Shown: piece by piece, positions 1-64,000 of the stretch | Layout of the letters: each line of letters begins with the position of its first letter | Position numbering within the stretch: the first letter of the stretch is position 1 | Assembly: GCA_016125285.1 (NCBI GenBank) | Contig: WGMA01000048.1 | Location: forward strand, 1 to 64,000 | Length of the DNA: 64,000 nucleotides | From: Phycisphaera sp. | GTDB taxonomy: Bacteria; Planctomycetota; Phycisphaerae; Phycisphaerales; Zrk34 | Direction: 5' to 3' | Notes under the pieces: generated by a model | The model's database searches: none | What the model saw: the letters and a program-made list of their open reading frames with translations, nothing else | Told to the model about the DNA's origin: nothing | Program-made: the position numbers and the translations under genes

Positions 1-202
1 AACGTGCACGTCCATCCCTACAACAATCATGACGATCCTCCTGTCCTATACGGTTGGCGTGAAACAACGCCGTTGGTACGCCGCACGTGCCACGAGCACA
101 AGCACGTACCCGGGAGGATCGTCTTATCATGACATTAGGTCCAGCCCAGGCGGAACACGTGAAAAGCCGCGATGTCCCGCCGGGGCGGGACCTACGAATC
201 AA
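1..202. other. Gene-free left edge with a small hairpin
   Basis: I see no convincing gene here. A perfect inverted repeat (GTCCCGCC / GGCGGGAC, 174-191) lies just downstream of the minus-strand kelch-like gene. On that strand it is followed about 8 bases later by a short T run, so it could be a weak terminator for that gene. Confidence 0.4.
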
Positions 203-1456
203 TCACTCCGCCTTATACCGATACGCCCACACCGTCGTCCGATCAATCACCACCACCACGTTCGCCTTCGGGTCGACATACGCCAGGCGTTTGCCGCCAG
301 TCGGCATCGGGTCGCCGGCGATGTCGAGTCGGGTCCACATCATCGCGTCGGGGTCGTAGGACCACAGCGTGTTCGTGTCGAACTGGACGAGCAGGCCGTG
401 GCCGGAGTTGGGGTCGTGGTAGAACACCGCGTGGGCGTCGTGGCCGTAGGGCGTGGCTTCGTCGGACTGGTCGGCGTTGAGCACTTTCGTCCACTTGTTG
501 GTTTTCACGTCGTAATGATTCGTGGCGTAGTGACGCTGCACGACGACGAGGTGGCGGGCGGGGTCGTAGTAGCCGATCTGCTCGGGCTCGGGGGCGTTGG
601 ACTCGAACGCCTTCGCGCCGTCGTTGCCGGGGCCGTTGGCGTCGAGGTTTTTCCACGTGTTCCCGGCCGGGTCGTACAGCCACGTGGCGCGCATCTGCCA
701 GTTGTTGGCGTGCCAGATCGTGCCCTTCAGGTCGGGGATGTACTCGAGCATGCCGCCGAAGATCGGCCGCGGGCGCGGCGCGTCGGTCTTGTGAGCCTGC
801 CACGTGCGCGACCACGGATCGAACGACCACAGCGGCGGACCCTCATACAACTCACCCGGATCACCGCCGAGCGCTTCGACCGCTTCTTTGCGTTTCGTCA
901 CCCACGTGTTCATGAACTGCAGCGCGTGGCGCGTCGGGTCGTAAGTCAGGCCCCACCACGTGTGTGCGATCACGGCGGGGCCGCCGCGCTTCGTGTAGAG
1001 CAGGCCGTCGCTGAACAGCACGTCGGACGTGTCCCTGCCGAGGTCGCCGTAGCCGCGCGGCAGGTCCGGCGCGTAGAGCATCACCCACGTCAGCGCGGGC
1101 AGGTCGAACTCCCACACGTCGTTGATCCGGTGCGGCACCTGGTGATTCGCCCCGCAGTACAGCGCCCGGCCCCGGTCCGCCGCCCAGCACATCTTCAGCG
1201 TAAAGTCCCGAGCCCGCGGCCCGGTCTTGTCCAGCTCGAAACGCGTGGCCGTGTCGTTGAACTCCCCCACCACCGCCGCGTTTCCGAGGATCACCCCGTG
1301 ACCCGGCTCCAGCGCCGCGAGCTTTGCCGCGACATCCGCCCGCGCCGCCAGCACCGGCTCGGCGCGCGGCGCATCGGCGGCACACAGCGGCCCTGCGGAA
1401 CCGGCCACGCCGGCGACCACCATCGTCATCGTGATAATCCGTGCCCGGATCGGCAT
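203..1456 (-). CDS. Secreted kelch-like beta-propeller protein
   Basis: A 417-residue protein with an N-terminal signal peptide (hydrophobic residues about 8-25, then LCAADA). The body has repeated blades with motifs such as NDVWEFDLP, PLWSFDPWSRTWQ, ATWLYDPAGNTWKN and TLWSYDPDAMMWTR. This spacing is typical of kelch or galactose-oxidase-type propellers. No catalytic residues can be assigned, so binding versus enzymatic function is open. The ATG start has a GGGAG/CGGGA-type ribosome site a few bases upstream. The gene is divergent from the next one and stands alone. Families of this kind are common in planctomycete secretomes; the precise role is unknown. Confidence 0.8.
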   Translation of the reverse strand: MPIRARIITMTMVVAGVAGSAGPLCAADAPRAEPVLAARADVAAKLAALEPGHGVILGNAAVVGEFNDTATRFELDKTGPRARDFTLKMCWAADRGRALYCGANHQVPHRINDVWEFDLPALTWVMLYAPDLPRGYGDLGRDTSDVLFSDGLLYTKRGGPAVIAHTWWGLTYDPTRHALQFMNTWVTKRKEAVEALGGDPGELYEGPPLWSFDPWSRTWQAHKTDAPRPRPIFGGMLEYIPDLKGTIWHANNWQMRATWLYDPAGNTWKNLDANGPGNDGAKAFESNAPEPEQIGYYDPARHLVVVQRHYATNHYDVKTNKWTKVLNADQSDEATPYGHDAHAVFYHDPNSGHGLLVQFDTNTLWSYDPDAMMWTRLDIAGDPMPTGGKRLAYVDPKANVVVVIDRTTVWAYRYKAE

Positions 1457-1614
1457 GTCCCGGTTGCTCCCGTGGTCGATCGGTCAACGCCGTCCATCAT
1501 ACCGATACGCGTCGGCGTCCGGCTGTTTTTCCGAAAGACAGCGTGGGGATTGAACGTTTCGGGCCGCGGCGCATCTGGAATGGTGCAGGCACGTGCTTCA
1601 ACATGGGGATCAAC

Positions 1615-2142
1615 ATGGACCGCATGATTGTTTCGACCGTGGCCGCGCTGGCCGTGATCGCGTTCCTCTGCACCGCGTCGGCCGACGCCGCGCTGTCGCC
1701 GGGGCACATCGACGAGATGCGTGACAAGGCGCCCGAGGTGCTGACGGTCAGGATCCTGACCGCCACGAAGGGCAAGTCGGAGCAGGAGAAGCGCGACGTG
1801 ACGTACACCGCGGAGGTGCTCGACGTCACGCGTTCGGCCGCGAAGCACAAGCCCGGCGACACCGTCACCATCCAGTCCTACATCAACATCCCGTTCCACC
1901 CGCTGTCGTATCAGCCCGGCCCGCAGGCCCCGAAGCTCCTGAAGAAGGGTTGGACCGGCGTGGCCTACCTCAGGCCCGATGGCAAGACCGGCGACCTGCG
2001 CATCGCGGTGTACGGGCACAGCTTCGTCGAGACCAAGAAGCCGAAGGACGACGAGAAGGACGGCAAGGCCGACGCTGACGACGACAAGGGCGACAAGGGC
2101 GACAAGGACGACAAGGGCGACAAGGACGCGGGCGGGAAGTAA
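1615..2142 (+). CDS. Small secreted protein with Asp/Lys-rich tail
   Basis: About 175 residues. A signal peptide is clear (residues 1-28, ending around CTASADAALS). A compact domain of about 110 residues follows, with alternating hydrophobic stretches (VLTVRILTAT, DVTYTAEVLDV, GDTVTIQSYI) that suggest a beta-sandwich resembling the secreted domains that report on metal or cell-wall state; no family is recognised. The last 35 residues are almost only D, K and G in a repeating DKGDK pattern, probably a disordered surface tail. The ATG at 1615 was chosen because GGGGA lies six bases upstream and the signal peptide begins there; 1603 and 1624 are alternatives. Confidence 0.65.
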   Translation: MDRMIVSTVAALAVIAFLCTASADAALSPGHIDEMRDKAPEVLTVRILTATKGKSEQEKRDVTYTAEVLDVTRSAAKHKPGDTVTIQSYINIPFHPLSYQPGPQAPKLLKKGWTGVAYLRPDGKTGDLRIAVYGHSFVETKKPKDDEKDGKADADDDKGDKGDKDDKGDKDAGGK

Positions 2143-2591
2143 ACCGGCGTTAATGACGGTCATCGCCGCGCGTCGGTTCGGGTGCTTCGCCGTGCGCACC
2201 GGTTGGCGCGCTGCCGATTTTGCGTCGCCCTTTCGCGCCCGTTGCGACGCCGTTGTGACCCTTTTGCGCCCCTCGCGCGCCCCATGACGCCCCCGCTTTT
2301 GCACCATCTGCGCTCGTTCCGGAGACGTCCAAACGACTATCCAATCGACGTAAGTCACGTGATCAGCGAGGAATTATCCCGTCGGCGCGCCGTAAGTCCT
2401 TGATCCACGTGTCGCCTCCGCGGACGGCCCGACGTCAGATCGCGCGAGATCGGCGATACCGGAATCGCGTACGGTCATCCCGTGCGCGCCGCACGCGAAG
2501 CCGCGCGGCGCGGCGGGCGATCGCGCGTGTCGCCTTGACGTCGGCCGCGCCGCGACGAAGAATCAGCGACTTCCCTTACATCGGAGCCACC
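2143..2591. other. Gene-free interval, nothing recognised
   Basis: About 450 bases between two secreted-protein genes. Open frames here lack convincing protein character (Arg/Pro-rich translations of GC-rich DNA). The interval probably contains the promoter of the SGNH hydrolase gene, but no clear -35/-10 pair is visible. Confidence 0.4.
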
Positions 2592-3284
2592 ATGACTTAC
2601 ATCAGCAGCATCACCCGGCGTGCGTTTGTAGCGATCCTCGTGACGACGGCGTGCCTCGTCGGCGTGTCGGCGTTCGCGGCGGAGGACGGGCCGACGCGCG
2701 TGGCGTGTGTCGGCGACAGCATCACGTTCGGCGCGGGCATCAAGGACCGCGAGCACAACAGCTACCCCGCGCAACTCCAGGCCAAGCTCGGCGATAAGTG
2801 GTCGGTGAAAAACTTCGGCGTCAACGGCGCCACGCTGCTCAAGCACGGCGACAAGCCTTACTGGCAGCAGAAGGCGTACAAGGACGCGTTGGCGTTCCAG
2901 CCAAACATCGTCGTGATCAAGCTGGGCACGAACGACTCGAAGCCGCAGAACTGGAAGTTCAAGGACGAGTACGTCGCGGACTACGTGGAGCTGATCGAGA
3001 GTTTCCGCAAGCTCGACAGCAAGCCGCGGGTGTGGGTGTGCTATCCCGTGCCGGCGTATCCGGGTCGCTGGGGGATCACGGATAAGGTGATGAAGGAAGA
3101 GGTGATGCCGCGTATCGACGAGGTGGCGAAGCAGACGGACGCGCCGATCATCGATCTCTATAAGGCGTTGAGCGACAAGAAGGAACTGTTCCCCGACACC
3201 GTGCACCCCAACGCCGAGGGCGCGGGGATCATGATGGAGAAGATCGCCGAGACGATCACGGCGAAGGCGGACGCGAAGCGGTAG
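2592..3284 (+). CDS. Secreted SGNH/GDSL-type hydrolase
   Basis: A 230-residue protein with a signal peptide (residues 1-30, ending SAFAAE). Block I is ACVGDSITFG with the nucleophile Ser43. The block III-type motif KLGTNDS supplies the oxyanion Asn. DTVHPNAEG near residue 206 supplies the Asp/His of the triad. These are the hallmarks of SGNH hydrolases (esterase, acyl-esterase or sialate O-acetylesterase-like). In planctomycetes such enzymes often deacetylate polysaccharides, but the substrate cannot be read from sequence. The start at 2592 places the signal peptide correctly; in-frame upstream codons encode low-complexity Arg-rich sequence. A strong hairpin follows the stop. Confidence 0.88.
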   Translation: MTYISSITRRAFVAILVTTACLVGVSAFAAEDGPTRVACVGDSITFGAGIKDREHNSYPAQLQAKLGDKWSVKNFGVNGATLLKHGDKPYWQQKAYKDALAFQPNIVVIKLGTNDSKPQNWKFKDEYVADYVELIESFRKLDSKPRVWVCYPVPAYPGRWGITDKVMKEEVMPRIDEVAKQTDAPIIDLYKALSDKKELFPDTVHPNAEGAGIMMEKIAETITAKADAKR

Positions 3285-3321
3285 CCGCGAAACCGGGGCA
3301 CGAAACGCCGGCTTTCGCGGC
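3284..3321 (+). terminator. Hairpin after the SGNH hydrolase gene
   Basis: GCCGCGAAA (3284-3292) pairs with TTTCGCGGC (3313-3321), with an additional inner CCGG/CCGG pairing. It starts at the stop codon of the hydrolase gene. There is no downstream T run, so it is either a factor-dependent terminator or an mRNA 3' stabiliser. Confidence 0.5.
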
Positions 3322-3406
3322 GTCCGGGGCGGCGATATTATTGCCGAGCATTGGTCGCGTCGGCCGTAGGTGTCGGCGTAGTGCGTGTCATTGAAGGGAG
3401 TAAGCC

Positions 3407-5128
3407 ATGCTTGCTTATCAGCGTAATCGGCTCGCGGCGGTGGTCGCGATGGTGGTGGTGTCGATTGGGGCTTTCGCGGTGTCGGCGCCGACGGCGCGTG
3501 CGGCGGACGCGGCGGCGTACCAGGCGGTGTCGACGGCGGACCCGACGATCCCGCCGGACCAGCTGAAGCTGCTGCTGATGCCGATGACGAAGTCGGAGAT
3601 GGAGGTCGAGGCGCAGGCGTGGCTGGAGCTGCTGAAGGCGAAGGTGCACGAGATCAGCAGCGCGGAGATCGCCGTGAAGCAGAAGCACACGGAGATGAAG
3701 GCGGTCGAGAAGGCGGCGGCGGCGATCGAGGAGGCGAAGGACGCGGCGGACGAGGCGAAGCAGGCGGCGGACGCGGCGGCGGCGAAGGGCGACACCGACG
3801 CGGCGAAGGCCGCGGAGGACAAGGCGAAGCAGGCCGCGGAGAAGGCCAAGGCGGCGGAGAAGGTGACGGACGCGGCGAAGGAGGCGGCGGCGAAGACGGA
3901 GCAGAACGCCGACGTCAAGGAAGCGACGCAGAAGGCGGTGGAGAAGGCCGTCGAGACCGCCGCGGAGGCCGCGAAGGACAACCCCGACGCGGCGGCGCCG
4001 GTCACGCCGGCACAGGTCACGCAACCCGTCGAAGCGCCGAATGTCACGGCGCAGGACGTGAAGGACCCCACGAAGCTCGCGGCGTCGGCTCAGGCGGCGA
4101 AGGTCGCGGCGCAGTCGTCGGCCGCGGCGAAGGACGTGCTGCTCGAGCACCTGACCGTCCTGCGCGAGGAGCGCACGGCGTTGATCGACCGCTTTAACGT
4201 CGTGCTCGATCAGCTCGAAGCCAAGGGCGGCGACCCCGCCGAGTACGCCAAGTATCGCGACGCGGTGTCCGGCATCGTCGTTGACGTGACCGACGCGACC
4301 TCGACGTTCAAGACGATCAAGGGCTGGGTGATGTCGGGCGAGGGCGGGCTGCGGTGGGCGTTGAACCTCGGCAAGTTCATCGGCATCCTGTTCGCCTTCT
4401 GGTTGTTGTCGATCATCCTGGGCAAGGTCGCGGACAAGGCGACGGGCCGATCGAAGCGGATGACGCGGCTGATGCGTGACTTCGTCATCACGAGCGTCAA
4501 GCGTGTGACGCTGGCGTTGGGTCTGGTGATCGCGTTGTCGGCCCTCGAGGTGAACATCGGGCCGGTGCTGGCGATGATCGGCGGTGCCGCCTTCATCGTC
4601 GGTTTCGCGTTGCAGGGCACGCTGAGCAACTTCGCCAGCGGCATCATGATCCTGGTGTACCGGCCGTTCGACGTCGACGACGTGATCGACGTGTCGGGCG
4701 TGCTGGGGAAGGTGACGTCGCTGAACCTGGTGTCGACGCACGTCCGCACGCCGGACAACAAGGTCGTGATCCTGCCGAACAACTCGGTGTGGGGCAACGT
4801 GATCACGAACGTGACGGGCGCCGACACGCGGCGCGTCGACATGATGTTCGGCATCGGCTACGGGTCGGACATGGCCAAGGCCCAGGAGATCCTGCTGGCG
4901 ATCATCGCCGAGCACGAGCTGACGCTGGACGACCCGGCGCCGGTGGTGCAGGTGCACGAGCTGGCCGACTCGTCGGTGAACTTCGTGTGCCGGCCGTGGG
5001 CGAAGACGGGCGACTACTGGACGGTGTACTGGGACATCACGCGCAAGGTGAAGGAGCGTTTCGACGCCGAGGGCGTATCGATCCCGTTCCCGCAGCGCGA
5101 CGTGCACCTGTTCCAGCACAGCGTGTGA
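3407..5128 (+). CDS. MscS-family mechanosensitive channel with long coiled-coil N-terminus
   Basis: A 573-residue protein. Residues 1-33 form a signal peptide (ending TARAADA). Residues about 60-250 are a strongly Ala/Lys/Glu-rich region predicted to be a coiled coil on the outer face of the membrane. Hydrophobic segments follow from about 310 to 420. The MscS core is unmistakable: FASGIMILVYRPFDVDDVI, then VSTHVRTPDNKVVILPNN in the beta domain. The C-terminal cytoplasmic domain is complete. Known members release solutes on hypo-osmotic shock. The long extracytoplasmic coiled coil resembles the architecture, not the sequence, of large MscK/MscM-type channels. The start has a good GGAG site (tgaagggagtaagcc). 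Confidence 0.9.
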   Translation: MLAYQRNRLAAVVAMVVVSIGAFAVSAPTARAADAAAYQAVSTADPTIPPDQLKLLLMPMTKSEMEVEAQAWLELLKAKVHEISSAEIAVKQKHTEMKAVEKAAAAIEEAKDAADEAKQAADAAAAKGDTDAAKAAEDKAKQAAEKAKAAEKVTDAAKEAAAKTEQNADVKEATQKAVEKAVETAAEAAKDNPDAAAPVTPAQVTQPVEAPNVTAQDVKDPTKLAASAQAAKVAAQSSAAAKDVLLEHLTVLREERTALIDRFNVVLDQLEAKGGDPAEYAKYRDAVSGIVVDVTDATSTFKTIKGWVMSGEGGLRWALNLGKFIGILFAFWLLSIILGKVADKATGRSKRMTRLMRDFVITSVKRVTLALGLVIALSALEVNIGPVLAMIGGAAFIVGFALQGTLSNFASGIMILVYRPFDVDDVIDVSGVLGKVTSLNLVSTHVRTPDNKVVILPNNSVWGNVITNVTGADTRRVDMMFGIGYGSDMAKAQEILLAIIAEHELTLDDPAPVVQVHELADSSVNFVCRPWAKTGDYWTVYWDITRKVKERFDAEGVSIPFPQRDVHLFQHSV

Positions 5129-5130
5129 CG

Positions 5131-5520
5131 TCAGACGTCATCGACCGGCGGCGGACAGCGGCCGCGCGACGCGTCTCCAACGTAGAGCACGGCGGTCTTG
5201 ACCACCAACAGCACGCCGAAGAGCGGGATCGTCCAGACCCCGACCTCCACCGCAACGTGCGCCGGTCCGTATGCGCCCAGCACCGAGAACTCCGGCAGCA
5301 GCACGGCCCATGCGACGACGTATCCAACCACGCCCAGGTACCGGTACTTCGCGCGTCCCACGACGAACGAGCACGGCAGGTACACCGCCAGCGCGATGAG
5401 GAAGATGCGCAGGAAGAACGGCAGCGTCTCCAGGAACATCTCAGGAAACGTATTCGTCTTGAACGCCCCATAGGCGAGAACAAGCATGGGCCACCTCGGC
5501 GGCACCGCCGCGGCATTCAT
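5131..5520 (-). CDS. Small integral membrane protein
   Basis: 129 residues with about four hydrophobic segments (LPFFLRIFLIALAVYLPC, YLGVVGYVVAWAVLLPEF, VGVWTIPLFGVLLVVKTAVL). The loops are short, so most of the chain is membrane-embedded. No family is recognised. The ATG at 5518-5520 was chosen because upstream codons in the same frame are the antisense of the neighbouring plus-strand gene. The gene converges on the MscS gene, with stops 2 bases apart, and is divergent from the chalcone-isomerase-like gene. Confidence 0.6.
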   Translation of the reverse strand: MNAAAVPPRWPMLVLAYGAFKTNTFPEMFLETLPFFLRIFLIALAVYLPCSFVVGRAKYRYLGVVGYVVAWAVLLPEFSVLGAYGPAHVAVEVGVWTIPLFGVLLVVKTAVLYVGDASRGRCPPPVDDV

Positions 5521-5589
5521 TATGCAGCGAGCCGCCGCGACGTTGAACAACGCGTGTAGAATCAGCGTACGCACAGCAGGGAACACCCG

Positions 5590-6249
5590 ATGCGAACAGC
5601 GGTCATCATCGCGACTTTCGTCACGACGCTGGTCTTTCACGCGGCCGTCGTCCGCGCCGCCGAGCCGCCGGCGACGGTGAAGGTCGGCGACGCCGAGGTG
5701 ATGCGGCTCGGATCGGGTGTGCGGGTCAAGTGGTTCTTCAGCCAGTACCGGCTCACGCTGTACGCGCACACGTCGGACGACGAGCGGAAGGCGGCGAAGG
5801 GCAAGTCGGCGGATCAGCTGGCGCGGGAGCTGCTGGCGATCGACACGGGCAGGCCGCTGGCGTTGCGGCTGGAGATCGTCAACGAGTCGGGCATCTCGGT
5901 GTCGCGGATGCGCAGCTCGATGGACGAGGGCTTCGCCCAGTCGCTGAAGCACCTGCGCTGGCCCGAGGGGACCGACGCCGCGGAGGTCCGCAGGCAGACC
6001 ACGCAGCTGACGGCGCTGTTCGCCCAGTTCTCCGGGGTGTTCACCGAGCGTGACGCCCGCTACGGCGAGGTGTTCTACATCACGTACGACCCGGCGACCG
6101 GCTCGACGGCGTGGCGAAAAGGCGCGCATGACAAAGCACGGACGGTGCGTGATAATGCACCCTTCATGGCGGCGATGTTCGGCATCTGGCTCGGGGAGCC
6201 GCCGTTCACGGGGGACGCGCTCAAGCGGAAGCTGCTGGGGCGTGAGTGA
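5590..6249 (+). CDS. Secreted chalcone-isomerase-like protein
   Basis: 219 residues with a signal peptide (1-24, ending VVRAAE). The remainder matches the bacterial chalcone-isomerase-like domain family (Chalcone_3 type): an N-terminal VKVGDAEVMRLGSGVRVKWF-like strand, a central helix-rich part, and the typical C-terminal signature IWLGEPPFTGDALKRKLLG. Bacterial members are periplasmic and their ligand or activity is unknown; the plant flavonoid isomerase reaction should not be assumed. The ATG follows a GGGAACACCCG sequence. It is an isolated gene. Confidence 0.82.
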   Translation: MRTAVIIATFVTTLVFHAAVVRAAEPPATVKVGDAEVMRLGSGVRVKWFFSQYRLTLYAHTSDDERKAAKGKSADQLARELLAIDTGRPLALRLEIVNESGISVSRMRSSMDEGFAQSLKHLRWPEGTDAAEVRRQTTQLTALFAQFSGVFTERDARYGEVFYITYDPATGSTAWRKGAHDKARTVRDNAPFMAAMFGIWLGEPPFTGDALKRKLLGRE

Positions 6250-6284
6250 TCCCACGCCGTCGCGCTCCGCTCGCGGACGCGGGC

Positions 6285-7757
6285 TTATTTCTTCTTCTTC
6301 GCCTTCTCAACGCTTCTGATCTGCGTGACGCCGGGCGGCTTGCGGTTCGCGTCGGCGACGCGAGCGTGCAGCACCTTCGACAGCTCGGCGATCACGTCCT
6401 TGTGCTCCGGCGAGTTGGCGAGGTTGTGCATCTCGGCCGGGTCGGTGGTGTGGTCGTACAGCTCGTTGCCGTCCTTGCCGTCGTCGCCCCACTCGGTGTA
6501 GCGGTAGCGCGCCGTGCGGATGCTGTAGCCCGAGCCGTACTGCGTCAGCGCCTCGGTGCGCGGCGCGGCGGAGATGTTGTTCAGCACGGGCGCGAGGCTG
6601 ACGCCGGACGCGTGCGTCGGCTTCGGCAGGCCGCACAGCTCGGCGAGCGTCGGGTAGAAGTCGACCGACTCGACGGGCATCGGCGTGGACTTGCCGGCGG
6701 TCGCCATGCCGGGCGTGGCGATGATCAGCGGCACGCGTGCGGCGTTCTCGAACAGCGTGGTCTTCTGGTAGTAGCCGTGCTCGCCCATGTGGTAGCCGTG
6801 GTCGGAGGTGAACAGGATGACGGTGTTCTTCGACAGGCCCGTGCGGTCGAGCGCGTCGATGATCTGGCCGAGCTGCGCGTCGGCGAAGGTGATCGACGCG
6901 TGGTACGCCTGGATCGCCTGCTTGGCGAGGTCCTCCTTGAGATCGACCTGGTCCTTCTTGCGCGTGAGCGTCGCCGCGGCGGGCTTGGGCAGCGTGTCGA
7001 GGTAGCCGTCGGGCACGGTCGGCACGACAATCGTGTCGAGCGGGTACATGTCGAAGTACTTCTTCGGCGAGACGTACGGCGTGTGCGGGCGGTACAGGCC
7101 CACGGCGAGGAAGAACGGCCGCTTGCTCGCGGCGAACTGCTCGAGCCGCTCGACCGCCTCGGCCGCGGCGATGCCGTCGGTCTGCTCGGCGTCGGTCCCG
7201 TCGGCGGCGAGCCAGCTGAGCGTGCCGCCGAAGCTGCCCGGGTGCAGCGAGAAGATCTTGTTTTCCTCGGCCTTGTCGCGCCCGATGGGGTTGAACTTGT
7301 CGTTCCACGACGCGGGGTCGTCGTGGCCGTCGGTGCCGATGGCGGTCGGGACGTTGTAGTGGAAGATCTTGCCGATGCGTGTGGCGTGGTAGCCGTTGTT
7401 CATGAAGTGCTGCGACATCGTCACGACGTCGGGGGTGTGCGTGCGGATGAGGATGGCGTTGCCGTGGATGAGGGTCTGGTCGGGGTACAGGCCGGTCATG
7501 AACGACGCGCGGCTCGGTCCGCACAGCGTGTACTGGCAGTAGGCGCGCTCGAAGCGGACGCCGCGCGCCGCGAGGCGATCGATGTTGGGCGTCTTGACCT
7601 GCGGGTGGCCGTAGCAGCCGATGTCGCAGTTCAGGTCGTCACAGATGAGGAACAGCACGTTCGTCCTGCCCGCCGCGTGCGCGACGCGCGCGAGGCTCGA
7701 CACCGTCATGGCCAGCACCAGCGTGATGCCGACCGTCCACCATGTCCGTGTGCTCAT
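6285..7757 (-). CDS. Secreted sulfatase, iduronate-2-sulfatase-like
   Basis: 490 residues. Signal peptide 1-27 (TWWTVGITLVLAM, then VAHAAG). The metal-binding start NVLFLICDDLN and the sulfatase signature CGPSRASFMTG are present. The Cys of C-G-P-S-R is the residue matured to formylglycine by a sulfatase-modifying enzyme; none is in the window. Later motifs include TSDHGYHMGEHG, supplying metal and sulfate ligands. The family order resembles planctomycete iduronate-2-sulfatase-like enzymes that desulfate algal polysaccharides. The start at 7757 has AAGGAC upstream and begins the signal peptide. It is divergent from the Gfo/Idh gene across a repeat-bearing spacer. Confidence 0.93.
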   Translation of the reverse strand: MSTRTWWTVGITLVLAMTVSSLARVAHAAGRTNVLFLICDDLNCDIGCYGHPQVKTPNIDRLAARGVRFERAYCQYTLCGPSRASFMTGLYPDQTLIHGNAILIRTHTPDVVTMSQHFMNNGYHATRIGKIFHYNVPTAIGTDGHDDPASWNDKFNPIGRDKAEENKIFSLHPGSFGGTLSWLAADGTDAEQTDGIAAAEAVERLEQFAASKRPFFLAVGLYRPHTPYVSPKKYFDMYPLDTIVVPTVPDGYLDTLPKPAAATLTRKKDQVDLKEDLAKQAIQAYHASITFADAQLGQIIDALDRTGLSKNTVILFTSDHGYHMGEHGYYQKTTLFENAARVPLIIATPGMATAGKSTPMPVESVDFYPTLAELCGLPKPTHASGVSLAPVLNNISAAPRTEALTQYGSGYSIRTARYRYTEWGDDGKDGNELYDHTTDPAEMHNLANSPEHKDVIAELSKVLHARVADANRKPPGVTQIRSVEKAKKKK

Positions 7758-7850
7758 GCGAAGAGGTCCTTGTCGCTCCGGGGAGAGTGAGGTTGTGCCG
7801 CGGTGATCATAGCGACCAGCCGTCGCACAGAACGCGGCAGGTTGACAGGA

Positions 7851-7969
7851 AATTGCAAATTGCAGATGGGGCATTGCAAATTGGACATTGCGGGTTGAGT
7901 GGCGCGCGTCCCGCGGTGACGGCCATGATCAATGCTCAATTTGCAATGAACAATTTGCAATGCCCCATC
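7851..7969. repeat. Heptameric AATTGCA-type repeats forming an inverted repeat
   Basis: The spacer between the divergent sulfatase and oxidoreductase genes holds short units based on attgcaa. A perfect 19-base inverted repeat is present: gatggggcattgcaaattg at 7865-7883 and its complement at 7951-7969, separated by 67 bases. The same heptamer-based units recur around 9449-9612. They are AT-rich islands in GC-rich DNA and look like small dispersed intergenic elements. Confidence 0.7.
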
Positions 7970-8150
7970 GACGCTCGCGCCACCGAATCACCCGCTCATA
8001 CGGTTTTTTGACCGCACTGGTCCCGGGCCATCCGCCTGCGAAAGATGTCAGCGGTTAGAATGATCTCCGCCGCGTCGCCGCTCGGGCGGCGTGGCGTACG
8101 GGCACGCATGGGCACGAACTATTCCGCATGGCAATCAAGGAGACCGCGTT

Positions 8151-9437
8151 ATGGCAAGACGTGTATCACGTCGTACCGTGTTGAAGACCACCGCTGCGCT
8201 GGGCGTGGCGCCGATGTTCATCCCCGCGTCGGCGTTCGGCGCCAACGAGCGCGTGCAGATGGGCATGATCGGCGTCGGCAAGCAGGGCCAGCACCACTGC
8301 CACATCCTCGGCGCGTTCAAGGAGGCGCAGATCGTGGCGATCTGCGACGTGGACAAGATGACGCGCGAGCAGGCGAAGGACATCGTCACGAAGGAGCACG
8401 AGAAGCGCAAGAAGCCGACGGACATCGATCTGTACAACGACTACCGCGAGGTGCTGGCGCGGAAGGACATCGACGCGGTGGTGATCTGCACGCCGGACCA
8501 CTGGCACGAGATCCCGGTGATCGAGGCGTGCAAGGCGGGCAAGGACATCTACTGCGAGAAGCCGCTGTCGCTGACCGTCGAGGAGGCGTGGCGGATGGTC
8601 GCGGCGGTGCGCAAGTACGACCGCGTGTTCCAGACGGGCTCGATGCAGCGATCGATGAGCGGGTTCCGCGAGGCGTGCGAGATGGCGCTGAACGGGTACG
8701 TCGGCGAGCTGAAGTACGTGCACGTGAGCGTGGGCGGGCCGAGCCGGTGGTGCGACCTGCCCGAGGAGCCGCTGCCGGACGGGCTGGACTGGGACCGCTG
8801 GCTGGGGCAGGCGCCGAAGCGTCCGTTCAACGCGATCCTCCGCCCGCCGCACAACAACTCGTTCCCCGCGTGGCGGAACTACCGCGAGTACTCCGGCGGC
8901 GGCATGACCGACTGGGGCGCGCACCACTTCGACATCGCGCAGTGGGGACTGGGCAAGGACGGGTCCGGCCCGGTCGAGGTCCACGCGCCCGACGGCAAGG
9001 AGTTCGAGACGCTGACCTACGTGTACGACAACGGCGTGCCGCTGTACCACAACAAGGCGATCGGCATCCAGGCCGACGGCGTGCGATTCACCGGCAGCGA
9101 GGGCTGGGTGCAGGTCAACCGCGGCAAGTTCGACTCGTCGATCGAGTCGCTCAAGGACTACCGCCACTTCCAGCTCAAGGACAGCGACACGAAGCTGTAC
9201 AAGAGCCAGAACCACCACATGGACTGGATCGAGGCGATGACGAACCGCACGAAGCCGATCTGCGACGTGGCGATCGGCGCGTCGTCCGCGAGCGTCTGCC
9301 ACCTCGGCAACATCGCGTACTGGACCGGCAAGTCGTTCAAGTACGACCCGGCGGCGCACAAGATCACCGACAACAGCGAGTGCAACGAGCTGCTGCGTCG
9401 CGATAAGCGGTCGCCGTGGGATGAGCCGACGCTGTAA
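8151..9437 (+). CDS. Gfo/Idh/MocA-family oxidoreductase, Tat-exported
   Basis: 428 residues. The N-terminus MARRVSRRTVLKTTAALG is a twin-arginine signal. The Rossmann fold starts with MGMIGVGKQGQHHC, and the EKPLSLTVEEA motif carries the conserved Lys of Gfo/Idh enzymes. The C-terminal domain (about 170-420) is of the planctomycete secreted type. Related enzymes use NAD(P) to oxidise or reduce sugars; the substrate is unknown. The start at 8151 has AAGGAG at the right distance, whereas the upstream in-frame ATG at 8091 would bury the Tat signal. A terminator follows at 9539. Confidence 0.9.
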   Translation: MARRVSRRTVLKTTAALGVAPMFIPASAFGANERVQMGMIGVGKQGQHHCHILGAFKEAQIVAICDVDKMTREQAKDIVTKEHEKRKKPTDIDLYNDYREVLARKDIDAVVICTPDHWHEIPVIEACKAGKDIYCEKPLSLTVEEAWRMVAAVRKYDRVFQTGSMQRSMSGFREACEMALNGYVGELKYVHVSVGGPSRWCDLPEEPLPDGLDWDRWLGQAPKRPFNAILRPPHNNSFPAWRNYREYSGGGMTDWGAHHFDIAQWGLGKDGSGPVEVHAPDGKEFETLTYVYDNGVPLYHNKAIGIQADGVRFTGSEGWVQVNRGKFDSSIESLKDYRHFQLKDSDTKLYKSQNHHMDWIEAMTNRTKPICDVAIGASSASVCHLGNIAYWTGKSFKYDPAAHKITDNSECNELLRRDKRSPWDEPTL

Positions 9438-9448
9438 ACGCGTGTTAA

Positions 9449-9612
9449 GGGAAATTGCAAATTGCAAAATGCAAAATGACCCGAACACGCGGGAACGCGC
9501 CATGTGATCGGCGCGACGAGGTTGAATCGACTAACAAGACGCGCCGTCACATCCGTGGCGGCGCGTTTTCATTTTGCAATTTGCAATTTACATTTTTCAA
9601 TTTGCATTTCCC
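9449..9612. repeat. Second heptameric repeat cluster, overlapping the glpD 3' end
   Basis: The left arm (9449-9479) consists of attgcaa/aatgcaa heptamers and the right arm (9569-9612) is largely its reverse complement. They flank a GC-rich terminator hairpin. The right arm continues into the glpD gene, so the last codons (Asn-Ala-Asn) and stop of glpD lie inside the repeat. The same unit type occurs at 7851-7969. Confidence 0.65.
9539..9570 (+). terminator. Rho-independent terminator after the oxidoreductase gene
   Basis: Stem ACGCGCCG (9539-9546) pairs with CGGCGCGT (9559-9566), with an inner CAC/GTG, followed by TTTT. It lies between the convergent oxidoreductase and glpD genes and may serve both strands. 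Confidence 0.75.
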
Positions 9613-11057
9613 CTCGCCGCCCGCAGCTCCGCCGCTATCCGATCCGCCGACCAAACCAGCTCCTCCGCCATCCACGCCGCGACCTGCTCCGCGATCGACG
9701 CCGCGTCGTGGTGATATCGGCGCCAGCTCGTGCGGCGTTCCATCACGTCGGCCAGGTGCGTGGCCCACTCGTGGCGGCAGTAGTGTTGCACGAGTTCATG
9801 TGACACCGGCGGTGGCAGCACGCCGCTGCCCGACGCGACGACGTCCGCGCTCGGCAGCAGCGCCTCGTCGGCGGTGCGGCACGGCGTGTCGGTCAGGCGG
9901 TCGACGGTTTCCGCGGCCATGAGGCGATACGTCGTGAGCTTGCCGCCGGTGACGTCGATCCAGCCGGGCTCGGGCGACGTGATCTCGTGGCGGCGGGAGA
10001 TGTCGGACGGTCGGCCGTGCGGATCGGCGACGAGCGGACGCAGGCCCGCCCACGTGCTGATCACGTCGTTGTCGGTGAGCATGACGCCGGGAAACGTCGC
10101 GTTGGCGACGCGCAGCACGTAGTCCATGTCCGCGGCGTCGCACGTCGGCGAGTCGAGCGACCCGTCGTAGTCGGTGTCGGTCGTGCCGAGCACCACGCGA
10201 TCGCCCCACGGCAGCGCGAACAGGATGCGGTCGCCCTCGGCCATCACCACCGCGTCGGGCACGGGCAGGCGCTCGCGGTCGATCACCAGGTGCACGCCCT
10301 TCGTCGGGCGCAGACGCGTGCCGCTGTGCGGGATGTGCGGCGACCACGGCCCGGCGGCGTTGACGATGTGCGTCGCCGTCAGCTCGACACGCGGCGTGCC
10401 CGCGACCGCCCCGCCGTCGGCGCCGACGCGCTCGCACGTGACGCGCCAGCGATCGCCGCGCCGCTCGGCGTCGACGAACCGCGTGTAGTTGGCCACACGT
10501 GCGCCGTGCCGCGTGGCCGAGCGCAGCGTGTCGATGACGAGCCGGGCGTCGTTGGTCTGGGCGTCGAAGTAGCGTACGGCGCCGGTCAGGCGCCGCGGGT
10601 CGAGCGTGGGCAGCAGCCCGCGCAGCTCGTCGACGCCGAGCACCTGCGACGCGCCGAGGTTGGAACCCGCGGCGAGCACGTCGTACAGCTTGACGCCGAG
10701 GCCGAGCTTCCAGCGGGTCCACGGCGTGCCCGTGCGCGTGGGGAAGACGAACGCCAGCGGCGCACACAGGTGCGGCGCGATGCGGTGCAGCACGGCCTTC
10801 TCGCCGCTCGCCTCGCGGACGAGCCCGATTCGTCCCTGCGCCAGGTAGCGGATGCCGCCGTGCAGCAGGCGGCTGGACCGGCTCGACGTGCCGAACGCGA
10901 AGTCGCGCTGCTCGACGAGCGCCGTGCGCAGCCCGCGCATCGCCGCGTCGCGCGCCACGCCCGCCCCGACGATCCCCCCGCCGATCACCAGCACGTCGAC
11001 GTCGACACCGTCGAGCGGGTGCGGCGAGGCGTGAGGCGATGTCGAGGGTTCGGCCAA
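9597..11057 (-). CDS. glpD: Aerobic glycerol-3-phosphate dehydrogenase (FAD)
   Basis: 486 residues; oxidises glycerol-3-phosphate to dihydroxyacetone phosphate with FAD and feeds electrons to quinone at the inner membrane. The dinucleotide-binding loop VIGGGIVGAGVARDAAMRG starts at about residue 24. The GlpD signatures GTSSRSSRLLHGGIRYL and IVNAAGPW are present, as are GTTDTDYDG and DVTGGKLTTYRLMAAETVD. The C-terminal helical domain is complete. The start is TTG at 11057 with GGGAG upstream. No glycerol kinase or facilitator gene is adjacent. The 3' end is formed by a heptameric repeat (see 9449-9612). Confidence 0.93.
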   Translation of the reverse strand: MAEPSTSPHASPHPLDGVDVDVLVIGGGIVGAGVARDAAMRGLRTALVEQRDFAFGTSSRSSRLLHGGIRYLAQGRIGLVREASGEKAVLHRIAPHLCAPLAFVFPTRTGTPWTRWKLGLGVKLYDVLAAGSNLGASQVLGVDELRGLLPTLDPRRLTGAVRYFDAQTNDARLVIDTLRSATRHGARVANYTRFVDAERRGDRWRVTCERVGADGGAVAGTPRVELTATHIVNAAGPWSPHIPHSGTRLRPTKGVHLVIDRERLPVPDAVVMAEGDRILFALPWGDRVVLGTTDTDYDGSLDSPTCDAADMDYVLRVANATFPGVMLTDNDVISTWAGLRPLVADPHGRPSDISRRHEITSPEPGWIDVTGGKLTTYRLMAAETVDRLTDTPCRTADEALLPSADVVASGSGVLPPPVSHELVQHYCRHEWATHLADVMERRTSWRRYHHDAASIAEQVAAWMAEELVWSADRIAAELRAARGNAN

Positions 11058-11215
11058 GTCGTGACTCCCGTCGCATCTTCACGCGCGTCACGCGATCCCA
11101 CAAGGAACGCTAACAGCAAAGCCACACGCCTGTCACGAACCGCACAAGACGCTTCCCCCGCGAGCGGCGCGGTCGTATCCTTATAGGTGAGGATCATTTC
11201 ACAGGAAGTACATCC

Positions 11216-12178
11216 GTGGCGTTGCGCGTCAAAAAGCTGCAATACGTCATCTGTCCCGGTTGCAAGCACCGCGTGGACACCAGCGCCGTTGCGCCCCTGA
11301 GCGAGACGCGCTGCCCGTCGTGCGGGATGCTGGTGGCGGTGCCGGCGAAGTTCGACCGGTACCTGATCACCGAGGCGCTGGGCCGTGGGGCGCGCGGGCA
11401 GGTGTACCTCGGGTACGACCCGCAGATGCAGCGTGACGTGGCGTTGAAAGTCAACCGCGCGCGCGACGAACACTCGGAGCGCGACGCGGCGAAGGACCTG
11501 GCGGCGATGACCACCGAGGCGCGGGCGCTGGCGGCGATCAGCAGCGCGCACGTCGTGAGCCTGTACGGGTTCGAGACGAAGCACGACCCGCCGTACATCG
11601 AGCTGGAGTACCTGCCCGGTGGGTCGGTGAGCCGGATGATCCGCGAGAAGCACGGCGTGGCGGAGCTGGACGCGCTGCGCATCGCGCTGGACGTGGCGCG
11701 GGGCATACGCGACGTGGCGCACGCCGGGCTCGTGCACCGCGACATCAAGCCGGGCAACCTGCTGTTCGACCGGATGGGCGCGGTGAAGATGATCGACCTG
11801 GGCTTCGCGACGCAGGTGGGCACGACGGCGCACGGCAACGCGGTCGGGTCGCCGGGCTACATGGCGCCGGAGCTGATCCGCGGCGAGATCATCGACGTGC
11901 GCACCGACATCTACAGCCTCGGCTGCACGCTGTACCACATGCTCACCGGCGAGCGCGTCTACGAGGACCCCACGCCGTACACGGGGCTGCAGACGCACCT
12001 CCAGCAGGCGCCGCCGCTGGCGATGGTGATCGAGGGGCTGAATCGCGAGACCTGCCGGATCGTCGACCTGATGCTCCAGCAGCAGCCGTCGCACCGCTAC
12101 GCCGACATCGAGACCGTCATCCAGGACCTGGACGACCTGGTCTACACGCTGGACACCACGCCGCGCGAGCCGGTGTGA
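11216..12178 (+). CDS. Serine/threonine protein kinase with N-terminal zinc ribbon
   Basis: 320 residues. Residues about 13-41 contain CPGC and CPSC pairs, a zinc ribbon. The kinase domain starts with FDRYLITEALGRGARGQVYL and the catalytic Lys is in VALKV. The catalytic loop is HRDIKPGNLLF. The metal-binding motif reads DLGFA instead of DFG, a tolerated change. GSPGYMAPELI is the activation-loop APE motif. No transmembrane segment or sensor domain is present, so it is a soluble kinase. The start is GTG with AGGAAG upstream. It converges on the Nudix gene, with stops about 30 bases apart. The target is unknown. Confidence 0.9.
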   Translation: MALRVKKLQYVICPGCKHRVDTSAVAPLSETRCPSCGMLVAVPAKFDRYLITEALGRGARGQVYLGYDPQMQRDVALKVNRARDEHSERDAAKDLAAMTTEARALAAISSAHVVSLYGFETKHDPPYIELEYLPGGSVSRMIREKHGVAELDALRIALDVARGIRDVAHAGLVHRDIKPGNLLFDRMGAVKMIDLGFATQVGTTAHGNAVGSPGYMAPELIRGEIIDVRTDIYSLGCTLYHMLTGERVYEDPTPYTGLQTHLQQAPPLAMVIEGLNRETCRIVDLMLQQQPSHRYADIETVIQDLDDLVYTLDTTPREPV

Positions 12179-12207
12179 GACAGCGCGCGACGGCGTGCGG
12201 CGAGCGC

Positions 12208-12897
12208 TCAGATCTCGAAGTTGAAGCCCTTCTTCTCGAGCTGGCGATACTTGGCGCGATCGAACTTGAAGAACTGCGCCGCGCGGTGCGACACGCCGGT
12301 CTCGTACTCGTCGAGCGCCTTGAGGATGCCCAGCGAGTGGACCTTCTTGCGGAAGTTGCGCTTGTCGAGCTCGCGGCCGAGCACGACCTCGTAGAGGTGC
12401 TGCAGCTGACGCAGCGTGAACTTCGTCGGCAGCAGCTCGAAGCCGACCGGCTGGTAGCGGACCTTGGCGCGGAGGCGGTCGCGTGCGATCGACAGGATCT
12501 TCGCGTGGTCGAACGCCAGCGGCGGCGGGTCGTCGGCCGGGAACCAGCCGACGTCCTCGGCGTCCGTCGCGGCGGTCACGCGGTGATCCGACAGCTTGAC
12601 CAGCGCGTAGTGCGCGACCGACACGATGCGGTCGCGCGGGTCGCGGTTCGGCTCGGAGAACGTGTACAGCTGCTCGAGGTAGATGTCGCTGACGCCCGCC
12701 TCCTCCTCCAGTTCGCGCATCGCCGCGGTCTCGGTCGTCTCGTCCATCCGCACGAAACCGCCCGGCAGCGCCCAGCTGCCCTTGTACGGATCGATGCCGC
12801 GCTGGATCAGCAGCAGCTTCAGCGCCTCGTCGTCGAACCCGAACACGACGCAGTCGACGGTCAACGCCGGACGCGGATACTCGTAGGTGTAAGGCAT
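12208..12897 (-). CDS. Nudix-domain transcriptional regulator, NrtR-like
   Basis: 229 residues. An N-terminal Nudix domain carries an intact Nudix box (pattern G-x5-E-x7-REL-x-EE-x-GV, residues about 47-70). The C-terminal part (about 150-229: [29 protein letters not shown]) is the winged helix typical of NrtR proteins, which repress NAD-biosynthesis or sugar-utilisation genes and respond to ADP-ribose. The intact box leaves hydrolase activity possible. The ATG at 12897 has GGAG upstream. Just before it, at about 12910-12945, short inverted GTGT/ACAC and ACACT/AGTGT elements could be an autoregulatory operator. That operator is inference. Confidence 0.88.
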
Positions 12898-13040
12898 GGA
12901 TAACTCCGTGTGTCTCCCACACTCAGAGTAGTGTAAGGCTGACACGGAGTAAAGCCTGTCGATAACGCGGCGCCGATCGACGCCGCGTGCGCCGCGGGCC
13001 GTGCCTATAATCGTCGAGACCTTTGTACGACTGGGCGCAC

Positions 13041-16000
13041 GTGAAGGACAACCGCTGGCTCCATCTCGCGATCGTGATGGTCGGGCCGCTCGCCGCGGCC
13101 GCGATCGCCGTCTGTGTCGCCCGCGCCGCCAACGATCCCGCCAGGCCCAACACGCCGACGTTCGTCCGGGCGATCAACATCAACGGGCTGGAGCTGACGA
13201 TCGACGGCCGCCGCTGGGAGGCCGGTCGCGGCAATCCCGCCAACTACGACAACCGCGACAAGGCGTTCGAGAACCAGCAGGTGACGCTGACGCCGCCGAC
13301 CGACGACGCCCGCGCCCAGATGATCCGCTCGTCGACGTGGACGCCCACGGGGAACAACCGCATCGCGATCACCGGCCTGGCCACCGGCACGTACAGCGTG
13401 TTCCTCTACATCTGGGAGGACAACTTTTCGCAGACGTTCGACGTCATGCTCAACGACCGCGTGGTCGCGCCGCAGTACGTCAGCGGCGAACCGGGCGCGT
13501 GGCGGCGGCTCGGGCCGTGGGTCGCGGAGGTCACGAAAGGCGAGATCACGATCACCAGCCGCGGCGGGCACGCGAACATGTCGGGCGTCGAGGTGTGGCG
13601 CGGCGTGTTCGACCAGGCGCCCGCGCCGGTGGTCGGCGCGACCGCTCCGACGCCCGAGCAGCTGAACTTCTTCGAGCAGAAGATCCGCCCCGTGCTGGCC
13701 GAGCGGTGCTACGACTGTCACAGCGCCAAGGCCGACAAGGTCAAGGGCGGGCTGATGCTCGACAACCGCGCCGCGGTGCTCAAGGGCGGCGATCACGGCC
13801 CGGCGGTCGTCATCGGCGACCCCGACGTGTCGCACCTGATCAAGGCGATCCGCCGCGTCGACCCCGACACGGCGATGCCACCGAAGAAGGAGCTGACCAC
13901 GGCGCAGGTCGCGGACTTCGAGACGTGGGTGAAGATGGGCCTGCCCGACCCGCGCAGCGGCCCAGTCATCGAGCGGCCGAAGTTCGACATGGCCAAGGCG
14001 AAGCGGCACTGGTCGCTGCAGCCGGTGCACGCGACCGAGCCGCCGGAGGTGAGCGACCCGGCGTGGTCCACCAACGCGGTCGATCGCTTCGTGTACGCGG
14101 CGTTGCAACAGCGCGGTCTGACGCCGCTCGGCGAGGCGGACAAGCGCACGCTGATCCGTCGCGCGACGTTCGACCTGATCGGCCTGCCGCCGACGCCCGT
14201 GGAGATCGACGCGTTCCTCGACGACAAATCCCCCGAGGCGTTCGCACGCGTGGTCGATCGGCTGCTGGCGTCGCCCCGGTACGGCGAGCGGTGGGGCCGG
14301 CACTGGATGGACCTGGTGCGTTACGCCGACACGACCGGCTGCAACAGCGACTACCCCGTGCCGCAGCTGTACCTCTACCGCAACTACATCATCGACAGCT
14401 TCAACGCCGACAAGCCCTACGACGTGTTCCTCACCGAGCAGATCGCCGGCGACCTGATGCCGCACGACTCGTGGGAGCAGCGCAACGAACACGTGATCGC
14501 CACCGGTTACCTCGCCGGGTCACGCCGCTTCGGCTCGTCGTTCGACGACTACCCGATGTACCTGACGATTGAAGACACGATGGACAACCTCGGTCGCACC
14601 GTGCTCGGCCTGACCCTCACGTGCGCCCGCTGCCACGACCACAAGTTCGACCCGATCAGCACGCAGGACTACTACGGCATCTACGGCATCTTCGCGTCGA
14701 CGAAGTACGCGTTCCCCGGCATCGAGCTGCTCAAGACGCAGCGGGACTTCGTGCCGCTGGTCAGCGACGCGGAGCGCGACAGGCTGCTCGCGCCGTTCCG
14801 CGAGAAAGAGGCGGAACTCAAGCGGCGTGTCGACGCGATCGGCGCGGAGCGCAAGCAGCTCGAACAGCGCAAGGCCGAGCTCACCGAGCAGATCAAGAAC
14901 GCGCCCGACGACGCGGCGAAGAAGCCGCTGAACGACGAGCTGTCGAGTGTCGGCGACCGTCTCAACAAGGCTCACACCGAATTCAAGAAGGCCGCGGCGG
15001 CGCTCGAGGTGCAGAGCAAGAAGATGCCCGAACTGCCCGACGCGTACGCGGTGCAGGACGGCAACATCCACGACGCGTTGCTGCAGCTGATGGGCAACCC
15101 GGACAAGACCGGCGCGCCGGTGCCGCGCAAGTTCATCGACGTCCTCGGCGGGCAGCGCCTCGCCGACGACGTGAAGCAGAAGACCAGCGGACGCCTCCAG
15201 CTCGCCGGCTGGCTGACGGACCCGGCCAACCCGCTGACGGCGCGCGTGATGGTCAACCGTATCTGGGGCTACCACTTCGGCGACGCGCTGGTCGACACGC
15301 CCAGCGACTTCGGCACGCGGGGCGAGGCGCCATCGCACCCGCAGCTGCTCGACTTGCTCGCCCAGCGGTTCGTCGACGAGGGCTGGTCGATCAAGGCGAT
15401 CCACCGCGTCATCATGCTCACGCGCACATACCGCACGGCGAGCGTCGGCGACGAGTCGGTGATCGCGGCGAACCTGAAGCTCGACCCCGACAACGATTAC
15501 CACTGGCGCGCCAACCACCGCCGCCTCGACGCCGAGTCGATGCGGGACACGATGCTCGCGGTCTCGGGCGAGCTCGACGCGTCGATGATGACGGTGGCGC
15601 ACCCGTTCCCGCCGCAGGTCAGTTGGGGCTTTACGCAGCACCACCCGTTCAAGGACGTGTACCCGTCGAAGCGACGCAGCGTGTACCTGATGACGAAGCG
15701 GCTCACGGCGATGCCCTATTTCACGACGTTCGACGGCGCCGACCGCAGCGCGCACACGCCGGGGCGCGACCAGTCGGTCACGACGGTGCAGGCGCTTTGG
15801 CTGATGAACAACGCGTTCATTCACGAGCGTGCCGAGGCGTTTGCGGCGCGCGTGCTGCGTGAGCGCGGCGACGACAACGCCCGGCTCGACTACGCCTTCC
15901 TGCTCACGCTCGGCCGCCCCGTCAGCGAGCACGAACGGCAGGCCGCGATCGACTACCTCCAACGCGTGCGCGACACGCTGACGTCGGACGGCGTGAAAAC

Positions 16001-16079
16001 CGACGACGCGGCCGCCGCGGCGTGGCGCAGCTTCGCGCGGGCGCTGCTGAGCATCAACGAATTCCTTTACGTGGACTAG
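13041..16079 (+). CDS. Planctomycete cytochrome-C / DUF1549 / DUF1553 protein
   Basis: About 1,012 residues. An N-terminal anchor or signal ([21 protein letters not shown]) is followed by a malectin-like beta domain (about 35-190). A PSCyt1 haem site CYDCHS lies near residue 223. DUF1549 contains [11 protein letters not shown] near 527. A coiled coil spans about 573-656 (Lys/Glu-rich, [15 protein letters not shown]). DUF1553 fills the C-terminus. This is the standard partner of DUF1501 proteins in planctomycetes; the complex is thought to be periplasmic and redox-active, with unknown substrate. The GTG at 13041 was chosen; a TTG at 13023 would add six residues. It is followed 15 bases later by the DUF1501 gene. 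Confidence 0.9.
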
Positions 16080-16094
16080 ACCGCCTCGGATAAA

Positions 16095-17504
16095 ATGAGT
16101 CATTCCATGAACGATCACACCTCACACCCCTCGCGTCGCCACGTTATCCGGTCTATGGTCGGCGGGTCGGTCCTGCTGCCGGGCGTGCTGTCGGAGATGC
16201 TGGCCGGGTCGACCGCGCGGGCCGCCACGGCGTCGGGGGCGGCGTCGATCGCCGATCCGCTGGCGCCGCGACCGCCCCACTTCGCGCCGCGCGCCAAGCG
16301 GGTGATCTTCATGTACGCGACCGGCGGCGTGTCCCACATCGACACGTTCGACCCCAAGTCCACCGCCAACGGGCGCGACGGCAACGGCAAGGACAAACTC
16401 ATGGGCTCGCAGTGGGCCGTCCGCCCGAACCCGCGCTGCGGCACCGAGATCACGGACCTGTTCCCGCACCTGCGTCAGCGGCTCGACGACGTGTGCGTCG
16501 TCCGGTCGCTGAAGTCCGCACACTCCGATCACACGCAGGCCACGCTCGGCATGCACACCGGCTCGGCGTCGTTCGCCCGACCGTCGATGGGCTCGTGGGT
16601 CAGCTACGGCCTGGGCACGCTCAACGCGAACCTGCCGTCGTTCATCGTGATCGCGCCGAACCTGCCCTACGCCGGGACGCAGGTCTACGCCAACAACTTC
16701 CTGCCCGCGTACCACCAGGGCACGCGCGTGATGCCCGGCGACGAGCCGATCGCCAACCTGCGGCCGCGTAAGGCGAGCCGCGAGATCCAGCGGATGGAGC
16801 TCGGCCTGATCGAGGCGTTCGACCGCGGGCACCTGGCGCAGCGGCGTGACGACGGCGAGCTGGCGGCGCGGATCAAATCGTTCGAGACGGCGTTCGCGAT
16901 GCAGGCCGCGGGCCCCGAGGCTTTCGACGTCGACAGCGAGCCGGAGCACATCAAGTCGTTGTACGGGCTGGACCGCGCGGCGCAGGGCGCCGGCGCGGAG
17001 TTCGCGTGGCAGTGCCTCGTGGCCCGGCGCCTGGCGGAGCGCGGCGTGCGGTTCATCGAGCTGATCGACACCGGCTCACGCCCCAACTGGGACAGCCACG
17101 GCGACATGAAAGAGCACGAGCGCCTCGCCGCGAACGTCGACCAGCCGATGGCCGCGTTGCTCAGCGACCTCAAGCAGCGCGGCATGCTCGACGAGACACT
17201 CGTGGTGTGGGCCACGGAGTTCGGCCGGACGCCCAAGAAGGAAGGCAACTACGGCCGCGGGCATCACGGCGAGTGCTTCAGCGTGTGGCTCGCCGGGGGC
17301 GGCATCCGTGGCGGCATGGTGTACGGCAGGACCGACGACATCGGCTCACACATCGCCGAGAAGGCCATCGACGTGCACGACCTGCACGCCACGATCCTGC
17401 ACCTGATGGGCCTGAACCACGAGAAGCTCACCTACCGCCACGCCGGCCGCGACTTCCGCCTGACCGACGTGTACGGCAACGTCGTCAACGAGATCCTGGC
17501 GTAG
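16095..17504 (+). CDS. DUF1501 protein, Tat-exported
   Basis: 469 residues with a twin-arginine signal (SRRHVIRSMVGGSVLLPG). The DUF1501 fold belongs to the alkaline-phosphatase/sulfatase superfamily. Visible motifs are VIFMYATGGVSHIDTFDPK, SHGDMKEHERLAANVD and TLVVWATEFGRTPKKEG, and metal-ligand Asp/His residues are present. No active-site Cys of the sulfatase type exists, so a sulfatase reaction is unlikely. It is translationally close to the DUF1553 gene (15-base gap), and the two are nearly always paired in planctomycetes. Substrate unknown. Confidence 0.9.
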   Translation: MSHSMNDHTSHPSRRHVIRSMVGGSVLLPGVLSEMLAGSTARAATASGAASIADPLAPRPPHFAPRAKRVIFMYATGGVSHIDTFDPKSTANGRDGNGKDKLMGSQWAVRPNPRCGTEITDLFPHLRQRLDDVCVVRSLKSAHSDHTQATLGMHTGSASFARPSMGSWVSYGLGTLNANLPSFIVIAPNLPYAGTQVYANNFLPAYHQGTRVMPGDEPIANLRPRKASREIQRMELGLIEAFDRGHLAQRRDDGELAARIKSFETAFAMQAAGPEAFDVDSEPEHIKSLYGLDRAAQGAGAEFAWQCLVARRLAERGVRFIELIDTGSRPNWDSHGDMKEHERLAANVDQPMAALLSDLKQRGMLDETLVVWATEFGRTPKKEGNYGRGHHGECFSVWLAGGGIRGGMVYGRTDDIGSHIAEKAIDVHDLHATILHLMGLNHEKLTYRHAGRDFRLTDVYGNVVNEILA

Positions 17505-17590
17505 CGGCGACGCCTCGCTGACGACGCCGGAAACCCTGCCTACAATGTCCGGTGCGCCCGCGCGGGGCGCAGCCTGCACGGGGATGATCG

Positions 17591-17992
17591 ATGCCGACCA
17601 CCGCCGAACCGGACACGACGACCGTCGCGCCACCCGACGCCTCGACCGAGCCGCCGAAGGCTAAACCGAAGCCAAAGCGAAAACGGCGTACGGACACCGA
17701 CCACAAGCCCAAACACCAGCCAGCCTACGCCGTGGTGCTACACAATGACGCGATCAACGGATTCGACTTCGTCGTGCGGACGCTGCAAAAGGTGTTCGGC
17801 TACAACACTGCCCGCGCGTTCTGGTTGACGCTCAAGGCGCACGTCGCGGGGCGGAGCCACGTGTGGACGGGCCACAAGGAACACGCGGAGCTCAAGCGCG
17901 ACCAGGTGCGGTCGTGCGGGCCGGACCCGCAGATGAAGCACCGCGGCGCCGGCACGCTGCGGGTAACCATCGAACCACTGCCGGGCGGCTGA
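17591..17992 (+). CDS. clpS: ClpS-type adaptor of the Clp protease
   Basis: 133 residues. Residues 1-45 are a disordered Pro/Lys/Ala-rich leader. The ClpS core follows: YAVVLHNDAINGFDFVVRTL holds the HND-type residues that bind N-degron side chains, and AFWLTLKAHVAGRSHVWTG corresponds to the helix with the conserved His. The core contacts the ClpA or ClpC N-domain and delivers N-end-rule substrates. The leader is longer than in E. coli ClpS (106 residues in total). No clpA is adjacent. The ATG has GGGGATG upstream. Confidence 0.88.
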   Translation: MPTTAEPDTTTVAPPDASTEPPKAKPKPKRKRRTDTDHKPKHQPAYAVVLHNDAINGFDFVVRTLQKVFGYNTARAFWLTLKAHVAGRSHVWTGHKEHAELKRDQVRSCGPDPQMKHRGAGTLRVTIEPLPGG

Positions 17993-18135
17993 CGACGCGG
18001 CGTTACAACGTCTTTACACAAATAGAGTGAACACCCTGCATCCTCGTTCGTCTATATGGTGTAGAGTCAAGACATGGGACACCGGTCACGGTGATCACCC
18101 CGCCGCGAGGCGATTCCAGCACTGGAGAAAGAACG

Positions 18136-19278
18136 ATGACACGCACCACCCCCCGTTTACGTATCGCGCGCCCCGCGCTGGCGCTGCTGACCGCCGCCGT
18201 GACGCTCATCACCGCGACGCTGCCCACGGGCGCGGCCTACGCCGAGTCGGCCCAGCAGACCTACGACCGGCTGTTCGCGCCGCGTGAGTTGAAGGTCCGC
18301 GCGACGCCGACCACGAAGGACGACGTCGAGCTCGTCGCCGACCTGCTCGAGCACGCGCGGCAACACCGCGACGATGACGGCACGGTGGTGCTGCTGAACC
18401 GCAAGATCGCCGAGCTCGCCAAGCGCGACGTCGATGCGTATCTGATGGCGGCCGAGTCGCACCTGCTCGTCGCGCGGCTCGTGCCCGAGAAGCTGGAGTC
18501 CGGCGTGTCGGAGGCGACGTCGCTGATCGAGCGGACGCAGCGGCTGGGCACCGATGAGCAGAAGGTGGCGGCGGGCGAGATGTGGCTCGAGGCGCAGGCG
18601 CTGCTGGCGCGTGGGTACGTCGACGCCCGCCAGTACGACGCCGCGAAGCTGCTGTACGACGCGGTGATCAAGAAGGCCGAGGCGGCCGGGTCGCCGAAGG
18701 CGGCGGTGCTGCGGCGCGAGGTGCGTCTGGTCGACTCGCGGAAGAAGGTGCTGAAGCTGGCCGACGAGATGCGCGCCGAGCCCCGCAGGAAGCTGGAGCT
18801 GAGCCGCGAGCTGATGTGGACCTACGTGCTGGAGCTGGACAACCCCGAGCAGGCCGAGCGTTACGCGATGCCGGCGGGCGACTTCACGGTCGGTCCCTAC
18901 TTCACGCTGGCCGCGCGGCCGGTCGACAAGCTCAGCGACGCCGAGGCGCTGAAGCTCGGCGACTGGTACGCCGCGCTGCTCGCCACGCCCGAGTCGTCGG
19001 ACCGGGCCGACATCGAGCTGCGGCGCGACACGGCCCGCCGCCGCGTGATCGCCTGCTACGAGCGCTACCTCGCGGCACACCCCGCCAAGGACGCCGATCA
19101 CCTGCGCATCGTCGAGGTGCTGACGCAGGTCGGCGGACGCCCCGCCGCGGAGGCGAACGCCGACCCGGCAACGGACCACCCGGCGTCGACCCGAACGGCG
19201 CAGAAACCCACCACGGGCGACAACCCGTTCCTCGACGTCCTGCCGTCTAACAAGAACGAAACTCACGCAAAGAAGTGA
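18136..19278 (+). CDS. Secreted alpha-helical (TPR-like) protein, paralogue of an island gene
   Basis: 380 residues with a signal peptide (1-36, ending GAAYAESA). The rest is helical with TPR-like periodicity (QALLARGYVDARQYDAAKL, LDNPEQAERYAMPAGDF). The C-terminal 45 residues are polar and disordered. The stretch around ELDNPEQAERYA and PVDKLSDAEALKLGDWYAAL matches the N-terminal third of the LamG protein at 33649 (ELDNPAEALKYA, PEKLTEDQALSVGNWYRKL). The two therefore share a planctomycete-type domain of unknown function. GGAG lies 11 bases upstream of the ATG. Confidence 0.7.
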   Translation: MTRTTPRLRIARPALALLTAAVTLITATLPTGAAYAESAQQTYDRLFAPRELKVRATPTTKDDVELVADLLEHARQHRDDDGTVVLLNRKIAELAKRDVDAYLMAAESHLLVARLVPEKLESGVSEATSLIERTQRLGTDEQKVAAGEMWLEAQALLARGYVDARQYDAAKLLYDAVIKKAEAAGSPKAAVLRREVRLVDSRKKVLKLADEMRAEPRRKLELSRELMWTYVLELDNPEQAERYAMPAGDFTVGPYFTLAARPVDKLSDAEALKLGDWYAALLATPESSDRADIELRRDTARRRVIACYERYLAAHPAKDADHLRIVEVLTQVGGRPAAEANADPATDHPASTRTAQKPTTGDNPFLDVLPSNKNETHAKK

Positions 19279-19300
19279 ACCGCCGCGGCGCGTCGACGCG

Positions 19301-21514
19301 TTACTTCGACACGGCGTTGGCGACCGGCTGCACCTTCAGCATCGGCGCGAGATTATTGCGGGCCTGCGGCATGTACAGCACCGCGATCGCCCCATCAGGC
19401 GTCACGAGCCGCCCCTCCGCGTCGTATCGCTCGGTGCGCCCGTCCCGATAGGTGCGCGTCCACCCCGTCATCGCCCCCGCCTTGCCGCCGTCGTCCGCGT
19501 AGGCGTACACGTCCTTCCAGTCCTTGAACATCGCGATCATCGGGTCGACGTAGTCGTCGGTGTACTCGACGCTGACCAGTCGCCCGGCGTCGTCGTACAC
19601 ACGCCGCTCGTTGTCGGGGAAGTAGCACGTGAAGAACGCGGGCGCCGAGTCGTGCACGCCGTTGCTGACGAACAGGCCGACGTCGACACGCGGCGAGAGC
19701 ATGTCCGAGCCGGGCGCGATCGGACGACGCTCGTGATGCGCGACGATGACCTCGGCGCGCGTGCCCGTGGCGTCGAGCGGGTGGATCTTGACGCGTGCCG
19801 GGTCGCCGCGGAGCAGTTCCCAGCGGAACGTCAGCGGCCGACCGTTGACGTCGCGCGACGTGCCGGCGTCGAGCACGATGCGGCGCTCACGCTTGAGCGA
19901 CCGGCCGATGCGTGCGATCGCGCCGGGCGTGTCGAACAGCTGCTCGGACCGGCCGGGCGCGGCGAGGTAATCGACGCCGGGCTGAGGCACGTCCTCCTCG
20001 ATCACCCGTAGGTTGGCCACGGGCGGCTCGGCGCCGGGCTCGATCGCGTGGGCGAGCGTGACCATCTTCGTCACGTCGAGCTGGCTGCCCTCGAAGACCG
20101 ACGGATGCGCGGCGCCGGTGAAGTAGTCGCCCGGCTCGCGCACCTGCGCGTTGGACTTGCGGAAGATCATCTGCACGGTCGGCATCAGCGCGTGCTCGGC
20201 GATGAGGCGTTGCTTGACCGCCGGGCGGAACGCCGCGAGCGTCGCGACGACCGCGTCCATGAACGCGCGGTCCGAGCCGCTGGAGCCCTGCGACGTGATG
20301 ACGTACGGCGTGTTGGCGGGGAACACGTCGCCGTAGCCGCCGTTCCCGTTCGTGCCGGGGTCGTGGTCGCGGTGCTCGGGATAGAAATAGAGATGATTGG
20401 ACACGTACTGCGTGTAGAGCAGCGCCGCGGAGCGCGGGTCGGTATAGGCCAGGCGAGTCATCGACCGCCACATCGGGCCGCGTGTCATGGCGGTCGATGA
20501 GTTGCCGATCACGGCGCCGAAGGCGTGGGGCTCGACGTTGTGCGTCGGCGGCGCGCCGTCGGCCGGGCCGGGGATGATCGTGTAGAGGAAGTGATTCTGC
20601 AGGCCCGTGTGCATCTGACGCTTGCGGACCTCTTCGTCGAACTCGATGCGCGTGAGCTGCGGGAAGGTCTGGTAGCGCATGTTGGAGTGGTCGCCGTCGT
20701 GGTTGTCGTAGAAGTCGCCGTGGTTGCCCGCGGCGGCGCCGGCGGCGTACCAGCCGTTGACGAGCTTGCCGACGTCGGCGAAACCGACGATGGGCGGCCT
20801 GGCCTTCTGCTCGTCGGTCATCGGCGGAAGGATGAACATCGTGCGGAAGCCAACGATGCGCTTGTCATACGCGGTGTTGTCCGCAACGACCGTCCCGAGG
20901 CCGTCGGCCACCGCCGTGATGTGCAGTTCGTGGCGCCAGGGATCGTCGGGCGGACCGGCCGCGGCGCGCGCCTTCGCGGACTCGATGCACTTGGCGAAGC
21001 GATCGTTGTCGCCCTCGCGCAGCGGCTTGAGGTCGTCGTCCTTGATCATCAGGCCGGTGTCGGTGAAGCCGCGATCGATGGCCGCGTTGAGGCTCGCGAA
21101 CGCCGCGTCGAGGCGCCCCTGCTGCGCCTGGGCGCACGCCAGGTTGTAGCGCGCGACCGGGTCGTGCGGCACCATCTTCGTCAGTTCGCCACAGATCCGC
21201 TCGGCGTCCGCGTAGCGACCGACGCGGAACATCTCCAGCACGATCGCCTGCAGATTGACGTAGCGCCGCTGAATCTCGGGCAGGTCGAACACGCTCGGCT
21301 TCGGCAGCGGCCTGGCGGCTTGCGGCGCAGGCGACGCGGCGGCGGGCTTGTCCGGCTTGGCGGCGTCGGGCTTGGCGGGATCGGGTTCGTCGGCGCGGGT
21401 GACGCCTACGCACAGGCACGCCGCGACCAGCAAGCAGAGCGTCATGCCGAGGCGGACACGTCGACGGAACGGCGCGGGCCGCGCCGCGGTGGCGATATCG
21501 TGGTGGATTGGCAT
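19301..21514 (-). CDS. Large secreted protein with TPR segment, unknown function
   Basis: 737 residues with a signal peptide (about 18-42, CLLVAACLCVGVTRADE). A Pro/Ala/Lys linker follows, then a short TPR region (FRVGRYADAERICGELTKM, RYNLACAQAQQGRLDAAFA). The central 450 residues contain conserved-looking motifs such as GDFYDNHDGDHSNMRYQTFP and NTPYVITSQGSSGSDRAFM. An Ig- or PKD-like part (DVNGRPLTFRWELLRGDP) and a C-terminal domain with YRDGRTERYDAEGRLV follow. I do not recognise an enzyme family; it is probably a planctomycete lineage-specific exported protein. It is convergent with the preceding gene. Confidence 0.65.
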   Translation of the reverse strand: MPIHHDIATAARPAPFRRRVRLGMTLCLLVAACLCVGVTRADEPDPAKPDAAKPDKPAAASPAPQAARPLPKPSVFDLPEIQRRYVNLQAIVLEMFRVGRYADAERICGELTKMVPHDPVARYNLACAQAQQGRLDAAFASLNAAIDRGFTDTGLMIKDDDLKPLREGDNDRFAKCIESAKARAAAGPPDDPWRHELHITAVADGLGTVVADNTAYDKRIVGFRTMFILPPMTDEQKARPPIVGFADVGKLVNGWYAAGAAAGNHGDFYDNHDGDHSNMRYQTFPQLTRIEFDEEVRKRQMHTGLQNHFLYTIIPGPADGAPPTHNVEPHAFGAVIGNSSTAMTRGPMWRSMTRLAYTDPRSAALLYTQYVSNHLYFYPEHRDHDPGTNGNGGYGDVFPANTPYVITSQGSSGSDRAFMDAVVATLAAFRPAVKQRLIAEHALMPTVQMIFRKSNAQVREPGDYFTGAAHPSVFEGSQLDVTKMVTLAHAIEPGAEPPVANLRVIEEDVPQPGVDYLAAPGRSEQLFDTPGAIARIGRSLKRERRIVLDAGTSRDVNGRPLTFRWELLRGDPARVKIHPLDATGTRAEVIVAHHERRPIAPGSDMLSPRVDVGLFVSNGVHDSAPAFFTCYFPDNERRVYDDAGRLVSVEYTDDYVDPMIAMFKDWKDVYAYADDGGKAGAMTGWTRTYRDGRTERYDAEGRLVTPDGAIAVLYMPQARNNLAPMLKVQPVANAVSK

Positions 21515-21676
21515 CAGCGCCCTCGCAATGTAATTGGGGCGCTGATTGTACGGCGCGCCGCGGGGATGATCGACGCGCGGCGGCAGGTCGCGTCACGAAC
21601 AACGCCTCACCCATGCGGGGCGAGGCGTTGGCGATGTTGAGTGATGCGGCGTGGTCGGCGATGCGCCGATGCCGCG

Positions 21677-22081
21677 TCAGCCGGCCTCGGCTAGCGACGC
21701 CGAGCCGACATAGCCGCCCGAACGCCGCACGGTCGTCTGCGGGGCGCGACCGCCGGGGGTCTGCGCCTGCGACGCCGTTGACGCCGCCGCGGGTACGCCG
21801 GCCTGCGCGGTCTCGTTCAGCGGCGGCTCGTAGGTGCCCGACTCGACGATCGGCGGCGTGTCGACCAGACCCGCGCCGTCCTCAAGCGGCTCGATCCCAC
21901 GCGCCTGCCAGCCCTTGTCGGTGTGCAGCAGGTGATATCGCACGGCTTCGCCTTCCTTGAGAAACTTGAAGCCCACGCGAATGATGTGTGTATAATGAAC
22001 GAAAACGTCTTGACCGACGGGCCCGATGACGAAACCGAAGCCCTTTTTACGGTCGAACCATTTGACGCGTCCAGTTGGCAC
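21677..22081 (-). CDS. Cold-shock-domain protein with C-terminal extension
   Basis: 134 residues. Residues 1-65 form a cold-shock domain: GRVKWFDRKKGFGFV carries RNP1, VFVHYTHI carries RNP2, and GEAVRYHLLHTDKGWQARGI follows. It binds single-stranded nucleic acid. The remaining 65 residues are Ala/Thr/Pro-rich and probably disordered; this extension is absent from classical CspA (about 70 residues). The start is GTG with a strong GGGAGGTG site. A possible structured 5' leader lies upstream. Confidence 0.9.
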   Translation of the reverse strand: MPTGRVKWFDRKKGFGFVIGPVGQDVFVHYTHIIRVGFKFLKEGEAVRYHLLHTDKGWQARGIEPLEDGAGLVDTPPIVESGTYEPPLNETAQAGVPAAASTASQAQTPGGRAPQTTVRRSGGYVGSASLAEAG

Positions 22082-22116
22082 AAGGCACCTCCCAGGGTGG
22101 TTACTCGCATCGGCAT

Positions 22117-22148
22117 CCTGGAGGAATACTGATGGACTCCCCTCCAGG
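22117..22148 (-). promoter_or_regulatory. Possible structured 5' leader of the cold-shock gene
   Basis: CCTGGAGG (22117-22124) and CCTCCAGG (22141-22148) form a perfect 8-bp stem 36 bases upstream of the GTG start on the minus strand. Cold-shock mRNAs in other bacteria carry temperature-responsive leaders; that role here is inference. Confidence 0.35.
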
Positions 22149-22322
22149 AGGCTGTTTGCAAACCCCCGATTTTCTCTACCTCAGTAAACGCAACACGGGT
22201 CTTTAGCCTGCGCCGCGTCAGGGAAAAAAATTCGAATTCCCTATATGGAAATCAGAGATTTGATCGGCGGGTCAAATGGTCAGATAATGAATTGACAGGA
22301 AGTTAGCGATTCAAAAACGCCC

Positions 22323-23129
22323 ATGCCTGATAACACGCCCAAGCCCAAGAGTTTCCCCGATACGCAGTGGACGCTTGTGCTGAGCGGACGTGTCGCCCTT
22401 GACCACCTCTTCGTGACGTATCGCCCGGCGATCATCGGTTACCTGATCCGGCACCGCGGCTTCGCGCCCGACGCGGCCGAGGACCTGCTGCATCAGTTCT
22501 TCGCCGACAAGATGATCGAGCAGGACCTGCTCGCCGTGGTCGACCGGCGCAAGGGCCGCTTCCGCACGTTCCTGCTCCGCGCGCTCGACCGGTACGTGAT
22601 CAGCTGGAAGCGCAAGCAGAACGCCAAGAAGCGCCGCCCCGAGCAGGGACACGTGCAGACGCTGACCGGTCAGGACGCCCCCGCCGACGACGACAGCGGT
22701 GACAACTTCGAGATCGAGTGGGCGCGGCGTGTGGTGGACGAGACGCTCAAGCAGATGAAGGCGGACTGCGAGACGTCGCAGCGGCCGGACATCTGGGGCG
22801 TGTTCGACGACCGCATCCTGCGCGTAACGCTGTGCGGACGGAACCCCGTGCCGTACAACCTGATCATCAAGCGTTACAAGTTCGAGTCGCCGGCGCAGGC
22901 GTCGAACGCGCTGATCACCGCGAAGCGCACGTTCCAGCGGATCCTGCGTTCGGTGATCGCCGAGTACGCTGGCGATCAGACGCACGTGGAACACGAGATC
23001 GCCGACCTGGTCGCGATCCTGCAGCACGCGGCGAAGGACGAGTACGACTACGGGCTCAACCCCGACGACACGGCGGCCGAGAAGGACGACTCCGGAGCGT
23101 GCAACGAGCCGGCGCCGCAGAGCGTCTGA
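22323..23129 (+). CDS. ECF-like RNA polymerase sigma factor, planctomycete type
   Basis: 268 residues. The start FPDTQWTLVLSGRVALDHL and the region-2 sequence AAEDLLHQFFADKMIEQDLL followed by KGRFRTFLLRALDRYV match the sigma-70-family proteins abundant in planctomycetes and acidobacteria. A region-4-like helix-turn-helix lies around NALITAKRTFQRILRSVIAEY. The C-terminal 40 residues are acidic. No anti-sigma gene is adjacent. The small gene 95-107 bases downstream may be co-transcribed. Target promoters are unknown. Confidence 0.8.
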   Translation: MPDNTPKPKSFPDTQWTLVLSGRVALDHLFVTYRPAIIGYLIRHRGFAPDAAEDLLHQFFADKMIEQDLLAVVDRRKGRFRTFLLRALDRYVISWKRKQNAKKRRPEQGHVQTLTGQDAPADDDSGDNFEIEWARRVVDETLKQMKADCETSQRPDIWGVFDDRILRVTLCGRNPVPYNLIIKRYKFESPAQASNALITAKRTFQRILRSVIAEYAGDQTHVEHEIADLVAILQHAAKDEYDYGLNPDDTAAEKDDSGACNEPAPQSV

Positions 23130-23235
23130 CCCGGGGAAGGGACACGATCCGCCCGCGCAATCGCGCGACACGGATCACGGGAGCGATGAAGACAGTTAGG
23201 CACAAGACTCAGCGAGTCATGACATGGAAGACGCG

Positions 23236-23769
23236 ATGAACGATTCGATGCCGGAGCTGTTCGCGCCCGAGGCGAGCAATCCAGGGAACCTGGCGCGCAT
23301 GCTCAACATGGAGGCGTCGGCGATCGGTCTATACTCGCCGACCGAGCTCGGCGAGGTGTTGCAGCATCAGTACAACGCGTCGATCGCCGACGACCTGATC
23401 CGCCTCACGCCCGACATCCGCAACCGCGTCTACGACCTGCTCGACTTCGCCGACCCGCCGATCCGCACGTTCGGCGACCTGCTCGACCACGCCCGTCCGC
23501 CCGCCGAGTTGCTCGACCTGATCAAGCGCTACGCGAAGGTCGGCCACCGCGATCCCACGCAGCCGCTGCCGCTCGAGATCTCGCGTCTGCTGTACTACAT
23601 CGCGATCGTGCTGGCGTTGACCCGCTGCAATACGCGGATCACGACACTGCCGCCACGCACGCTGGTCAAGGGCATCGACATGCTGCTGGACTGGCGCTGG
23701 CTCGACCCGCGCACGCTCGCCGTCCTGCGCGAGGGCCGCCAGCGCGCCGCCGCCGAAGCCCGCCGCTGA
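23236..23769 (+). CDS. Hypothetical protein downstream of the sigma factor
   Basis: About 177 residues; no signal peptide. The chain is mostly helical, with one hydrophobic stretch (ISRLLYYIAIVLALTRC, about 117-133) that could be a buried helix rather than a membrane span. Motifs include YSPTELGEVLQHQYNASIAD and LLDFADPPIRTFGDLLDHA. I do not recognise the family. It follows the sigma factor on the same strand and ends just before the tRNA gene. The ATG at 23236 was chosen because GGAAG lies five bases upstream; 23224 is an alternative. Confidence 0.6.
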   Translation: MNDSMPELFAPEASNPGNLARMLNMEASAIGLYSPTELGEVLQHQYNASIADDLIRLTPDIRNRVYDLLDFADPPIRTFGDLLDHARPPAELLDLIKRYAKVGHRDPTQPLPLEISRLLYYIAIVLALTRCNTRITTLPPRTLVKGIDMLLDWRWLDPRTLAVLREGRQRAAAEARR

Positions 23770-23817
23770 CCGACACGTTGACTTGCCATACGCCCCCCGC
23801 GACAATGACACCGAGAC

Positions 23818-23893
<76 letters not shown>

Positions 23894-23966
23894 GATACAA
23901 TAGTCTAGCCGAACGCAAGTTAGCGCACCTGCCTGTGTCGGGCAGAGCGGCCCAGAAGCCCTAAGA

Positions 23967-23988
23967 AATCCGGTAGTACTACCGGATT
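23967..23988. promoter_or_regulatory. 22-bp perfect palindrome upstream of the integrase
   Basis: AATCCGGTAGT followed by its exact reverse complement. It contains ATCCGGTAGT (23968-23977) and ACTACCGGAT (23978-23987) as an inverted pair. The same 10-mer occurs twice in tandem at 55568-55587 by the right attachment site. It lies 16 bases before the integrase start, so it could be an operator, an arm-type integrase site, or both. Confidence 0.75.
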
Positions 23989-24004
23989 AAGGCTGGAGGT
24001 CGCC

Positions 24005-25270
24005 ATGCCGCGCAGGAAACGTGTCCCGTCGTACCGTCTTCACAAGCCCACCGGCCAGGCCGTCGTGACCATCGATGGCAAAGATTATTACCTCGGCATA
24101 CATGGCTCGCCGGACAGTCACGCCCGGTACAACCGGCAGATCACCGAGTGGATCGCCAACCACGAAACCGCTCCACCCGATGATGCGTCCACGCTTCACG
24201 CGGACCTGCGCGTCAGCGAGTTGGTCGGGCCCTACCTTCGTCACGCCGAGACGTACTACGTCAAGAACGGACGACCCAACGGTGAATACACGAACATGAA
24301 GGATGCAGCGCGTCCGCTTGTGCAGTTCTATGGCAACACGCGCATCGGCGAGTTCGGGCCTCGCGCGTTGAAGGCGTTGCAACACGCCATGGTCGATGCG
24401 GGGCTGTCACGCAAGGTCATCAACTCGCGGATCAACCGCGTCCGCCGCATCTTCAAATGGGGCGTGCACAACGAGATGGTCAGCGCCACCGTGCTGCACG
24501 CGCTGCAAACGGTCCCGCCGCTCAAGCACGGGCGGTGCGACGCGCGCGAGACCGAGCCGGTGCGTCCCGTGAGTGACGGAATGATCGAAGCGGTGCAGCC
24601 GTTCGTCAACAGCCAGGTCTGGGCGATGATCCAGACGCAGTTATATTCCGGCATGCGCCCCGGAGAGGTCGTGTTGATGCGTCGCTGCGACCTCGATATG
24701 GGTGGCAAGGTTTGGCTGTACCGACCGCAGACTCACAAGGGCCAGCACCACGGCCACGACCGCACGATCTTCATCGGCCCAAAGGCGCAGAAGATCCTCA
24801 AGCCATTCTTCAAGCATAACCTCGATGCATGCCTGTTCAGCCCGACAGACGCCGAGGCAGATCGGCGTCAGCGGCTCCATGAAAATCGCAAGACACCGAT
24901 GTCCTGCGGTAACCGGCCCGGCACGAACCGGCGACGCAAGCCGAAGAAACAACCGAGTGAACGCTACACCGTTCAAAGCTATCGCCAGGCAATCCAACGA
25001 GCGTGCGACAATGCGTTCCCACATCCCGAACTGTCCAAACTCGATCAAAATGAGCTGACGGACGAACAGCGTGACGAGTTCAAGCGATGGCGTAAGAATC
25101 ACCGCTGGCATCCGCACCAGCTCCGCCATAACGCCGGAACGCATCTGCGCAAGGAGTTCGGCGTCGAGGTGGCGCGCATCGTTCTCGGGCATCGCCATAT
25201 CGAGACGACGGAACTCTACGCCGAGGCGAACATCCAGAAGGCGATCGAGGTGATACGGAAAATCGGCTGA
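24005..25270 (+). CDS. int: Tyrosine recombinase / phage-type integrase
   Basis: 421 residues; catalyses site-specific integration and excision between attP and attB. The N-terminus (PRRKRVPSYRLHKPTGQAVV, DGKDYYLG) resembles an arm-binding domain. The core-binding domain spans about 75-170. The catalytic residues are Arg in YSGMRPGEV, His-x-x-Arg in HPHQLRHNAG, His in LGHRHIETT and the nucleophile Tyr in ELYAEA. All are intact, so the enzyme is probably active. A GGAGG ribosome site precedes the ATG. Location next to the tRNA and direct repeat is typical. Confidence 0.96.
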   Translation: MPRRKRVPSYRLHKPTGQAVVTIDGKDYYLGIHGSPDSHARYNRQITEWIANHETAPPDDASTLHADLRVSELVGPYLRHAETYYVKNGRPNGEYTNMKDAARPLVQFYGNTRIGEFGPRALKALQHAMVDAGLSRKVINSRINRVRRIFKWGVHNEMVSATVLHALQTVPPLKHGRCDARETEPVRPVSDGMIEAVQPFVNSQVWAMIQTQLYSGMRPGEVVLMRRCDLDMGGKVWLYRPQTHKGQHHGHDRTIFIGPKAQKILKPFFKHNLDACLFSPTDAEADRRQRLHENRKTPMSCGNRPGTNRRRKPKKQPSERYTVQSYRQAIQRACDNAFPHPELSKLDQNELTDEQRDEFKRWRKNHRWHPHQLRHNAGTHLRKEFGVEVARIVLGHRHIETTELYAEANIQKAIEVIRKIG

Positions 25271-25317
25271 TTACCCACAGCCGATCTTCGTGCCCTCGCC
25301 CAAGACGGGCATCGCTA

Positions 25318-25638
25318 TCAATTCGGGGTGACTCCAAGGATCGCTTCGACCTGTCGGGCAGCACGATCAATTTGCCGCTGTCTCGCGCGTGTCCTCGACA
25401 TTTTCGAGACCGCGGGGCGATCATTTTTGCTGAGTTGCTCGGAGAACCTCTGCAGCGCCTCATGACTCGTGTATGTGGTGCCTCCAACCTGGGTCGACTC
25501 CAATCGGACGCCACGAACACCCCGCTTGATCCAGCGATAGACGGCGCTGATGTGAACGCGCCTGCCGTTCGGACGTGTGGGCAACAGCTTCGGGACGCTT
25601 CGTACCGGCACAAGGGACTCGCTGGACAATTCGATCAT
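25318..25638 (-). CDS. DUF1580 DNA-binding protein, possible excisionase or regulator
   Basis: 106 residues. The motif RPNGRRVHISAVYRWIKRGV followed by VRLESTQVGGTTYTSHEAL is characteristic of DUF1580, a planctomycete family with a MerR/excisionase-like winged helix in which the wing carries GGTTYTS. The C-terminus is a basic helix. Such proteins sit beside integrases and plausibly act as recombination directionality factors. The ATG at 25638 has AAGGAG upstream. The gene converges on the integrase (47-base gap). Confidence 0.8.
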   Translation of the reverse strand: MIELSSESLVPVRSVPKLLPTRPNGRRVHISAVYRWIKRGVRGVRLESTQVGGTTYTSHEALQRFSEQLSKNDRPAVSKMSRTRARQRQIDRAARQVEAILGVTPN

Positions 25639-26036
25639 CGTCACGCTCCTTCTAGCTGAGGGTCGTGACGCCAGCATCGCACAATGCTGTGCGCGTCCGC
25701 GCGCAACGGGCGCTCGATCTCAGTGCGATTTGGCGCGCAAGTTCGCTCGCGATGCTGCTATTCGATTTGATCCATTGAACCCGGATCGCCGAATCCGTAG
25801 CATGGAACCGACATAACGATTGATTCGCACGTGCGAATCGCCTGGTTACCTCAAACTTCCACCCCTGAGCGATCGGGGACTTTCAGACCAGGGCGATTTC
25901 GCCGGGCGCTTTCTCTGCCTTCGAGGCGGGGTTACGCGCCCGGCGGATGAGCCGGTCTGAGCGCTGTGGAAGGCGCGAGGTATGGGGATTCCGCCGGACA
26001 CGGAGCCCCGTTTCTTTTTGCGCCTAGGAGACGCCC
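25639..26036. other. Intergenic region with an 18-bp palindrome
   Basis: About 400 bases between divergent genes. It contains the perfect palindrome GATTCGCACGTGCGAATC (25822-25839), suited to a dimeric regulator. No gene is supported. It presumably holds the promoters of the DUF1580 gene and of the small-protein operon to the right. Confidence 0.55.
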
Positions 26037-26291
26037 ATGCCGAGTTTTCAAAACGACTTTGACGCCCTGATTCACAAGCACTTCCCGTCGGGCAGCCATC
26101 GGCCCTACGAGGTGTTCCTCCTGCGACAGTTCTTCGAAGCCCTGTGGCGCCGCGATCCCGAGTTGAGCGACGAGGGACCACCCGAGGACGTGTTCACCTA
26201 TCTGCAGCGGGCCGACCGTGCTGAGTTGTGGGGCACGGTCGTCACCGCGCTCTATAGTCTCAATCGGCCTGTACGCGAGCGCCACGAATGA
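26037..26291 (+). CDS. Small hypothetical element protein (84 aa)
   Basis: 84 residues, acidic and helical (RPYEVFLLRQFFEALWRRDP, DVFTYLQRADRAELWGTVV). No signal peptide. The family is not recognised. TAGGAGACGCCC gives a good ribosome site. Its stop overlaps the start of the next small gene by four bases (ATGA), indicating translational coupling, and both precede DUF2840. Such small genes are common in the accessory part of conjugative elements. Confidence 0.7.
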   Translation: MPSFQNDFDALIHKHFPSGSHRPYEVFLLRQFFEALWRRDPELSDEGPPEDVFTYLQRADRAELWGTVVTALYSLNRPVRERHE

Positions 26292-26461
26292 GTGACGGTA
26301 CGCTCACCGCTGACGCCGGCGAACGCATGCTCTACACGACGCCCAGTGCGACGTACGTGGCGCACAACTGTGTCGGATTGCCGAAGGCCATGCCGTTGTG
26401 TGCCGAACATCTTGCCGCGTACCTGTCCCCGCCGCGTCATCGCATCGTGCATCCGAATTGA
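26288..26461 (+). CDS. Small hypothetical protein (57 aa)
   Basis: 57 residues starting MSDGTLTADAGERMLYTTPS; contains a Cys pair (HNCVGLPKAMPLCAEH) that could bind metal. The start overlaps the preceding stop (ATGA). The next gene, DUF2840, starts 19 bases after its stop. The coupling and spacing argue that it is real despite its size. Function unknown. Confidence 0.6.
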   Translation: MSDGTLTADAGERMLYTTPSATYVAHNCVGLPKAMPLCAEHLAAYLSPPRHRIVHPN

Positions 26462-26480
26462 ACGTCCCGGACGACCCATC

Positions 26481-27014
26481 ATGCCAACAGATCGCAATGA
26501 GCTGACACGCCTAACCGCTTTCCACGCCCGCAAGCGGTTGCTGATCCGCATGCGTTTTGGCGACCCGACGCGCTCGCGCCGCCTCGACAGCGGCGTGACG
26601 CACTACTGGTTCATGCCGGGCCAGTTGTTCGCCGTGATGTGGTGGGCGCGCCTGTCGCCACGCAAACAGGTGGCGTGCTTCGCGATCGTCGAGGCGCTGC
26701 GCGCTGGCGACGTCGGTTACGTACTCCCGTGCGTGCAGCCCGCCGTCGCGGTGCACACCTACCTCAATACCCGCTGCGTCGGCAAGGATCGCGGAGTGGT
26801 CGCGCTGGCCGACGAATTGGTCACGCACATCGAACGTCAGGGCGTCGATCCGTGCGACGTTGCGGGGTCGTACTACGCTACACGCCGACGACCGCGCAGG
26901 TCGCCTACCACCTCGCCGAGTTGGTCCGCCGCACGCGCTCGCGGCCCACCGATCCGGTCGTCCTCAAGGACCACTGGCAACAGGCCTACCGCTTCCTCGC
27001 CGCCGATGCGGTGA
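26481..27014 (+). CDS. DUF2840-family conjugative-element protein, C-terminus out of frame
   Basis: The first about 132 residues match DUF2840: LLIRMRFGDPTRSRRLD, WFMPGQLFAVMWWARLS, and near the end VTHIERQGVDPCDVAGSYY, where the family has an ID-VEAAGIDP-type motif. DUF2840 proteins sit in the accessory modules of integrative conjugative elements near traF/parA/trb genes; the role is unknown. After about 26880 the reading frame continues as Arg/Pro/Ser-rich nonsense because the DNA there encodes TrbF in another frame. The native C-terminus has therefore been replaced by a deletion junction. Confidence 0.7.
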   Translation: MPTDRNELTRLTAFHARKRLLIRMRFGDPTRSRRLDSGVTHYWFMPGQLFAVMWWARLSPRKQVACFAIVEALRAGDVGYVLPCVQPAVAVHTYLNTRCVGKDRGVVALADELVTHIERQGVDPCDVAGSYYATRRRPRRSPTTSPSWSAARARGPPIRSSSRTTGNRPTASSPPMR

Positions 27015-27331
27015 CCACGATGAACCAGTACGCCGCGTCCGCCGACCTGTTCAACCCCGCCAAGCGCCACACCGCCGTGACCGTCCAGATCACCAGCGTC
27101 ATCCAGAAGTCCGACGGCACGTACCAGCTCCGCTGGAAGCAGACCGCCTACCAGCACGGCGCCCAGGCCGACGTGTCGTGGTGGACCGGCCTGTTCACCG
27201 TCAAGATCGTGCCCCCCAAGTCCTCGCGCGCCATCTACCACAACCCCCTCGGTGTCTACGTCACCCACTTCAACTGGACCGAAGACCCGATCTTCGAGAT
27301 CTTGGAGGCGGAGGGGAGGGCCGGCCGATGA
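26873..27331 (+). pseudogene. trbF: trbF remnant (VirB8-like conjugation protein), 5' truncated
   Basis: The frame reads RYTPTTAQVAYHLAELVRR, then DPVVLKDHWQQAYRFLAADA, TAVTVQITSVIQKSDGTYQL, and ends YHNPLGVYVTHFNWTEDP. This is the periplasmic domain of TrbF/VirB8, a core part of type IV secretion channels. The N-terminal cytoplasmic part and membrane anchor (about 80 residues) are missing; the upstream DNA is DUF2840 in another frame. A GGAGGGGAGG site and an ATG overlapping the TrbF stop (27328) mark where trbG should begin, but that frame ends after 23 codons. The conjugation module was thus deleted on both sides of this fragment. Confidence 0.78.
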
Positions 27332-27451
27332 ATCTGATACAGCCGTCATGGCGGCTGCCGAGCCCCTCGAACGGCGGGACCAGACATCCCCATAGATGAA
27401 ATCAACATTCGCAGTATAATAGACAAGAGGTTTCTGAATGGAGCACCAAGG

Positions 27452-28168
27452 ATGGCAAGCATGATCAGGACCTTGACTCCCGCAGAGTTGATCGGCCCAC
27501 TCAACGACCTTGAGGAAGCTTACGCACCTAAGGAGTTGTACGTTCAGGGCGACACGGACCTGATGCGAGGCACGCGCCGCGTCTCGATCGTCGGATCCCG
27601 CAAGCCCTCGCCCAACGGGATCAAACGAGCACGAAAGCTCGCGCGTCAACTCGTCGAGGAAGACGTCGTCATCGTTAGCGGCCTTGCCGAAGGGATCGAC
27701 AGCATCGCCCATCGCACCGCCATCGAATTGGGCGGCAGCACCGTCGCGGTCATCGGCACGCCGCTCGACAAGACCTATCCGGCGAAGCATGCATCGCTGC
27801 AAGCCGAGATCGCTGAAGACCACCTCGTCGTCTCGCAGTTCCCCGTCGGCACCCAGACCTACCCCAGCCATTTCCCGGCACGCAACCGCGTCATGGCCCT
27901 TGTCTCCCATGCGACAGTCATTGTAGAGGCATCCGAGAAGAGTGGCACCCGTCATCAAGGATGGGAAGCTATCCGACTGGGGCGCCCGCTGTTCATTGCT
28001 CAGTCCCTGATCGATGCGAAGGTCGCTACGTGGATCGACGAGCAACTGTCCTATGGCGCCCAGCCGTTGAGTGACGAGACCTTTGCGGACCTGATCGATC
28101 AGTTGCCTCCCAAGGGATTCGATCCAAGGGACGTGTCTGTCGAATCGCTTCTCCAAAAGAGCGCGTGA
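27452..28168 (+). CDS. DprA/Smf-like Rossmann protein
   Basis: 238 residues covering only the DprA/Smf Rossmann domain. Motifs are VSIVGSRKPSPNGIKRARKL, VIVSGLAEGIDSIAHRTA, TYPSHFPARNRVMALVS and ATVIVEASEKSGT. The SAM-like N-terminal and winged-helix C-terminal domains of chromosomal DprA are absent. DprA binds single-stranded DNA and loads RecA in transformation. Stand-alone versions on mobile elements have been proposed, from gene neighbourhoods, to sense nucleic acid or nucleotide signals. Its stop overlaps the start of a phosphoribosyltransferase gene (TGATG), so the two are probably one functional unit. Confidence 0.85.
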   Translation: MASMIRTLTPAELIGPLNDLEEAYAPKELYVQGDTDLMRGTRRVSIVGSRKPSPNGIKRARKLARQLVEEDVVIVSGLAEGIDSIAHRTAIELGGSTVAVIGTPLDKTYPAKHASLQAEIAEDHLVVSQFPVGTQTYPSHFPARNRVMALVSHATVIVEASEKSGTRHQGWEAIRLGRPLFIAQSLIDAKVATWIDEQLSYGAQPLSDETFADLIDQLPPKGFDPRDVSVESLLQKSA

Positions 28169-28833
28169 TGCGATACATCTCTCTTCTTCGATACAAGCCA
28201 CGGGACAACAGCAAGCTCGGAAATCAATGCCAGGGCATCGTCAACGCCATTAAGAATGACCAGGCACTCGCCGAGGGCACGCTCGCCTCCGAGGCGATCG
28301 CGCAGGTGCTGTCTCAGGTCGTCAAGGATCAGACAAACCTTCAGCAGGTATTTGACGGCAAGGCGGCCCTGATTCCGATCCCCCGTTCTGCCCGGCGGAG
28401 TAAGGATGCGTTGTGGCCATCGTTGCGGATTGCGAATGCTCTCTGCAAGCATGGACTCGGGAGTGAAGTGCTCATCGCCGTAGAGCGGCACAAGAACATC
28501 CGTTCCGCGCATACGTCCGGACGCAACCGCCCCACGGTTGACGAACACCTCGAAACGCTACGGAGTTGCCTGCCACTGAACGCCAAGCCACGCCGGATCA
28601 TTCTGGTTGATGACGTGATCACTAAGGGCGCCACAGCTTGGGCCTGTCGGGGCGTGCTACAGGATGAAGTCCCCGCCGCAGACATCATCACGTTCGCTGC
28701 CGTGAGCACCGAGCATCCTGATGCGACACTCATCGGCCCCATCGCGATCCGTGATGGGGTGATCCAGCATGGGCCCTACGGGCAGTGGCGACCAGACACG
28801 AAGAATCCGGCAACCTGGGCAAGCGGCGCGTGA
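28168..28833 (+). CDS. ComF-like phosphoribosyltransferase
   Basis: 221 residues. The PRPP-binding loop is RRIILVDDVITKGATAWA (about 142-159). An earlier segment, ALIPIPRSARRSKDALWPSL, resembles the VPVP-type start of ComF amidophosphoribosyltransferase-like domains. The C-terminus is short. The Cys-rich zinc finger of typical ComF is absent. It is translationally coupled to the DprA-like gene. DprA and ComF both belong to competence machinery, but here they sit in a mobile island without other competence genes. Substrate unknown. Confidence 0.8.
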   Translation: MRYISLLRYKPRDNSKLGNQCQGIVNAIKNDQALAEGTLASEAIAQVLSQVVKDQTNLQQVFDGKAALIPIPRSARRSKDALWPSLRIANALCKHGLGSEVLIAVERHKNIRSAHTSGRNRPTVDEHLETLRSCLPLNAKPRRIILVDDVITKGATAWACRGVLQDEVPAADIITFAAVSTEHPDATLIGPIAIRDGVIQHGPYGQWRPDTKNPATWASGA

Positions 28834-28905
28834 TTCAGTATTGGTATCAGACTACACCAACGAGCGTGCGCATTGCGATCGTCTTGCCTAACGCCTTGTG
28901 TTACG

Positions 28906-29070
28906 TCAACCGTCCTCGATATCGATTCCTGCCGCTTCAGCCAGAACGCAGGCGACCTTGTATTCGTCCTCGCATCGCACGATGTGCCACATGTCGTCTG
29001 GACCCGTCACAGCCATCGTAACGCCGGAATCGGTGTGAGTCGCCTCAACCCGATATCCGCCGCGCCAGAC
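28906..29070 (-). pseudogene. Remnant of a small gene
   Basis: On the minus strand this stretch reads VWRGGYRVEATHTDSGVTMA, then a protein-like segment ending CVLAEAAGIDIEDG and a stop. The upstream part (ADLDLFE) lies in another frame after an apparent one-base deletion, and no good start codon fits. It looks like a decayed small gene in the 480-base gap between the phosphoribosyltransferase and ParB-like genes. The remainder of that gap (28834-28905, 29071-29206) shows nothing I can name. Confidence 0.35.
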
Positions 29071-29206
29071 TCAAAGAGGTCCAGATCAGCATGGCCTTAT
29101 AGCTTACGGCGTTGGCTAGCTGCCCCCTGCGCTACCCCTGCGGAACGCCAATGCCTGGATGACGTTTCCGGGAGAAGATCGCGGCGGCGCCGCGAGGTGT
29201 ATTCAC

Positions 29207-29253
29207 TTTTTTCGGCCGCCGCCTGCCTTCCGTGAAGGCGGCGGCCGAAAAAA
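29207..29253. promoter_or_regulatory. Perfect 18-bp inverted repeat before the ParB-like gene
   Basis: TTTTTTCGGCCGCCGCCT (29207-29224) and its exact complement (29236-29253) are separated by 11 bases. The A run is on the 3' side in either direction, so it does not have terminator polarity. Its position 63 bases before the ParB-like start suggests an operator or partition-type binding site, or an mRNA structure. Confidence 0.55.
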
Positions 29254-29315
29254 TGCTTGGCCGGTGTGGGCCGGGGCGGTCGCCGTGTGTCTGTTTCTCC
29301 TTTGGAGGTGTTGTG

Positions 29316-30518
29316 ATGCACGTGAAGATTCCCCTGTCCAAGCTGGTCGCCAGCCGCAAGAACCCCAGGCGCGTCAAGCCGATGCGTGAGGCGCATCGGC
29401 GGTTGGTCGCGTCGATCCGAACCCACGGGCCGATGGGCACGCTGACGGTCCTGCCCGAGCAGGACGGCAAGCACAAGGTCATCGCCGGGTGTCGGCGGCT
29501 GGCCGCGATGCGAGAGGTCTACCGTCACGCGGACGACGATCCGCTGATCCACTGCGAGGTGCGCGAGGTCGATGGGGTCGGAGCCGAAGGGATCGCGCTG
29601 GCCGAGAACTTCGCCCGGGAGCCGATGCACCCGCTGGACGAGGCCGAGGCGTTCGCGCGGCTGGCCCACGTGGACGCCAAGGGCGTGTCGGCCATCGCGT
29701 CGCAGTTCGGCGTGGAGCCGAAGTACGTCCGTCAGCGCATGAAACTCGCCGGACTGGCCGAACCGATCAAGCAGGCGTACCGCGCCGACGCCATCGACAC
29801 CGGCGCCGCCGAGGCATTCGCGACGGTCAGCGTCGAGAAGCAACTCGAACTGTGGTCCGAGATCGACGGTCCCCGGAACGCCGGTCGATGCGATGCGCAG
29901 CGGGTGCGGGCCATGATCGAACACGACTGGATCGAGGCGACGCACGCGCTGTTCGACATCGAGACGCTGCCGCACCAAGCCGTCAGCCGCGACCTGTTCT
30001 GTGAGCGCGTGCTGATCGAGCGGGCGGCGTTCTTCGAGGCCCAGGCCGAGACGCTGGCCGAACGCCAGGCCGAACTGCTCGACGACGGGTGGAACGACGT
30101 CGTGATCGCCCCGCGCGGCGACGTGTATGACCGGCTCATGCGCATGGATCGGCTGGAAGGCGAGATGGACGACGCGAGCCGGGCGCGGCAGGCCGAGTTC
30201 GACCAACGGCGTCGGCAACTCGAAGCCAAGTTGGAACATGTCGACGAGGACGACGAGCAGGCGGCCGATGCGATCTACGAACAACTCGACGCGCTCGACG
30301 CTCAGGAAATCCAACTCGAACGGGCCGCGACGCGGACCTACAGCGAGGCGGACAAGGCGCACGGCACGGTGTTCTTCGTCCTCGATCCCGACGGCGGCGT
30401 GCAGACGCTCTATCGCTCGCCGCGCCGCTCGGTGTCGCGGGCCGGTGGCGGGATTCCCCGGCTCCCGAATCCGTCCCCGGCATGGGGCGCGGGCCGCAAC
30501 TGCCTGCCGACGCGTTGA
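29316..30518 (+). CDS. ParB/RepB/Spo0J-type DNA-binding protein
   Basis: 400 residues. The ParB N-terminal domain (1-110) starts KIPLSKLVASRKNPRRVKPM, continues MGTLTVLPEQDGKHKVIAGC and ALAENFAREPMHPLDEAEAF, and uses the RR-L-A and E-N-x-x-R-type patch that binds CTP in ParB. A helix-turn-helix follows (VSAIASQFGVEPKYVRQRMK). A long C-terminal region (about 270-370) is coiled coil rich in Glu/Gln. No ParA partner is adjacent, so it may be a plasmid/ICE-type ParB-like regulator rather than a segregation protein. The ATG at 29316 has GGAGG upstream. Confidence 0.85.
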   Translation: MHVKIPLSKLVASRKNPRRVKPMREAHRRLVASIRTHGPMGTLTVLPEQDGKHKVIAGCRRLAAMREVYRHADDDPLIHCEVREVDGVGAEGIALAENFAREPMHPLDEAEAFARLAHVDAKGVSAIASQFGVEPKYVRQRMKLAGLAEPIKQAYRADAIDTGAAEAFATVSVEKQLELWSEIDGPRNAGRCDAQRVRAMIEHDWIEATHALFDIETLPHQAVSRDLFCERVLIERAAFFEAQAETLAERQAELLDDGWNDVVIAPRGDVYDRLMRMDRLEGEMDDASRARQAEFDQRRRQLEAKLEHVDEDDEQAADAIYEQLDALDAQEIQLERAATRTYSEADKAHGTVFFVLDPDGGVQTLYRSPRRSVSRAGGGIPRLPNPSPAWGAGRNCLPTR

Positions 30519-30721
30519 TTCACGTCGAACTCAAGACCGGCCGCATCTACCGCGTGACGCTGGGCGACTGGCTCAACATCGACCGCTACAGCCACGAAGT
30601 GCCCGTCCGATCCATCAGCGGCCGGCGCGTGGCCGACCTGCCCGACTGCTTCAATCCTTACGACCGCCCCCGCATCACACGCAAGGAGGTCTACTACGTC
30701 CACCTCGAACCGCCGCGGTGA
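30482..30721 (+). CDS. Small hypothetical protein (79 aa)
   Basis: 79 residues, probably a small beta-rich protein (LIHVELKTGRIYRVTLGDWL, VPVRSISGRRVADLP, ITRKEVYYVHLEP). It overlaps the end of the ParB-like gene by 37 bases, so it may begin later or be translationally coupled. Family not recognised. Confidence 0.5.
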   Translation: MGRGPQLPADALIHVELKTGRIYRVTLGDWLNIDRYSHEVPVRSISGRRVADLPDCFNPYDRPRITRKEVYYVHLEPPR

Positions 30722-30866
30722 GTCCGCTTCATCCAACAACCCACACGAGGCCGACCGGTCACACGGTCGGCTTCATTCTTGCGCATGCGGATCGCAACGT
30801 GCCGCGCCGCCATCGGCTTTACGTTCCTGCAACGGATTCGGCTCATTACTTCTGCGGGTTGAGGCG

Positions 30867-30949
30867 GGCTTCTCCCTCAAGGCGTGGCGGGGTTGTCCCT
30901 CACTTTTGGGGTGAAGGGACAACCCCACCACTTTCAACAAGGAGAAGCC
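30867..30949 (+). promoter_or_regulatory. Long mRNA hairpin that would hide the ardC ribosome site
   Basis: Two nested inverted repeats precede ardC: GGCTTCTCC (30867-30875) with GGAGAAGCC (30941-30949), and GGGGTTGTCCCT (30889-30900) with AGGGACAACCCC (30915-30926). The outer 3' arm contains the GGAG ribosome site of ardC, whose ATG is at 30953. Formation of the outer stem would block translation. A role as a riboregulator is inference from the pairing. Confidence 0.6.
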
Positions 30950-30952
30950 TCG

Positions 30953-31765
30953 ATGAAGACCGCAGACGCGAAGAAGATCGCCGACACCGCCGTGCAGGAA
31001 CTGGCCGAGCAGTTGGCGCAGGGGCGAAGCGAAGCGCTCATCCAGTACCTCGACACGATGGCCCGGTTCCATCACTACAGCTGGCACAACGTGATGATGA
31101 TCCTGTCGCAGCGGCCGGACGCCAGCCGCGTGGCGGGGTTCCGCACCTGGAAGAAGCTCGACCGCTTCGTCAAACGCGGCGAGAAAGGCATCGCGATCTT
31201 CGTGCCGATCCGTGTCAAGGCGACCGACCCGGTGACCGACGAGGAGAAGAAGGTGCTGCGTTTCAAGGTCGGGTACGTGTTCGACATCGCTCAGACCGAA
31301 GGTGAACCACTCGCCGATTACGAAATCGCCCGTTCCAGCGGTGACCCCGGCGAACACCTGGACACGCTCAAGTCCTTCGTGGCCTCTCAGGAGATCGAAC
31401 TGCACTACGCCGGCAACCTCGGCGGCGCCGAAGGCGTATCCAAGGGCGGCCGCATCGACATCCTCGAATCGTTGTCCCCCGCGGAAGAATTCGCAGTCCT
31501 GGCACACGAGATCGCACACGAGATGATGCACCGTGGCGAAGACCGCGCGACGCTGACGAAGACCGTCAAGGAAACCGAAGCCGAAGCCGTGGCCTACGTC
31601 GTGTGCAAAGCCGTCGGGATCGAGTCACCGGGTAGCGCCGACTACGTGCTGATGTACCAGGGCGACGCCGACACGCTTGGCGAATCGCTGGAACGCATCC
31701 AGCGCGCCGCCGCGAGGGTGATGACGGCGATCACCGCGGATCGGGACAACGTCGAGCCACAATGA
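30953..31765 (+). CDS. ardC: ArdC-type antirestriction protein
   Basis: 270 residues. The N-terminal ArdC domain (1-115) has the signature LDTMARFHHYSWHNVMMIL, then FRTWKKLDRFVKRGEKGIAI; it binds single-stranded DNA in studied homologues. The C-terminal metallopeptidase-like domain carries AVLAHEIAHEMMH (HExxH near residue 185) and a downstream Glu-rich helix (ETEAEAVAYVV). ArdC proteins protect incoming plasmid DNA from restriction during conjugation, which fits an integrative element. The ATG at 30953 has AAGGAG upstream, within a potential RNA stem. Confidence 0.9.
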   Translation: MKTADAKKIADTAVQELAEQLAQGRSEALIQYLDTMARFHHYSWHNVMMILSQRPDASRVAGFRTWKKLDRFVKRGEKGIAIFVPIRVKATDPVTDEEKKVLRFKVGYVFDIAQTEGEPLADYEIARSSGDPGEHLDTLKSFVASQEIELHYAGNLGGAEGVSKGGRIDILESLSPAEEFAVLAHEIAHEMMHRGEDRATLTKTVKETEAEAVAYVVCKAVGIESPGSADYVLMYQGDADTLGESLERIQRAAARVMTAITADRDNVEPQ

Positions 31766-31799
31766 GGTTGCGTCTTACGCCTGCCTTGGCGCGGCGCGA

Positions 31800-32103
31800 T
31801 CAGAACGTGAACAACGCGCGCACCCTTGCGGCGCGCTGGCGCACCGTCGACATCGTCACGCCCATCAACTGCTCGAACTCGCTGTTGAGCAGTCCCGGGA
31901 CGCCGACGGGGATCTTGCCGTCGTTGACGACGGCGTAGATGATCCCCGCCCTCGGGTTTACCCGCCGGCGGCTTGTCGGCGACGCGCAGCAGGCGCAGGG
32001 CCTTGTGCGCCCGGTCCCGCATCGTCGGGCTGGGGTGCGCGGCGAAGTACCGTTCGAGGTGGCGCTTGACGGTAGCCTCGAATTCAGAGTCGTTGGCGTC
32101 CAT
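31800..32103 (-). pseudogene. Frameshifted small regulatory-type gene
   Basis: The first half reads MDANDSEFEATVKRHLERYF, continuing to KALRLLRVADKPPAGKP. The second half continues in another frame as AGIIYAVVNDGKIPVGVPGL and ends VTMSTVRQRAARVRALFTF. Together they form one protein of about 100 residues with a C-terminal helix-turn-helix-like end. The shift lies in the GC-rich run near 31960. A one-base indel or a sequencing error is equally possible. Family not recognised. It converges on ardC. Confidence 0.5.
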
Positions 32104-32237
32104 GGCGATGCTCTGGGCCAGTGCGAGGTCGTTATATCGTATCTGATGGCGTTGAGCGGTTGCCCTTGATCCATCTTGTACATCGCGGTATGACTCCAAG
32201 TCTAGCAGCAATAACAATCACTCGCTGTGGACATGAC

Positions 32238-32819
32238 ATGACGATGCCCATGCGCACCACCGAAAAGCGTCAGATCCCGCGCATCATCCATCAGATATGC
32301 GTGGGAACGCCGGTCCCGGATTCGGTTCGCGAGTGGATGGAAGGTTGGCACGTCATGCATGCGGACTGGGACTATCGATTCTGGACCGACGACAACCTGC
32401 CTCCGCTCATCAACCGACGACAGTATGATGCCACGGCCATTCCTGCACAGAAGGCCGACATTGCGCGTTATGAAATCGTTCACCAGCACTGCGGTGTCTA
32501 TGTCGATGCGGATTATGAATGCCTGAGGCGTATCGACGCCCTGATCGTCAACCGCGAGTATCTTCTCATTCGCGATACGGTCGTCAAACGATTGGTGCAA
32601 AATGGGCGGTTTGCGGCTCCAAGCGGCTCGCAACTAACCAGCCGGTGCGTCGGTGCGGTGGGCAGGCGATTTCGGGTCTCAAAACACCCCAACCGAACCA
32701 CCGGTCCTCACCTGATCACCGCCGTCGCAAACCAGATGCGACTGAGCGTTGAACCGCTGTCGGTACTCAAGACAATTGCGCGCCACTACGCGCTGGCGTC
32801 GTGGCGAAAACCCGGATAA
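32238..32819 (+). CDS. Glycosyltransferase, OCH1-like (DXD sugar-binding family)
   Basis: 193 residues. IPRIIHQICVGTPVPDSVRE is the typical start of the OCH1/Gly_transf_sug family. WDYRFWTDDNLPPLI and ADIARYEIVHQHCGVYVDAD follow, with VDAD as the DXD motif binding the sugar nucleotide and metal. The family transfers mannose or other hexoses onto glycans. The ATG at 32238 has only a weak ribosome site; 32244 and 32250 are alternatives. It is the first gene of the glycan cargo, 18 bases before a sulfotransferase gene. Confidence 0.85.
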   Translation: MTMPMRTTEKRQIPRIIHQICVGTPVPDSVREWMEGWHVMHADWDYRFWTDDNLPPLINRRQYDATAIPAQKADIARYEIVHQHCGVYVDADYECLRRIDALIVNREYLLIRDTVVKRLVQNGRFAAPSGSQLTSRCVGAVGRRFRVSKHPNRTTGPHLITAVANQMRLSVEPLSVLKTIARHYALASWRKPG

Positions 32820-32837
32820 CCGACAGGAGCTTGAGAA

Positions 32838-33494
32838 ATGAATCCCAAACTGGTCATTGGGATCGGAACCGGTCGCTGCGGCACCCTCAGTCTCGCAACC
32901 CTTCTCAGCGCACAGCTCGATGTTCACGTGGGGCACGAGTCACGCCCGCTGCTGCCGTGGAACCCGAAAGACGCGACGGAGGACATCGTCGCGCGGTTTG
33001 AGACGCTCCAAAAGCGTCACCAACGCGCCCGGCTCGTCGGCGATGTGGCGTTCTACTACCTCAACTACGTGCCGATACTGCTGGAACACTTTCCCGACGT
33101 TAAAGTCGTCTGCCTCAGGCGCTCGCTGGAGGGTACGATCGAAAGTTACGACCGGTGGGTGAGCCAACACCACGGCGACAACGTGGACAACTGGCGGCAG
33201 GACCGACAGGGCCTTCAGTCGAACGAGTGGACGCCGTGCTACCCGAAGTTTCCGGTCTCGAATCGTCGTGACGGCATACGCGCCTACTGGAAGACCTACT
33301 ACCAGACCGTGGAGCAATTGGCTCAAGCGTATCCCGGCGCCATCAGGGTTTTTGAGATGTCGTCTCTCAACCGGGTCAACGATATCCGTCAAATCCTCAA
33401 TTTCGTGGGGATCATCGGTGAGCAGGCGCAGGTCCGGGTGGTTCACATGCACCAATCCGGGCAAGAAACCCCGGCGCGCCAGTCGGGTGAATGA
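32838..33494 (+). CDS. Sulfotransferase
   Basis: 218 residues. VIGIGTGRCGTLSLATLL is the 5'-phosphosulfate loop of PAPS-dependent sulfotransferases, and VVCLRRSLEGTIESY is the 3'-phosphate-binding strand with its Arg and Ser. A catalytic His or Glu is not obvious from reading. The family sulfates carbohydrates or other acceptors in bacteria. An AGGAG site precedes the ATG. It follows the OCH1-like gene directly, which suggests sulfated surface glycans as product. Confidence 0.85.
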   Translation: MNPKLVIGIGTGRCGTLSLATLLSAQLDVHVGHESRPLLPWNPKDATEDIVARFETLQKRHQRARLVGDVAFYYLNYVPILLEHFPDVKVVCLRRSLEGTIESYDRWVSQHHGDNVDNWRQDRQGLQSNEWTPCYPKFPVSNRRDGIRAYWKTYYQTVEQLAQAYPGAIRVFEMSSLNRVNDIRQILNFVGIIGEQAQVRVVHMHQSGQETPARQSGE

Positions 33495-33648
33495 GTGAAT
33501 CCGCTCCGGTGATCATTGGCCTCGTCTTGCGATGCAGCCGCCGCTTGCCGCCTGCTTCGGTGGCTCCACTCTCAGAGCAAACGCGTTGTCGAGGGCGTGG
33601 TGCGGCGGTAGAATGGTTTTTCTCACCGATCTTCCGTGGAGGTTTATC

Positions 33649-36039
33649 ATGTTCAGGCGGACGGGGTACCTAGCTGCGAGCATCGTGGCGTATTGCTGTA
33701 CGTGTTCCGCGATGGGACAAGGCGAAGACCCGGCAGAGATGGTCAACTCCCTCTTCGGCGAGAAACTCAAACAGGTCGCAGCCACCCGCGACACGGCGGA
33801 CGATCTCGCGCTGGCCGAGCAATTGCTCAACCTCGCTCGCAACTCGCGGGAAAAGCCGGCGCTGTTGGCCGTGCTCGGGCAACACGCTTACGAACTCAGC
33901 AGCAAAGACCCACAGGGATATGGGCTGGCGGTCGAAGCCCTGAAGCTGTTGGCCGAGAACGCCCCCGAGAAGCGGGCTGAATACCTCGAAGCCGCCTCCG
34001 AGGTCCAACAGCGCTGGTTCGCCGTTTCGCGCGGCGCCGACAAGGACGAAGTCGGTCGACAGTTGCTGAGTACGTTGATCCATCTGGCCGCCGCACATCA
34101 GGCGGCGGCTGATCTGGACGACTCGGTCAAGACCTATCGCCGAGCGCTGGGCGTGGCGACGGCGATCAGGTCTCCTGATAAAGAGGTGGTGCGCGCGGCC
34201 ATGGACGCAGTGGTGCAACGACAGCAATTGCTCGGCCAGATCGACACCCTCCAGAAACGTCTTACCGAAAACGCCAAAGATCAGGTCGCCTGTGACGAGT
34301 TGCTGCGCCTTTACATCGTGGAACTGGACAACCCGGCCGAGGCCCTCAAGTACGCCAAGTTCAGCGAGGATGCCGAGTTCACGCAACGTGTGGGATGGGC
34401 GGCGCAGCCGCCCGAGAAACTGACCGAAGACCAGGCGCTATCCGTGGGCAACTGGTACCGCAAGCTGGCTGCCGAGGCCGCAGGATCAAGCAAGCGGTTG
34501 ATGTTGACACACGCCCAGCGTTTCCTTCAGCGATATCTCGCCGCCCACGGAACGGACGATCTATACGGCAAGAAGGCGGAGTTGGATGTCGCTGAGATCG
34601 CACAGCAGTTGGCCAAGCTCGGCGGTCCCGCCGCCGTGCGGTCCGGCGCCGAGGCAGCAGGCGTTGCGACCCCGGTGGTGCAGCAGTGGATTGACGTTCT
34701 CGGCCTGATCAACCCGCAGAGCCCCGACGTGGCGGGGCTGTGGGAGAAGTCGACGAACGGGGTGCTGTTTCATGGCGGAGAGGGGACGCGTCCCCTGCCC
34801 TATGAGCCGACCGGGAGTTACGCGTTCGACGTCGAGGCGACCCGACTCGACGGTGGCAGCGGCTTCGGTGTCTACCTGCCTGCGGCGGGCAACGCCACTG
34901 TCCTGATGATCCAACACAAGGACAATAGCGGCGGGCTCGAGATGGTGGACCTGCAGGGCGTGTGGAGTCCCAAGAACCCCACACACACCACCGGCGTGCG
35001 TGTGACCACCGGCCAGCGGAACTCCGTCACGGGTAAGGTCGTGATCAATGGCGAGACCGTGACGATCGAGGCCGACTGGAACGGCAGACCGCTGGTTCGG
35101 TGGAGTGGTGCCGGGGAACGCCTGACGGTCTACAAGCCCACCCGCCTCCGCGTACCGACCGCTACCGCATTCACCGCCGGCTCCAAATACCTCGTGCACC
35201 ATTTCCGAATCAAGCCGCTTGATTCATCCGCCCGATCGGATTCCGACAGCGCGGATCGAACGACGCGGGTCTCAGCCAGCGACCGCGGGAACAGCGCCGA
35301 TACCCCTGCGCCCGTTGCGTCGCCGGACCCGGCGGCGTTAACACGACAGGATTCCAATGGCCTATTGGGGTATTGGAACTTCGACGAATCAGATGGTCTG
35401 GTAGCCAAGGATGCCTCGGGCAACGGCCACGACGGCGCCCTCAAGAACTCCCCCGAACGGGTGAAAGGCGTGATTGGTAAAGCGGTCAGGTTTGACGGCC
35501 ACGACGATCACATTGATTTGGGCAATCCGCCCGAACTCGACTTCACCGGCCCGATCACGATGGCGGCCTGGATCCGACCGGAGGGCCTCGGCGGCAAGGC
35601 GAACGATATAATGTCGATCTTGGCGCACGGGCCGACCCTCGCGCCACGGAAGGCCGATGTGTTTCTGCGCCTGAAGCTGCACAAATACGAGGCGGGCTCC
35701 TGGACCGGACCTGAGAACACTGTCTCCTTCGAGGCGCCGGAAGAGGACCTTGAACGCTGGGTTCACATCGCGGGCGTCTACGACGGCCAGGCGTGGCGAC
35801 TGTACCGCAACGGCGTACAGGTCGCCGCAGAATCACGTCCAGCAGGAGCCGTGCCGGTCGACCACCCGTGGACGATCGGCGCTGGCCAGGGCGGCAAGAC
35901 CCGGTTCTTCAAGGGGGCCATAGACGAAGTACGCGTCTACAACCGTGCGCTGACCGCCGAAGAACTTAAGACGCTGGCCTCGATTCATCTTCCGCCGGGA
36001 CAGCGGGGGTCCGGCTTCTTCGGCGTTCCAAGCAAATGA
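33649..36039 (+). CDS. Secreted protein with planctomycete helical domain and LamG domain
   Basis: 796 residues with a signal peptide (1-24, VAYCCTCSAMGQ). Residues about 25-340 are TPR-like and paralogous to the host protein at 18136 (shared ELDNPAEALKYA, PPEKLTEDQALSVGNWYRK). A beta-rich middle part spans about 340-530. A LamG/concanavalin-like domain fills about 571-780: LLGYWNFDESDGLVAKDASG, AVRFDGHDDHIDLGN and GAIDEVRVYNRALTAEE. LamG domains bind glycans or proteins outside the cell. GGAGG precedes the ATG at 33649. It lies in the glycan cargo but carries chromosome-type sequence. Confidence 0.85.
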   Translation: MFRRTGYLAASIVAYCCTCSAMGQGEDPAEMVNSLFGEKLKQVAATRDTADDLALAEQLLNLARNSREKPALLAVLGQHAYELSSKDPQGYGLAVEALKLLAENAPEKRAEYLEAASEVQQRWFAVSRGADKDEVGRQLLSTLIHLAAAHQAAADLDDSVKTYRRALGVATAIRSPDKEVVRAAMDAVVQRQQLLGQIDTLQKRLTENAKDQVACDELLRLYIVELDNPAEALKYAKFSEDAEFTQRVGWAAQPPEKLTEDQALSVGNWYRKLAAEAAGSSKRLMLTHAQRFLQRYLAAHGTDDLYGKKAELDVAEIAQQLAKLGGPAAVRSGAEAAGVATPVVQQWIDVLGLINPQSPDVAGLWEKSTNGVLFHGGEGTRPLPYEPTGSYAFDVEATRLDGGSGFGVYLPAAGNATVLMIQHKDNSGGLEMVDLQGVWSPKNPTHTTGVRVTTGQRNSVTGKVVINGETVTIEADWNGRPLVRWSGAGERLTVYKPTRLRVPTATAFTAGSKYLVHHFRIKPLDSSARSDSDSADRTTRVSASDRGNSADTPAPVASPDPAALTRQDSNGLLGYWNFDESDGLVAKDASGNGHDGALKNSPERVKGVIGKAVRFDGHDDHIDLGNPPELDFTGPITMAAWIRPEGLGGKANDIMSILAHGPTLAPRKADVFLRLKLHKYEAGSWTGPENTVSFEAPEEDLERWVHIAGVYDGQAWRLYRNGVQVAAESRPAGAVPVDHPWTIGAGQGGKTRFFKGAIDEVRVYNRALTAEELKTLASIHLPPGQRGSGFFGVPSK

Positions 36040-36072
36040 CACCCGCGTCGGGTGTTGCAGGCAGAGGGAGGT

Positions 36073-36648
36073 TCACCCCACGACGCTTCGGGATGAGCAT
36101 CCGGGGTGGACGACGCCAGCCCTTGCCAGCAGCGTCTGTCGTCCCGACCAGAGAACTTCAAAGCCTGCCAGCAGAGCCCTCGGCACGACGAGCAGTCCCT
36201 TGCTCCTATCTCCCAAATCGGTGTCATCGACGAGCACCAGGCTATCGGAATGGAGATTGGGCATGGCGGCCTCGAAGACGTCAAGAGGGAACCGCTGGTG
36301 ATCAGCGCCCGAGTCCGGGCCGCAGGCGTCAAGGTAGAGCAGGTCAATCGGCTGATCGAACGCCTTAATGAACGCGACGCCATCGGCGACGACAGCCTCT
36401 ACGTTCTCAAACTCTTGTGTGTGCTTTCGGGTACGGCGTGCGACACGTGGATCAATGTCAACCGAATAGATGCGCTCCGCAGTCGTCTGTTGAGCCCAGA
36501 CCAGCACGCTCCCGCCGAAGAGTTCGAAATGCTTGTCGCCGGGCGCTTGCGCCAGCCCGCCGATCTCCACGATAATCTTCCCCCGCCGCTCGTTGAAGAT
36601 CGCGGCGGTAGCGAACAGCGAGTCACGGGGATTGGTTCTCTTGGGCAT
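36073..36648 (-). CDS. Class I SAM-dependent methyltransferase-like protein
   Basis: 191 residues. IIVEIGGLAQAPGDKHFELF corresponds to the SAM-binding first motif with altered glycines; RIYSVDIDPR provides the acidic ribose-binding residue, and IDLLYLDACGPDSGADHQRF is the post-I strand. Secondary structure order matches the class I Rossmann methyltransferase fold. The substrate is unknown; position in the cargo suggests a sugar or glycolipid. The ATG at 36648 avoids overlap with the preceding gene, whose stop is 17 bases upstream. It is the last of three minus-strand genes read as an operon. Confidence 0.7.
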   Translation of the reverse strand: MPKRTNPRDSLFATAAIFNERRGKIIVEIGGLAQAPGDKHFELFGGSVLVWAQQTTAERIYSVDIDPRVARRTRKHTQEFENVEAVVADGVAFIKAFDQPIDLLYLDACGPDSGADHQRFPLDVFEAAMPNLHSDSLVLVDDTDLGDRSKGLLVVPRALLAGFEVLWSGRQTLLARAGVVHPGCSSRSVVG

Positions 36649-36664
36649 GACATCCCCGCGTTGA

Positions 36665-37342
36665 TCAACACTTGTGCTCGTGTTTGTTGGCAATGGCGTT
36701 CGCCATGAGGGTGTTCAGTCGACGGACGAGCGTTCGATGCGTGCCGGGGTGTTCGCGATGCGCGATGTGTCTGAGAGGGGTTTCACTCCGTGCGTGGCAG
36801 TGAAGGTGGTGGTGGTCCCGGGCGGCTTCGCGAACAGCCCTGCCCCAGCTATCAATGCCCACCACGACATCGGGCAGCACCTTGAAAAGCGGTTCGAACA
36901 CCGTGGTGTGGATCAGCACCAGTTCGACGCCCATCCGCTGGGTCTCCGCCTTGTCGTGTCCCCATGACACGGCCTCCACCTCATCGAGGCTGGGCGCCTC
37001 AGGTCCATTGAGACGGCATGCGGTTAGAACCCTGAACCCCTGTTGTGACGATCGTTCGACCCAATCCTCGAATCGGGTGGTGAAGATGATGTCGGTGTGC
37101 ACATACCCATACCAAATGGCGTCGGGGTATTCCTGACGCACAGATGTCAGCAGATCCCGAAGAAACGGGTTCGTCCCGCGGTAGCCGTAGACGGTCCGGG
37201 CATTGCGCGCGGGCTGGACGTCGAGAAATCGAGCCGACGCGTCGTGTTCCAGACGCTTGCGGCTCTCCGCCGCCAGCGCCATGCGTGGGCAGTGGAGGTC
37301 GAGGCCGTGGGTGCTGATGCCGATCGCGATTTCACAGGACAC
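36665..37342 (-). CDS. Hypothetical cargo protein, possibly glycosyltransferase-like
   Basis: 225 residues, no signal peptide. Notable parts are TVYGYRGTNPFLRDLLTSVR and YPDAIWYGYVHTDIIFTTRF, whose Asp-bearing strand resembles nucleotide-sugar-binding loops, and VELVLIHTTVFEPLFKVLPD. The C-terminal 60 residues are His/Arg-rich. I do not recognise a defined family. The GTG start has AAGGAATTC upstream. It lies 39 bases after the nucleotidyltransferase-kinase fusion and just before the methyltransferase, on the same strand. Confidence 0.6.
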   Translation of the reverse strand: MSCEIAIGISTHGLDLHCPRMALAAESRKRLEHDASARFLDVQPARNARTVYGYRGTNPFLRDLLTSVRQEYPDAIWYGYVHTDIIFTTRFEDWVERSSQQGFRVLTACRLNGPEAPSLDEVEAVSWGHDKAETQRMGVELVLIHTTVFEPLFKVLPDVVVGIDSWGRAVREAARDHHHLHCHARSETPLRHIAHREHPGTHRTLVRRLNTLMANAIANKHEHKC

Positions 37343-37381
37343 GTTGAATTCCTTGTGTGCGTAGACAAGATAAGAAACGAC

Positions 37382-38542
37382 TCAGACCCATTCGTGTGTG
37401 GCGATGGCGCTCTTCGGCCGTCGTATCCGGATGGGTACGGCGTGCTGCGAAACGATCCCGACGCCAAGCAGGTACCCGCCGCCGCCCGCACCGGTCATCT
37501 TCGCGCCGAGGCAGCCGCTGGTGACCGATTCAACATCACGCGCAACCTCGCGCGGCATCATCGACGGGAACATCGCCAGCTGCGCCCCAAGCGAGGTGTT
37601 CAGCGCCCGGCCCAAGCGCTGCGCGTCCTTCTTGCAGATCGCCTCCCAGCAGTCATCCGCTGCTTCCGCTAGGCGTCGCGCCGAAGACTTGGTGATGCGG
37701 CGGCCTCGAAGCGGGTCGTAGTCGCGGCTGCGGATTCCCAGCGGGACAAGAGATAACACAGATTCAAGCCATGACAGGGTCGACTCATCGACGATAGAGG
37801 TGATCGACTGCGGCCAGTAGTCACCGCTGTAATCCAGTCGGTTCACGCCGGCAAGCAGCAACCCCAAATGATCCTGTGATCCGCTGACATGCGGGGATAT
37901 GCCGGGAGCGTTATCGCACGCGAACAACACGCGAGCGTTGCGCACCGCGTCGCCGCTCGGCAAGACACCGCCCCACAGGTCGATAGCGGTCTGGCGGCTT
38001 GAGCCGGCCAGCCCCGTGTATTGGGTGAACCGCTCGTCCGCCTCGACCGAGGCGACAACGACGGGACCGGGATGGAGTCTCGATACAAACGGTTGATCGA
38101 GCCAACCGCCGACGATCTCAACCCGGTAGGGAAACGGCATAGCGTCTCGGATCGCCGACGAGCTGATCGCGTCGATCCCTTTACGTGGTGTGCGGCGCAG
38201 GACTTCATACGCCACACCAAGCGACTCGCAGAAACGCCGTTTCTCGGCACGGTCGCCGTCGTCGTTGACAACGAACACATCCGGACGGTTGGCCTTCATT
38301 TCCGGCTCAAAATCCAGCCAGCCCGAACCGCTGCCGATGCAAACATCATGAACCCATCGGATGGCGCCGACCACCTCAGCCCGTTGACGCTCATTGCAGA
38401 CCGGGTACCGCCCCTTGAGGGAGCGGATCGTTTCGTCGGAACCAAGGCACACGTACAGACGGCCGAATTCCGCGGCGCGTCGCAGGAACTCAACGTGGCC
38501 GGCGTGGAACAGATCGAAGCAGCCGCTGACCATGACCTTCAT
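37382..38542 (-). CDS. Cytidylyltransferase-GHMP kinase fusion
   Basis: 386 residues with two enzymes. Residues 1-132 form a TagD/RfaE-type nucleotidyltransferase: VSGCFDLFHAGHVEFLRRA has the HxGH motif (13-16), and the ISSSAIR motif (127-132) is intact. Residues 140-386 form a GHMP sugar kinase: RVEIVGGWLDQPFVSRLHPG, the phosphate loop TGLAGSSRQTA (176-185), and the C-terminal MTGAGGGGYLLG (349-360). Together they could phosphorylate a sugar and activate it as an NDP-sugar, analogous to HldE, whose kinase is instead a PfkB type. AGGA lies upstream of the ATG at 38542; a start at 38572 is possible. Confidence 0.82.
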   Translation of the reverse strand: MKVMVSGCFDLFHAGHVEFLRRAAEFGRLYVCLGSDETIRSLKGRYPVCNERQRAEVVGAIRWVHDVCIGSGSGWLDFEPEMKANRPDVFVVNDDGDRAEKRRFCESLGVAYEVLRRTPRKGIDAISSSAIRDAMPFPYRVEIVGGWLDQPFVSRLHPGPVVVASVEADERFTQYTGLAGSSRQTAIDLWGGVLPSGDAVRNARVLFACDNAPGISPHVSGSQDHLGLLLAGVNRLDYSGDYWPQSITSIVDESTLSWLESVLSLVPLGIRSRDYDPLRGRRITKSSARRLAEAADDCWEAICKKDAQRLGRALNTSLGAQLAMFPSMMPREVARDVESVTSGCLGAKMTGAGGGGYLLGVGIVSQHAVPIRIRRPKSAIATHEWV

Positions 38543-38779
38543 CACGTCGTCCTGCGCACCTGAAACATCCAATGCGACACCCCTCGTGTTCCCGCATCAC
38601 CCATTCGCATGATCGGTTGGTCGAGTGGGTGCGTCAAGCGTAGCTTTTCGTTGGAATCACGTTCTCATCGCCCGGCTTTCGTCGGCGCGAGATGGAAAAG
38701 ACTTGCCCATTGTCGCGCACCGCCGGTATGATCCGCGTCGTCGCCACATGTAGTCGGGTCATGCGAAAGGGGCCGGGTC

Positions 38780-40102
38780 ATGTCATCACGAGTAACACGC
38801 GGCCTTGTGGCTATCGTCATGTTCTTGGCGCTGACCGGGTGCGGCCAGCACCTCAAGGAACGCGAACTTCAGGACGTGGCCAAGGACTGGTGCATGACGA
38901 TCCGCGCCAGCCAGGTCATTCCGGTATACCCGCTGTCCGAGGACGTGCAGCCGGGCGACGTCTTCGTCGTCGCGACGCCGATCTCGGAGCAGGCGCGTCT
39001 GTACCGTGAGAAGGGGTTCCTACCACTCGATCAGTTGGTGACCCGGCTGGGCAACCTCGATTACCCCGGCTTCTATGGGGATTCGTATTGGTTAGGCACC
39101 TACGCGGCGGTCCCACACGAGCGTCCGCGCCGCAACGGCAACGAGCCGGTGATCCAAGCGTCGGCGCCTCGCGTGGCGTTCCCTTCCTACACCTTCGAGG
39201 TGCAGAGCGGCGTGGGCATGAAGCTCGCGGTTCCGGTCAACGGCGTGCCGGTGGGGTTAGGGTTGATGCAGGCCGACCGGGCGACCGGCTCGATCACCAT
39301 CAGTGACGCGTCGACCTACGGGATCGACTCGGAGGGTCTGCTGCGTCACCTGCACGAGTGGGCCGAGCGGCCCGAGGTCCGCGAGAAACTCGCTGAGACC
39401 GCCACAGTGCACAACCGCACACTGTTTCTTCGCGTCGTCAGCCGCGTCTATCTCACCTCGTCGGTGGTTGTGTCGCTGGTCAATCAGGACAGCGCCAGCG
39501 GCGCCCTCGATGTCGGGAAGAAACAGGATGTGACCGTCCTGGACCTCAAGGATAAAGCCGCCGCCGCGGCATATGTCGAATCGATCAAGACGCTCTCGGC
39601 CGCGTTGAACGAGGCGCTGCCGGGCGGTTCGCTGCGCGTGGCGCAGGCGTCGTCACGGTCGATCACCATGCGGGAGTCGTTCGATCGGCCGCTGGTGCTG
39701 GGGTACCTCGGCCTTGATGTGCCGGTACGCCACAACGGTGATCTCGGCCCACCGGTTGCGACGCAGGCGACTCTGTTGTCCGCCGTCTCTGGACCGGTTG
39801 TCGTCGGGGAGCTGACGCGTTCCCAGAAGGACTACAGCTTGCGAAAGCAGGTGCTGCTGCGCCTTGCCAAGATCAAGCCGCAACAGGCGTCGAGCATCGC
39901 CTTGGAAATGGCGGGCGTGCTGCCGAAGGACCAGTTCGGCCGGTACGTGGGCATGGCGCCGCAGCAGTGGACTGCCGACACCTTCGACGAGTTCATCGAG
40001 ACGCTCGATGCTTATGTGGGCAATGACCCGACGGGCCACCGCACGGAGAAGGTGATCCGCGTCTACGACGCGGCGTTCGAGAGGAGCCGGGGCAATGGCT
40101 GA
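38780..40102 (+). CDS. Lipoprotein of unknown function (440 aa)
   Basis: Signal with lipobox LTGC (Cys21). The mature protein has no recognised family; motifs include FVVATPISEQARLYREKGFL and GKKQDVTVLDLKDKAAAAAY, and the C-terminus is helical. Its stop overlaps the start of the next gene by eight bases, and an alpha/beta hydrolase gene follows, so three genes probably form an operon. A lipoprotein with a neighbouring hydrolase can indicate an effector-immunity pair or a secreted-lipase chaperone. Neither is shown here. Confidence 0.7.
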   Translation: MSSRVTRGLVAIVMFLALTGCGQHLKERELQDVAKDWCMTIRASQVIPVYPLSEDVQPGDVFVVATPISEQARLYREKGFLPLDQLVTRLGNLDYPGFYGDSYWLGTYAAVPHERPRRNGNEPVIQASAPRVAFPSYTFEVQSGVGMKLAVPVNGVPVGLGLMQADRATGSITISDASTYGIDSEGLLRHLHEWAERPEVREKLAETATVHNRTLFLRVVSRVYLTSSVVVSLVNQDSASGALDVGKKQDVTVLDLKDKAAAAAYVESIKTLSAALNEALPGGSLRVAQASSRSITMRESFDRPLVLGYLGLDVPVRHNGDLGPPVATQATLLSAVSGPVVVGELTRSQKDYSLRKQVLLRLAKIKPQQASSIALEMAGVLPKDQFGRYVGMAPQQWTADTFDEFIETLDAYVGNDPTGHRTEKVIRVYDAAFERSRGNG

Positions 40103-40271
40103 CTACATCGACCGTGACGTGACGGGCTGGGACGCCGAGCGGCTGGTCCGCTATATCAACCAGCGGCTGGAGACCAACCCGTCGGTGCAAATCTTCCGCC
40201 GCGGATCGCAGGTCATCTGTCGCACGTGGAAGATCGAGTTCGAGGTCATCGACGACGCCCCGGAAGCGTGA
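40095..40271 (+). CDS. Small hypothetical protein (58 aa)
   Basis: 58 residues, starting MADYIDRDVTGWDAERLVRY and ending with an acidic EVIDDAPEA. It overlaps the lipoprotein stop by eight bases and the hydrolase gene starts 15 bases later. Its position in a tightly packed operon supports its being real. Family unknown. Confidence 0.65.
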   Translation: MADYIDRDVTGWDAERLVRYINQRLETNPSVQIFRRGSQVICRTWKIEFEVIDDAPEA

Positions 40272-40286
40272 GCGCGAGGCACTCCC

Positions 40287-41777
40287 ATGAAGCCCATTGT
40301 GCTGATCCACGGTTACAGCGCCGAGAGCGAGCAGACGACCAAGTCGGCGATCGAGTCGATCTACGGCGACCTACCGCGGGTGCTCAAGGGTCAGTACGGC
40401 CGGGACAGGGTCGTCGAGATCAACCTCAGCCGGTACATCTCGCTGGACGACGGGATCAGTCTGGACGACATCTCCCGGGGTCTGAACCGCGTGCTGAACG
40501 ATGAGTATCGACACCTTCTTAAGAGCGGCTTCCACTGCGTTGTTCACAGCACCGGCGCGCTGGTGATCCGTAACTGGCTGCGACGGTTCAGCGCCAAGCC
40601 CTCGCCACTGCAGAACCTCGTCTACCTCGCGGGGGCGAACTTCGGCAGCGGCTGGGCGCACATCGGCAAGGGGCAGTTCGCCAAGTGGGGCCGGATGGTC
40701 TTCCAACAGGGCGAGCGCGGCGTACGGGTGCTACACGCTCTCGAACTGGGTTCGAGTTGGACGATCGACCTGCATCGGCACTTCCTGTCCCGTGGCAACC
40801 ACCCCGACACGGACTACGGCGTTTACGAGCACGTGGTCATCGGCTCGCAGGCGGACGTAGGGTGGTTCGCGGCGCCGATCCGCTATGCCAAGGAGGACGG
40901 GTCTGACGGCGTGGTCCGTGTCGCGGCCAGCAACCTGAATTACAACTACGTTCGCTTCGAGCCGACCGCCGAGGCGCTTCGAATCGACTGGAAGGAGGCG
41001 CTGCGGCAGCGCAACCGCGACCGCAATCGCCAGAGGCAAGGCCGCGAATCATGGTACGAGGTGGTGGAGGCTTCCCAGCCCGGTATACGCGGCCGCCCCG
41101 TGATCCCATTCGGCATTCCGTACGAGTGCGCGCATAGCGGTGAGAAGATGGGCGTCGTCACTGGTGAGGCGTGCCGCGAGCAGATCCTGCGGATGCTCGA
41201 TCTGGCCTTCAAGACGGACGCCGACAACTGGGCCGTCCGTGTCGACGCCTACAACCGCGAGACCGCGGCGACATATGAGCAGGTCCTGTCCGACCACGTG
41301 CCCAGCCGGTGGCGAAAGTGGCTGACCGAGCCGCGTGCGCAGTACGACAAGCACGCGCAGGTCGTCATCCGCGTCCGCGACCAGGATGGCCGACCGATCG
41401 AACACTTCGACGTGTTCTTCAACTCGGTCTTGAGCCTCCGGGATGGGTCGTTGCCGATCAACCGGCTCATGGAGGCCAAGCACGTCAACTCACTGACGCC
41501 GGGCGTCATCACTTTTTACCTTCGCACCGATGCTTTCGACGAAGTGGCCGACGCCGGCAAGGGCGGCTGGACTCCGCGCGTGCCGTTGGTCGATGGCTGC
41601 TACCTGGAAGTCTCGGCGGCCGAACCGCAGACGGAGGATATCCTCTACCTGCCGATGCGCTTCGAGTTCACGCCGCAGCAACTGGTCGAGTACATCCAGC
41701 CGCACCGCACGACGATCCTGGACATCGTGCTGCTCCGTCTGCCGTCACCCGATGTCTACCGGATGGTGACCGCTTGA
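40287..41777 (+). CDS. Alpha/beta hydrolase, lipase-like
   Basis: 496 residues. KPIVLIHGYSAESEQ gives the HG oxyanion motif and HCVVHSTGALVIRNWLRR the nucleophile elbow, with Ser in H-S-T-G and a Val in place of the first Gly of G-x-S-x-G. The fold continues to about residue 300. The C-terminal 190 residues form a separate domain (VVIRVRDQDGRPIEHFDVFF, beta-sandwich-like). No signal peptide is seen, so it is cytoplasmic or exported by another route. It is the third gene of an operon with a lipoprotein and a small protein. Substrate unknown. Confidence 0.8.
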   Translation: MKPIVLIHGYSAESEQTTKSAIESIYGDLPRVLKGQYGRDRVVEINLSRYISLDDGISLDDISRGLNRVLNDEYRHLLKSGFHCVVHSTGALVIRNWLRRFSAKPSPLQNLVYLAGANFGSGWAHIGKGQFAKWGRMVFQQGERGVRVLHALELGSSWTIDLHRHFLSRGNHPDTDYGVYEHVVIGSQADVGWFAAPIRYAKEDGSDGVVRVAASNLNYNYVRFEPTAEALRIDWKEALRQRNRDRNRQRQGRESWYEVVEASQPGIRGRPVIPFGIPYECAHSGEKMGVVTGEACREQILRMLDLAFKTDADNWAVRVDAYNRETAATYEQVLSDHVPSRWRKWLTEPRAQYDKHAQVVIRVRDQDGRPIEHFDVFFNSVLSLRDGSLPINRLMEAKHVNSLTPGVITFYLRTDAFDEVADAGKGGWTPRVPLVDGCYLEVSAAEPQTEDILYLPMRFEFTPQQLVEYIQPHRTTILDIVLLRLPSPDVYRMVTA

Positions 41778-41879
41778 ATGCCGGTCTCGCCGGTGAGGCC
41801 GCAGTGGAGTTCGGTCCTCAGCACGTAACGCCTGACGCAATTGTGAATCGATGGAGAGGAATCGACGCGCGGGGTGAAC

Positions 41880-42605
41880 ATGACATCCGTTGGCTCACTG
41901 ACATGGAATGACGTCGTCTGGTGGCGCAACGACTTCGACAACGTCGGGGACGGCCCGCTCAATGATTATCTGATGCCTCGTCTGTTTCCCATGCTCAGTG
42001 CCGACACCGGCAACCCCCGCGCCGTGTTTATGGGGATCGGGAGCATCCTCGGATTCCGGCGCAGCCATCTTCCGCGTGCCTGGCAGGAGTTGCCGTGGAT
42101 CATCTTCGGCAGCGGCTATCAGTACGGCAGGCTCACCGTGCCGCCGCGCAGTTGCGCGTTCGCGTTACGCGGCGCGCAGACCGCACGCCTCCTGCCGCAT
42201 CTCGACCCCATCGCATTAGCCGACCCCGCCATCCTATTGCCCCTGCACTTGCCACGCGACGTGGAGTCGCGCCCGGGTCGCACGGGTGTGGTCGTCCGAT
42301 ATGACTGGCGTGGTCACCGCAGCCATGACGTATTTGACACGCGGACAGGCGGCGATTTTGTTGGATGGATGCGGAAGCTCTGGGGCTACGAACGGATCGT
42401 GACCGACTCCTTCCACGCCGCCGTTTTTGCCGACGCCTATGGCATCCCGTGGGTCCCGATGCGATGGGAGTTGAAGTGGGCGGATCATTTCGCAACAGAT
42501 GCCCCGAGGGAGTTCACGCTGACCGATCGGCGACGCCTGGCCACCATGCAGGAAGAGTTGATCCGCGCCGCCGCGGCGCTGAACAGTGCGCTGTCGGATC
42601 GGTAG
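41880..42605 (+). CDS. Polysaccharide pyruvyl transferase family protein
   Basis: 241 residues. DNVGDGPLNDYLMPRLFP is the characteristic N-VGD-L start. GIGSILGFRRSHLPRAW, IIFGSGYQYGRLTVPP, FALRGAQTARLLPHLDP, the DPAILLP motif and YERIVTDSFHAAVFADAYGI complete the CsaB-like order. The family transfers pyruvate from phosphoenolpyruvate to sugars in capsule and S-layer polymers. At 241 residues it is shorter than CsaB-type enzymes (about 350). The ATG at 41880 is preceded by GGGGTG; GTG at 41874 is an alternative. Confidence 0.85.
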   Translation: MTSVGSLTWNDVVWWRNDFDNVGDGPLNDYLMPRLFPMLSADTGNPRAVFMGIGSILGFRRSHLPRAWQELPWIIFGSGYQYGRLTVPPRSCAFALRGAQTARLLPHLDPIALADPAILLPLHLPRDVESRPGRTGVVVRYDWRGHRSHDVFDTRTGGDFVGWMRKLWGYERIVTDSFHAAVFADAYGIPWVPMRWELKWADHFATDAPREFTLTDRRRLATMQEELIRAAAALNSALSDR

Positions 42606-42623
42606 CGGTCTTGCCGCCGCCAC

Positions 42624-43358
42624 TTATCGCTGGAACAATTCCCACAATGTCTTAAGCCGCCATTTCTCCTTGCCGTTGGCGTGGAACACACAGGGGCTGG
42701 TCTTGGTCAAGTGGTTGAACGGCCGCTTGCCCCATTCAATGTCGTGGTTGAGGACCCACCGCCAGTCCAACCCGCCAAGGCACTGGAAGATGTCACACCC
42801 GTAATCGACCTCAATCGATCCGGGCTGTTCCATGAACAGGTGAAAGAACGCGGCTTGGTCGCACTGCTTGATGCCTCGCCCCTTCTCTTGATAACCGTTG
42901 TCTTCCGTCTCGATCAGCGCTTCGAGGCGCGAGGTGAACGCGTCCCATGTCGCCATGTACCCGCCGCTGTTGGGATAGCGGAAGCGGTTCGGCACATTTT
43001 TCGGCACCGGACACGCATCGCCGTACTTCTTCGTCCACGGCCAGCAGAAGTGCTCGCCGCTGATGAGGAAGGGGTGGCCGAGCTTCTCGAACTTGGTGTG
43101 AATCTCACCGAGACCCGTGGCAAACAGGCAATCGACGCCATCGACCAGCAGGACATAGTCGTAATCTGTGGCGTCCTTCAATTCAGCGTAGACACGTTCG
43201 ACCTTGGACGTGAAATACCCTTGCCATTTCTCGCCGACGCCGATCGGCGTGACCTCGATGCCATGGTATGCCGCCGACTCCATGAACCACCGGGCGGTCT
43301 GCGGCGGCTTGCCGGCATAGAACATCGGTGTGATGACGAGTGTGTTCTTGAAGTTCAT
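42624..43358 (-). CDS. PLOD-like glycosyltransferase
   Basis: 244 residues. LVITPMFYAGKPPQTARWFM and YDYVLLVDGVDCLFATGLGE contain a DGVD metal/sugar site, and FRYPNSGGYMATWDAFTSRL follows. This is the order seen in the glycosyltransferase domain of procollagen lysyl hydroxylase/glucosyltransferase-type proteins and their bacterial homologues. The acceptor is unknown. It converges on the pyruvyltransferase gene (18-base gap). The ATG at 43358 was chosen because the upstream in-frame codons encode low-complexity Arg/Thr-rich sequence. Confidence 0.75.
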   Translation of the reverse strand: MNFKNTLVITPMFYAGKPPQTARWFMESAAYHGIEVTPIGVGEKWQGYFTSKVERVYAELKDATDYDYVLLVDGVDCLFATGLGEIHTKFEKLGHPFLISGEHFCWPWTKKYGDACPVPKNVPNRFRYPNSGGYMATWDAFTSRLEALIETEDNGYQEKGRGIKQCDQAAFFHLFMEQPGSIEVDYGCDIFQCLGGLDWRWVLNHDIEWGKRPFNHLTKTSPCVFHANGKEKWRLKTLWELFQR

Positions 43359-43461
43359 GGTTGCTCTCTCGACTCGACTGACCCGCTGAGTTCCGGTTCC
43401 GCCATCGTTTCGCCGATTCGTCGTACGACCATGCTTTTCGCTGAGACGCACACGGGGCGCA

Positions 43462-43800
43462 TCAGTCATCCGTATCTCCGGAGTGATCGGAGTTTCCGGG
43501 GGTTCCGGGGGAGGCCGGTCTGCCGAACAGCGTTACCCAGAACAGCGCTGGCGTCGCCAGTGCGTTGAACCAGACCCAGTGCTGTTCACACAGCCGCCAG
43601 AACAAGGGAGACAACAGCATCCCGGCCCAGAAGCTGAAGCAGATGTAGCAATCCAGAGCCCCCGCCGCGGAAGCAGGCAGCATGCGGCGCAGCACGCGCT
43701 CGCGTAGCCACGCCGTCGGGCCGTTCTGCGGCCAGACGATAAGCACCGTCAGGCCGACGGTCGAAAGCAGCATCGTGACCAACCAAGCGAGTTCGGACAT
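43462..43800 (-). CDS. Small membrane protein, DUF1360-like
   Basis: 112 residues. An N-terminal span (LAWLVTMLLSTVGLTVLIVW), then a motif LDCYICFSFWAGMLLSPLFW with a C-Y-I-C pair in a membrane segment, resembles DUF1360 proteins of spores and phages. A third span and a Gly/Asp-rich tail follow. Family assignment is tentative. Confidence 0.55.
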   Translation of the reverse strand: MSELAWLVTMLLSTVGLTVLIVWPQNGPTAWLRERVLRRMLPASAAGALDCYICFSFWAGMLLSPLFWRLCEQHWVWFNALATPALFWVTLFGRPASPGTPGNSDHSGDTDD

Positions 43801-43946
43801 GCGCCGAGTTTACCCCGGACCGTGTGTTGGCGTTGTGTGAAAACCGGATCGCCATGTAGCCCATAGTTGCACTATGTGCTGGTCCGATTATACTCCCGGC
43901 TGGTCACTTGTCACTCGATGACCGCGTCGCACACATGGGGGGCGGC

Positions 43947-46556
43947 ATGGGGAACCCGACATTCGTCATCCACGCTTCGCAGCCGCTGGTGATGGTCCGT
44001 CCGTTGCTCAGCGCGCTTGAATCGATCGGCGTGTCACATCGCCGCGCCTCCTATGACGTTGCGGAGATGATGACGCCCGACGAGGTGCATGTCGTGTGGG
44101 GCATGAACTACCGCCCCCGGAAATACCGTGCGCTGGCTCAGCACCCCAACATCTACTTCCTGGAAAACGGCTGGTTTGTTCAGCGGACGGGCTGCTACCT
44201 CGACAAGTCGGGGCCCAACGGACTCAGTTCGATCCGTGGTGCGGCGACAGCCTTGTCGCTCGATCAGGAAGACGAAGATCTTGTGGACAACTTCATCGAG
44301 GACCTGCACCGCCGCGTCCGACTCAATCCTGCGACCGACCTCGGCGAATACATCTTCGTGCCGTTGCAGGTCGAATCGGATACCCAACTGCTGTTTTGGT
44401 CGAAGTGCGCCGCACGCCATCCCAACCGCCAGGTGTGGCTCCTCGACCGCATCTGCGAGGCGTTTCCCGATCATCGCATCGTGCTTAAGGCCCACCCCCG
44501 TGATGAGTCAACAGCCGAGCGAATCCTTCGCGAGTCGGTCGGCGTGCGTAACCATCGCGATGTTCACTTCGTCAGCCGTCGCTCGACCTACGACCTGGTT
44601 GCCGCCGCTCGCTGCGTCGTGGGGATCAACTCCACGGTGCTGCTGGAGGCGTTGACCTGCTACAAGCCAGTGTGCGCCATGGGCGAAGGGGTGTTCAGCC
44701 GCAACGGCGTGGTGCTGGAGTGCAACGGTGATCCGGCCGTCCTGAATGAGGCCCTGTCCTATCAGTGCGACCGCTCCGCCGCGAGAAAGTTCCTGCGTTT
44801 GCTTATCGAACGGCAGATCCCGTACCACCTCAAACCCGACGAAATCAACAGATATCCGGTTCTGTCGAGCGCGATCGATCGGGCGTTGCACATCGCGGGC
44901 GGACGTCATCTCAAGCGAACGGGGGTTTCGTCGTCACAATCGGCTGCCAGGCCCTCGTCGTCCAACGCAAATCCCAAGGTTGCAATGCGTGACATTTTTG
45001 ATCGAGTCGTCTGCGTGAACCTCGCGCACCGTCCGGACCGCTGGGAATCTTTCCGCCAGCAGATCGACCAGATTGACTGGCCGTTCCGAGAGGTCGAGCG
45101 GGTCGAGGCCGTCGATGGTCGCAAGGAGACCGTGCCCGGGTGGTGGCGGGCCAACGCCGGCGCGTGGGGCTGCTACCGCAGTCACCTCCGCATCCTCAAG
45201 CAGGCCATCGAAGACGGTGTCGATTCGGTCCTCATCTTCGAGGACGACGCGGTCTTTGCGCCGGACTTCGCCGAGAGATGCCGCGAGTTCCTCGACGCAT
45301 TGCCGCCGGACTGGGACATGATCTACCTCGGCGGTGAACACAGTCATGTACGCCGCCGTCCACCAACCCGGATCAACGCCTTCGTGATGCGTCCTTACTA
45401 CGCAACACGGACCCATGCGTTCGCCGTGCGCGGACCGTTCATCAAGTTCCTCCATGACTATCTGGAAGCAGCCCCAAAGCAGAAGTGGCGAAAACGGCAT
45501 CACGTCGACCAGCAGATGGCTCGGCTCCACCGCATGTGGAAGCACAAGGTGTATTGCCCCAACAGGTGGATCGTCGCCCAGTCCGCCGGCTACAGCGACA
45601 TCACACGGACCCGTCGGGGACGGCCGACCTTTTGGAACCACCGCCACAGCGGGGCCTCTCAGCCGATTCATAAAGCCGCACTGGTTTCGGATCGTCCCGT
45701 CACCGCAGCGGTAATGGGCATGTACCGCGGCGGCACTAGTTGCACCGCAGGCATCCTGTGGCACCTCGGGGCGTGCATGGGCGTCAATCTTCGGGGCCGC
45801 GACGCCAAAAACAGCCGAGGCTACTTCGAGCCACTCTGGCTATCCAATCAGTTAAGGGGACTGATCCGTGAGCGGACCCTTGAAGCGAGTTTCGTCGAGG
45901 ACGAGCGTGTGGAAGTTTTGACCAAGTGGTTGTCGGATGTGCGGTCGTTCGTGAAGTCAGACCGGGTCGTGATCGGAGCGAAGCACCCGCTGCTGTCCGT
46001 CATGGGTCCCGAACTCGATCGCGCCTGGGGGCACTCGCTTCACGTGATCGCGGTCGACCGGGACTTGGACGACATCATTGAATCCCTGCGGCGGTCGGGC
46101 TTCCCGTGGGTCCAGCATGTCGCAGATTGTCGGTCCTACGTCGAGCGATTCATGTCTATTCGGGATGCGTATTTGGAAGGCCGTGACCACCTGCGGCTGC
46201 GTTACGAAGAACTGCTGCGGGATCCTCGGCGGCAGGTCGAGCGAATCATCGATTACCTGGGCTGCACGCCCACCGCTCAGCAAGTGGAGCAAGCGGTCGC
46301 ATTCGTCCAGCCCTCGCTCAATCACGGCAGCACGGTCGATGCGGCCGACCTCGATATTGCAGGAGCAATTGCGATGGGACAGCGGCAAGACGTCAAGGAT
46401 CAGCGGGCCGGGGGCGGCCAATCAAACCGCGACCGATTGGACGGCAAGCCCACCAACGGACGCCGCCGAGAACTGCTGGTTCGCGACCGCTTGCTCGGCA
46501 GAAAACCTGTTGATGACGGCTGCGGCGGTTGCCGCGGTCGATCGCTGGCGGGATAG
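43947..46556 (+). CDS. Three-domain fusion: capsule-synthesis-like, GT25 and sulfotransferase
   Basis: About 869 residues. The N-terminal domain (1-310) resembles KpsS/capsule-polysaccharide synthesis proteins: GEYIFVPLQVESDTQLLFWS, DHRIVLKAHPRDESTAERIL and VVGINSTVLLEALTCYKPV. A Ser-rich linker leads to a GT25 glycosyltransferase (about 346-580: RVVCVNLAHRPDRWESFRQ, GCYRSHLRILKQAIEDGV, VLIFEDDAVFAPDF). A sulfotransferase-like domain follows (586-800: VMGMYRGGTSCTAGILWHLG). The last 60 residues are Arg/Gly-rich. It may start, extend and sulfate one glycan. The ATG at 43947 follows GGGGGG; 43935 and TTG 43908 are alternatives. Confidence 0.8.
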   Translation: MGNPTFVIHASQPLVMVRPLLSALESIGVSHRRASYDVAEMMTPDEVHVVWGMNYRPRKYRALAQHPNIYFLENGWFVQRTGCYLDKSGPNGLSSIRGAATALSLDQEDEDLVDNFIEDLHRRVRLNPATDLGEYIFVPLQVESDTQLLFWSKCAARHPNRQVWLLDRICEAFPDHRIVLKAHPRDESTAERILRESVGVRNHRDVHFVSRRSTYDLVAAARCVVGINSTVLLEALTCYKPVCAMGEGVFSRNGVVLECNGDPAVLNEALSYQCDRSAARKFLRLLIERQIPYHLKPDEINRYPVLSSAIDRALHIAGGRHLKRTGVSSSQSAARPSSSNANPKVAMRDIFDRVVCVNLAHRPDRWESFRQQIDQIDWPFREVERVEAVDGRKETVPGWWRANAGAWGCYRSHLRILKQAIEDGVDSVLIFEDDAVFAPDFAERCREFLDALPPDWDMIYLGGEHSHVRRRPPTRINAFVMRPYYATRTHAFAVRGPFIKFLHDYLEAAPKQKWRKRHHVDQQMARLHRMWKHKVYCPNRWIVAQSAGYSDITRTRRGRPTFWNHRHSGASQPIHKAALVSDRPVTAAVMGMYRGGTSCTAGILWHLGACMGVNLRGRDAKNSRGYFEPLWLSNQLRGLIRERTLEASFVEDERVEVLTKWLSDVRSFVKSDRVVIGAKHPLLSVMGPELDRAWGHSLHVIAVDRDLDDIIESLRRSGFPWVQHVADCRSYVERFMSIRDAYLEGRDHLRLRYEELLRDPRRQVERIIDYLGCTPTAQQVEQAVAFVQPSLNHGSTVDAADLDIAGAIAMGQRQDVKDQRAGGGQSNRDRLDGKPTNGRRRELLVRDRLLGRKPVDDGCGGCRGRSLAG

Positions 46557-46739
46557 GATTCACGGAATACAAACAAGTGGCTACGCTTGACGCGCGACGC
46601 GTTTGTATGGACTATGCCGGGGTCGCTTGGGGGGGGTCGAGAATCAGGGGGGCGATGTGTTCCGGGCTGCGTCTGTCAGTTCAAAGACCGGCTTGGCTTC
46701 GATGAGGTCGTTTCAACCTGACGGGAGGGCCGCGTACTG

Positions 46740-47738
46740 ATGCTGACGCTCAACGATTACAAAGGCCTGCGAGTCCCGGTACCGGATCCCCCCGACCGCG
46801 GGGGGGATGCGATCAAGCGGGACCTGATGGCGATGGCGGACCGCGCCGGACCGGTGAACGCCACGGCGGCCAATCCTTCGCCCAACGACGACAGCAACGG
46901 CACGGCCGGCAACGGCAAGTTCTACGTCTGGTCGAAGTGGGTCAATACCGCCACCAACGCGATCTTCATCTGCGTCGACGCCACACCGCAGGCGGCCGTC
47001 TGGATCAATGTTACCGCGGGCGGTGGTGGCGGAGGGTTGCCACCAGGCTACATCAACCGCCTGCTGCTGGGCTACGTCTCGGCAAGCACTGCGGAGATCT
47101 CGGCGGGCAACTGCCGGGACTCGGCCAACGGCTTCGACATCACCCTGGCCAGTGCTGCCACGGTGGACATCACCATCAGCGGCGCCGGTGGCCTGGACAC
47201 GGGTTCCGAAGCGCCGAACACGTGGTACGCCGTGTTCGTCATCGCCGACTCGACGAACACGAACCCGCCCGTGGGTCTGTTGTCGACCAACGCAACGTCA
47301 CCAACGATGCCGGCGGGCTACGACGTGTTTAGACGCGTGGGCTGGATCCGCAATAACAGCAGCTCTGACTTCTACAAGTGGTATCAGACGGGTTCAGGCG
47401 AGCTGAGGATCATGCGATGGAACGAGAGCATGGTCAGCCCGCCCACGCTCCAGGTGCTGTCCGGCGGCGCGGCGCAGACGCTGACCGACGTGAACGTGTC
47501 GCAGTTCGTGCCGCCGACCAGCGAGCGTTCGACGCTGCACCTGGAGAACGAGAGCAAGCGTGAGGGGTACGTGCGCCCGAAGAACGGTGCACAGAACTTC
47601 GCGCGTCTGAACGCAGACGCAGACATCATCTACGACGTGCCGGCGCCGGGACAATTGATCGAGTACCGCTACAACTCCGGCGGCGGCCCCGCGGGATTCC
47701 TGAATATCAGCGTGCTGGGCTACTACGACCAGCTGTGA
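46740..47738 (+). CDS. Tail-fibre-like beta-rich protein
   Basis: 332 residues. LTLNDYKGLRVPVPDPPDRG, FYVWSKWVNTATNAIFICVD and a Gly-rich turn are followed by Ser/Thr/Asn-rich repeats (ASAATVDITISGAGG, NSSSDFYKWYQTGSGELRI). The C-terminal part VLGYYDQL resembles phage tail-fibre or baseplate ends. No signal peptide. It is immediately upstream of the RHS gene (34-base gap), so they may be co-expressed. The tail-fibre assignment rests on composition and pattern, not on a firm family match. Confidence 0.5.
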   Translation: MLTLNDYKGLRVPVPDPPDRGGDAIKRDLMAMADRAGPVNATAANPSPNDDSNGTAGNGKFYVWSKWVNTATNAIFICVDATPQAAVWINVTAGGGGGGLPPGYINRLLLGYVSASTAEISAGNCRDSANGFDITLASAATVDITISGAGGLDTGSEAPNTWYAVFVIADSTNTNPPVGLLSTNATSPTMPAGYDVFRRVGWIRNNSSSDFYKWYQTGSGELRIMRWNESMVSPPTLQVLSGGAAQTLTDVNVSQFVPPTSERSTLHLENESKREGYVRPKNGAQNFARLNADADIIYDVPAPGQLIEYRYNSGGGPAGFLNISVLGYYDQL

Positions 47739-47772
47739 ATCACCCTTAGCTCGCATCCTTACGAGGTCGGCC

Positions 47773-50700
47773 ATGCCCAGCCCTTCACCGTCACCGGACC
47801 CGAGCCCATCACCGAGCGTCAACCCGTCGCCGAGCGCAAATCCATCGCCCAGCGTCAATCCGTCGCCGAGCGGCAATCCGTCGCCGAGTGTCAATCCGTC
47901 GCCGAGCGTCAACCCATCGCCGAGCGTCAATCCGTCGCCCAGCGTCAATCCGTCGCCGAGCGTCAACCCATCGCCCAGCGTCAATCCGTCGCCGAGCGTC
48001 AACCCATCGCCCAGCGTCAATCCGTCGCCGAGCGTCAATCCGTCGCCGAGTGTCAACCCATCGCCCAGCGTCAATCCGTCGCCGAGCGTCAACCCATCGC
48101 CCAGCGTCAATCCGTCGCCGAGCGTCAATCCGTCGCCGAGTGTCAATCCGTCGCCCAGCGTCAACCCGTCGCCGAGCGCCAATCCGTCGCCGAGCGTCAA
48201 CCCGTCGCCCAGCGTCAACCCATCGCCCAGCGTCAACCCGTCGCCCAGCGTCAACCCGTCGCCCAGCGTCAACCCGTCGCCGAGCGTCAACCCGTCACCG
48301 AGTGTCAATCCGTCGCCCAGCGGCAATCCGTCGCCGAGTGTCAACCCGTCGCCCAGCGTCTCGCCATCAGTGTCGCCGAGCCCGAGCGTCAGCCCTAGTC
48401 CGTCACCCAGCCCATCACCATCAGCGAGCCCTTCGCCGTCGCCTAGTCCCTCACCCGGTCCGGGAGGCGACTGCCCATCAACGCTGTGCGACTGTCCGGC
48501 CTGTGGCTGCAGCGCAGCCGAGGAGGCAGTGGACGACAACTGCTGCGACGGAACGTACTCCGGCGACGCTAAGTGCAGCGCCGGCACACTGCTGAGCTCG
48601 GGCCAGTTCTCGTTCAAGACGTGCCTGGCCTCGATCAGTTCCCTAGGCGGCATCCAATGGGGCTTCGGCCTGGACTTCCTGTCTGACAACGGGATTGACG
48701 GGGCGCTGGGCAAGTCCTTCAACTTCACGCAGAACATCCACTTCGAGGAGATGGCCAACGGCGACGCGGTGCTGATCAGCGGCGACAACACCCACGAGAT
48801 GTTCGCCGATACAGGCAGCGGCACGTACTCATCATCGGACAACAACACCCGCGCCGTCCTCGAACGCACCGGCAGCGGCGTCAATGAGGAACTGACCCTG
48901 CTGTCCTCGTCGGGCAACACATCGCGATTCTACGGCTTCGACCCGGCCATCGACACGCCTGGGGTGATCAAGAGTGTAACCGACCGCTACGGCAACACGC
49001 AGACATACACGTGGACCACCCAGGGGGGCGTTGCCCAACTGGCGAGCATCACCGACTCCTACGGCCGAACCGTCGAATACCGCTACTACGGCGCGGCCCA
49101 GGGCTTCCGCCTGCGCGAGATCGAGGACTTCCTCGAACGCAAGCTCAACTTCCAGTACGACGACTTCGATCACCTCGTGGCGGTGGTCACGCCGTCGATC
49201 CTGCGTGCCGCGCCCGGCAACACGTTCCCCGGCGGCACGGCGTACGTGTTCGAATATGACGTGAACAACCCCAACCCGGCGCGTCGCGACGACCTGATCC
49301 GCATCTACTACCCCAACCAGGCCACGCCGTACATCGACATCGAGACCCGCACCGTCGATGTGGACGCGGTGTACGCCAACGCCACGCCGCGTTACAACGT
49401 GACGTACAACGCCGCGGGTCAGGTGGTCAGCGAGACCGTCGGCGACCCGGCCGATGACGTCGGCGGCACGTACCAGTACAGCTACCAGACGTCGGGGTTG
49501 CCCGCGAACCTCATCGACCCGACCGATTCGATCGTCTCCCGGGCTAACGTCACCGACCGCAACGGCAACAAGCGGGTGTACGACTTTAACGTCCTTGGCC
49601 AGCCTGTTCGCTTCGAAATCCAGGCTAACCGCGACAAGAACAGCCTGCAGACCGGCCCGTACGTTACGTGGACGAAGTACAATACGCACAGCCAGCCCCT
49701 GCTGGTGGTGATGCCCGAAGGCGACAGCGTCGAGTACGAATACGAGGACGGCAACGTCGCCGGCATCGGTGAGTACGCCAAGCGGATCGGCCTGCTGATC
49801 CGCGAGACGCACAAGCCCGGCAACCCCATCGGCATCCCCTCGCGCCCCGGCTCCAGCGGCCAGACGGAACTGACGCGCCGCTACTTCTACGACCCGATCT
49901 ACAACCAGCAGGTGGCGGTGATCGAACGCCGCGGCAACCCGATCGACGCGCCCAGCACGTACTTCCAGCCGCAGAACGGCGGAACCACACCCACGGACGC
50001 CGACCGCAGCCGGTACGCCACCTTTACGTTCTTCGACTACCAGAAGAACACCACCTCCACGATCATCAACGACGCGGCCCTCCAGCAGGACCTGGGGCTC
50101 AACGCCACGCAGATCCAGGCGCTGATCGACCACGTCAATGATCAGATGATCGCCGAGGGCCTGCCCTCGGGGTTCGAGACGGACCTTGGCGACATCAACG
50201 GCGACGGCACGGGCGACGGCGCGGCGTCGGGTCTGCCGGCGGCGAAGATGATCGGCAACATCGTCAAGGTCCAGCACCCGTCCGTGCGTCTGATCGGCTC
50301 ATCCACGATCACCACGCAGGTCAGAGAAGAGCTGTTCACCAACAACGACCGCGGGCAGACGACCACGCACACCGATCCCGAGGGCAACCTGACGGTAATG
50401 CTGCGGTACCCCGAGAGCGACCCGGAAGGCAACGGGCAGTTCACCTCCATCGGCGCCAGCAACAAGCAGTACGGTCGGGTGAAGGAAGTGCACGTCGATG
50501 CCAACCCCGATCACGTGATGACCCTCGTCGGCGAGGACGGCGACCTGGAGGACTTCATCCCGGGTCTGATCACCCGCACCAACACGCCGGGCGTGTACCA
50601 GGACCTGACCACACGCCACGAGGGAAGCACGGTCGGAGCCGGAGGTGGCTGCGCCAGCTGCGCCTACGACCCGCTGGGCAACCCTCTGGCGATGACCGAT

Positions 50701-53700
50701 CCGCGCGGGTTCACCACTCATTCTGAACGCAACGAGCTGGGCACGGTGTTCCGCACGATCTCCCCGGCACCGTACGAGTACAAGGTCGAGACGCACTACG
50801 ACGCCAACCGCAACGTGACGCGCGTGGACACCGAAGACCAGATCGTCAGGTACGACTCCGATGACCCGACATCGGCGGGGTACGCGCACTTCACGCCGAC
50901 CGGCAGCGGATCGACGGCGCACGTGCCGATGAATCCGGGTCCCGGCGGCAGTGTGCGACCAGGCTGGTTCACCAACCTCTACGAGTACGACATCCTCGAC
51001 AACAAGATCGAGGACGACATCGACGCCACCGGCTCGACGCCATCGAGCCTGATCACGCAGTACGAGTACGACGCGAACCAGAACCTGATCAAGACCACCA
51101 AACCCGAGGGTAACACCGTCGAGTACGACTACGACGAGCGGAACCTGCAGATCGCTACGCGTGTGGGCTACGACGCGAACCTCGGCGAGCCGGGAGCTGT
51201 GACCATCAGCGCGTACGACAAGAACAGCAACCTGATCCAGATGATCGGTGCGTCGGCGCGAGGCGGTGTGGGCAATCAGCTGACCGCCACCATCGACGAC
51301 GCCTTCGGATCGGGCAACCCGCTGGTCCACACAGGCGACTACGTCTTGGAGAACATCTACGACGGGTTCGATCGTGTAATTCAATCAATCGACGCTGTCG
51401 GTAACGTTGTGCTCAGCAGTCATGATCCCAACAACCGCACCATCGAAGTGATCCGCCAGGGCCCGATCGGCGGCCCCACACCCACGGATCGCATCGGTGC
51501 GGCCAACGTCGACCTGGCCGGCGGCGAGACGCGCTTCGACGAGGCAGGACGCAGCTACGAGTCGCAGAACAATGTGTTCGTGGCCTCGGGCACGACGATC
51601 CCCTCGGGCCGCGACGTGACGCACACGGGTGGCGGCTTGGAAGCCAACTCCACGTCCAACGGACACACCGCTACCGAGACGCTCGTCCTCGGCGGCGTGG
51701 CTCAAGCCAACAGCTCCTACACGCTTACACGAACGGTCTACGACAGGGCCAGTCGAGTCGTGGAGTACGTCGCGGACAACACCGGCGTCACCACCAACGA
51801 ATACGACGGCGCCAGCCGCGCGATCCGCACTGTTGATGCGTTGCAGGCTGTAGGCCTAGAGAACATTACTAAGTATAAGTACGACGCCAACGACAATACC
51901 ATTGCTGCGGTTCAAACTGAACGCTGCACGATCACGCAGCCTACCGTCCCGGATGAGACGTTTCGCATGACGATGCGATATGACTCATTGGACCGCCAAG
52001 TCGTTAGTGCAAAACAAGGGGCGGACGGGGTACTGGACCATAATCTTAATGAGTGCTGTACGTGGCCGATCTGCACAGAAGCATTGATATATCTCGCGGG
52101 TTACGATAGTCGGAGTAACGCAACAGTGACGATTGATCCGAGGGCTAACACAGAAATCAACCTCTACGATGGAGCCAATCGCCTCACACAGATTCTAGAT
52201 CACGTGCGCCAAGACGGTCAAGGCTCCAATCCACCGGCGGCGAACCAGACGTTCCTGCCGTACGGCGGCGCGACGATCCGCACAACCACCAATTACGACA
52301 CCAACAGCCGCGTCGTCCAGTTGATCGACGACAACGGCGGCGTGACCACCTACGCCTACGACACGCTGGACCGCCAAGTCGTCATGGAGTTCCACGACGG
52401 TTCGCAGCGCGTCAACGTGTACAACGATGCGTCAGACGTCACACAGCACACCGACGAGAACGGTTCGGTGTTCAACAACACCTTCGACTCACTGGGCCGC
52501 AGGACCGACGTGGCCATCACACCGGCCGCAGGGGTCGTGGGCACCGACGCCCAGTCGTTCGAGTACGACGGGCTGTCGCGCTACACCAAGGCTGTCGACT
52601 CAATCGGCGTGACCAACGCGACGGTGCAGATGTTCTACGACTCGGCCAGCCGGGCTATCGAGGACTCGCAGACCTACCTGGGCAACACACGCAACGTGAC
52701 CAACGACGCGTTCGAGTCGTACCCGGTCACGGAGGTGACGTTCCCCAATGGTCGCCAGACAGCCAATACCTATGACCTGCTGTACCGGCGCACGGACGTG
52801 GCCGAGTCGGGTGGCTCGTCGATCGCCTCATGGCAGTTCTTCGGCCCATCACGCGCCGTAGAGACGGTCTTGGTCAACGGGCTGATCTGCACCGCCATGA
52901 ACAACGCCCGCAATCGCTCGGCGGTTCAGGAAGGTCTGCCCAGTCCCGACTGGGGCGACCGGTCGTCAGACCGCCTGGGCTACGACGGCGCCGGCCGGAT
53001 GATCACCAAGCGGTACCTGGCGGGCGGGATCAACGACTCGACCTTCGCCTACAACAACACGACCGCGATCGTGGGCCAGACCACCGAGTACGACCTGTCG
53101 TCCAACAAGCTGTTCGAGCGGCAGATGCACGCCGAGAGCCGCAGCAGCCTCTACGAGCCGTACGGGTCGAACGGGGCGCCGCAGGGCGGCTATGATTCCT
53201 TGGACCGGCTCCGCCAGTACCAGCGCGGCGTGCTGGACTCGACCGGTGGTCGGCTCGGCCAGGGAGGCGGCAGCATCGTGACGTCAATCACATTGCCCAA
53301 CACCGACTCGTTCCGAGGGTACGACCTGGACGGTCTGGGCAACTGGAAGAACACCACGTTCACGCCGGCCGGCGGCAACCTCACCAACGAGGTCCGTCAA
53401 CACAACAAGCTCAACCAGATCACCGAGACAGACGACGGCACGCCGATCGACTTCAACTACGACGGAACCACCGGGGAGTCCAACGGCAATCTCGCAGACG
53501 ACGGCGTGCGGCTCTGCGAGTGGGACGCGCTGAATCGCCTCAAGGTCGTCAGGCGCAAGTCCGACGGCATGACCATCGGCGAGTCACGTATGATGCCCGC
53601 AGTCGCCGCATCCGCAAGGTCGTCTCCAACGGCGGGTTGTCTGGGACGCTTGCCAACGGGGCCACCAACTACATCTACTCAGGGACCCAGTGCTGTGAGG

Positions 53701-53844
53701 AGCGCGACGGCTCGGATACGCCTCAGGTGCAGTATGTATGGGGTCGCTACATCGACGAGATGCTCCAGCAGCGGGTCGATGTCAGCGGCGCGCCGGAGGA
53801 TCGGTACCTGCTGTCAGATACGCTGTACCGCTCGGTCGCGATGA
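47773..53844 (+). CDS. Giant RHS-repeat protein, main part, frameshifted at its 3' end
   Basis: Residues 1-16 are Pro/Ser-rich, then thirty NPSP-S-(V/A/G) hexapeptides (17-196), then a Cys-rich stretch (GGDCPSTLCDCPACGCSAAE). About 1,650 residues of RHS/YD repeats follow (ITDSYGRTVEYRYYGA, TTQYEYDANQNL-type units, TNYDTNSRVVQLIDDNGG). RHS repeats build a hollow shell around a C-terminal toxin. The frame is correct to about 53583; beyond that the last 87 residues are nonsense, and the real RHS core continues one base back in the next entry. GAGGT precedes the ATG. Part of an island polymorphic-toxin locus. Confidence 0.85.
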   Translation: MPSPSPSPDPSPSPSVNPSPSANPSPSVNPSPSGNPSPSVNPSPSVNPSPSVNPSPSVNPSPSVNPSPSVNPSPSVNPSPSVNPSPSVNPSPSVNPSPSVNPSPSVNPSPSVNPSPSVNPSPSVNPSPSVNPSPSANPSPSVNPSPSVNPSPSVNPSPSVNPSPSVNPSPSVNPSPSVNPSPSGNPSPSVNPSPSVSPSVSPSPSVSPSPSPSPSPSASPSPSPSPSPGPGGDCPSTLCDCPACGCSAAEEAVDDNCCDGTYSGDAKCSAGTLLSSGQFSFKTCLASISSLGGIQWGFGLDFLSDNGIDGALGKSFNFTQNIHFEEMANGDAVLISGDNTHEMFADTGSGTYSSSDNNTRAVLERTGSGVNEELTLLSSSGNTSRFYGFDPAIDTPGVIKSVTDRYGNTQTYTWTTQGGVAQLASITDSYGRTVEYRYYGAAQGFRLREIEDFLERKLNFQYDDFDHLVAVVTPSILRAAPGNTFPGGTAYVFEYDVNNPNPARRDDLIRIYYPNQATPYIDIETRTVDVDAVYANATPRYNVTYNAAGQVVSETVGDPADDVGGTYQYSYQTSGLPANLIDPTDSIVSRANVTDRNGNKRVYDFNVLGQPVRFEIQANRDKNSLQTGPYVTWTKYNTHSQPLLVVMPEGDSVEYEYEDGNVAGIGEYAKRIGLLIRETHKPGNPIGIPSRPGSSGQTELTRRYFYDPIYNQQVAVIERRGNPIDAPSTYFQPQNGGTTPTDADRSRYATFTFFDYQKNTTSTIINDAALQQDLGLNATQIQALIDHVNDQMIAEGLPSGFETDLGDINGDGTGDGAASGLPAAKMIGNIVKVQHPSVRLIGSSTITTQVREELFTNNDRGQTTTHTDPEGNLTVMLRYPESDPEGNGQFTSIGASNKQYGRVKEVHVDANPDHVMTLVGEDGDLEDFIPGLITRTNTPGVYQDLTTRHEGSTVGAGGGCASCAYDPLGNPLAMTDPRGFTTHSERNELGTVFRTISPAPYEYKVETHYDANRNVTRVDTEDQIVRYDSDDPTSAGYAHFTPTGSGSTAHVPMNPGPGGSVRPGWFTNLYEYDILDNKIEDDIDATGSTPSSLITQYEYDANQNLIKTTKPEGNTVEYDYDERNLQIATRVGYDANLGEPGAVTISAYDKNSNLIQMIGASARGGVGNQLTATIDDAFGSGNPLVHTGDYVLENIYDGFDRVIQSIDAVGNVVLSSHDPNNRTIEVIRQGPIGGPTPTDRIGAANVDLAGGETRFDEAGRSYESQNNVFVASGTTIPSGRDVTHTGGGLEANSTSNGHTATETLVLGGVAQANSSYTLTRTVYDRASRVVEYVADNTGVTTNEYDGASRAIRTVDALQAVGLENITKYKYDANDNTIAAVQTERCTITQPTVPDETFRMTMRYDSLDRQVVSAKQGADGVLDHNLNECCTWPICTEALIYLAGYDSRSNATVTIDPRANTEINLYDGANRLTQILDHVRQDGQGSNPPAANQTFLPYGGATIRTTTNYDTNSRVVQLIDDNGGVTTYAYDTLDRQVVMEFHDGSQRVNVYNDASDVTQHTDENGSVFNNTFDSLGRRTDVAITPAAGVVGTDAQSFEYDGLSRYTKAVDSIGVTNATVQMFYDSASRAIEDSQTYLGNTRNVTNDAFESYPVTEVTFPNGRQTANTYDLLYRRTDVAESGGSSIASWQFFGPSRAVETVLVNGLICTAMNNARNRSAVQEGLPSPDWGDRSSDRLGYDGAGRMITKRYLAGGINDSTFAYNNTTAIVGQTTEYDLSSNKLFERQMHAESRSSLYEPYGSNGAPQGGYDSLDRLRQYQRGVLDSTGGRLGQGGGSIVTSITLPNTDSFRGYDLDGLGNWKNTTFTPAGGNLTNEVRQHNKLNQITETDDGTPIDFNYDGTTGESNGNLADDGVRLCEWDALNRLKVVRRKSDGMTIGESRMMPAVAASARSSPTAGCLGRLPTGPPTTSTQGPSAVRSATARIRLRCSMYGVATSTRCSSSGSMSAARRRIGTCCQIRCTARSR
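47821..48360 (+). repeat. Thirty consecutive 18-bp repeats (NPSPSV) in the RHS gene
   Basis: 540 bases contain exactly thirty 18-bp units of the type aatccgtcgccgagcgtc, coding for NPSPSV with V, A or G as the last residue. Units differ only at third positions (aat/aac, ccg/cca, gag/cag) and at the final codon. Such near-identical tandem units expand and contract by slippage. The stretch probably forms a long extended spacer. Confidence 0.95.
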
Positions 53845-54872
53845 CCGACGACACCGGCGCTATCGTAGAGGCGTACGACACCGACGCCTACGGCAACACG
53901 CTGGTCTTCGACGCCGCGGGCACGGGTGGCGAATGGTTCGCAGACGATGTCACGCAAACGCCGGCGCCGACCAACGACTACATCTTCACCGGGCGAAGGT
54001 ACGACCCCGAGACCGAGATCTACTTCTACAGGTCGCGATACTACGTGCCGAAACAAGGGCGATTCATCTCAAGAGACTCCTTTGACTATCGAGATGGCAT
54101 GAATCTGTATTTCTACGTGAGCGATTCACCAACAGTATTTGTCGATCCTGGCGGAACAGCCAAGCAGTTTACGTTTAAGGCTGACTGGGAACCTCTGTAC
54201 CATCGCCCATGGAAGCTTGAAGGAGTCACCGTCCAACAGGTTCCTTTGGGCAAACTAGAGTGGTCATTTGATTTTGAGTGTGATCAAACTAAAGATAAGA
54301 AGCCGCTTCTCAAATGGAAAGATGGTGCCGAACAATTCTCTGGGACACCATACTTCACTGCATCGACAGCAGAGAATATCGCGGAAAGATATTCTCCAAT
54401 GTTCGCTGCTGAAGAAGTTCGAATATTTGATCAAGACATTCGCGTTCGACCAATCGGTGATGACAGGGCATGTGTGGCAGTTACATACAAAGGTGAGATT
54501 GCGCTCATGCTCAAGGTAAGGTCTCCAGCGCCAATTAAGGGCGTCGGATCAATTGATCAGAAAGATTTTCGAGGTTCAATATCACTTCGAAGAGTCGCAA
54601 TGGTCTGCTGTTGCTGCAGGGGCGACGAGATAGATTGGTCCAGTGTGCCAACGGGCAAGAGAGGCGCTCCTCTCACTGGCCAAAATGTGAAATATGGAAG
54701 GCAGCCAAATCAACACGGCTATTTCCTGGCAACGCCCGATAGGGCAACATACGGACAGTGTGGGGAGACGAAGAAGTTCCTTGAGACATTTCTTATCACT
54801 ACAACGAAGAGTGGGAGCCGAAAGCCTGCGCCGAATCCTGCTGTGCCTCCATTCTATGACGAGCCCCAGTAA
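53583..54872 (+). CDS. RHS core and C-terminal tip, continuing after a one-base shift
   Basis: Reads VTYDARSRRIRKVVSNGG and continues the RHS repeats. The RHS core signature is complete: YDPETEIYFYRSRYYVPKQG, RFISRDSFDYRDGMNLYFYV and SPTVFVDPGG. After DPGG (about 54150) about 240 residues form a variable C-terminal tip with MVCCCCRGDEIDW; I recognise no toxin family. From about 54060 base composition becomes AT-rich, as in exchangeable RHS tips. The shift lies at gag/tcacg (53581-53590): re-reading one g restores the frame, so a one-base deletion or sequencing error is likely. Confidence 0.8.
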   Translation, partial: VTYDARSRRIRKVVSNGGLSGTLANGATNYIYSGTQCCEERDGSDTPQVQYVWGRYIDEMLQQRVDVSGAPEDRYLLSDTLYRSVAMTDDTGAIVEAYDTDAYGNTLVFDAAGTGGEWFADDVTQTPAPTNDYIFTGRRYDPETEIYFYRSRYYVPKQGRFISRDSFDYRDGMNLYFYVSDSPTVFVDPGGTAKQFTFKADWEPLYHRPWKLEGVTVQQVPLGKLEWSFDFECDQTKDKKPLLKWKDGAEQFSGTPYFTASTAENIAERYSPMFAAEEVRIFDQDIRVRPIGDDRACVAVTYKGEIALMLKVRSPAPIKGVGSIDQKDFRGSISLRRVAMVCCCCRGDEIDWSSVPTGKRGAPLTGQNVKYGRQPNQHGYFLATPDRATYGQCGETKKFLETFLITTTKSGSRKPAPNPAVPPFYDEPQ

Positions 54873-54911
54873 CTCCCACATGACATAAGGTGTGCATCAG
54901 AGGAAACTGTT

Positions 54912-55325
54912 ATGAGATTTGGATCTTTAGCCTGCATTGTAACGCTCATTGCGTTAGGGGGCTGTAGTCAGAATAAGCACTATCTTTACTACATGCCCCT
55001 CAAATCTAACGATCTGATTCAGCGCAGAGGCGTCTACAAGCCTGGCGATGACACATTCTTAATAGAAAGAGGAAAGGCATATGTTCTTGTAGCGGTAGTA
55101 AATGAGCAAACGAGGGCATCGGCTCCAGAGATTGAGGCTCATTGGCCAATCACAAGGGGGCTCATTGCCGCTATGAAAAAGAATAATCCCGAACTTAAGC
55201 CATACTGGCCGGATCCGCATTCAAAATACGGTGGCGTACCCTGGTTGCCCGAAGAAGAGGAAGAACTGTGGTGGGATGATGCTAAGAAGTTAAGATCGCA
55301 TTTTAGGAATAGTCGAGATCCGTAA
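54912..55325 (+). CDS. Small lipoprotein, candidate immunity protein of the RHS tip
   Basis: 137 residues. Signal with lipobox LGGC (Cys18). The mature part contains YYMPLKSNDLIQRRGVYKPG, FLIERGKAYVLVAVVN, WLPEEEEELWW and an Arg-rich end. AGGAAACTGTT precedes the ATG. The gene is as AT-rich as the RHS tip and lies 39 bases downstream, the usual place for an RHS immunity gene. Lipoprotein immunity would imply a periplasmic or outer-surface target, which is unusual for RHS toxins. Immunity function is inference. Confidence 0.65.
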   Translation: MRFGSLACIVTLIALGGCSQNKHYLYYMPLKSNDLIQRRGVYKPGDDTFLIERGKAYVLVAVVNEQTRASAPEIEAHWPITRGLIAAMKKNNPELKPYWPDPHSKYGGVPWLPEEEEELWWDDAKKLRSHFRNSRDP

Positions 55326-55567
55326 GAGACTATAGCGCCCCAACGAGTTTGTGATGAACATCTCCCCTGACATCGCGAGGCATTCTCGAAAAAACAACGA
55401 GTTGCAGAGGGCTCGCGCGTGTCTATCTGACATCGCGGTGGTGTACCATCTCCTCTGTAAATTGCTCCGTTGTTGGAGCAAATTGCTGAGGCCGGAGGGC
55501 GGGGCAGATTATACTGGCGAGCTTGTGAAGATGTTCCACGGAAAATGCGAGTTCGAACGCAACACTC

Positions 55568-55587
55568 ACTACCGGATACTACCGGAT
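55568..55587. repeat. Tandem ACTACCGGAT pair beside attR
   Basis: Two adjacent exact copies of ACTACCGGAT (55568-55577, 55578-55587). The same 10-mer forms the palindrome at 23967-23988 beside attL. It is a likely arm-type integrase or excisionase site. Confidence 0.75.
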
Positions 55588-55591
55588 TGGC

Positions 55592-55697
55592 GGCGATTTA
55601 CTGCGAGAACACGCGATAAAAGGCGATTTGATGCGAAGTCTTGCGATTCGCTTGTCCATGTGTAAAATGTTGCAAATACATTGCTTCTGGGCGATTT
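55592..55697. repeat. Three GGCGATTT repeats near the right end
   Basis: GGCGATTT occurs at 55592-55599, 55622-55629 and 55690-55697, within 125 bases of attR, all in the same orientation. Further GCGAT variants lie between. They could be extra binding sites of the recombination machinery. The rest of the 390-base gap (55326-55715) shows one weak inverted repeat (TTGCTCC/GGAGCAA, 55462-55481) and no supported gene. Confidence 0.5.
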
Positions 55698-55715
55698 CGG
55701 GTGAGGCGATACGGC

Positions 55716-55762
55716 GCTTCCCAAGCTGAATGTCGAGGGTTCGAGCCCCTTCACCCGCTTTG
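55716..55762 (+). repeat. attR, right 47-bp direct repeat
   Basis: Exact copy of 23847-23893 comprising the anticodon-arm to 3' end portion of tRNA-Gly plus three bases. No acceptor 5' half precedes it, so it is a fragment and not a second tRNA gene. It marks the right end of the island. Confidence 0.95.
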
Positions 55763-55766
55763 AATG

Positions 55767-55806
55767 ACGCCCGTTGTCAGCGCATGACAGCGGGCGTTTT
55801 TTATTT
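55767..55806 (+). terminator. Strong terminator, originally that of tRNA-Gly
   Basis: A 13-bp stem (ACGCCCGTTGTCA at 55767-55779 with TGACAGCGGGCGT at 55785-55797) is followed by a T-rich tail. It lies four bases after attR. Because no terminator follows the intact tRNA at 23818, this one was probably its own before integration. Confidence 0.85.
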
Positions 55807-55903
55807 GATGGCGACGTGGCGTGGCGCCGTGCCGGTCAAATAGTTGAGTCGGCTTATATGGCCGGGGCCGCGACGCCGTCATATACTGGACAGCGAAATC
55901 CGC

Positions 55904-58420
55904 ATGATCGCTATGAAGTTACGTCCCTCAAACGCGAGTGCCGGCCCCGCCGACATGCCTGATTCATTCCCTAAACCACGCACGCCCCGCGCCGTGGCCG
56001 CAGCTGGCCCGGTGGGGATTGCGACGATGACGCTCGGCCTGCTGTTGGCGTTCGGCGCGGCGGTCCATGCGGACGACGCGATGGAGAAGACGGTCCGGCC
56101 GTTCTTCGCCGAGTACTGCACGAAGTGTCACGGCGAGAAGAAGCACAAGGGCAACCTGCGGCTGGACACGCTGAAGATCGACTTCGACTCGCCCAAGACC
56201 ATGGGGCACTGGGAAGAGGTGATGAACCGCATCAACTCCGGCGACATGCCGCCGGAGGACGAGCCGCGGCCGAAGCCCGCGGCGGTGGCGACGATGGCGG
56301 AGTGGATCATCGGGCAGCTGCGCGAGGGCGAGGTGGCCAAGCAGTCGTCCGCGGGCGAACTGGTGGCGTTCCGCAAGCTATCGCGCGAGGAATACGCCAA
56401 CACGATCCGCGACCTGCTCGGCGTGAACTTCGACGTGACCGGCCCCGGCGGCCTGCCGGAGGACCCCGACTGGAAGGGCTTCGAGCGCATCGGCTCGGTG
56501 CTGACACTGTCGCCGTCGCACGTCGAGAAGTACCTCAACGCGGCCGACGCGATCCTCGACGAGGCGTTGTCGCTGCGGCCGGAGCCGAAGCGCGACGTGA
56601 TCGCGTGGACGCCGTTCAAGCTGCGGTGGCATGAGTACCAGAAGGAGTTCGAGTCGCGCGGCACCGCCGACCAGGTCCGCATCGAGATCGTGCCGAACAA
56701 CTACACGACGGACTCGTGGCCGATCGAGATCAAGACGACGGGCGACTACGCGATCCGCGTGAAGCTCAGCGGGCTGCGGCCGGAGGGCGGTCGGGCGCCG
56801 CGTCTGAAGGTGTACATGACGAGCATCGACAAGACGCTGCTCGAGCGCGACATCGACGCGCCCGAGGACAAGCCGATCACCGTCGAGGCGCACGTGCATC
56901 TCGTCGCGGGGCGGTACCCCGTGCGGCTGATCAACTCCGTGCCCGGCCCGAACCCCGAGGCGCGCCGTTCGCGTCACTCCGGCACGGCGACGGCGTTCAC
57001 CACGACGCACAGCCGCGTGCCGTGGCAGCTCAAGCTGACCGACGACGACTTCAAGCCGATCCAGCCGACGCTGATCATCGACTCGGTGGAGTGGGACGGC
57101 CCGATCGTCGACTCGTGGCCGACCGGCGCGCATCAGCGCATCTACTTCGGCGGGCCGAACGCGACCAAGGACCCGGCGTACGCCCGCGAGATTGTCACGC
57201 GGTTCGCCGACCGCGCGTGGCGGCGTCCGTCCAAGCCCGAGGAGATCGACCACCTGCTCAAGCCGTTCGAGAAGGCGCAGGAACTCGGCCTGAGCTTCGA
57301 GCTGTCGGTTCGCAACGCGCTGCTCGCGGTGCTCTGCTCGAAGAGCTTCCTGTACATCGAAGAAGGCGATGTGAACAAGCCGTCGCCCACGATCAACGAC
57401 TGGGAACTGGCGTCGCGGCTGTCGTACTTCCTGTGGAGCACAATGCCGGACCAGCGGCTGTTCGACCTGGCGCGCGAGGGCAAGCTGCACGAGCCCGCGA
57501 CGCTGCGTGAGCAGGTCCGCCGCATGCTCGACGATCCGAATGCGGCCGCGTTCGCCGAGAGCTTCCCGCGGCAGTGGCTGCAGCTGCGCAAGGTCGGCAT
57601 GTTCCCGCCGGACAAGGTGCTCTACCCGGAGTACGACGAGAACCTCGAGCAGAGCATGGTCGCCGAGACGCTCGGCTTCTTCGGTGAGGTGCTGCATCGC
57701 AACGACAGCCTCCGCGAGTTCCTCGACTCGGACTGGACGATGCTCAACGAACGCCTCGCGACGCACTACGGGATCGACGGCGTGCGCGGCGACCAGATGC
57801 GGCGCGTGGCGCTGAAGCCCGAGGACCACCGCGGCGGGCTGCTCACGCAGGCGTCGATCCTCGGCCTGACCTCGGACGGCACGCGGCACCGCCCGGTGCA
57901 CCGCGGCGTGTGGGTGCTGGAATCGATCATCGGCAAGCCCCCACCGCCGCCGCCCGCCAACGTGCCCGCGCTGAGCACGCCCGCGCCCAACACGCCGAAG
58001 ACGACCGTGCGCGAGAAGCTCGAGCAGCACCGCGCCGATCCGAACTGCGCCGCCTGCCACGCGAAGATCGATCCGCTGGGCGTGGCGTTCGACAACTACG
58101 ACGCCATCGGCCGGTGGCGCACGGTGGAGACCGTCCGCGAGGGCACCGGCGCCAACCCGACGCTCGACGCCAGCGGCAAGCTGCCCGACGGTCGCGCCTT
58201 CGCGAACGGCCAGGAGCTCAAGAAGCTGCTCGTCGACGACGTCGACAAGTTCGCCGCGGCGTTCACGTCGAAGCTCGCGACGTACGCGATGCGTCGGGGG
58301 ATGACCTTTTCCGACCGCGAGATCCTCAAGGACATCGCCGCGCAATCCAGGGCCGACGACTACCGGCTGCGGTCGCTGATCGAATCGTTTGTGACCAGTC
58401 CGCTGTTCCTCAAACGCTAG
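55904..58420 (+). CDS. Planctomycete cytochrome protein (DUF1587/1592/1588/1585 type)
   Basis: 838 residues. The membrane signal (TMTLGLLLAFGAAVHADD) ends near residue 55. The haem motif CTKCHGEKKHKGN follows (about 72). DUF1587 (FRKLSREEYANTIRDLLGV), DUF1595/1592 (DWELASRLSYFLWSTMPD, AESFPRQWLQLRKVG), DUF1588 with CAACHAKIDPLGVAFDNYD (about 715) and DUF1585 at the end occur in the standard order. It is a secreted haem-bearing protein whose partner is the DUF1552 protein encoded next. Electron-transfer function is assumed for the family. The ATG at 55904 was chosen; TTG 55844 and ATG 55955 are alternatives. Confidence 0.88.
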   Translation: MIAMKLRPSNASAGPADMPDSFPKPRTPRAVAAAGPVGIATMTLGLLLAFGAAVHADDAMEKTVRPFFAEYCTKCHGEKKHKGNLRLDTLKIDFDSPKTMGHWEEVMNRINSGDMPPEDEPRPKPAAVATMAEWIIGQLREGEVAKQSSAGELVAFRKLSREEYANTIRDLLGVNFDVTGPGGLPEDPDWKGFERIGSVLTLSPSHVEKYLNAADAILDEALSLRPEPKRDVIAWTPFKLRWHEYQKEFESRGTADQVRIEIVPNNYTTDSWPIEIKTTGDYAIRVKLSGLRPEGGRAPRLKVYMTSIDKTLLERDIDAPEDKPITVEAHVHLVAGRYPVRLINSVPGPNPEARRSRHSGTATAFTTTHSRVPWQLKLTDDDFKPIQPTLIIDSVEWDGPIVDSWPTGAHQRIYFGGPNATKDPAYAREIVTRFADRAWRRPSKPEEIDHLLKPFEKAQELGLSFELSVRNALLAVLCSKSFLYIEEGDVNKPSPTINDWELASRLSYFLWSTMPDQRLFDLAREGKLHEPATLREQVRRMLDDPNAAAFAESFPRQWLQLRKVGMFPPDKVLYPEYDENLEQSMVAETLGFFGEVLHRNDSLREFLDSDWTMLNERLATHYGIDGVRGDQMRRVALKPEDHRGGLLTQASILGLTSDGTRHRPVHRGVWVLESIIGKPPPPPPANVPALSTPAPNTPKTTVREKLEQHRADPNCAACHAKIDPLGVAFDNYDAIGRWRTVETVREGTGANPTLDASGKLPDGRAFANGQELKKLLVDDVDKFAAAFTSKLATYAMRRGMTFSDREILKDIAAQSRADDYRLRSLIESFVTSPLFLKR

Positions 58421-58432
58421 GACGGATCCATC

Positions 58433-59845
58433 ATGGGCAACATCAACTCACAGCGCTGGCTGCTCGACCGGCGTCACTTCCTGCGCGGCGTCGGCACGAC
58501 GATGGCGCTGCCGCTGCTCGACGCCATGGTGCCGCTGAATGCGAGCAAGGTGGCCCGCGCCGCCGAGGCGGCGAGCAAGCCGCGCCGCAGCGTCTTCGTC
58601 TACATCCCCAACGGCGTGAACGGCATGACGTGGCAGGTAACGCAGGCTGGCAGGGGCTACGCGATGTCGACGACGCTCAAGCCGCTCGAGAAACACCGCG
58701 ACAACTTCACCGTCTTCAGCGGCCTGCACCACCCCAACGGCATCGGTCAGGCGCACGTCTGCGCCGACACGTGGCTGACCGCCGCGAAGATCGACGCGCA
58801 GAGCGGCCGCAAGTACGAGAACACCGTGTCGTGCGACCAGGTCATGGCCGAGGTCGTGGGACAGCAGACGCGGTTCCCGTCGCTCGAGCTGTCGATCTCG
58901 TCGGGCACAGGCCAGCCGTTCAACTCCAACACGCTGGCGTTCTCGCGCGACGGCGTGCCGCTGCCCGCGGAGGACAACCCCAAGCACGTGTTCAACCGGT
59001 TGTTCGGCGAGGTGCCCGGCGGCATCGAGGCGCAGCGGATGGGCCTGACGATGCGGCGCAGCGTGCTCGACTCCGTGATGGAAGACGCCGGTGCGCTGCG
59101 GCGCAACCTCGGCAAGGACGACCGCACGAAGCTCGACGAATACCTGCACGCGGTGCGCGACGTGGAGAAGCGCACCGAGCGCCTCGACGCGTGGCTGGAC
59201 ATCCCCAAGCCGGAGGTGCCGAAGGACCTGGCCGCGCCGTTCCAGCGTGACGTGCCCAAGGCGCAGGCCGGGGAATACTGGCGGACGATATTCGACATCA
59301 TCGTGCTCGCGCTCCGCACGGACATGACGCGCGTGGTGACGTACATGAACGGCAGCGAGGGCAACGGCCTGGCCATCCCCGAGATCGGCATCACGCAGGC
59401 CCGCCACAACCTCTCGCACCACAACGGCGACCCCGTCGTGCTCGACCGCCTCGCGCGGTCCGACGAGTTCATCATGGAGCAGTTTGCCAACTTCCTCAAC
59501 GACCTGAGCAACATCCGCGACGGCGACGAGCCGCTGCTCGATCGCACGATGGTCCTGTTCGGCAGCGGCATGAGCTACGGCCACAGCCACAGCAACTCGA
59601 ACCTGCCGATCATGCTCGCGGGCGGGCGCGGCCTCGGACTCAAGCACGGCCAGCACGTCGACTACAACAAGCCGCACCTCAAGGAAGACTACACGCTCAG
59701 CTACGACGAGTGGCGCAGCCTCTGCGGCAAGCCCAAGGACGACAAGGCCCGCCTCAGCAACGTGCTGCTGACGATGCTGCAGAAGATGAACGTGCCGAGC
59801 GAGAGCTTCGTCGACAGCGTCGGCGCCGTTTCGGAGATCGTGTGA
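58433..59845 (+). CDS. DUF1552 protein, Tat-exported
   Basis: 470 residues with a twin-arginine signal (LDRRHFLRGVGTTMALPLLD). DUF1552 motifs are FVYIPNGVNGMTW, FTVFSGLHHPNGIGQAHVCA, GKDDRTKLDEYLHAVRDVEK, LALRTDMTRVVTYMNGSEG and VLFGSGMSYGHSHSNSNLPI. The fold is related to the alkaline-phosphatase-like DUF1501 proteins. It follows the DUF1592-type gene by 12 bases and is its constant partner in planctomycetes. Substrate unknown. Confidence 0.9.
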   Translation: MGNINSQRWLLDRRHFLRGVGTTMALPLLDAMVPLNASKVARAAEAASKPRRSVFVYIPNGVNGMTWQVTQAGRGYAMSTTLKPLEKHRDNFTVFSGLHHPNGIGQAHVCADTWLTAAKIDAQSGRKYENTVSCDQVMAEVVGQQTRFPSLELSISSGTGQPFNSNTLAFSRDGVPLPAEDNPKHVFNRLFGEVPGGIEAQRMGLTMRRSVLDSVMEDAGALRRNLGKDDRTKLDEYLHAVRDVEKRTERLDAWLDIPKPEVPKDLAAPFQRDVPKAQAGEYWRTIFDIIVLALRTDMTRVVTYMNGSEGNGLAIPEIGITQARHNLSHHNGDPVVLDRLARSDEFIMEQFANFLNDLSNIRDGDEPLLDRTMVLFGSGMSYGHSHSNSNLPIMLAGGRGLGLKHGQHVDYNKPHLKEDYTLSYDEWRSLCGKPKDDKARLSNVLLTMLQKMNVPSESFVDSVGAVSEIV

Positions 59846-59848
59846 TTC

Positions 59849-60574
59849 ATGAGGCGATTGACGTCTAATCCAATGCTTGTCGCGCGTGCGAGGCTCGCGC
59901 GGTGCACCGTGCTGTTCGCGGTGATCGCGTGCGGAGCGGCGTGTCTGTACGCCGACGACAAGCCGCTGGCGTTCCCGCCGCTCGGATCGGCGCACCGCAT
60001 CGACGGCGCGCTGTTCGGTGTGGATTTCGTGCATCGCACCGGGCAGTTCCGCACGAGCGACACCGGCGAGCTGGTCGACTTTACGCTGCCGCCCTACGGC
60101 GCGATCCGCTACCTCGACGCCGAGGCGGACCTGCGCGACGTGCCGCTCGGCACGCGGTTCCGCTTCCTGATGATCCAGGACGACGACGGCCGGTTCACGC
60201 GGCTGGTCGCCATGCAGGACGACTTCAGCGCCGACGCCGCCGCGGCCGTTACGTATCGGCTCGACGAAGCGAAGCTCGACGCGGGCACGCTGATCGCCAC
60301 GAAGCACAACGTCGAGCAGAAGCAGGATGACCTCGGCAAGATCGAGCTTCGCGTCACGCCGCAGACACGCGTGTGGAAAGCCGAGAAGCCCGCCGAGCTC
60401 AAGGACCTGACACCGGGCGACGAGTTGCTCTACAACGTCGCCGCAGGCACGGCCGAACACCCCGGCGTGTGCACGGACATCTGGGTCGGTGTCGACACGC
60501 ACAAGGCGGCGACCGAGGCGCAGAAGAAGCGGTTCATCGACGGACGCGCGAAACCCAAGACCGACAAGCCCTGA
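59849..60574 (+). CDS. Secreted hypothetical protein of the DUF1552 operon
   Basis: 241 residues; signal peptide about 14-35 (CTVLFAVIACGAACLYADD). The mature domain is beta-rich (IDGALFGVDFVHRTGQFR, YGAIRYLDAEADLRDVPLGT, GKIELRVTPQTRVWKAEKPA), compatible with repeated OB- or SH3-like barrels. The start is three bases after the DUF1552 stop, so they are co-translated. Family not recognised by name. Confidence 0.7.
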   Translation: MRRLTSNPMLVARARLARCTVLFAVIACGAACLYADDKPLAFPPLGSAHRIDGALFGVDFVHRTGQFRTSDTGELVDFTLPPYGAIRYLDAEADLRDVPLGTRFRFLMIQDDDGRFTRLVAMQDDFSADAAAAVTYRLDEAKLDAGTLIATKHNVEQKQDDLGKIELRVTPQTRVWKAEKPAELKDLTPGDELLYNVAAGTAEHPGVCTDIWVGVDTHKAATEAQKKRFIDGRAKPKTDKP

Positions 60575-60684
60575 CGACACGCGCATCCCGCTCCGCCATG
60601 GGCACGCAAGGCGGACCGACTCTTCCGCATGAGCAACGCGTGCGACGCCGTGACGTCAGGTGATTCGACTCCCGGAGCAACCTT

Positions 60685-61383
60685 ATGAAGACCTCGATTG
60701 TCTGTGTCGCGCTCTGCCTCTGCGCCACCCCATGCCTGGCCGACGGGCCCTGGGATCGGATGCAGTACGGCCCGTTCCTCCAGTCGTCGGTGACGATGCC
60801 GTGGTCGACCGACGGCGAAGAGCTCGACGGCATCACGCTCAAGGGCACGACCGTCAGGCTCGAACACGGCGCGAGCGTCTGCTTCGACACCGACCTGCTG
60901 CGTTACTCCGGCGGGTGGTCCGGCGGATGGCTCAAGGTGATGGGCACGCCGTTCGACGGCACGCACCGGCCGCCCGAGCGCTCCCGCCCGGCCGTCGAGG
61001 GCAAGCTCGTGTTCGGCTCGAGCCCGATTCCCGGCTGGTCGCTGACCGGCGCGTTCAACGACCCGCGACCCGAGCCTTACGGCCCGATCCCCGCGGAGAT
61101 CGCGAAGTATCGCGGGCTCTACGTCCGTGAGAACCGCGTGGCGTTCGAGTACACGGTGGGTGACTGCACCGTGCTCGAGTCGCCCGGCGCGGAGAAGGCG
61201 CAGGACCAGTTGCTGCTCACGCGGAAGAGCGCGAAGCTCTCGCCGGACGGGCTGAATGTGTTCCTCGAGACGCAGCCGCTCGCCCCGGTGATGCAGATCG
61301 CGGTGCGCGTCGACGTCGACGGCGCCGACGGCAAGCCGATCGTTCAGGCGATCTACGGGACGATCAACAAGCTGCCCGACTGA
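60685..61383 (+). CDS. Secreted DUF6797-type protein
   Basis: 232 residues with a signal peptide (1-19, ending CLADG). The body matches the DUF6797 pattern found at the N-terminus of membrane-bound-dehydrogenase-like proteins: FLQSSVTMPWSTDGEELDGI, VCFDTDLLRYSGGWSGGWLK, YRGLYVRENRVAFEYTVGDC and VLESPG. Here the domain is a separate gene that stops before the usual dehydrogenase part. It probably works with the blue-copper protein and the propeller protein downstream. Confidence 0.75.
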   Translation: MKTSIVCVALCLCATPCLADGPWDRMQYGPFLQSSVTMPWSTDGEELDGITLKGTTVRLEHGASVCFDTDLLRYSGGWSGGWLKVMGTPFDGTHRPPERSRPAVEGKLVFGSSPIPGWSLTGAFNDPRPEPYGPIPAEIAKYRGLYVRENRVAFEYTVGDCTVLESPGAEKAQDQLLLTRKSAKLSPDGLNVFLETQPLAPVMQIAVRVDVDGADGKPIVQAIYGTINKLPD

Positions 61384-61504
61384 CGCGACCCCGCCGCGCC
61401 ACGCGGGCAGACCGACGTTAAAATAATCGAGCCGACTGGGTGAATATCCATCACTAACGCTATATAGTTGCGTGGCCCCAAAACCTTGGAAGGAGCGGAT
61501 ACGC

Positions 61505-63031
61505 ATGCGTATGTGTGACAGATGGCTGACCGGGATGTGCCTCGTGATGGCCGCGACGACTGTCGCGATGGCGGCGCCGCCGAAGGGATTCGAGCAGGTC
61601 GACACGGAGGTGACGATCGGCGTGCAGCCGGGCCTGATGAAGTACGACAAGGCCGAGTTCACCGTCGCGCCGGGCGCGAGGGTGAAGCTGACGCTGACCA
61701 ACACCGACGTGATGCAGCACAACCTGTTGATCTGCAAGCCGGGCGAAGGCGTGACGATGGAGGTCGCGAAGCTGGCGTGGGCGCTGGGCGCCGACGGCAT
61801 GGCCAGGCACTTCATCCCCGACTCGCCGCTGGTGCTGCACGCCACCAAGCTGCTGGACCCCAACGCGTCGGAGTCGATCTACTTCGTGGCGCCGAAGGAC
61901 CCCGGTGGTTACCCGTACGTGTGCACGATGCCGGGCCACGCATTCACGATGAACGGCGTGATGCATGTGCATCAGGCGGGCAAGAGCGGCGGCGGCAGTG
62001 CGGGGCCCGGGGGTCTGGCGGACGTGAAATACCGCTATTACGAGGGCGACTGGAACGCCCTGCCGGACTTCGACAAGCTGACGCCGGTCGCCAGCGGGAC
62101 CAACGCCGCGAACGAGTTCGACATCAAGCCGCGCAAGCGTGACGACCAGTTCGGCTTCGCGTTCGACGCGACGCTCCGCGTGCCGGTCGACGGCAAGTAC
62201 ACGTTCTACCTCAACTCCGACGACGGCTCGCAGCTGAGCATCGACGGCAAGATGGTCAACGACTTCAACGGCCTTCACGCCCCGGGTGAGCACGCCGGGG
62301 CGGCCGACCTGACCAAGGGCGATCACGCCATCCGCGTGATCTACTTCGAGAAGAGCGGCGGCGAAGAGTTGCACGTGGCGTGGAGCGGACCGGGCTTCGA
62401 GCGGAGCAAGCTGTCACCGGACTACCCCACGGGCGGCGGCAGCAGCGGGCTCAACGAAGCGTTCACGGTGCTCGTGACCGATCGCCCCATGCTGCGGCGC
62501 GTGCTGATGCCCAACACCTCGCCGCGCTCGGTCGCCGTCGGCCTGCCCGGCGGGATCAACTGCGTGTTCGACACGGAGATCGGCTGCGTAAGGTACGGCT
62601 GGTGGGGCCGGTTCATCAACACCGGCCCAGAGTCCGGCAACGGCACGGGCCGCGGCGGGCAGACCTGCACCATCCTCGGCGACCGCTTCTCCGTCGGCGA
62701 CAACGGCTACCCGCTGCGTGTGGGCGACGCGAGCGCGACGCCCATCGTCGCGTTTCGTGGGTATCGACCCGGCAAGACCGCGCCGCAGTTCCTGATGTCG
62801 ATCGACGGCACGGACTACACGCAGACGATCGACGTGGCGGTCGGCCGCATCGGCCTGACCTACACGTTTGAGTTCGCCAAGGCGCCGAGCGGGCCGGTGA
62901 CGTTCAGCGTCAACCCCGCGGGGCTCGACCTGTCGTCGTCGGCGGGCAAATGGGACGGCGGCACGCTGACCGTCCCCGCCGCGCAGGCCCGCACGTTTTC
63001 CGTCACGCTCGCCCAGTCCGCGTCGAAGTAA
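61505..63031 (+). CDS. Blue-copper and PA14-domain secreted protein
   Basis: 508 residues; signal peptide 1-24. Residues 25-155 form a plastocyanin/azurin-like cupredoxin, with copper ligands His in VMQHNLLICK and Cys, His and Met in YVCTMPGHAFTMNGVMHVH. A PA14-like domain (about 170-300: YRYYEGDWNALPDFDKLTPV, YTFYLNSDDGSQLSIDGK) follows. The C-terminal 190 residues are unassigned and beta-rich. It probably carries electrons for the next gene's dehydrogenase-like protein. The ATG at 61505 has AAGGAG upstream. Confidence 0.85.
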   Translation: MRMCDRWLTGMCLVMAATTVAMAAPPKGFEQVDTEVTIGVQPGLMKYDKAEFTVAPGARVKLTLTNTDVMQHNLLICKPGEGVTMEVAKLAWALGADGMARHFIPDSPLVLHATKLLDPNASESIYFVAPKDPGGYPYVCTMPGHAFTMNGVMHVHQAGKSGGGSAGPGGLADVKYRYYEGDWNALPDFDKLTPVASGTNAANEFDIKPRKRDDQFGFAFDATLRVPVDGKYTFYLNSDDGSQLSIDGKMVNDFNGLHAPGEHAGAADLTKGDHAIRVIYFEKSGGEELHVAWSGPGFERSKLSPDYPTGGGSSGLNEAFTVLVTDRPMLRRVLMPNTSPRSVAVGLPGGINCVFDTEIGCVRYGWWGRFINTGPESGNGTGRGGQTCTILGDRFSVGDNGYPLRVGDASATPIVAFRGYRPGKTAPQFLMSIDGTDYTQTIDVAVGRIGLTYTFEFAKAPSGPVTFSVNPAGLDLSSSAGKWDGGTLTVPAAQARTFSVTLAQSASK

Positions 63032-63060
63032 CGCGACCTTACATACGAAGAGAATCGATC

Positions 63061-64000
63061 ATGACGAATCACACACATAGCCACACAGCCAACACACGCC
63101 GCGCGATCGCGACGCTGGCCCTCGCCGCGATGGGCATGCTGACGCTCGCCGTGCCACGCCACGTTGTCGCGGCCAACCCGCAGCCCGGCACGATCCCCGC
63201 CGGTTACTCCGTCGAGACGATCGACATCCCCGACAGCATCCCGCTCGAAGCGGGCGGTCTGGCGTTCACGCCGAAGGGCGACCTGCTGATCACCACGCGG
63301 CGCGGGCAGGTGTGGAGCTACCGTGACGGGAACTGGAAGCTGTTCGCCGAAGGCCTCGCCGAGACGCTCGGCGCGTGGGTCGACCCGAAGAACGGCGACG
63401 TGTACGTTGCGCAGCGCCCCGAGGTGACCAAGCTCGTCGACGAGGACGGCGACGGCGTGGCGGACCTCTACCTGTCGGTCAATCACGAGTGGGGCTACGA
63501 CGGCAACTATCACGAGTACGCGTTCGGCCCGGTGCGCGACTCGAAGGGCAACTTCTACGTCACGCTCAACCTCGGCCACACCGGCCAGGGCTCCGTGCAG
63601 GGCAGCATCATGGGGCGGCCGTCGCCCTACCGCGGCTGGTGCGTGCAGATCACGCCGGACGGAAAGATGGTGCCGTTCGCCAACGGCATGCGATCGCCCG
63701 CGGGCATCGGCATCACGCCGAACGACGAGGTGTTTTACACCGACAACCAGGGCGACTGGAACGCGAGCTCGACGCTGTATCACGTCGAGAAGGGCCGCTT
63801 CTACGGCCACCCGTCGTCGCTGGCTGACGACCCGAAGTTCAAGGGGCAGGACCTGCAGAAGATCACGCCGTCGGAGTACGACCAGCTGCGGACGATGCCT
63901 GCGGTGTGGATCCCGTACGGCGAGCTGGCCAACAGCCCCGGCGAGCCGCGCTACGACGACACGAAGGGCAAGTTCGGCCCGTTCGCCGGGCAGATCTTCA
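63061..64000 (+). CDS. Secreted beta-propeller dehydrogenase-like protein, 3' end beyond window
   Basis: The first 313 residues are visible. The signal peptide ends about residue 39 (RHVVAANPQ). Propeller-type segments follow: LAFTPKGDLLITTRRGQVWS, DVYVAQRPEVTKLVDEDGDG and GIGITPNDEVFYTDNQGDWN. They match the membrane-bound-dehydrogenase-like (DUF7133) N-terminal domain of planctomycetes, which resembles soluble glucose dehydrogenases. No haem motif is seen in this part. It follows the blue-copper gene by 29 bases and is incomplete at the window edge. Confidence 0.8.
   Translation, partial: MTNHTHSHTANTRRAIATLALAAMGMLTLAVPRHVVAANPQPGTIPAGYSVETIDIPDSIPLEAGGLAFTPKGDLLITTRRGQVWSYRDGNWKLFAEGLAETLGAWVDPKNGDVYVAQRPEVTKLVDEDGDGVADLYLSVNHEWGYDGNYHEYAFGPVRDSKGNFYVTLNLGHTGQGSVQGSIMGRPSPYRGWCVQITPDGKMVPFANGMRSPAGIGITPNDEVFYTDNQGDWNASSTLYHVEKGRFYGHPSSLADDPKFKGQDLQKITPSEYDQLRTMPAVWIPYGELANSPGEPRYDDTKGKFGPFAGQIF

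Follow-up and report, generated by a model that had tools for sequence, protein, structure and literature searches.

What does the hairpin lying directly upstream of an ardC-like gene do, and could it bear on how anti-restriction genes are switched on only at entry into a new cell? An answer exists for a few plasmids of enterobacteria and Bacillus, in the form of single-stranded promoters and repressor dilution. To our knowledge, the question is open beyond those few plasmids, and the structured leader of the pLS20 ardC gene still lacks a mechanism. In the window considered here (the whole 64,000-nt stretch of DNA that was analysed), the region is most probably a cis-acting 5′ leader RNA of ardC, which would sequester the ribosome-binding site (RBS) of the gene.

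The gene lies within an integrated island of 31.9 kb, which has a lower third-position G+C than its flanks and contains ParB-like, DprA-like, ComF-like and surface-polysaccharide genes. The main landmarks around ardC are:

23847-23893 and 55716-55762: 47-bp direct repeats that delimit the island, the first copy being the 3′ portion of tRNA-Gly(ccc), 23818-23890
24005-25270: tyrosine integrase, beside the tRNA-Gly
30747-30774, plus strand: terminator-like hairpin with a T-rich tail, 3′ of the upstream ORF 30482-30721
30953-31765, plus strand: ardC-like gene, 270 aa, with an ArdC N-terminal ssDNA-binding domain and an HExxH metalloprotease domain

Judged by its sequence, the ORF at 30953-31765 is ArdC-like: it matches Pfam ArdcN (E 1e-10, 42.1 bits, cut-off 22.6) and, by phmmer, the R388 ArdC structures 6I89/6SNA (E 0.0012), and the residues H185, E186, H189, E207 and E211, which make up the HExxH motif and the distal Glu of the metalloprotease domain, are invariant among ArdC relatives. 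Its genome has one copy of the gene. The upstream ORF stops at 30721, about 145 nt before the leader, and is followed by the terminator-like hairpin; therefore ardC is probably transcribed separately, from a start between about 30780 and 30866, with the leader as its 5′ UTR. No relaxase, oriT or transfer genes were recognised among the scanned ORFs, which are a subset of those of the island. A DprA-like and a ComF-like (phosphoribosyltransferase) gene overlap at 27452-28833, a short way upstream of the ParB-like gene and ardC; the combination is unusual and might represent a module for defence or DNA uptake.

The leader is about 85 nt long, forms one nested hairpin in the predicted fold and abuts the start codon. 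Its parts are:

30867-30875, plus strand: outer stem 5′ arm (GGCTTCTCC), the anti-Shine-Dalgarno arm in the window fold, whose CUCC is also present in relatives
30884-30900, plus strand: inner hairpin 5′ arm, from the window fold and the inner arm-swap test
30901-30914, plus strand: apical loop region, whose last five bases are the conserved GGUGA (30910-30914) adjoining the inner 3′ arm
30915-30931, plus strand: inner hairpin 3′ arm, from the window fold and the inner arm-swap test
30941-30949, plus strand: outer stem 3′ arm (GGAGAAGCC)
30941-30944, plus strand: ardC Shine-Dalgarno GGAG, with which the outer 3′ arm begins
30869-30955, plus strand: segment matched by the covariance model R1 with 21.3 bits (E 0.006 in 248 kb), ending on the ardC ATG

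The two outer arms are 9 bp long and 100% complementary, and the inner arms of 17 nt are 94% complementary with a perfect central 12 bp (GGGGTTGTCCCT/AGGGACAACCCC), so the nested 9-bp and 12-bp arms of the original prediction are located exactly where it had placed them. Its claim that the GGAG of ardC is inside the 3′ arm of the outer stem is likewise borne out, with a distance of 8 nt between GGAG and the ATG at 30953. The ardC frame is also open upstream through the leader (30884-30952), where a GTG at 30884 is in frame with the ATG; this is not common to the relatives.

The original prediction named fold energy and covariation in relatives among its checks, and these two turned out in its favour. 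For the first, the predicted RNA fold of 30861-30958 (98 nt) has an energy of −55.4 kcal/mol, where shuffles average −33.7 (z −5.9, with none of 200 shuffles as good), and in a 151-nt context z is −5.0, so that the window leader beats all shuffles with z of −5 to −6. The same hairpin folded as single-stranded DNA reaches −28.9 (z −4.5). The predicted opening cost is 9-16 kcal/mol for the leaders of the relatives and 3.9 kcal/mol for the window leader, the lowest of the set, the open form of which is then predicted to pair the start codon. In the model, most leaders remain closed at 60 °C, and for this reason an RNA thermometer is unlikely. A further stem outside the others, enclosing the ATG (for example UCUGCGG/CCGCAGA in the window), was also considered and gained no support from arm swapping (p=0.31).

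A relatives sample yielded ArdC relatives in 10 of its 100 other genomes, and a 400-genome sample of the order yielded them in 44 other genomes; minus-strand loci were turned to the coding direction before their leaders were read. Same-order relatives having a leader of the same architecture share 45-57% protein identity with the window ArdC (45-56% for the aligned representatives), and their leaders are only about 57-69% identical to that of the window. At least six leader sequence types could be distinguished (the window type, GCTCC/GGAGC, GTCCTCC/GGAGGAC, CCTTTCG/CGAAAGG, L023 and L050); most relatives are from one family, one leader type retains about 80% identity between genera, and the independent lineages number perhaps six or seven. 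All of these types have the Shine-Dalgarno in the outer stem together with an inner hairpin. The leaders of the order pair the Shine-Dalgarno to a CUCC arm within stems of differing sequence, and its core is paired in 18 of 18 representative leaders, with flanking pairs of G-C, C-G, U-A or G-U. Fourteen of the 59 ardC relatives examined have no recognisable Shine-Dalgarno at the chosen start, and here the domain is often fused inside a longer ORF.

As for the second check, homologous ardC leaders do carry compensating base changes. When arms were swapped between leaders, the own partner was preferred both for the outer stem (15 representatives; sum −302.7 kcal/mol, 0 of 100,000 permutations, p<1e-5) and for the inner duplex (16 representatives; 0 of 200,000 permutations, p<5e-6), in permutations that ignore ancestry and with structures derived from the same sequences. 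A strict version, restricted to the three pairs flanking CUCC/GGAG in 13 unique types, gave p=0.0045, and the pair adjoining GGAG is kept in all 32 of 32 leaders as G-C, C-G, U-A or G-U. A1, the first alignment made with MAFFT, placed the outer arms wrongly. In alignment A3, 10 of 20 pairs show double changes and the covariation score is 0.50, compared with 0.28 for shuffled and at most 0.21 for slid controls; alignment A2 of close relatives has three pairs with double changes and 96.9% pairing. For the inner stem, a fixed-register test gave p=0.17, the register being ambiguous in C-runs, and the duplex arm-swap was used instead. The bias of G-U over A-C pairs, by which an RNA hairpin differs from a DNA hairpin, comprises events too few and sparse to prove RNA over DNA. 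Taken at the level of sequence comparison, the predicted leader fold is a real element kept by compensating mutations and not a chance hairpin.

The element is restricted to ardC and to this bacterial order. The covariance model R1, built from 12 relatives with the window excluded, finds the window leader in the 248-kb set, whereas whole-genome scans of the window's own genome, in which the leader is single copy, did not recover it; the model is thus weak for the window leader type. All 23 of the 23 strong R1 matches (E<1e-14) in the 400 genomes of the order are located at ardC starts. Of the ardC leaders with a Shine-Dalgarno, 84% have it paired to an arm far upstream, compared with 22% of other ORFs at the same loci (one pairing metric, Mann-Whitney p 2e-10, uncorrected for ancestry). 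The leader structure is absent from the ArdC relatives of Firmicutes plasmids. The element is also absent from viral-contig ArdC relatives, 33% of which are far-paired against the 22% background, with 4% above 0.9, and from the ardC of the planctomycete plasmid pK2D_1, where the Shine-Dalgarno is open in the predicted fold. No Rfam covariance model matched the leader, and a full-text literature search for ardC together with riboswitch returned nothing relevant. The leader is apparently an undescribed control element, a further RBS-sequestering leader specific to planctomycete ardC.

The outer stem would pair the Shine-Dalgarno with the upstream CUCC arm, and the inner hairpin would close the domain with a GYGA loop. 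In nearly all leaders that have an inner hairpin, this GYGA (sometimes ACGA or UUGA, and GCAA in L025) immediately precedes the inner 3′ strand; the loop motif forms invariant columns in alignment A1, and the stems vary freely. A trans-acting binder, which would relieve or reinforce the block, is proposed mainly because the loop bases are conserved while the stems vary, a pattern that points to a recognition site. In the default state, the RBS would be blocked and translation would be low, so that little ArdC, a protein potentially harmful to host defences or to the host, may be made. The element occurs only before ardC, and ArdC is a protein that binds single strands; for these reasons autogenous repression by ArdC is our first guess for the switch, conjectured and tentatively held. 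Such repression would produce a burst of ArdC on entry of the element into a cell without ArdC. Other options for the switch may be RNase III cleavage of the stem, a small RNA or another host protein. A wider and still more speculative idea is that the leaders constitute an as yet undescribed class of regulatory RNA in planctomycete mobile elements, acting as a translational switch under autogenous or ligand control that would be off in the established host, would allow a burst at entry and would replace single-stranded promoters as the signal of a new host.

Several other explanations of the hairpin have to be weighed against an RBS-sequestering leader. On the one hand, the hairpin could act as DNA, as a Frpo- or ssi-like promoter in which the transferred strand folds and is read by RNA polymerase, so that ardC would be on only while single-stranded; the original prediction had offered such a start signal specific to incoming DNA beside its hairpin hiding the RBS. 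The hairpin does fold as DNA, plasmid leading-region anti-defence genes can use Frpo (PMC11541004), and ArdC is needed in the recipient (PMC7213743). However, no sigma-70-like −35/−10 elements, which define Frpo candidates by their presence in the stem (PMC11541004), were found in 30400-31900, and G+C-rich sequence makes up the stems. With the hairpin reaching as far as the Shine-Dalgarno and ATG, a start site would not fit in ahead of the RBS, and a transcript begun downstream of the hairpin would be without an RBS. Moreover, RBS pairing, the one constant across the relatives, would not be needed by a DNA promoter, and the scanned island ORFs include no recognised relaxase or transfer gene. 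A single-stranded promoter is thus very unlikely, and what stands of the original prediction is the RBS-hiding mRNA hairpin, by its structure, its position on the Shine-Dalgarno and its compensatory conservation, while the part on the single-strand start signal is not supported. On the other hand, the structure could stabilise the transcript or block transcription, with RBS pairing as a side effect, similar to the EGeRS1 region upstream of the pLS20 ardC, which keeps upstream promoters from driving expression (PMC8708921). The stem is not followed by a U-run, and such a hairpin would have no need of the Shine-Dalgarno, yet every representative includes it with covarying flanks, which makes this explanation unlikely.

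Coupling to a leader peptide, where ribosomes on an upstream ORF would open the stem, could draw on the in-frame GTG/TTG that runs through the window leader; it was rejected as highly improbable, in that the leaders have no upstream start or frame in common and the previous ORF ends some 145 nt upstream and is followed by the terminator-like hairpin. A chance or neutral inverted repeat is the least probable of these explanations: G+C-rich DNA folds readily, and the 22% of other genes there with a partly paired Shine-Dalgarno are in keeping with it, but it is contradicted by the shuffles, the arm-swap tests and the covariation.

Among known systems, EGeRS1 of the pLS20 family resembles the window leader in being a conserved, highly structured region immediately upstream of the ardC RBS (PMC8708921), and it lowers ardC expression in reporters (PMC8708921). 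It differs in being 420-750 nt long, multibranched and placed before five operons with the RBS outside the described structure (PMC8708921), whereas the window leader is a single nested hairpin with the RBS in its stem, before ardC only, in Planctomycetota; the EGeRS1-type trait of a 400-600 nt multibranched region before several operons is absent, the leader being single copy and strong matches occurring only at ardC. For EGeRS1 too, a single-stranded promoter was considered unlikely by those who described it (PMC8708921). Frpo and ssi of F and ColIb-P9 (PMC11541004) are similar as hairpins upstream of an anti-restriction gene; unlike them, the window leader has neither −35/−10 nor an UP element and runs into the RBS rather than lying upstream of a transcription start. 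The autogenous operator of T4 gp32 (PMC535899) offers a likeness of another kind, that of a single-strand-binding-protein gene with structured RNA at its start that would limit its own synthesis; the fold differs, and binding of ArdC to the leader is our conjecture. Riboswitches, thermometers and phage translational operators likewise pair the Shine-Dalgarno in a leader stem, from which the present leader is set apart by having no Rfam family match and by a predicted fold that stays closed at 60 °C for most leaders. A compact, covarying RBS-sequestering leader of ardC would thus offer a testable translational answer to the entry question for Planctomycetota, and its conserved loop may serve as a handle for finding the binding partner.

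Some R1 matches and leaders fall outside the main pattern. L113 (G151:C1:1401311-1401376) is an intermediate match with no detectable ardC behind it, whose predicted fold is no longer a nested hairpin, and it is apparently a decayed remnant of an ardC leader. L065 (G001:C31:166131-166208), in a genome of the same family as the window's, matches weakly with 31 bits directly upstream of csrA; its outer stem is not formed, and this match is probably due to chance, as weak matches in G037, G101, G064, G124 and G399 were also judged to be. In planctomycetes beyond the order (L074, L076 and L080), the ardC Shine-Dalgarno is also paired, by differently built stems, which suggests that RBS sequestration at ardC evolved repeatedly.

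Follow-up and report, generated by a model that had tools for sequence, protein, structure and literature searches.

A Capsule_synth–GT25–sulfotransferase fusion on a planctomycete integrative element and the serine-rich neighbours of its relatives

Two of the closest known counterparts of the system examined here concern protein glycosylation. Dedicated glycosyltransferases such as SdgA/SdgB serve the Ser-rich or SD-repeat surface glycoproteins of Gram-positive bacteria (PMC3794999), and phage-encoded glycosyltransferases are suggested to modify the virion proteins of mycobacteriophages (PMC11256854). We analysed a 64,000-nucleotide stretch of planctomycete DNA (the window), in which one gene encodes a fusion of a Capsule_synth domain, a family 25 glycosyltransferase (GT25) and a sulfotransferase (ST). 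The resemblance to SdgA/SdgB is an analogy only: a writer gene adjoins the gene of a Ser-rich repeat protein that is its candidate acceptor, but the glycosyltransferase families differ, the ST is in the same chain and the proteins proposed as acceptors belong to phage tails or are RHS proteins. With the mycobacteriophages the system shares glycosyltransferases encoded by phage and virion proteins as proposed targets; in contrast, planctomycete prophages pair a GT25-ST fusion with poly-Ser tail proteins, and sulfation is added. Open-licence PMC text yielded no description of a GT25-sulfotransferase fusion or of Ser-rich phage-tail glycosylation. Each domain is already known, whereas the three-domain order and the recurrent pairing of GT25-ST with poly-Ser proteins were not found in the literature searched; of these two results, we consider the pairing the more important.

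The fusion gene and its three predicted catalytic domains

The fusion is encoded by a frame that has no in-frame stop until codon 870 and that is already open from a TTG at 43908, upstream of the start given here. Its features are as follows.

43947–46556, +, three-domain fusion CDS, 869 aa (ORF, Pfam, codon-position GC)
43947–44906, +, predicted Capsule_synth / beta-Kdo-transferase-type GT-B domain, aa ~1–320 (Pfam, phage relatives, Foldseek)
44367–44381, +, QVESD, matching the QXXXD nucleophile motif, aa 141–145 (Q and D invariant in aligned relatives)
44493–44498, +, HP motif, aa 183–184 (invariant in aligned relatives)
44907–44996, +, short Ser-containing linker (translation, codon pattern)
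44997–45671, +, GT25 domain (Pfam; Foldseek COLGALT1 and R655; tree)
45240–45248, +, GT25 EDD motif (invariant in 20 aligned rows)
45702–46346, +, sulfotransferase domain (Pfam; Foldseek tyrosylprotein sulfotransferases)
45708–45758, +, sulfotransferase 5′ phosphate loop, AVMGMYRGGTSCTAGIL (alignment of relatives)
46347–46556, +, C-terminal extension and stop codon (no counterpart among relatives)

From N- to C-terminus, Pfam finds Capsule_synth (residues 130–257, 2e-13), Glyco_transf_25 (356–461, 2.8e-9), Sulfotransfer_3 (664–773, 1e-6) and Sulfotransfer_1 (744–784, 4e-5), and all four scores exceed the curated cut-offs. Codon-position GC is of the coding type in nearly all 50-codon blocks, both domain junctions included, and is weakest at the linker and around residues 551–600, while the two alternative frames are packed with stops. 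A preliminary description of this DNA had claimed one chain with three enzyme domains and had named a frameshift artefact as one of the things that would undo the claim. Such an origin is unlikely because the other frames are filled with stops and the two-domain GT25-ST half stands independently in many genomes; the coding codon pattern argues against it as well. The fusion is a real single-chain protein with three predicted catalytic domains. The other elements described there are also in place: a Ser-rich linker, though a short one (~residues 328–345), a GT25 domain with an intact EDD and a sulfotransferase whose phosphate loop contains GGTS. The last ~70 residues (~800–869), unmatched among relatives, may have been added through loss of a stop codon.

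Because a joint 32-row alignment put the N-domain homologues in the wrong place, the N-domain and the GT25-ST part were modelled separately. The N-domain scores 50.9 bits against PF05159 (curated cut-off 20), and Q141, D145, H183 and P184 are invariant in the alignment with its relatives; QXXXD and HP motifs are signatures of retaining beta-Kdo transferases (PMC10148158). Its structural model, built from five sequences, has a pLDDT of 76, and its best Foldseek match is KpsC (6mgd, E 1e-8), with a moderate TM of 0.53/0.60. The family match, the motifs and a predicted GT-B fold like that of KpsC suggest a retaining beta-Kdo-transferase-type domain, with Kdo as the donor that the motifs would predict. 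In these respects it resembles KpsC/KpsS (GT107) and WbbB (GT99). Unlike them, it is joined to a GT25 and an ST, its nearest relatives are phage proteins and a lipid-capsule context was not found; nor is it a KpsS by the NCBIfam equivalog model, which gives 21.4 bits against a cut-off of 600. The host genome contains no second PF05159 match at E<=1e-5, the fusion's own being the sole one, so that at this threshold it lacks the combination of KpsC and KpsS that group-2 capsule priming calls for. The nearest relatives (37–41% identity) are free-standing proteins in two viral contigs, in both of which they adjoin terminase- and portal-like genes, named by reading the sequence and not by a family scan; a repeat scan found nothing beyond the same two contigs. 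The score, the host genome and the phage setting of the relatives all count against the earlier proposal that a KpsS-like domain primes the glycan. Of the proposed succession of priming, extension and sulfation, the three domains with intact motifs therefore stand, and the KpsS-type priming is not supported.

The GT25-ST part is predicted by AlphaFold2 as two mostly confident domains with a flexible join (mean pLDDT 85.3, pTM 0.56). Foldseek matches this model to human COLGALT1, mimivirus R655, tyrosylprotein sulfotransferases and many viral GT25 proteins. The EDD is unchanged in 20 aligned relatives, and the ST P-loop (GMYRGGTS in the fusion) and the R...S of the 3′ phosphate site are conserved, a few rows being divergent. 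A PF01755 score above the cut-off, the EDD and the modelled GT25 fold together point to a GT25 enzyme; likewise, Sulfotransfer_3 above the cut-off, the P-loop and the 3′ phosphate R...S predict a PAPS sulfotransferase. The first module thus shares sequence family, EDD and fold with the GT25 enzymes (LPS galactosyltransferases, COLGALT1, R655) but differs from them in being joined to a sulfotransferase and in having Ser-rich neighbour proteins. The second shares the P-loop, 3′ phosphate site and fold of PAPS-dependent sulfotransferases (Sulfotransfer_3/1; the tyrosylprotein sulfotransferase fold), but is here a C-terminal module on a glycosyltransferase chain. A collagen-like acceptor, to which the COLGALT and PLOD matches had pointed, was rejected: the window and paralog loci contain no GXY run of at least 7.

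The integrated element and the GT25-sulfotransferase family

The fusion gene lies within a 31.9-kb element (31,869 bp; GC 0.62 versus 0.67) integrated at a tRNA-Gly gene, with an integrase next to the tRNA and one copy of a direct repeat at either end, as in an integrative element.

23847–23893, +, left 47-bp direct repeat, over the 3′ part of tRNA-Gly (23818–23890)
24005–25270, +, tyrosine integrase, beside tRNA-Gly
32121–32819, +, DXD glycosyltransferase, close to one in the prophage cassette of locus L022 (4e-60)
32838–33494, +, second, stand-alone sulfotransferase
37382–38572, −, nucleotidyltransferase-GHMP kinase fusion, possible sugar activation
41874–42605, +, polysaccharide pyruvyl transferase family gene (Pfam)
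42624–43469, −, PLOD-type glycosyltransferase gene (Pfam)
55716–55762, +, right 47-bp direct repeat, copy of the tRNA-Gly 3′ end

Genes of virion or conjugation type on the element are one VirB8-family and one tail-like gene; among the element genes scanned, which are part of the gene set, there was no terminase, capsid or tape measure. The stretch 26639–31765 holds the VirB8-family gene with DprA-like and PRTase-like neighbours, a ParB-like gene and an ArdC-N gene. Elsewhere, the host genome encodes APS kinases, which supply PAPS, and a CMP-sugar synthetase family gene.

Three GT25-ST paralogs in the host genome are all without the N-domain, and one has a disrupted ST part; in this paralog (L024:6159-8910) the ST half ends where a recombinase-like gene sits on the opposite strand, as though the ST gene had been the site of an element's insertion or of recombination. 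Alignment scans of species genomes and IMG/VR found about 45 loci with a single-chain GT25-ST, and further genome samples added six such chains. Most of the 45 belong to Pirellulales (prophages) or to viral contigs; Rhodopirellula rubra and Rubripirellula obstinata are among the Pirellulales with such a prophage locus. No N-domain was found on any of these, and no second three-domain chain in the plasmids, phages, IMG/VR and planctomycete genomes searched; single-protein query scans of genome-contig and viral-contig collections returned zero relatives. Capsule_synth chains with other partners do exist, with GT2 domains (L257) or with a methyltransferase and a deacetylase (L262). The earlier statement that no protein with the Capsule_synth–GT25–ST order has been described accordingly agrees with these collections, in which the order has no second case, whereas its novelty does not extend to the GT25-ST fusion, which is common. 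The best explanation of the sequences is that a phage-type beta-Kdo-transferase-like GT-B domain joined the front of a GT25-ST enzyme.

Serine-rich neighbours of the GT25-sulfotransferases

The host GT25-ST paralogs close prophage tail operons that contain a major tail protein and a tape measure (PHROGs; L022). The order of genes is tail tube, chaperone-like gene, tape measure, conserved minor tail gene, Ser-rich tail protein and GT25-ST, so that the enzyme directly follows a protein of the tail operon whose long C-terminus is Ser-rich (40–90% serine). Among the 27 planctomycete loci with sufficient upstream DNA, 23 have an ORF that is 81–90% serine over its best 100 aa and ends at most 1.2 kb upstream of GT25-ST; elsewhere in those loci there is a single further Ser-rich ORF in the 317 kb surveyed. 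Within one homologous tail-protein family, a downstream GT25-ST is present for 28/29 Ser-rich members versus 1/32 that are not Ser-rich (P-value 4e-15, which is overstated because the loci share ancestry and are not independent; most of the Ser-rich loci counted were retrieved via the enzyme itself). The sole Ser-rich member without GT25-ST (L196) has GT4 and GT2 genes instead, and at the other exception (L028) the tail protein is not Ser-rich and no ST was detected with the GT25. All three Ser-rich loci that were retrieved only via the minor tail gene and have enough downstream DNA (L196, L214, L224) contain glycosyltransferases. The poly-Ser tracts are encoded by all six Ser codons and therefore appear to be maintained at the protein level.

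The Pirellulales prophage tail proteins of L041:4704-7436, L065:4566-7433 and similar loci contain 320–400 serines in ~900 residues, and both their N-terminal tail domain and their Cys/Trp-rich C-terminal end are conserved. Certain other phages with this type of tail have a tail protein that is not Ser-rich, no GT25-ST and a separate Ser-rich ORF. At L226:10443-12805 and ~30 related viral loci with a non-Ser-rich tail, the downstream gene is often weakly MptE-like (PF01973, E 0.006), and in L226 and similar loci the separate Ser-rich ORF comes after it. PF01973 also covers the Maf flagellin glycosyltransferases, and the MptE-like gene may therefore be a second Ser-glycosylation route. Related prophage loci (L026:11201-13569, L025:8985-10532) carry a pyruvyl transferase and a GT8-GT2-type two-domain glycosyltransferase, so that another kind of glycan cassette lies close to these tail genes.

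In the tree, the GT25-ST part of the fusion clusters with those of L060, L062 and L064 (support 100/97); the related locus L061, in which GT25-ST is split over two ORFs, was left out of the tree. By the search used, the neighbours of this subclade show no homology to the phage tail protein, yet they are Ser-rich: STSSGG repeats in L060, SSW repeats ahead of a weak RHS match in L061, SGSGSW repeats of a planctomycete-extracellular protein that adjoins RHS and dockerin in L062 and a Ser-rich N-terminus in L064. A density of 20 or more Ser per 50 aa is reached within 2.5 kb in 5/5 subclade loci, the window included, versus 5.5% of random anchors. In the window the neighbours are these.

46740–47738, +, tail-fibre-like protein; a homologue precedes GT25-ST in L086
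47773–53844, +, 2023-aa protein with PSPSVN repeats, then RHS repeats; candidate acceptor
47805–48360, +, tandem repeat array coding Ser/Pro repeats
53520–54872, +, RHS-like core continued in a different frame

The candidate acceptor is one gene away from the fusion, with a frame break at its end: the 2023-aa ORF stops at 53844 and the RHS-like core appears to switch to the frame of 53520–54872, either by a real frame break or by an assembly error.

A proposed sulfated O-glycan and its alternatives

We propose, with a probability of roughly 55%, that the Ser-rich repeats of a neighbouring protein receive from the fusion a sulfated O-glycan, which may contain Kdo. The GT25 would link a sugar to serine, the acceptor residue we infer, or extend a sugar already there; the ST would cap the glycan with sulfate from PAPS, and the N-domain would use a CMP donor to add a Kdo-like sugar, with both the order of these steps and an O-linkage being part of the proposal. 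Candidate acceptors would be the poly-Ser tail proteins in prophages, the Ser-rich repeat proteins, often RHS, in the subclade, and, in the window, probably the PSPSVN-repeat RHS protein at 47773. We read the enzyme as a writer beside its acceptor because the GT25-ST family directly follows Ser-rich tail proteins in tail operons, and because Ser-rich neighbours, though non-homologous, recur at all five loci of the window's subclade; the host's APS kinases and CMP-sugar synthetase family gene fit the donors proposed. Against the proposal count the gene that separates the fusion from its candidate acceptor, the frame break in the latter, the phages that have a separate Ser-rich ORF but no GT25-ST, and the moderate fold match of the N-domain. 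A wider scenario is more tentative, albeit quite possible: a phage-spread system in which GT25-ST enzymes put sulfated O-glycans on poly-Ser phage tails and Ser-rich, often RHS, proteins, and in which the window's enzyme, by gaining a beta-Kdo-transferase-type module, became a three-step writer in one chain.

The family names and motifs of Capsule_synth and GT25 (LPS biosynthesis), together with further glycan genes on the element, the pyruvyl transferase among them, would also fit an enzyme of cell-surface polysaccharide (capsule, LPS or exopolysaccharide) synthesis or modification, working by Kdo-type priming, extension and sulfation without releasing the intermediate, along the lines of the earlier proposal. 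We consider this unlikely: the KpsS score is far under its cut-off, the host lacks another Capsule_synth match at the threshold given above, and relatives sit in phage tail operons next to Ser-rich proteins. Less likely still is a 'moron' of the prophage or element that changes the host surface glycan, blocking superinfection or altering phage receptors; PHROGs does class GT25 under moron / host takeover and the gene is carried by an integrated element, but this function leaves unexplained both the tight link with poly-Ser tail proteins and the fact that the neighbours in the window's subclade are Ser-rich but non-phage. We give least credence to the chain having arisen recently by accident and serving no function, or being an assembly chimera, within a decaying element. 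Its order was seen only once in the collections searched, its C-terminal extension is unusual and the RHS gene further downstream is broken in its frame; against this stand 869 open codons with an even coding pattern, intact motifs in each of the three domains and an N-domain that retains the conserved core common to its phage relatives.

If glycosylation and sulfation of a Ser-rich neighbour is indeed the function, these enzymes would be a bacterial and phage counterpart to sulfated proteoglycan assembly, with a single-chain writer beside its acceptor giving phage tails or giant RHS proteins a sulfated, polyanionic coat. It would account for the odd poly-Ser tail proteins in Pirellulales prophages and would offer compact glycosylation-sulfation catalysts. 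The fusion and its neighbour would then form a directly testable enzyme-substrate pair, and the three-domain chain a test of whether a Kdo-type module lengthens the product.

A Spongiibacteraceae MAG contig (L086:1-10566) carries, in order, an RHS gene, a homologue of the 46740 gene, GT25-ST and a second GT25; it is either a neighbourhood of the window's type outside Planctomycetota or a misbinned contig.
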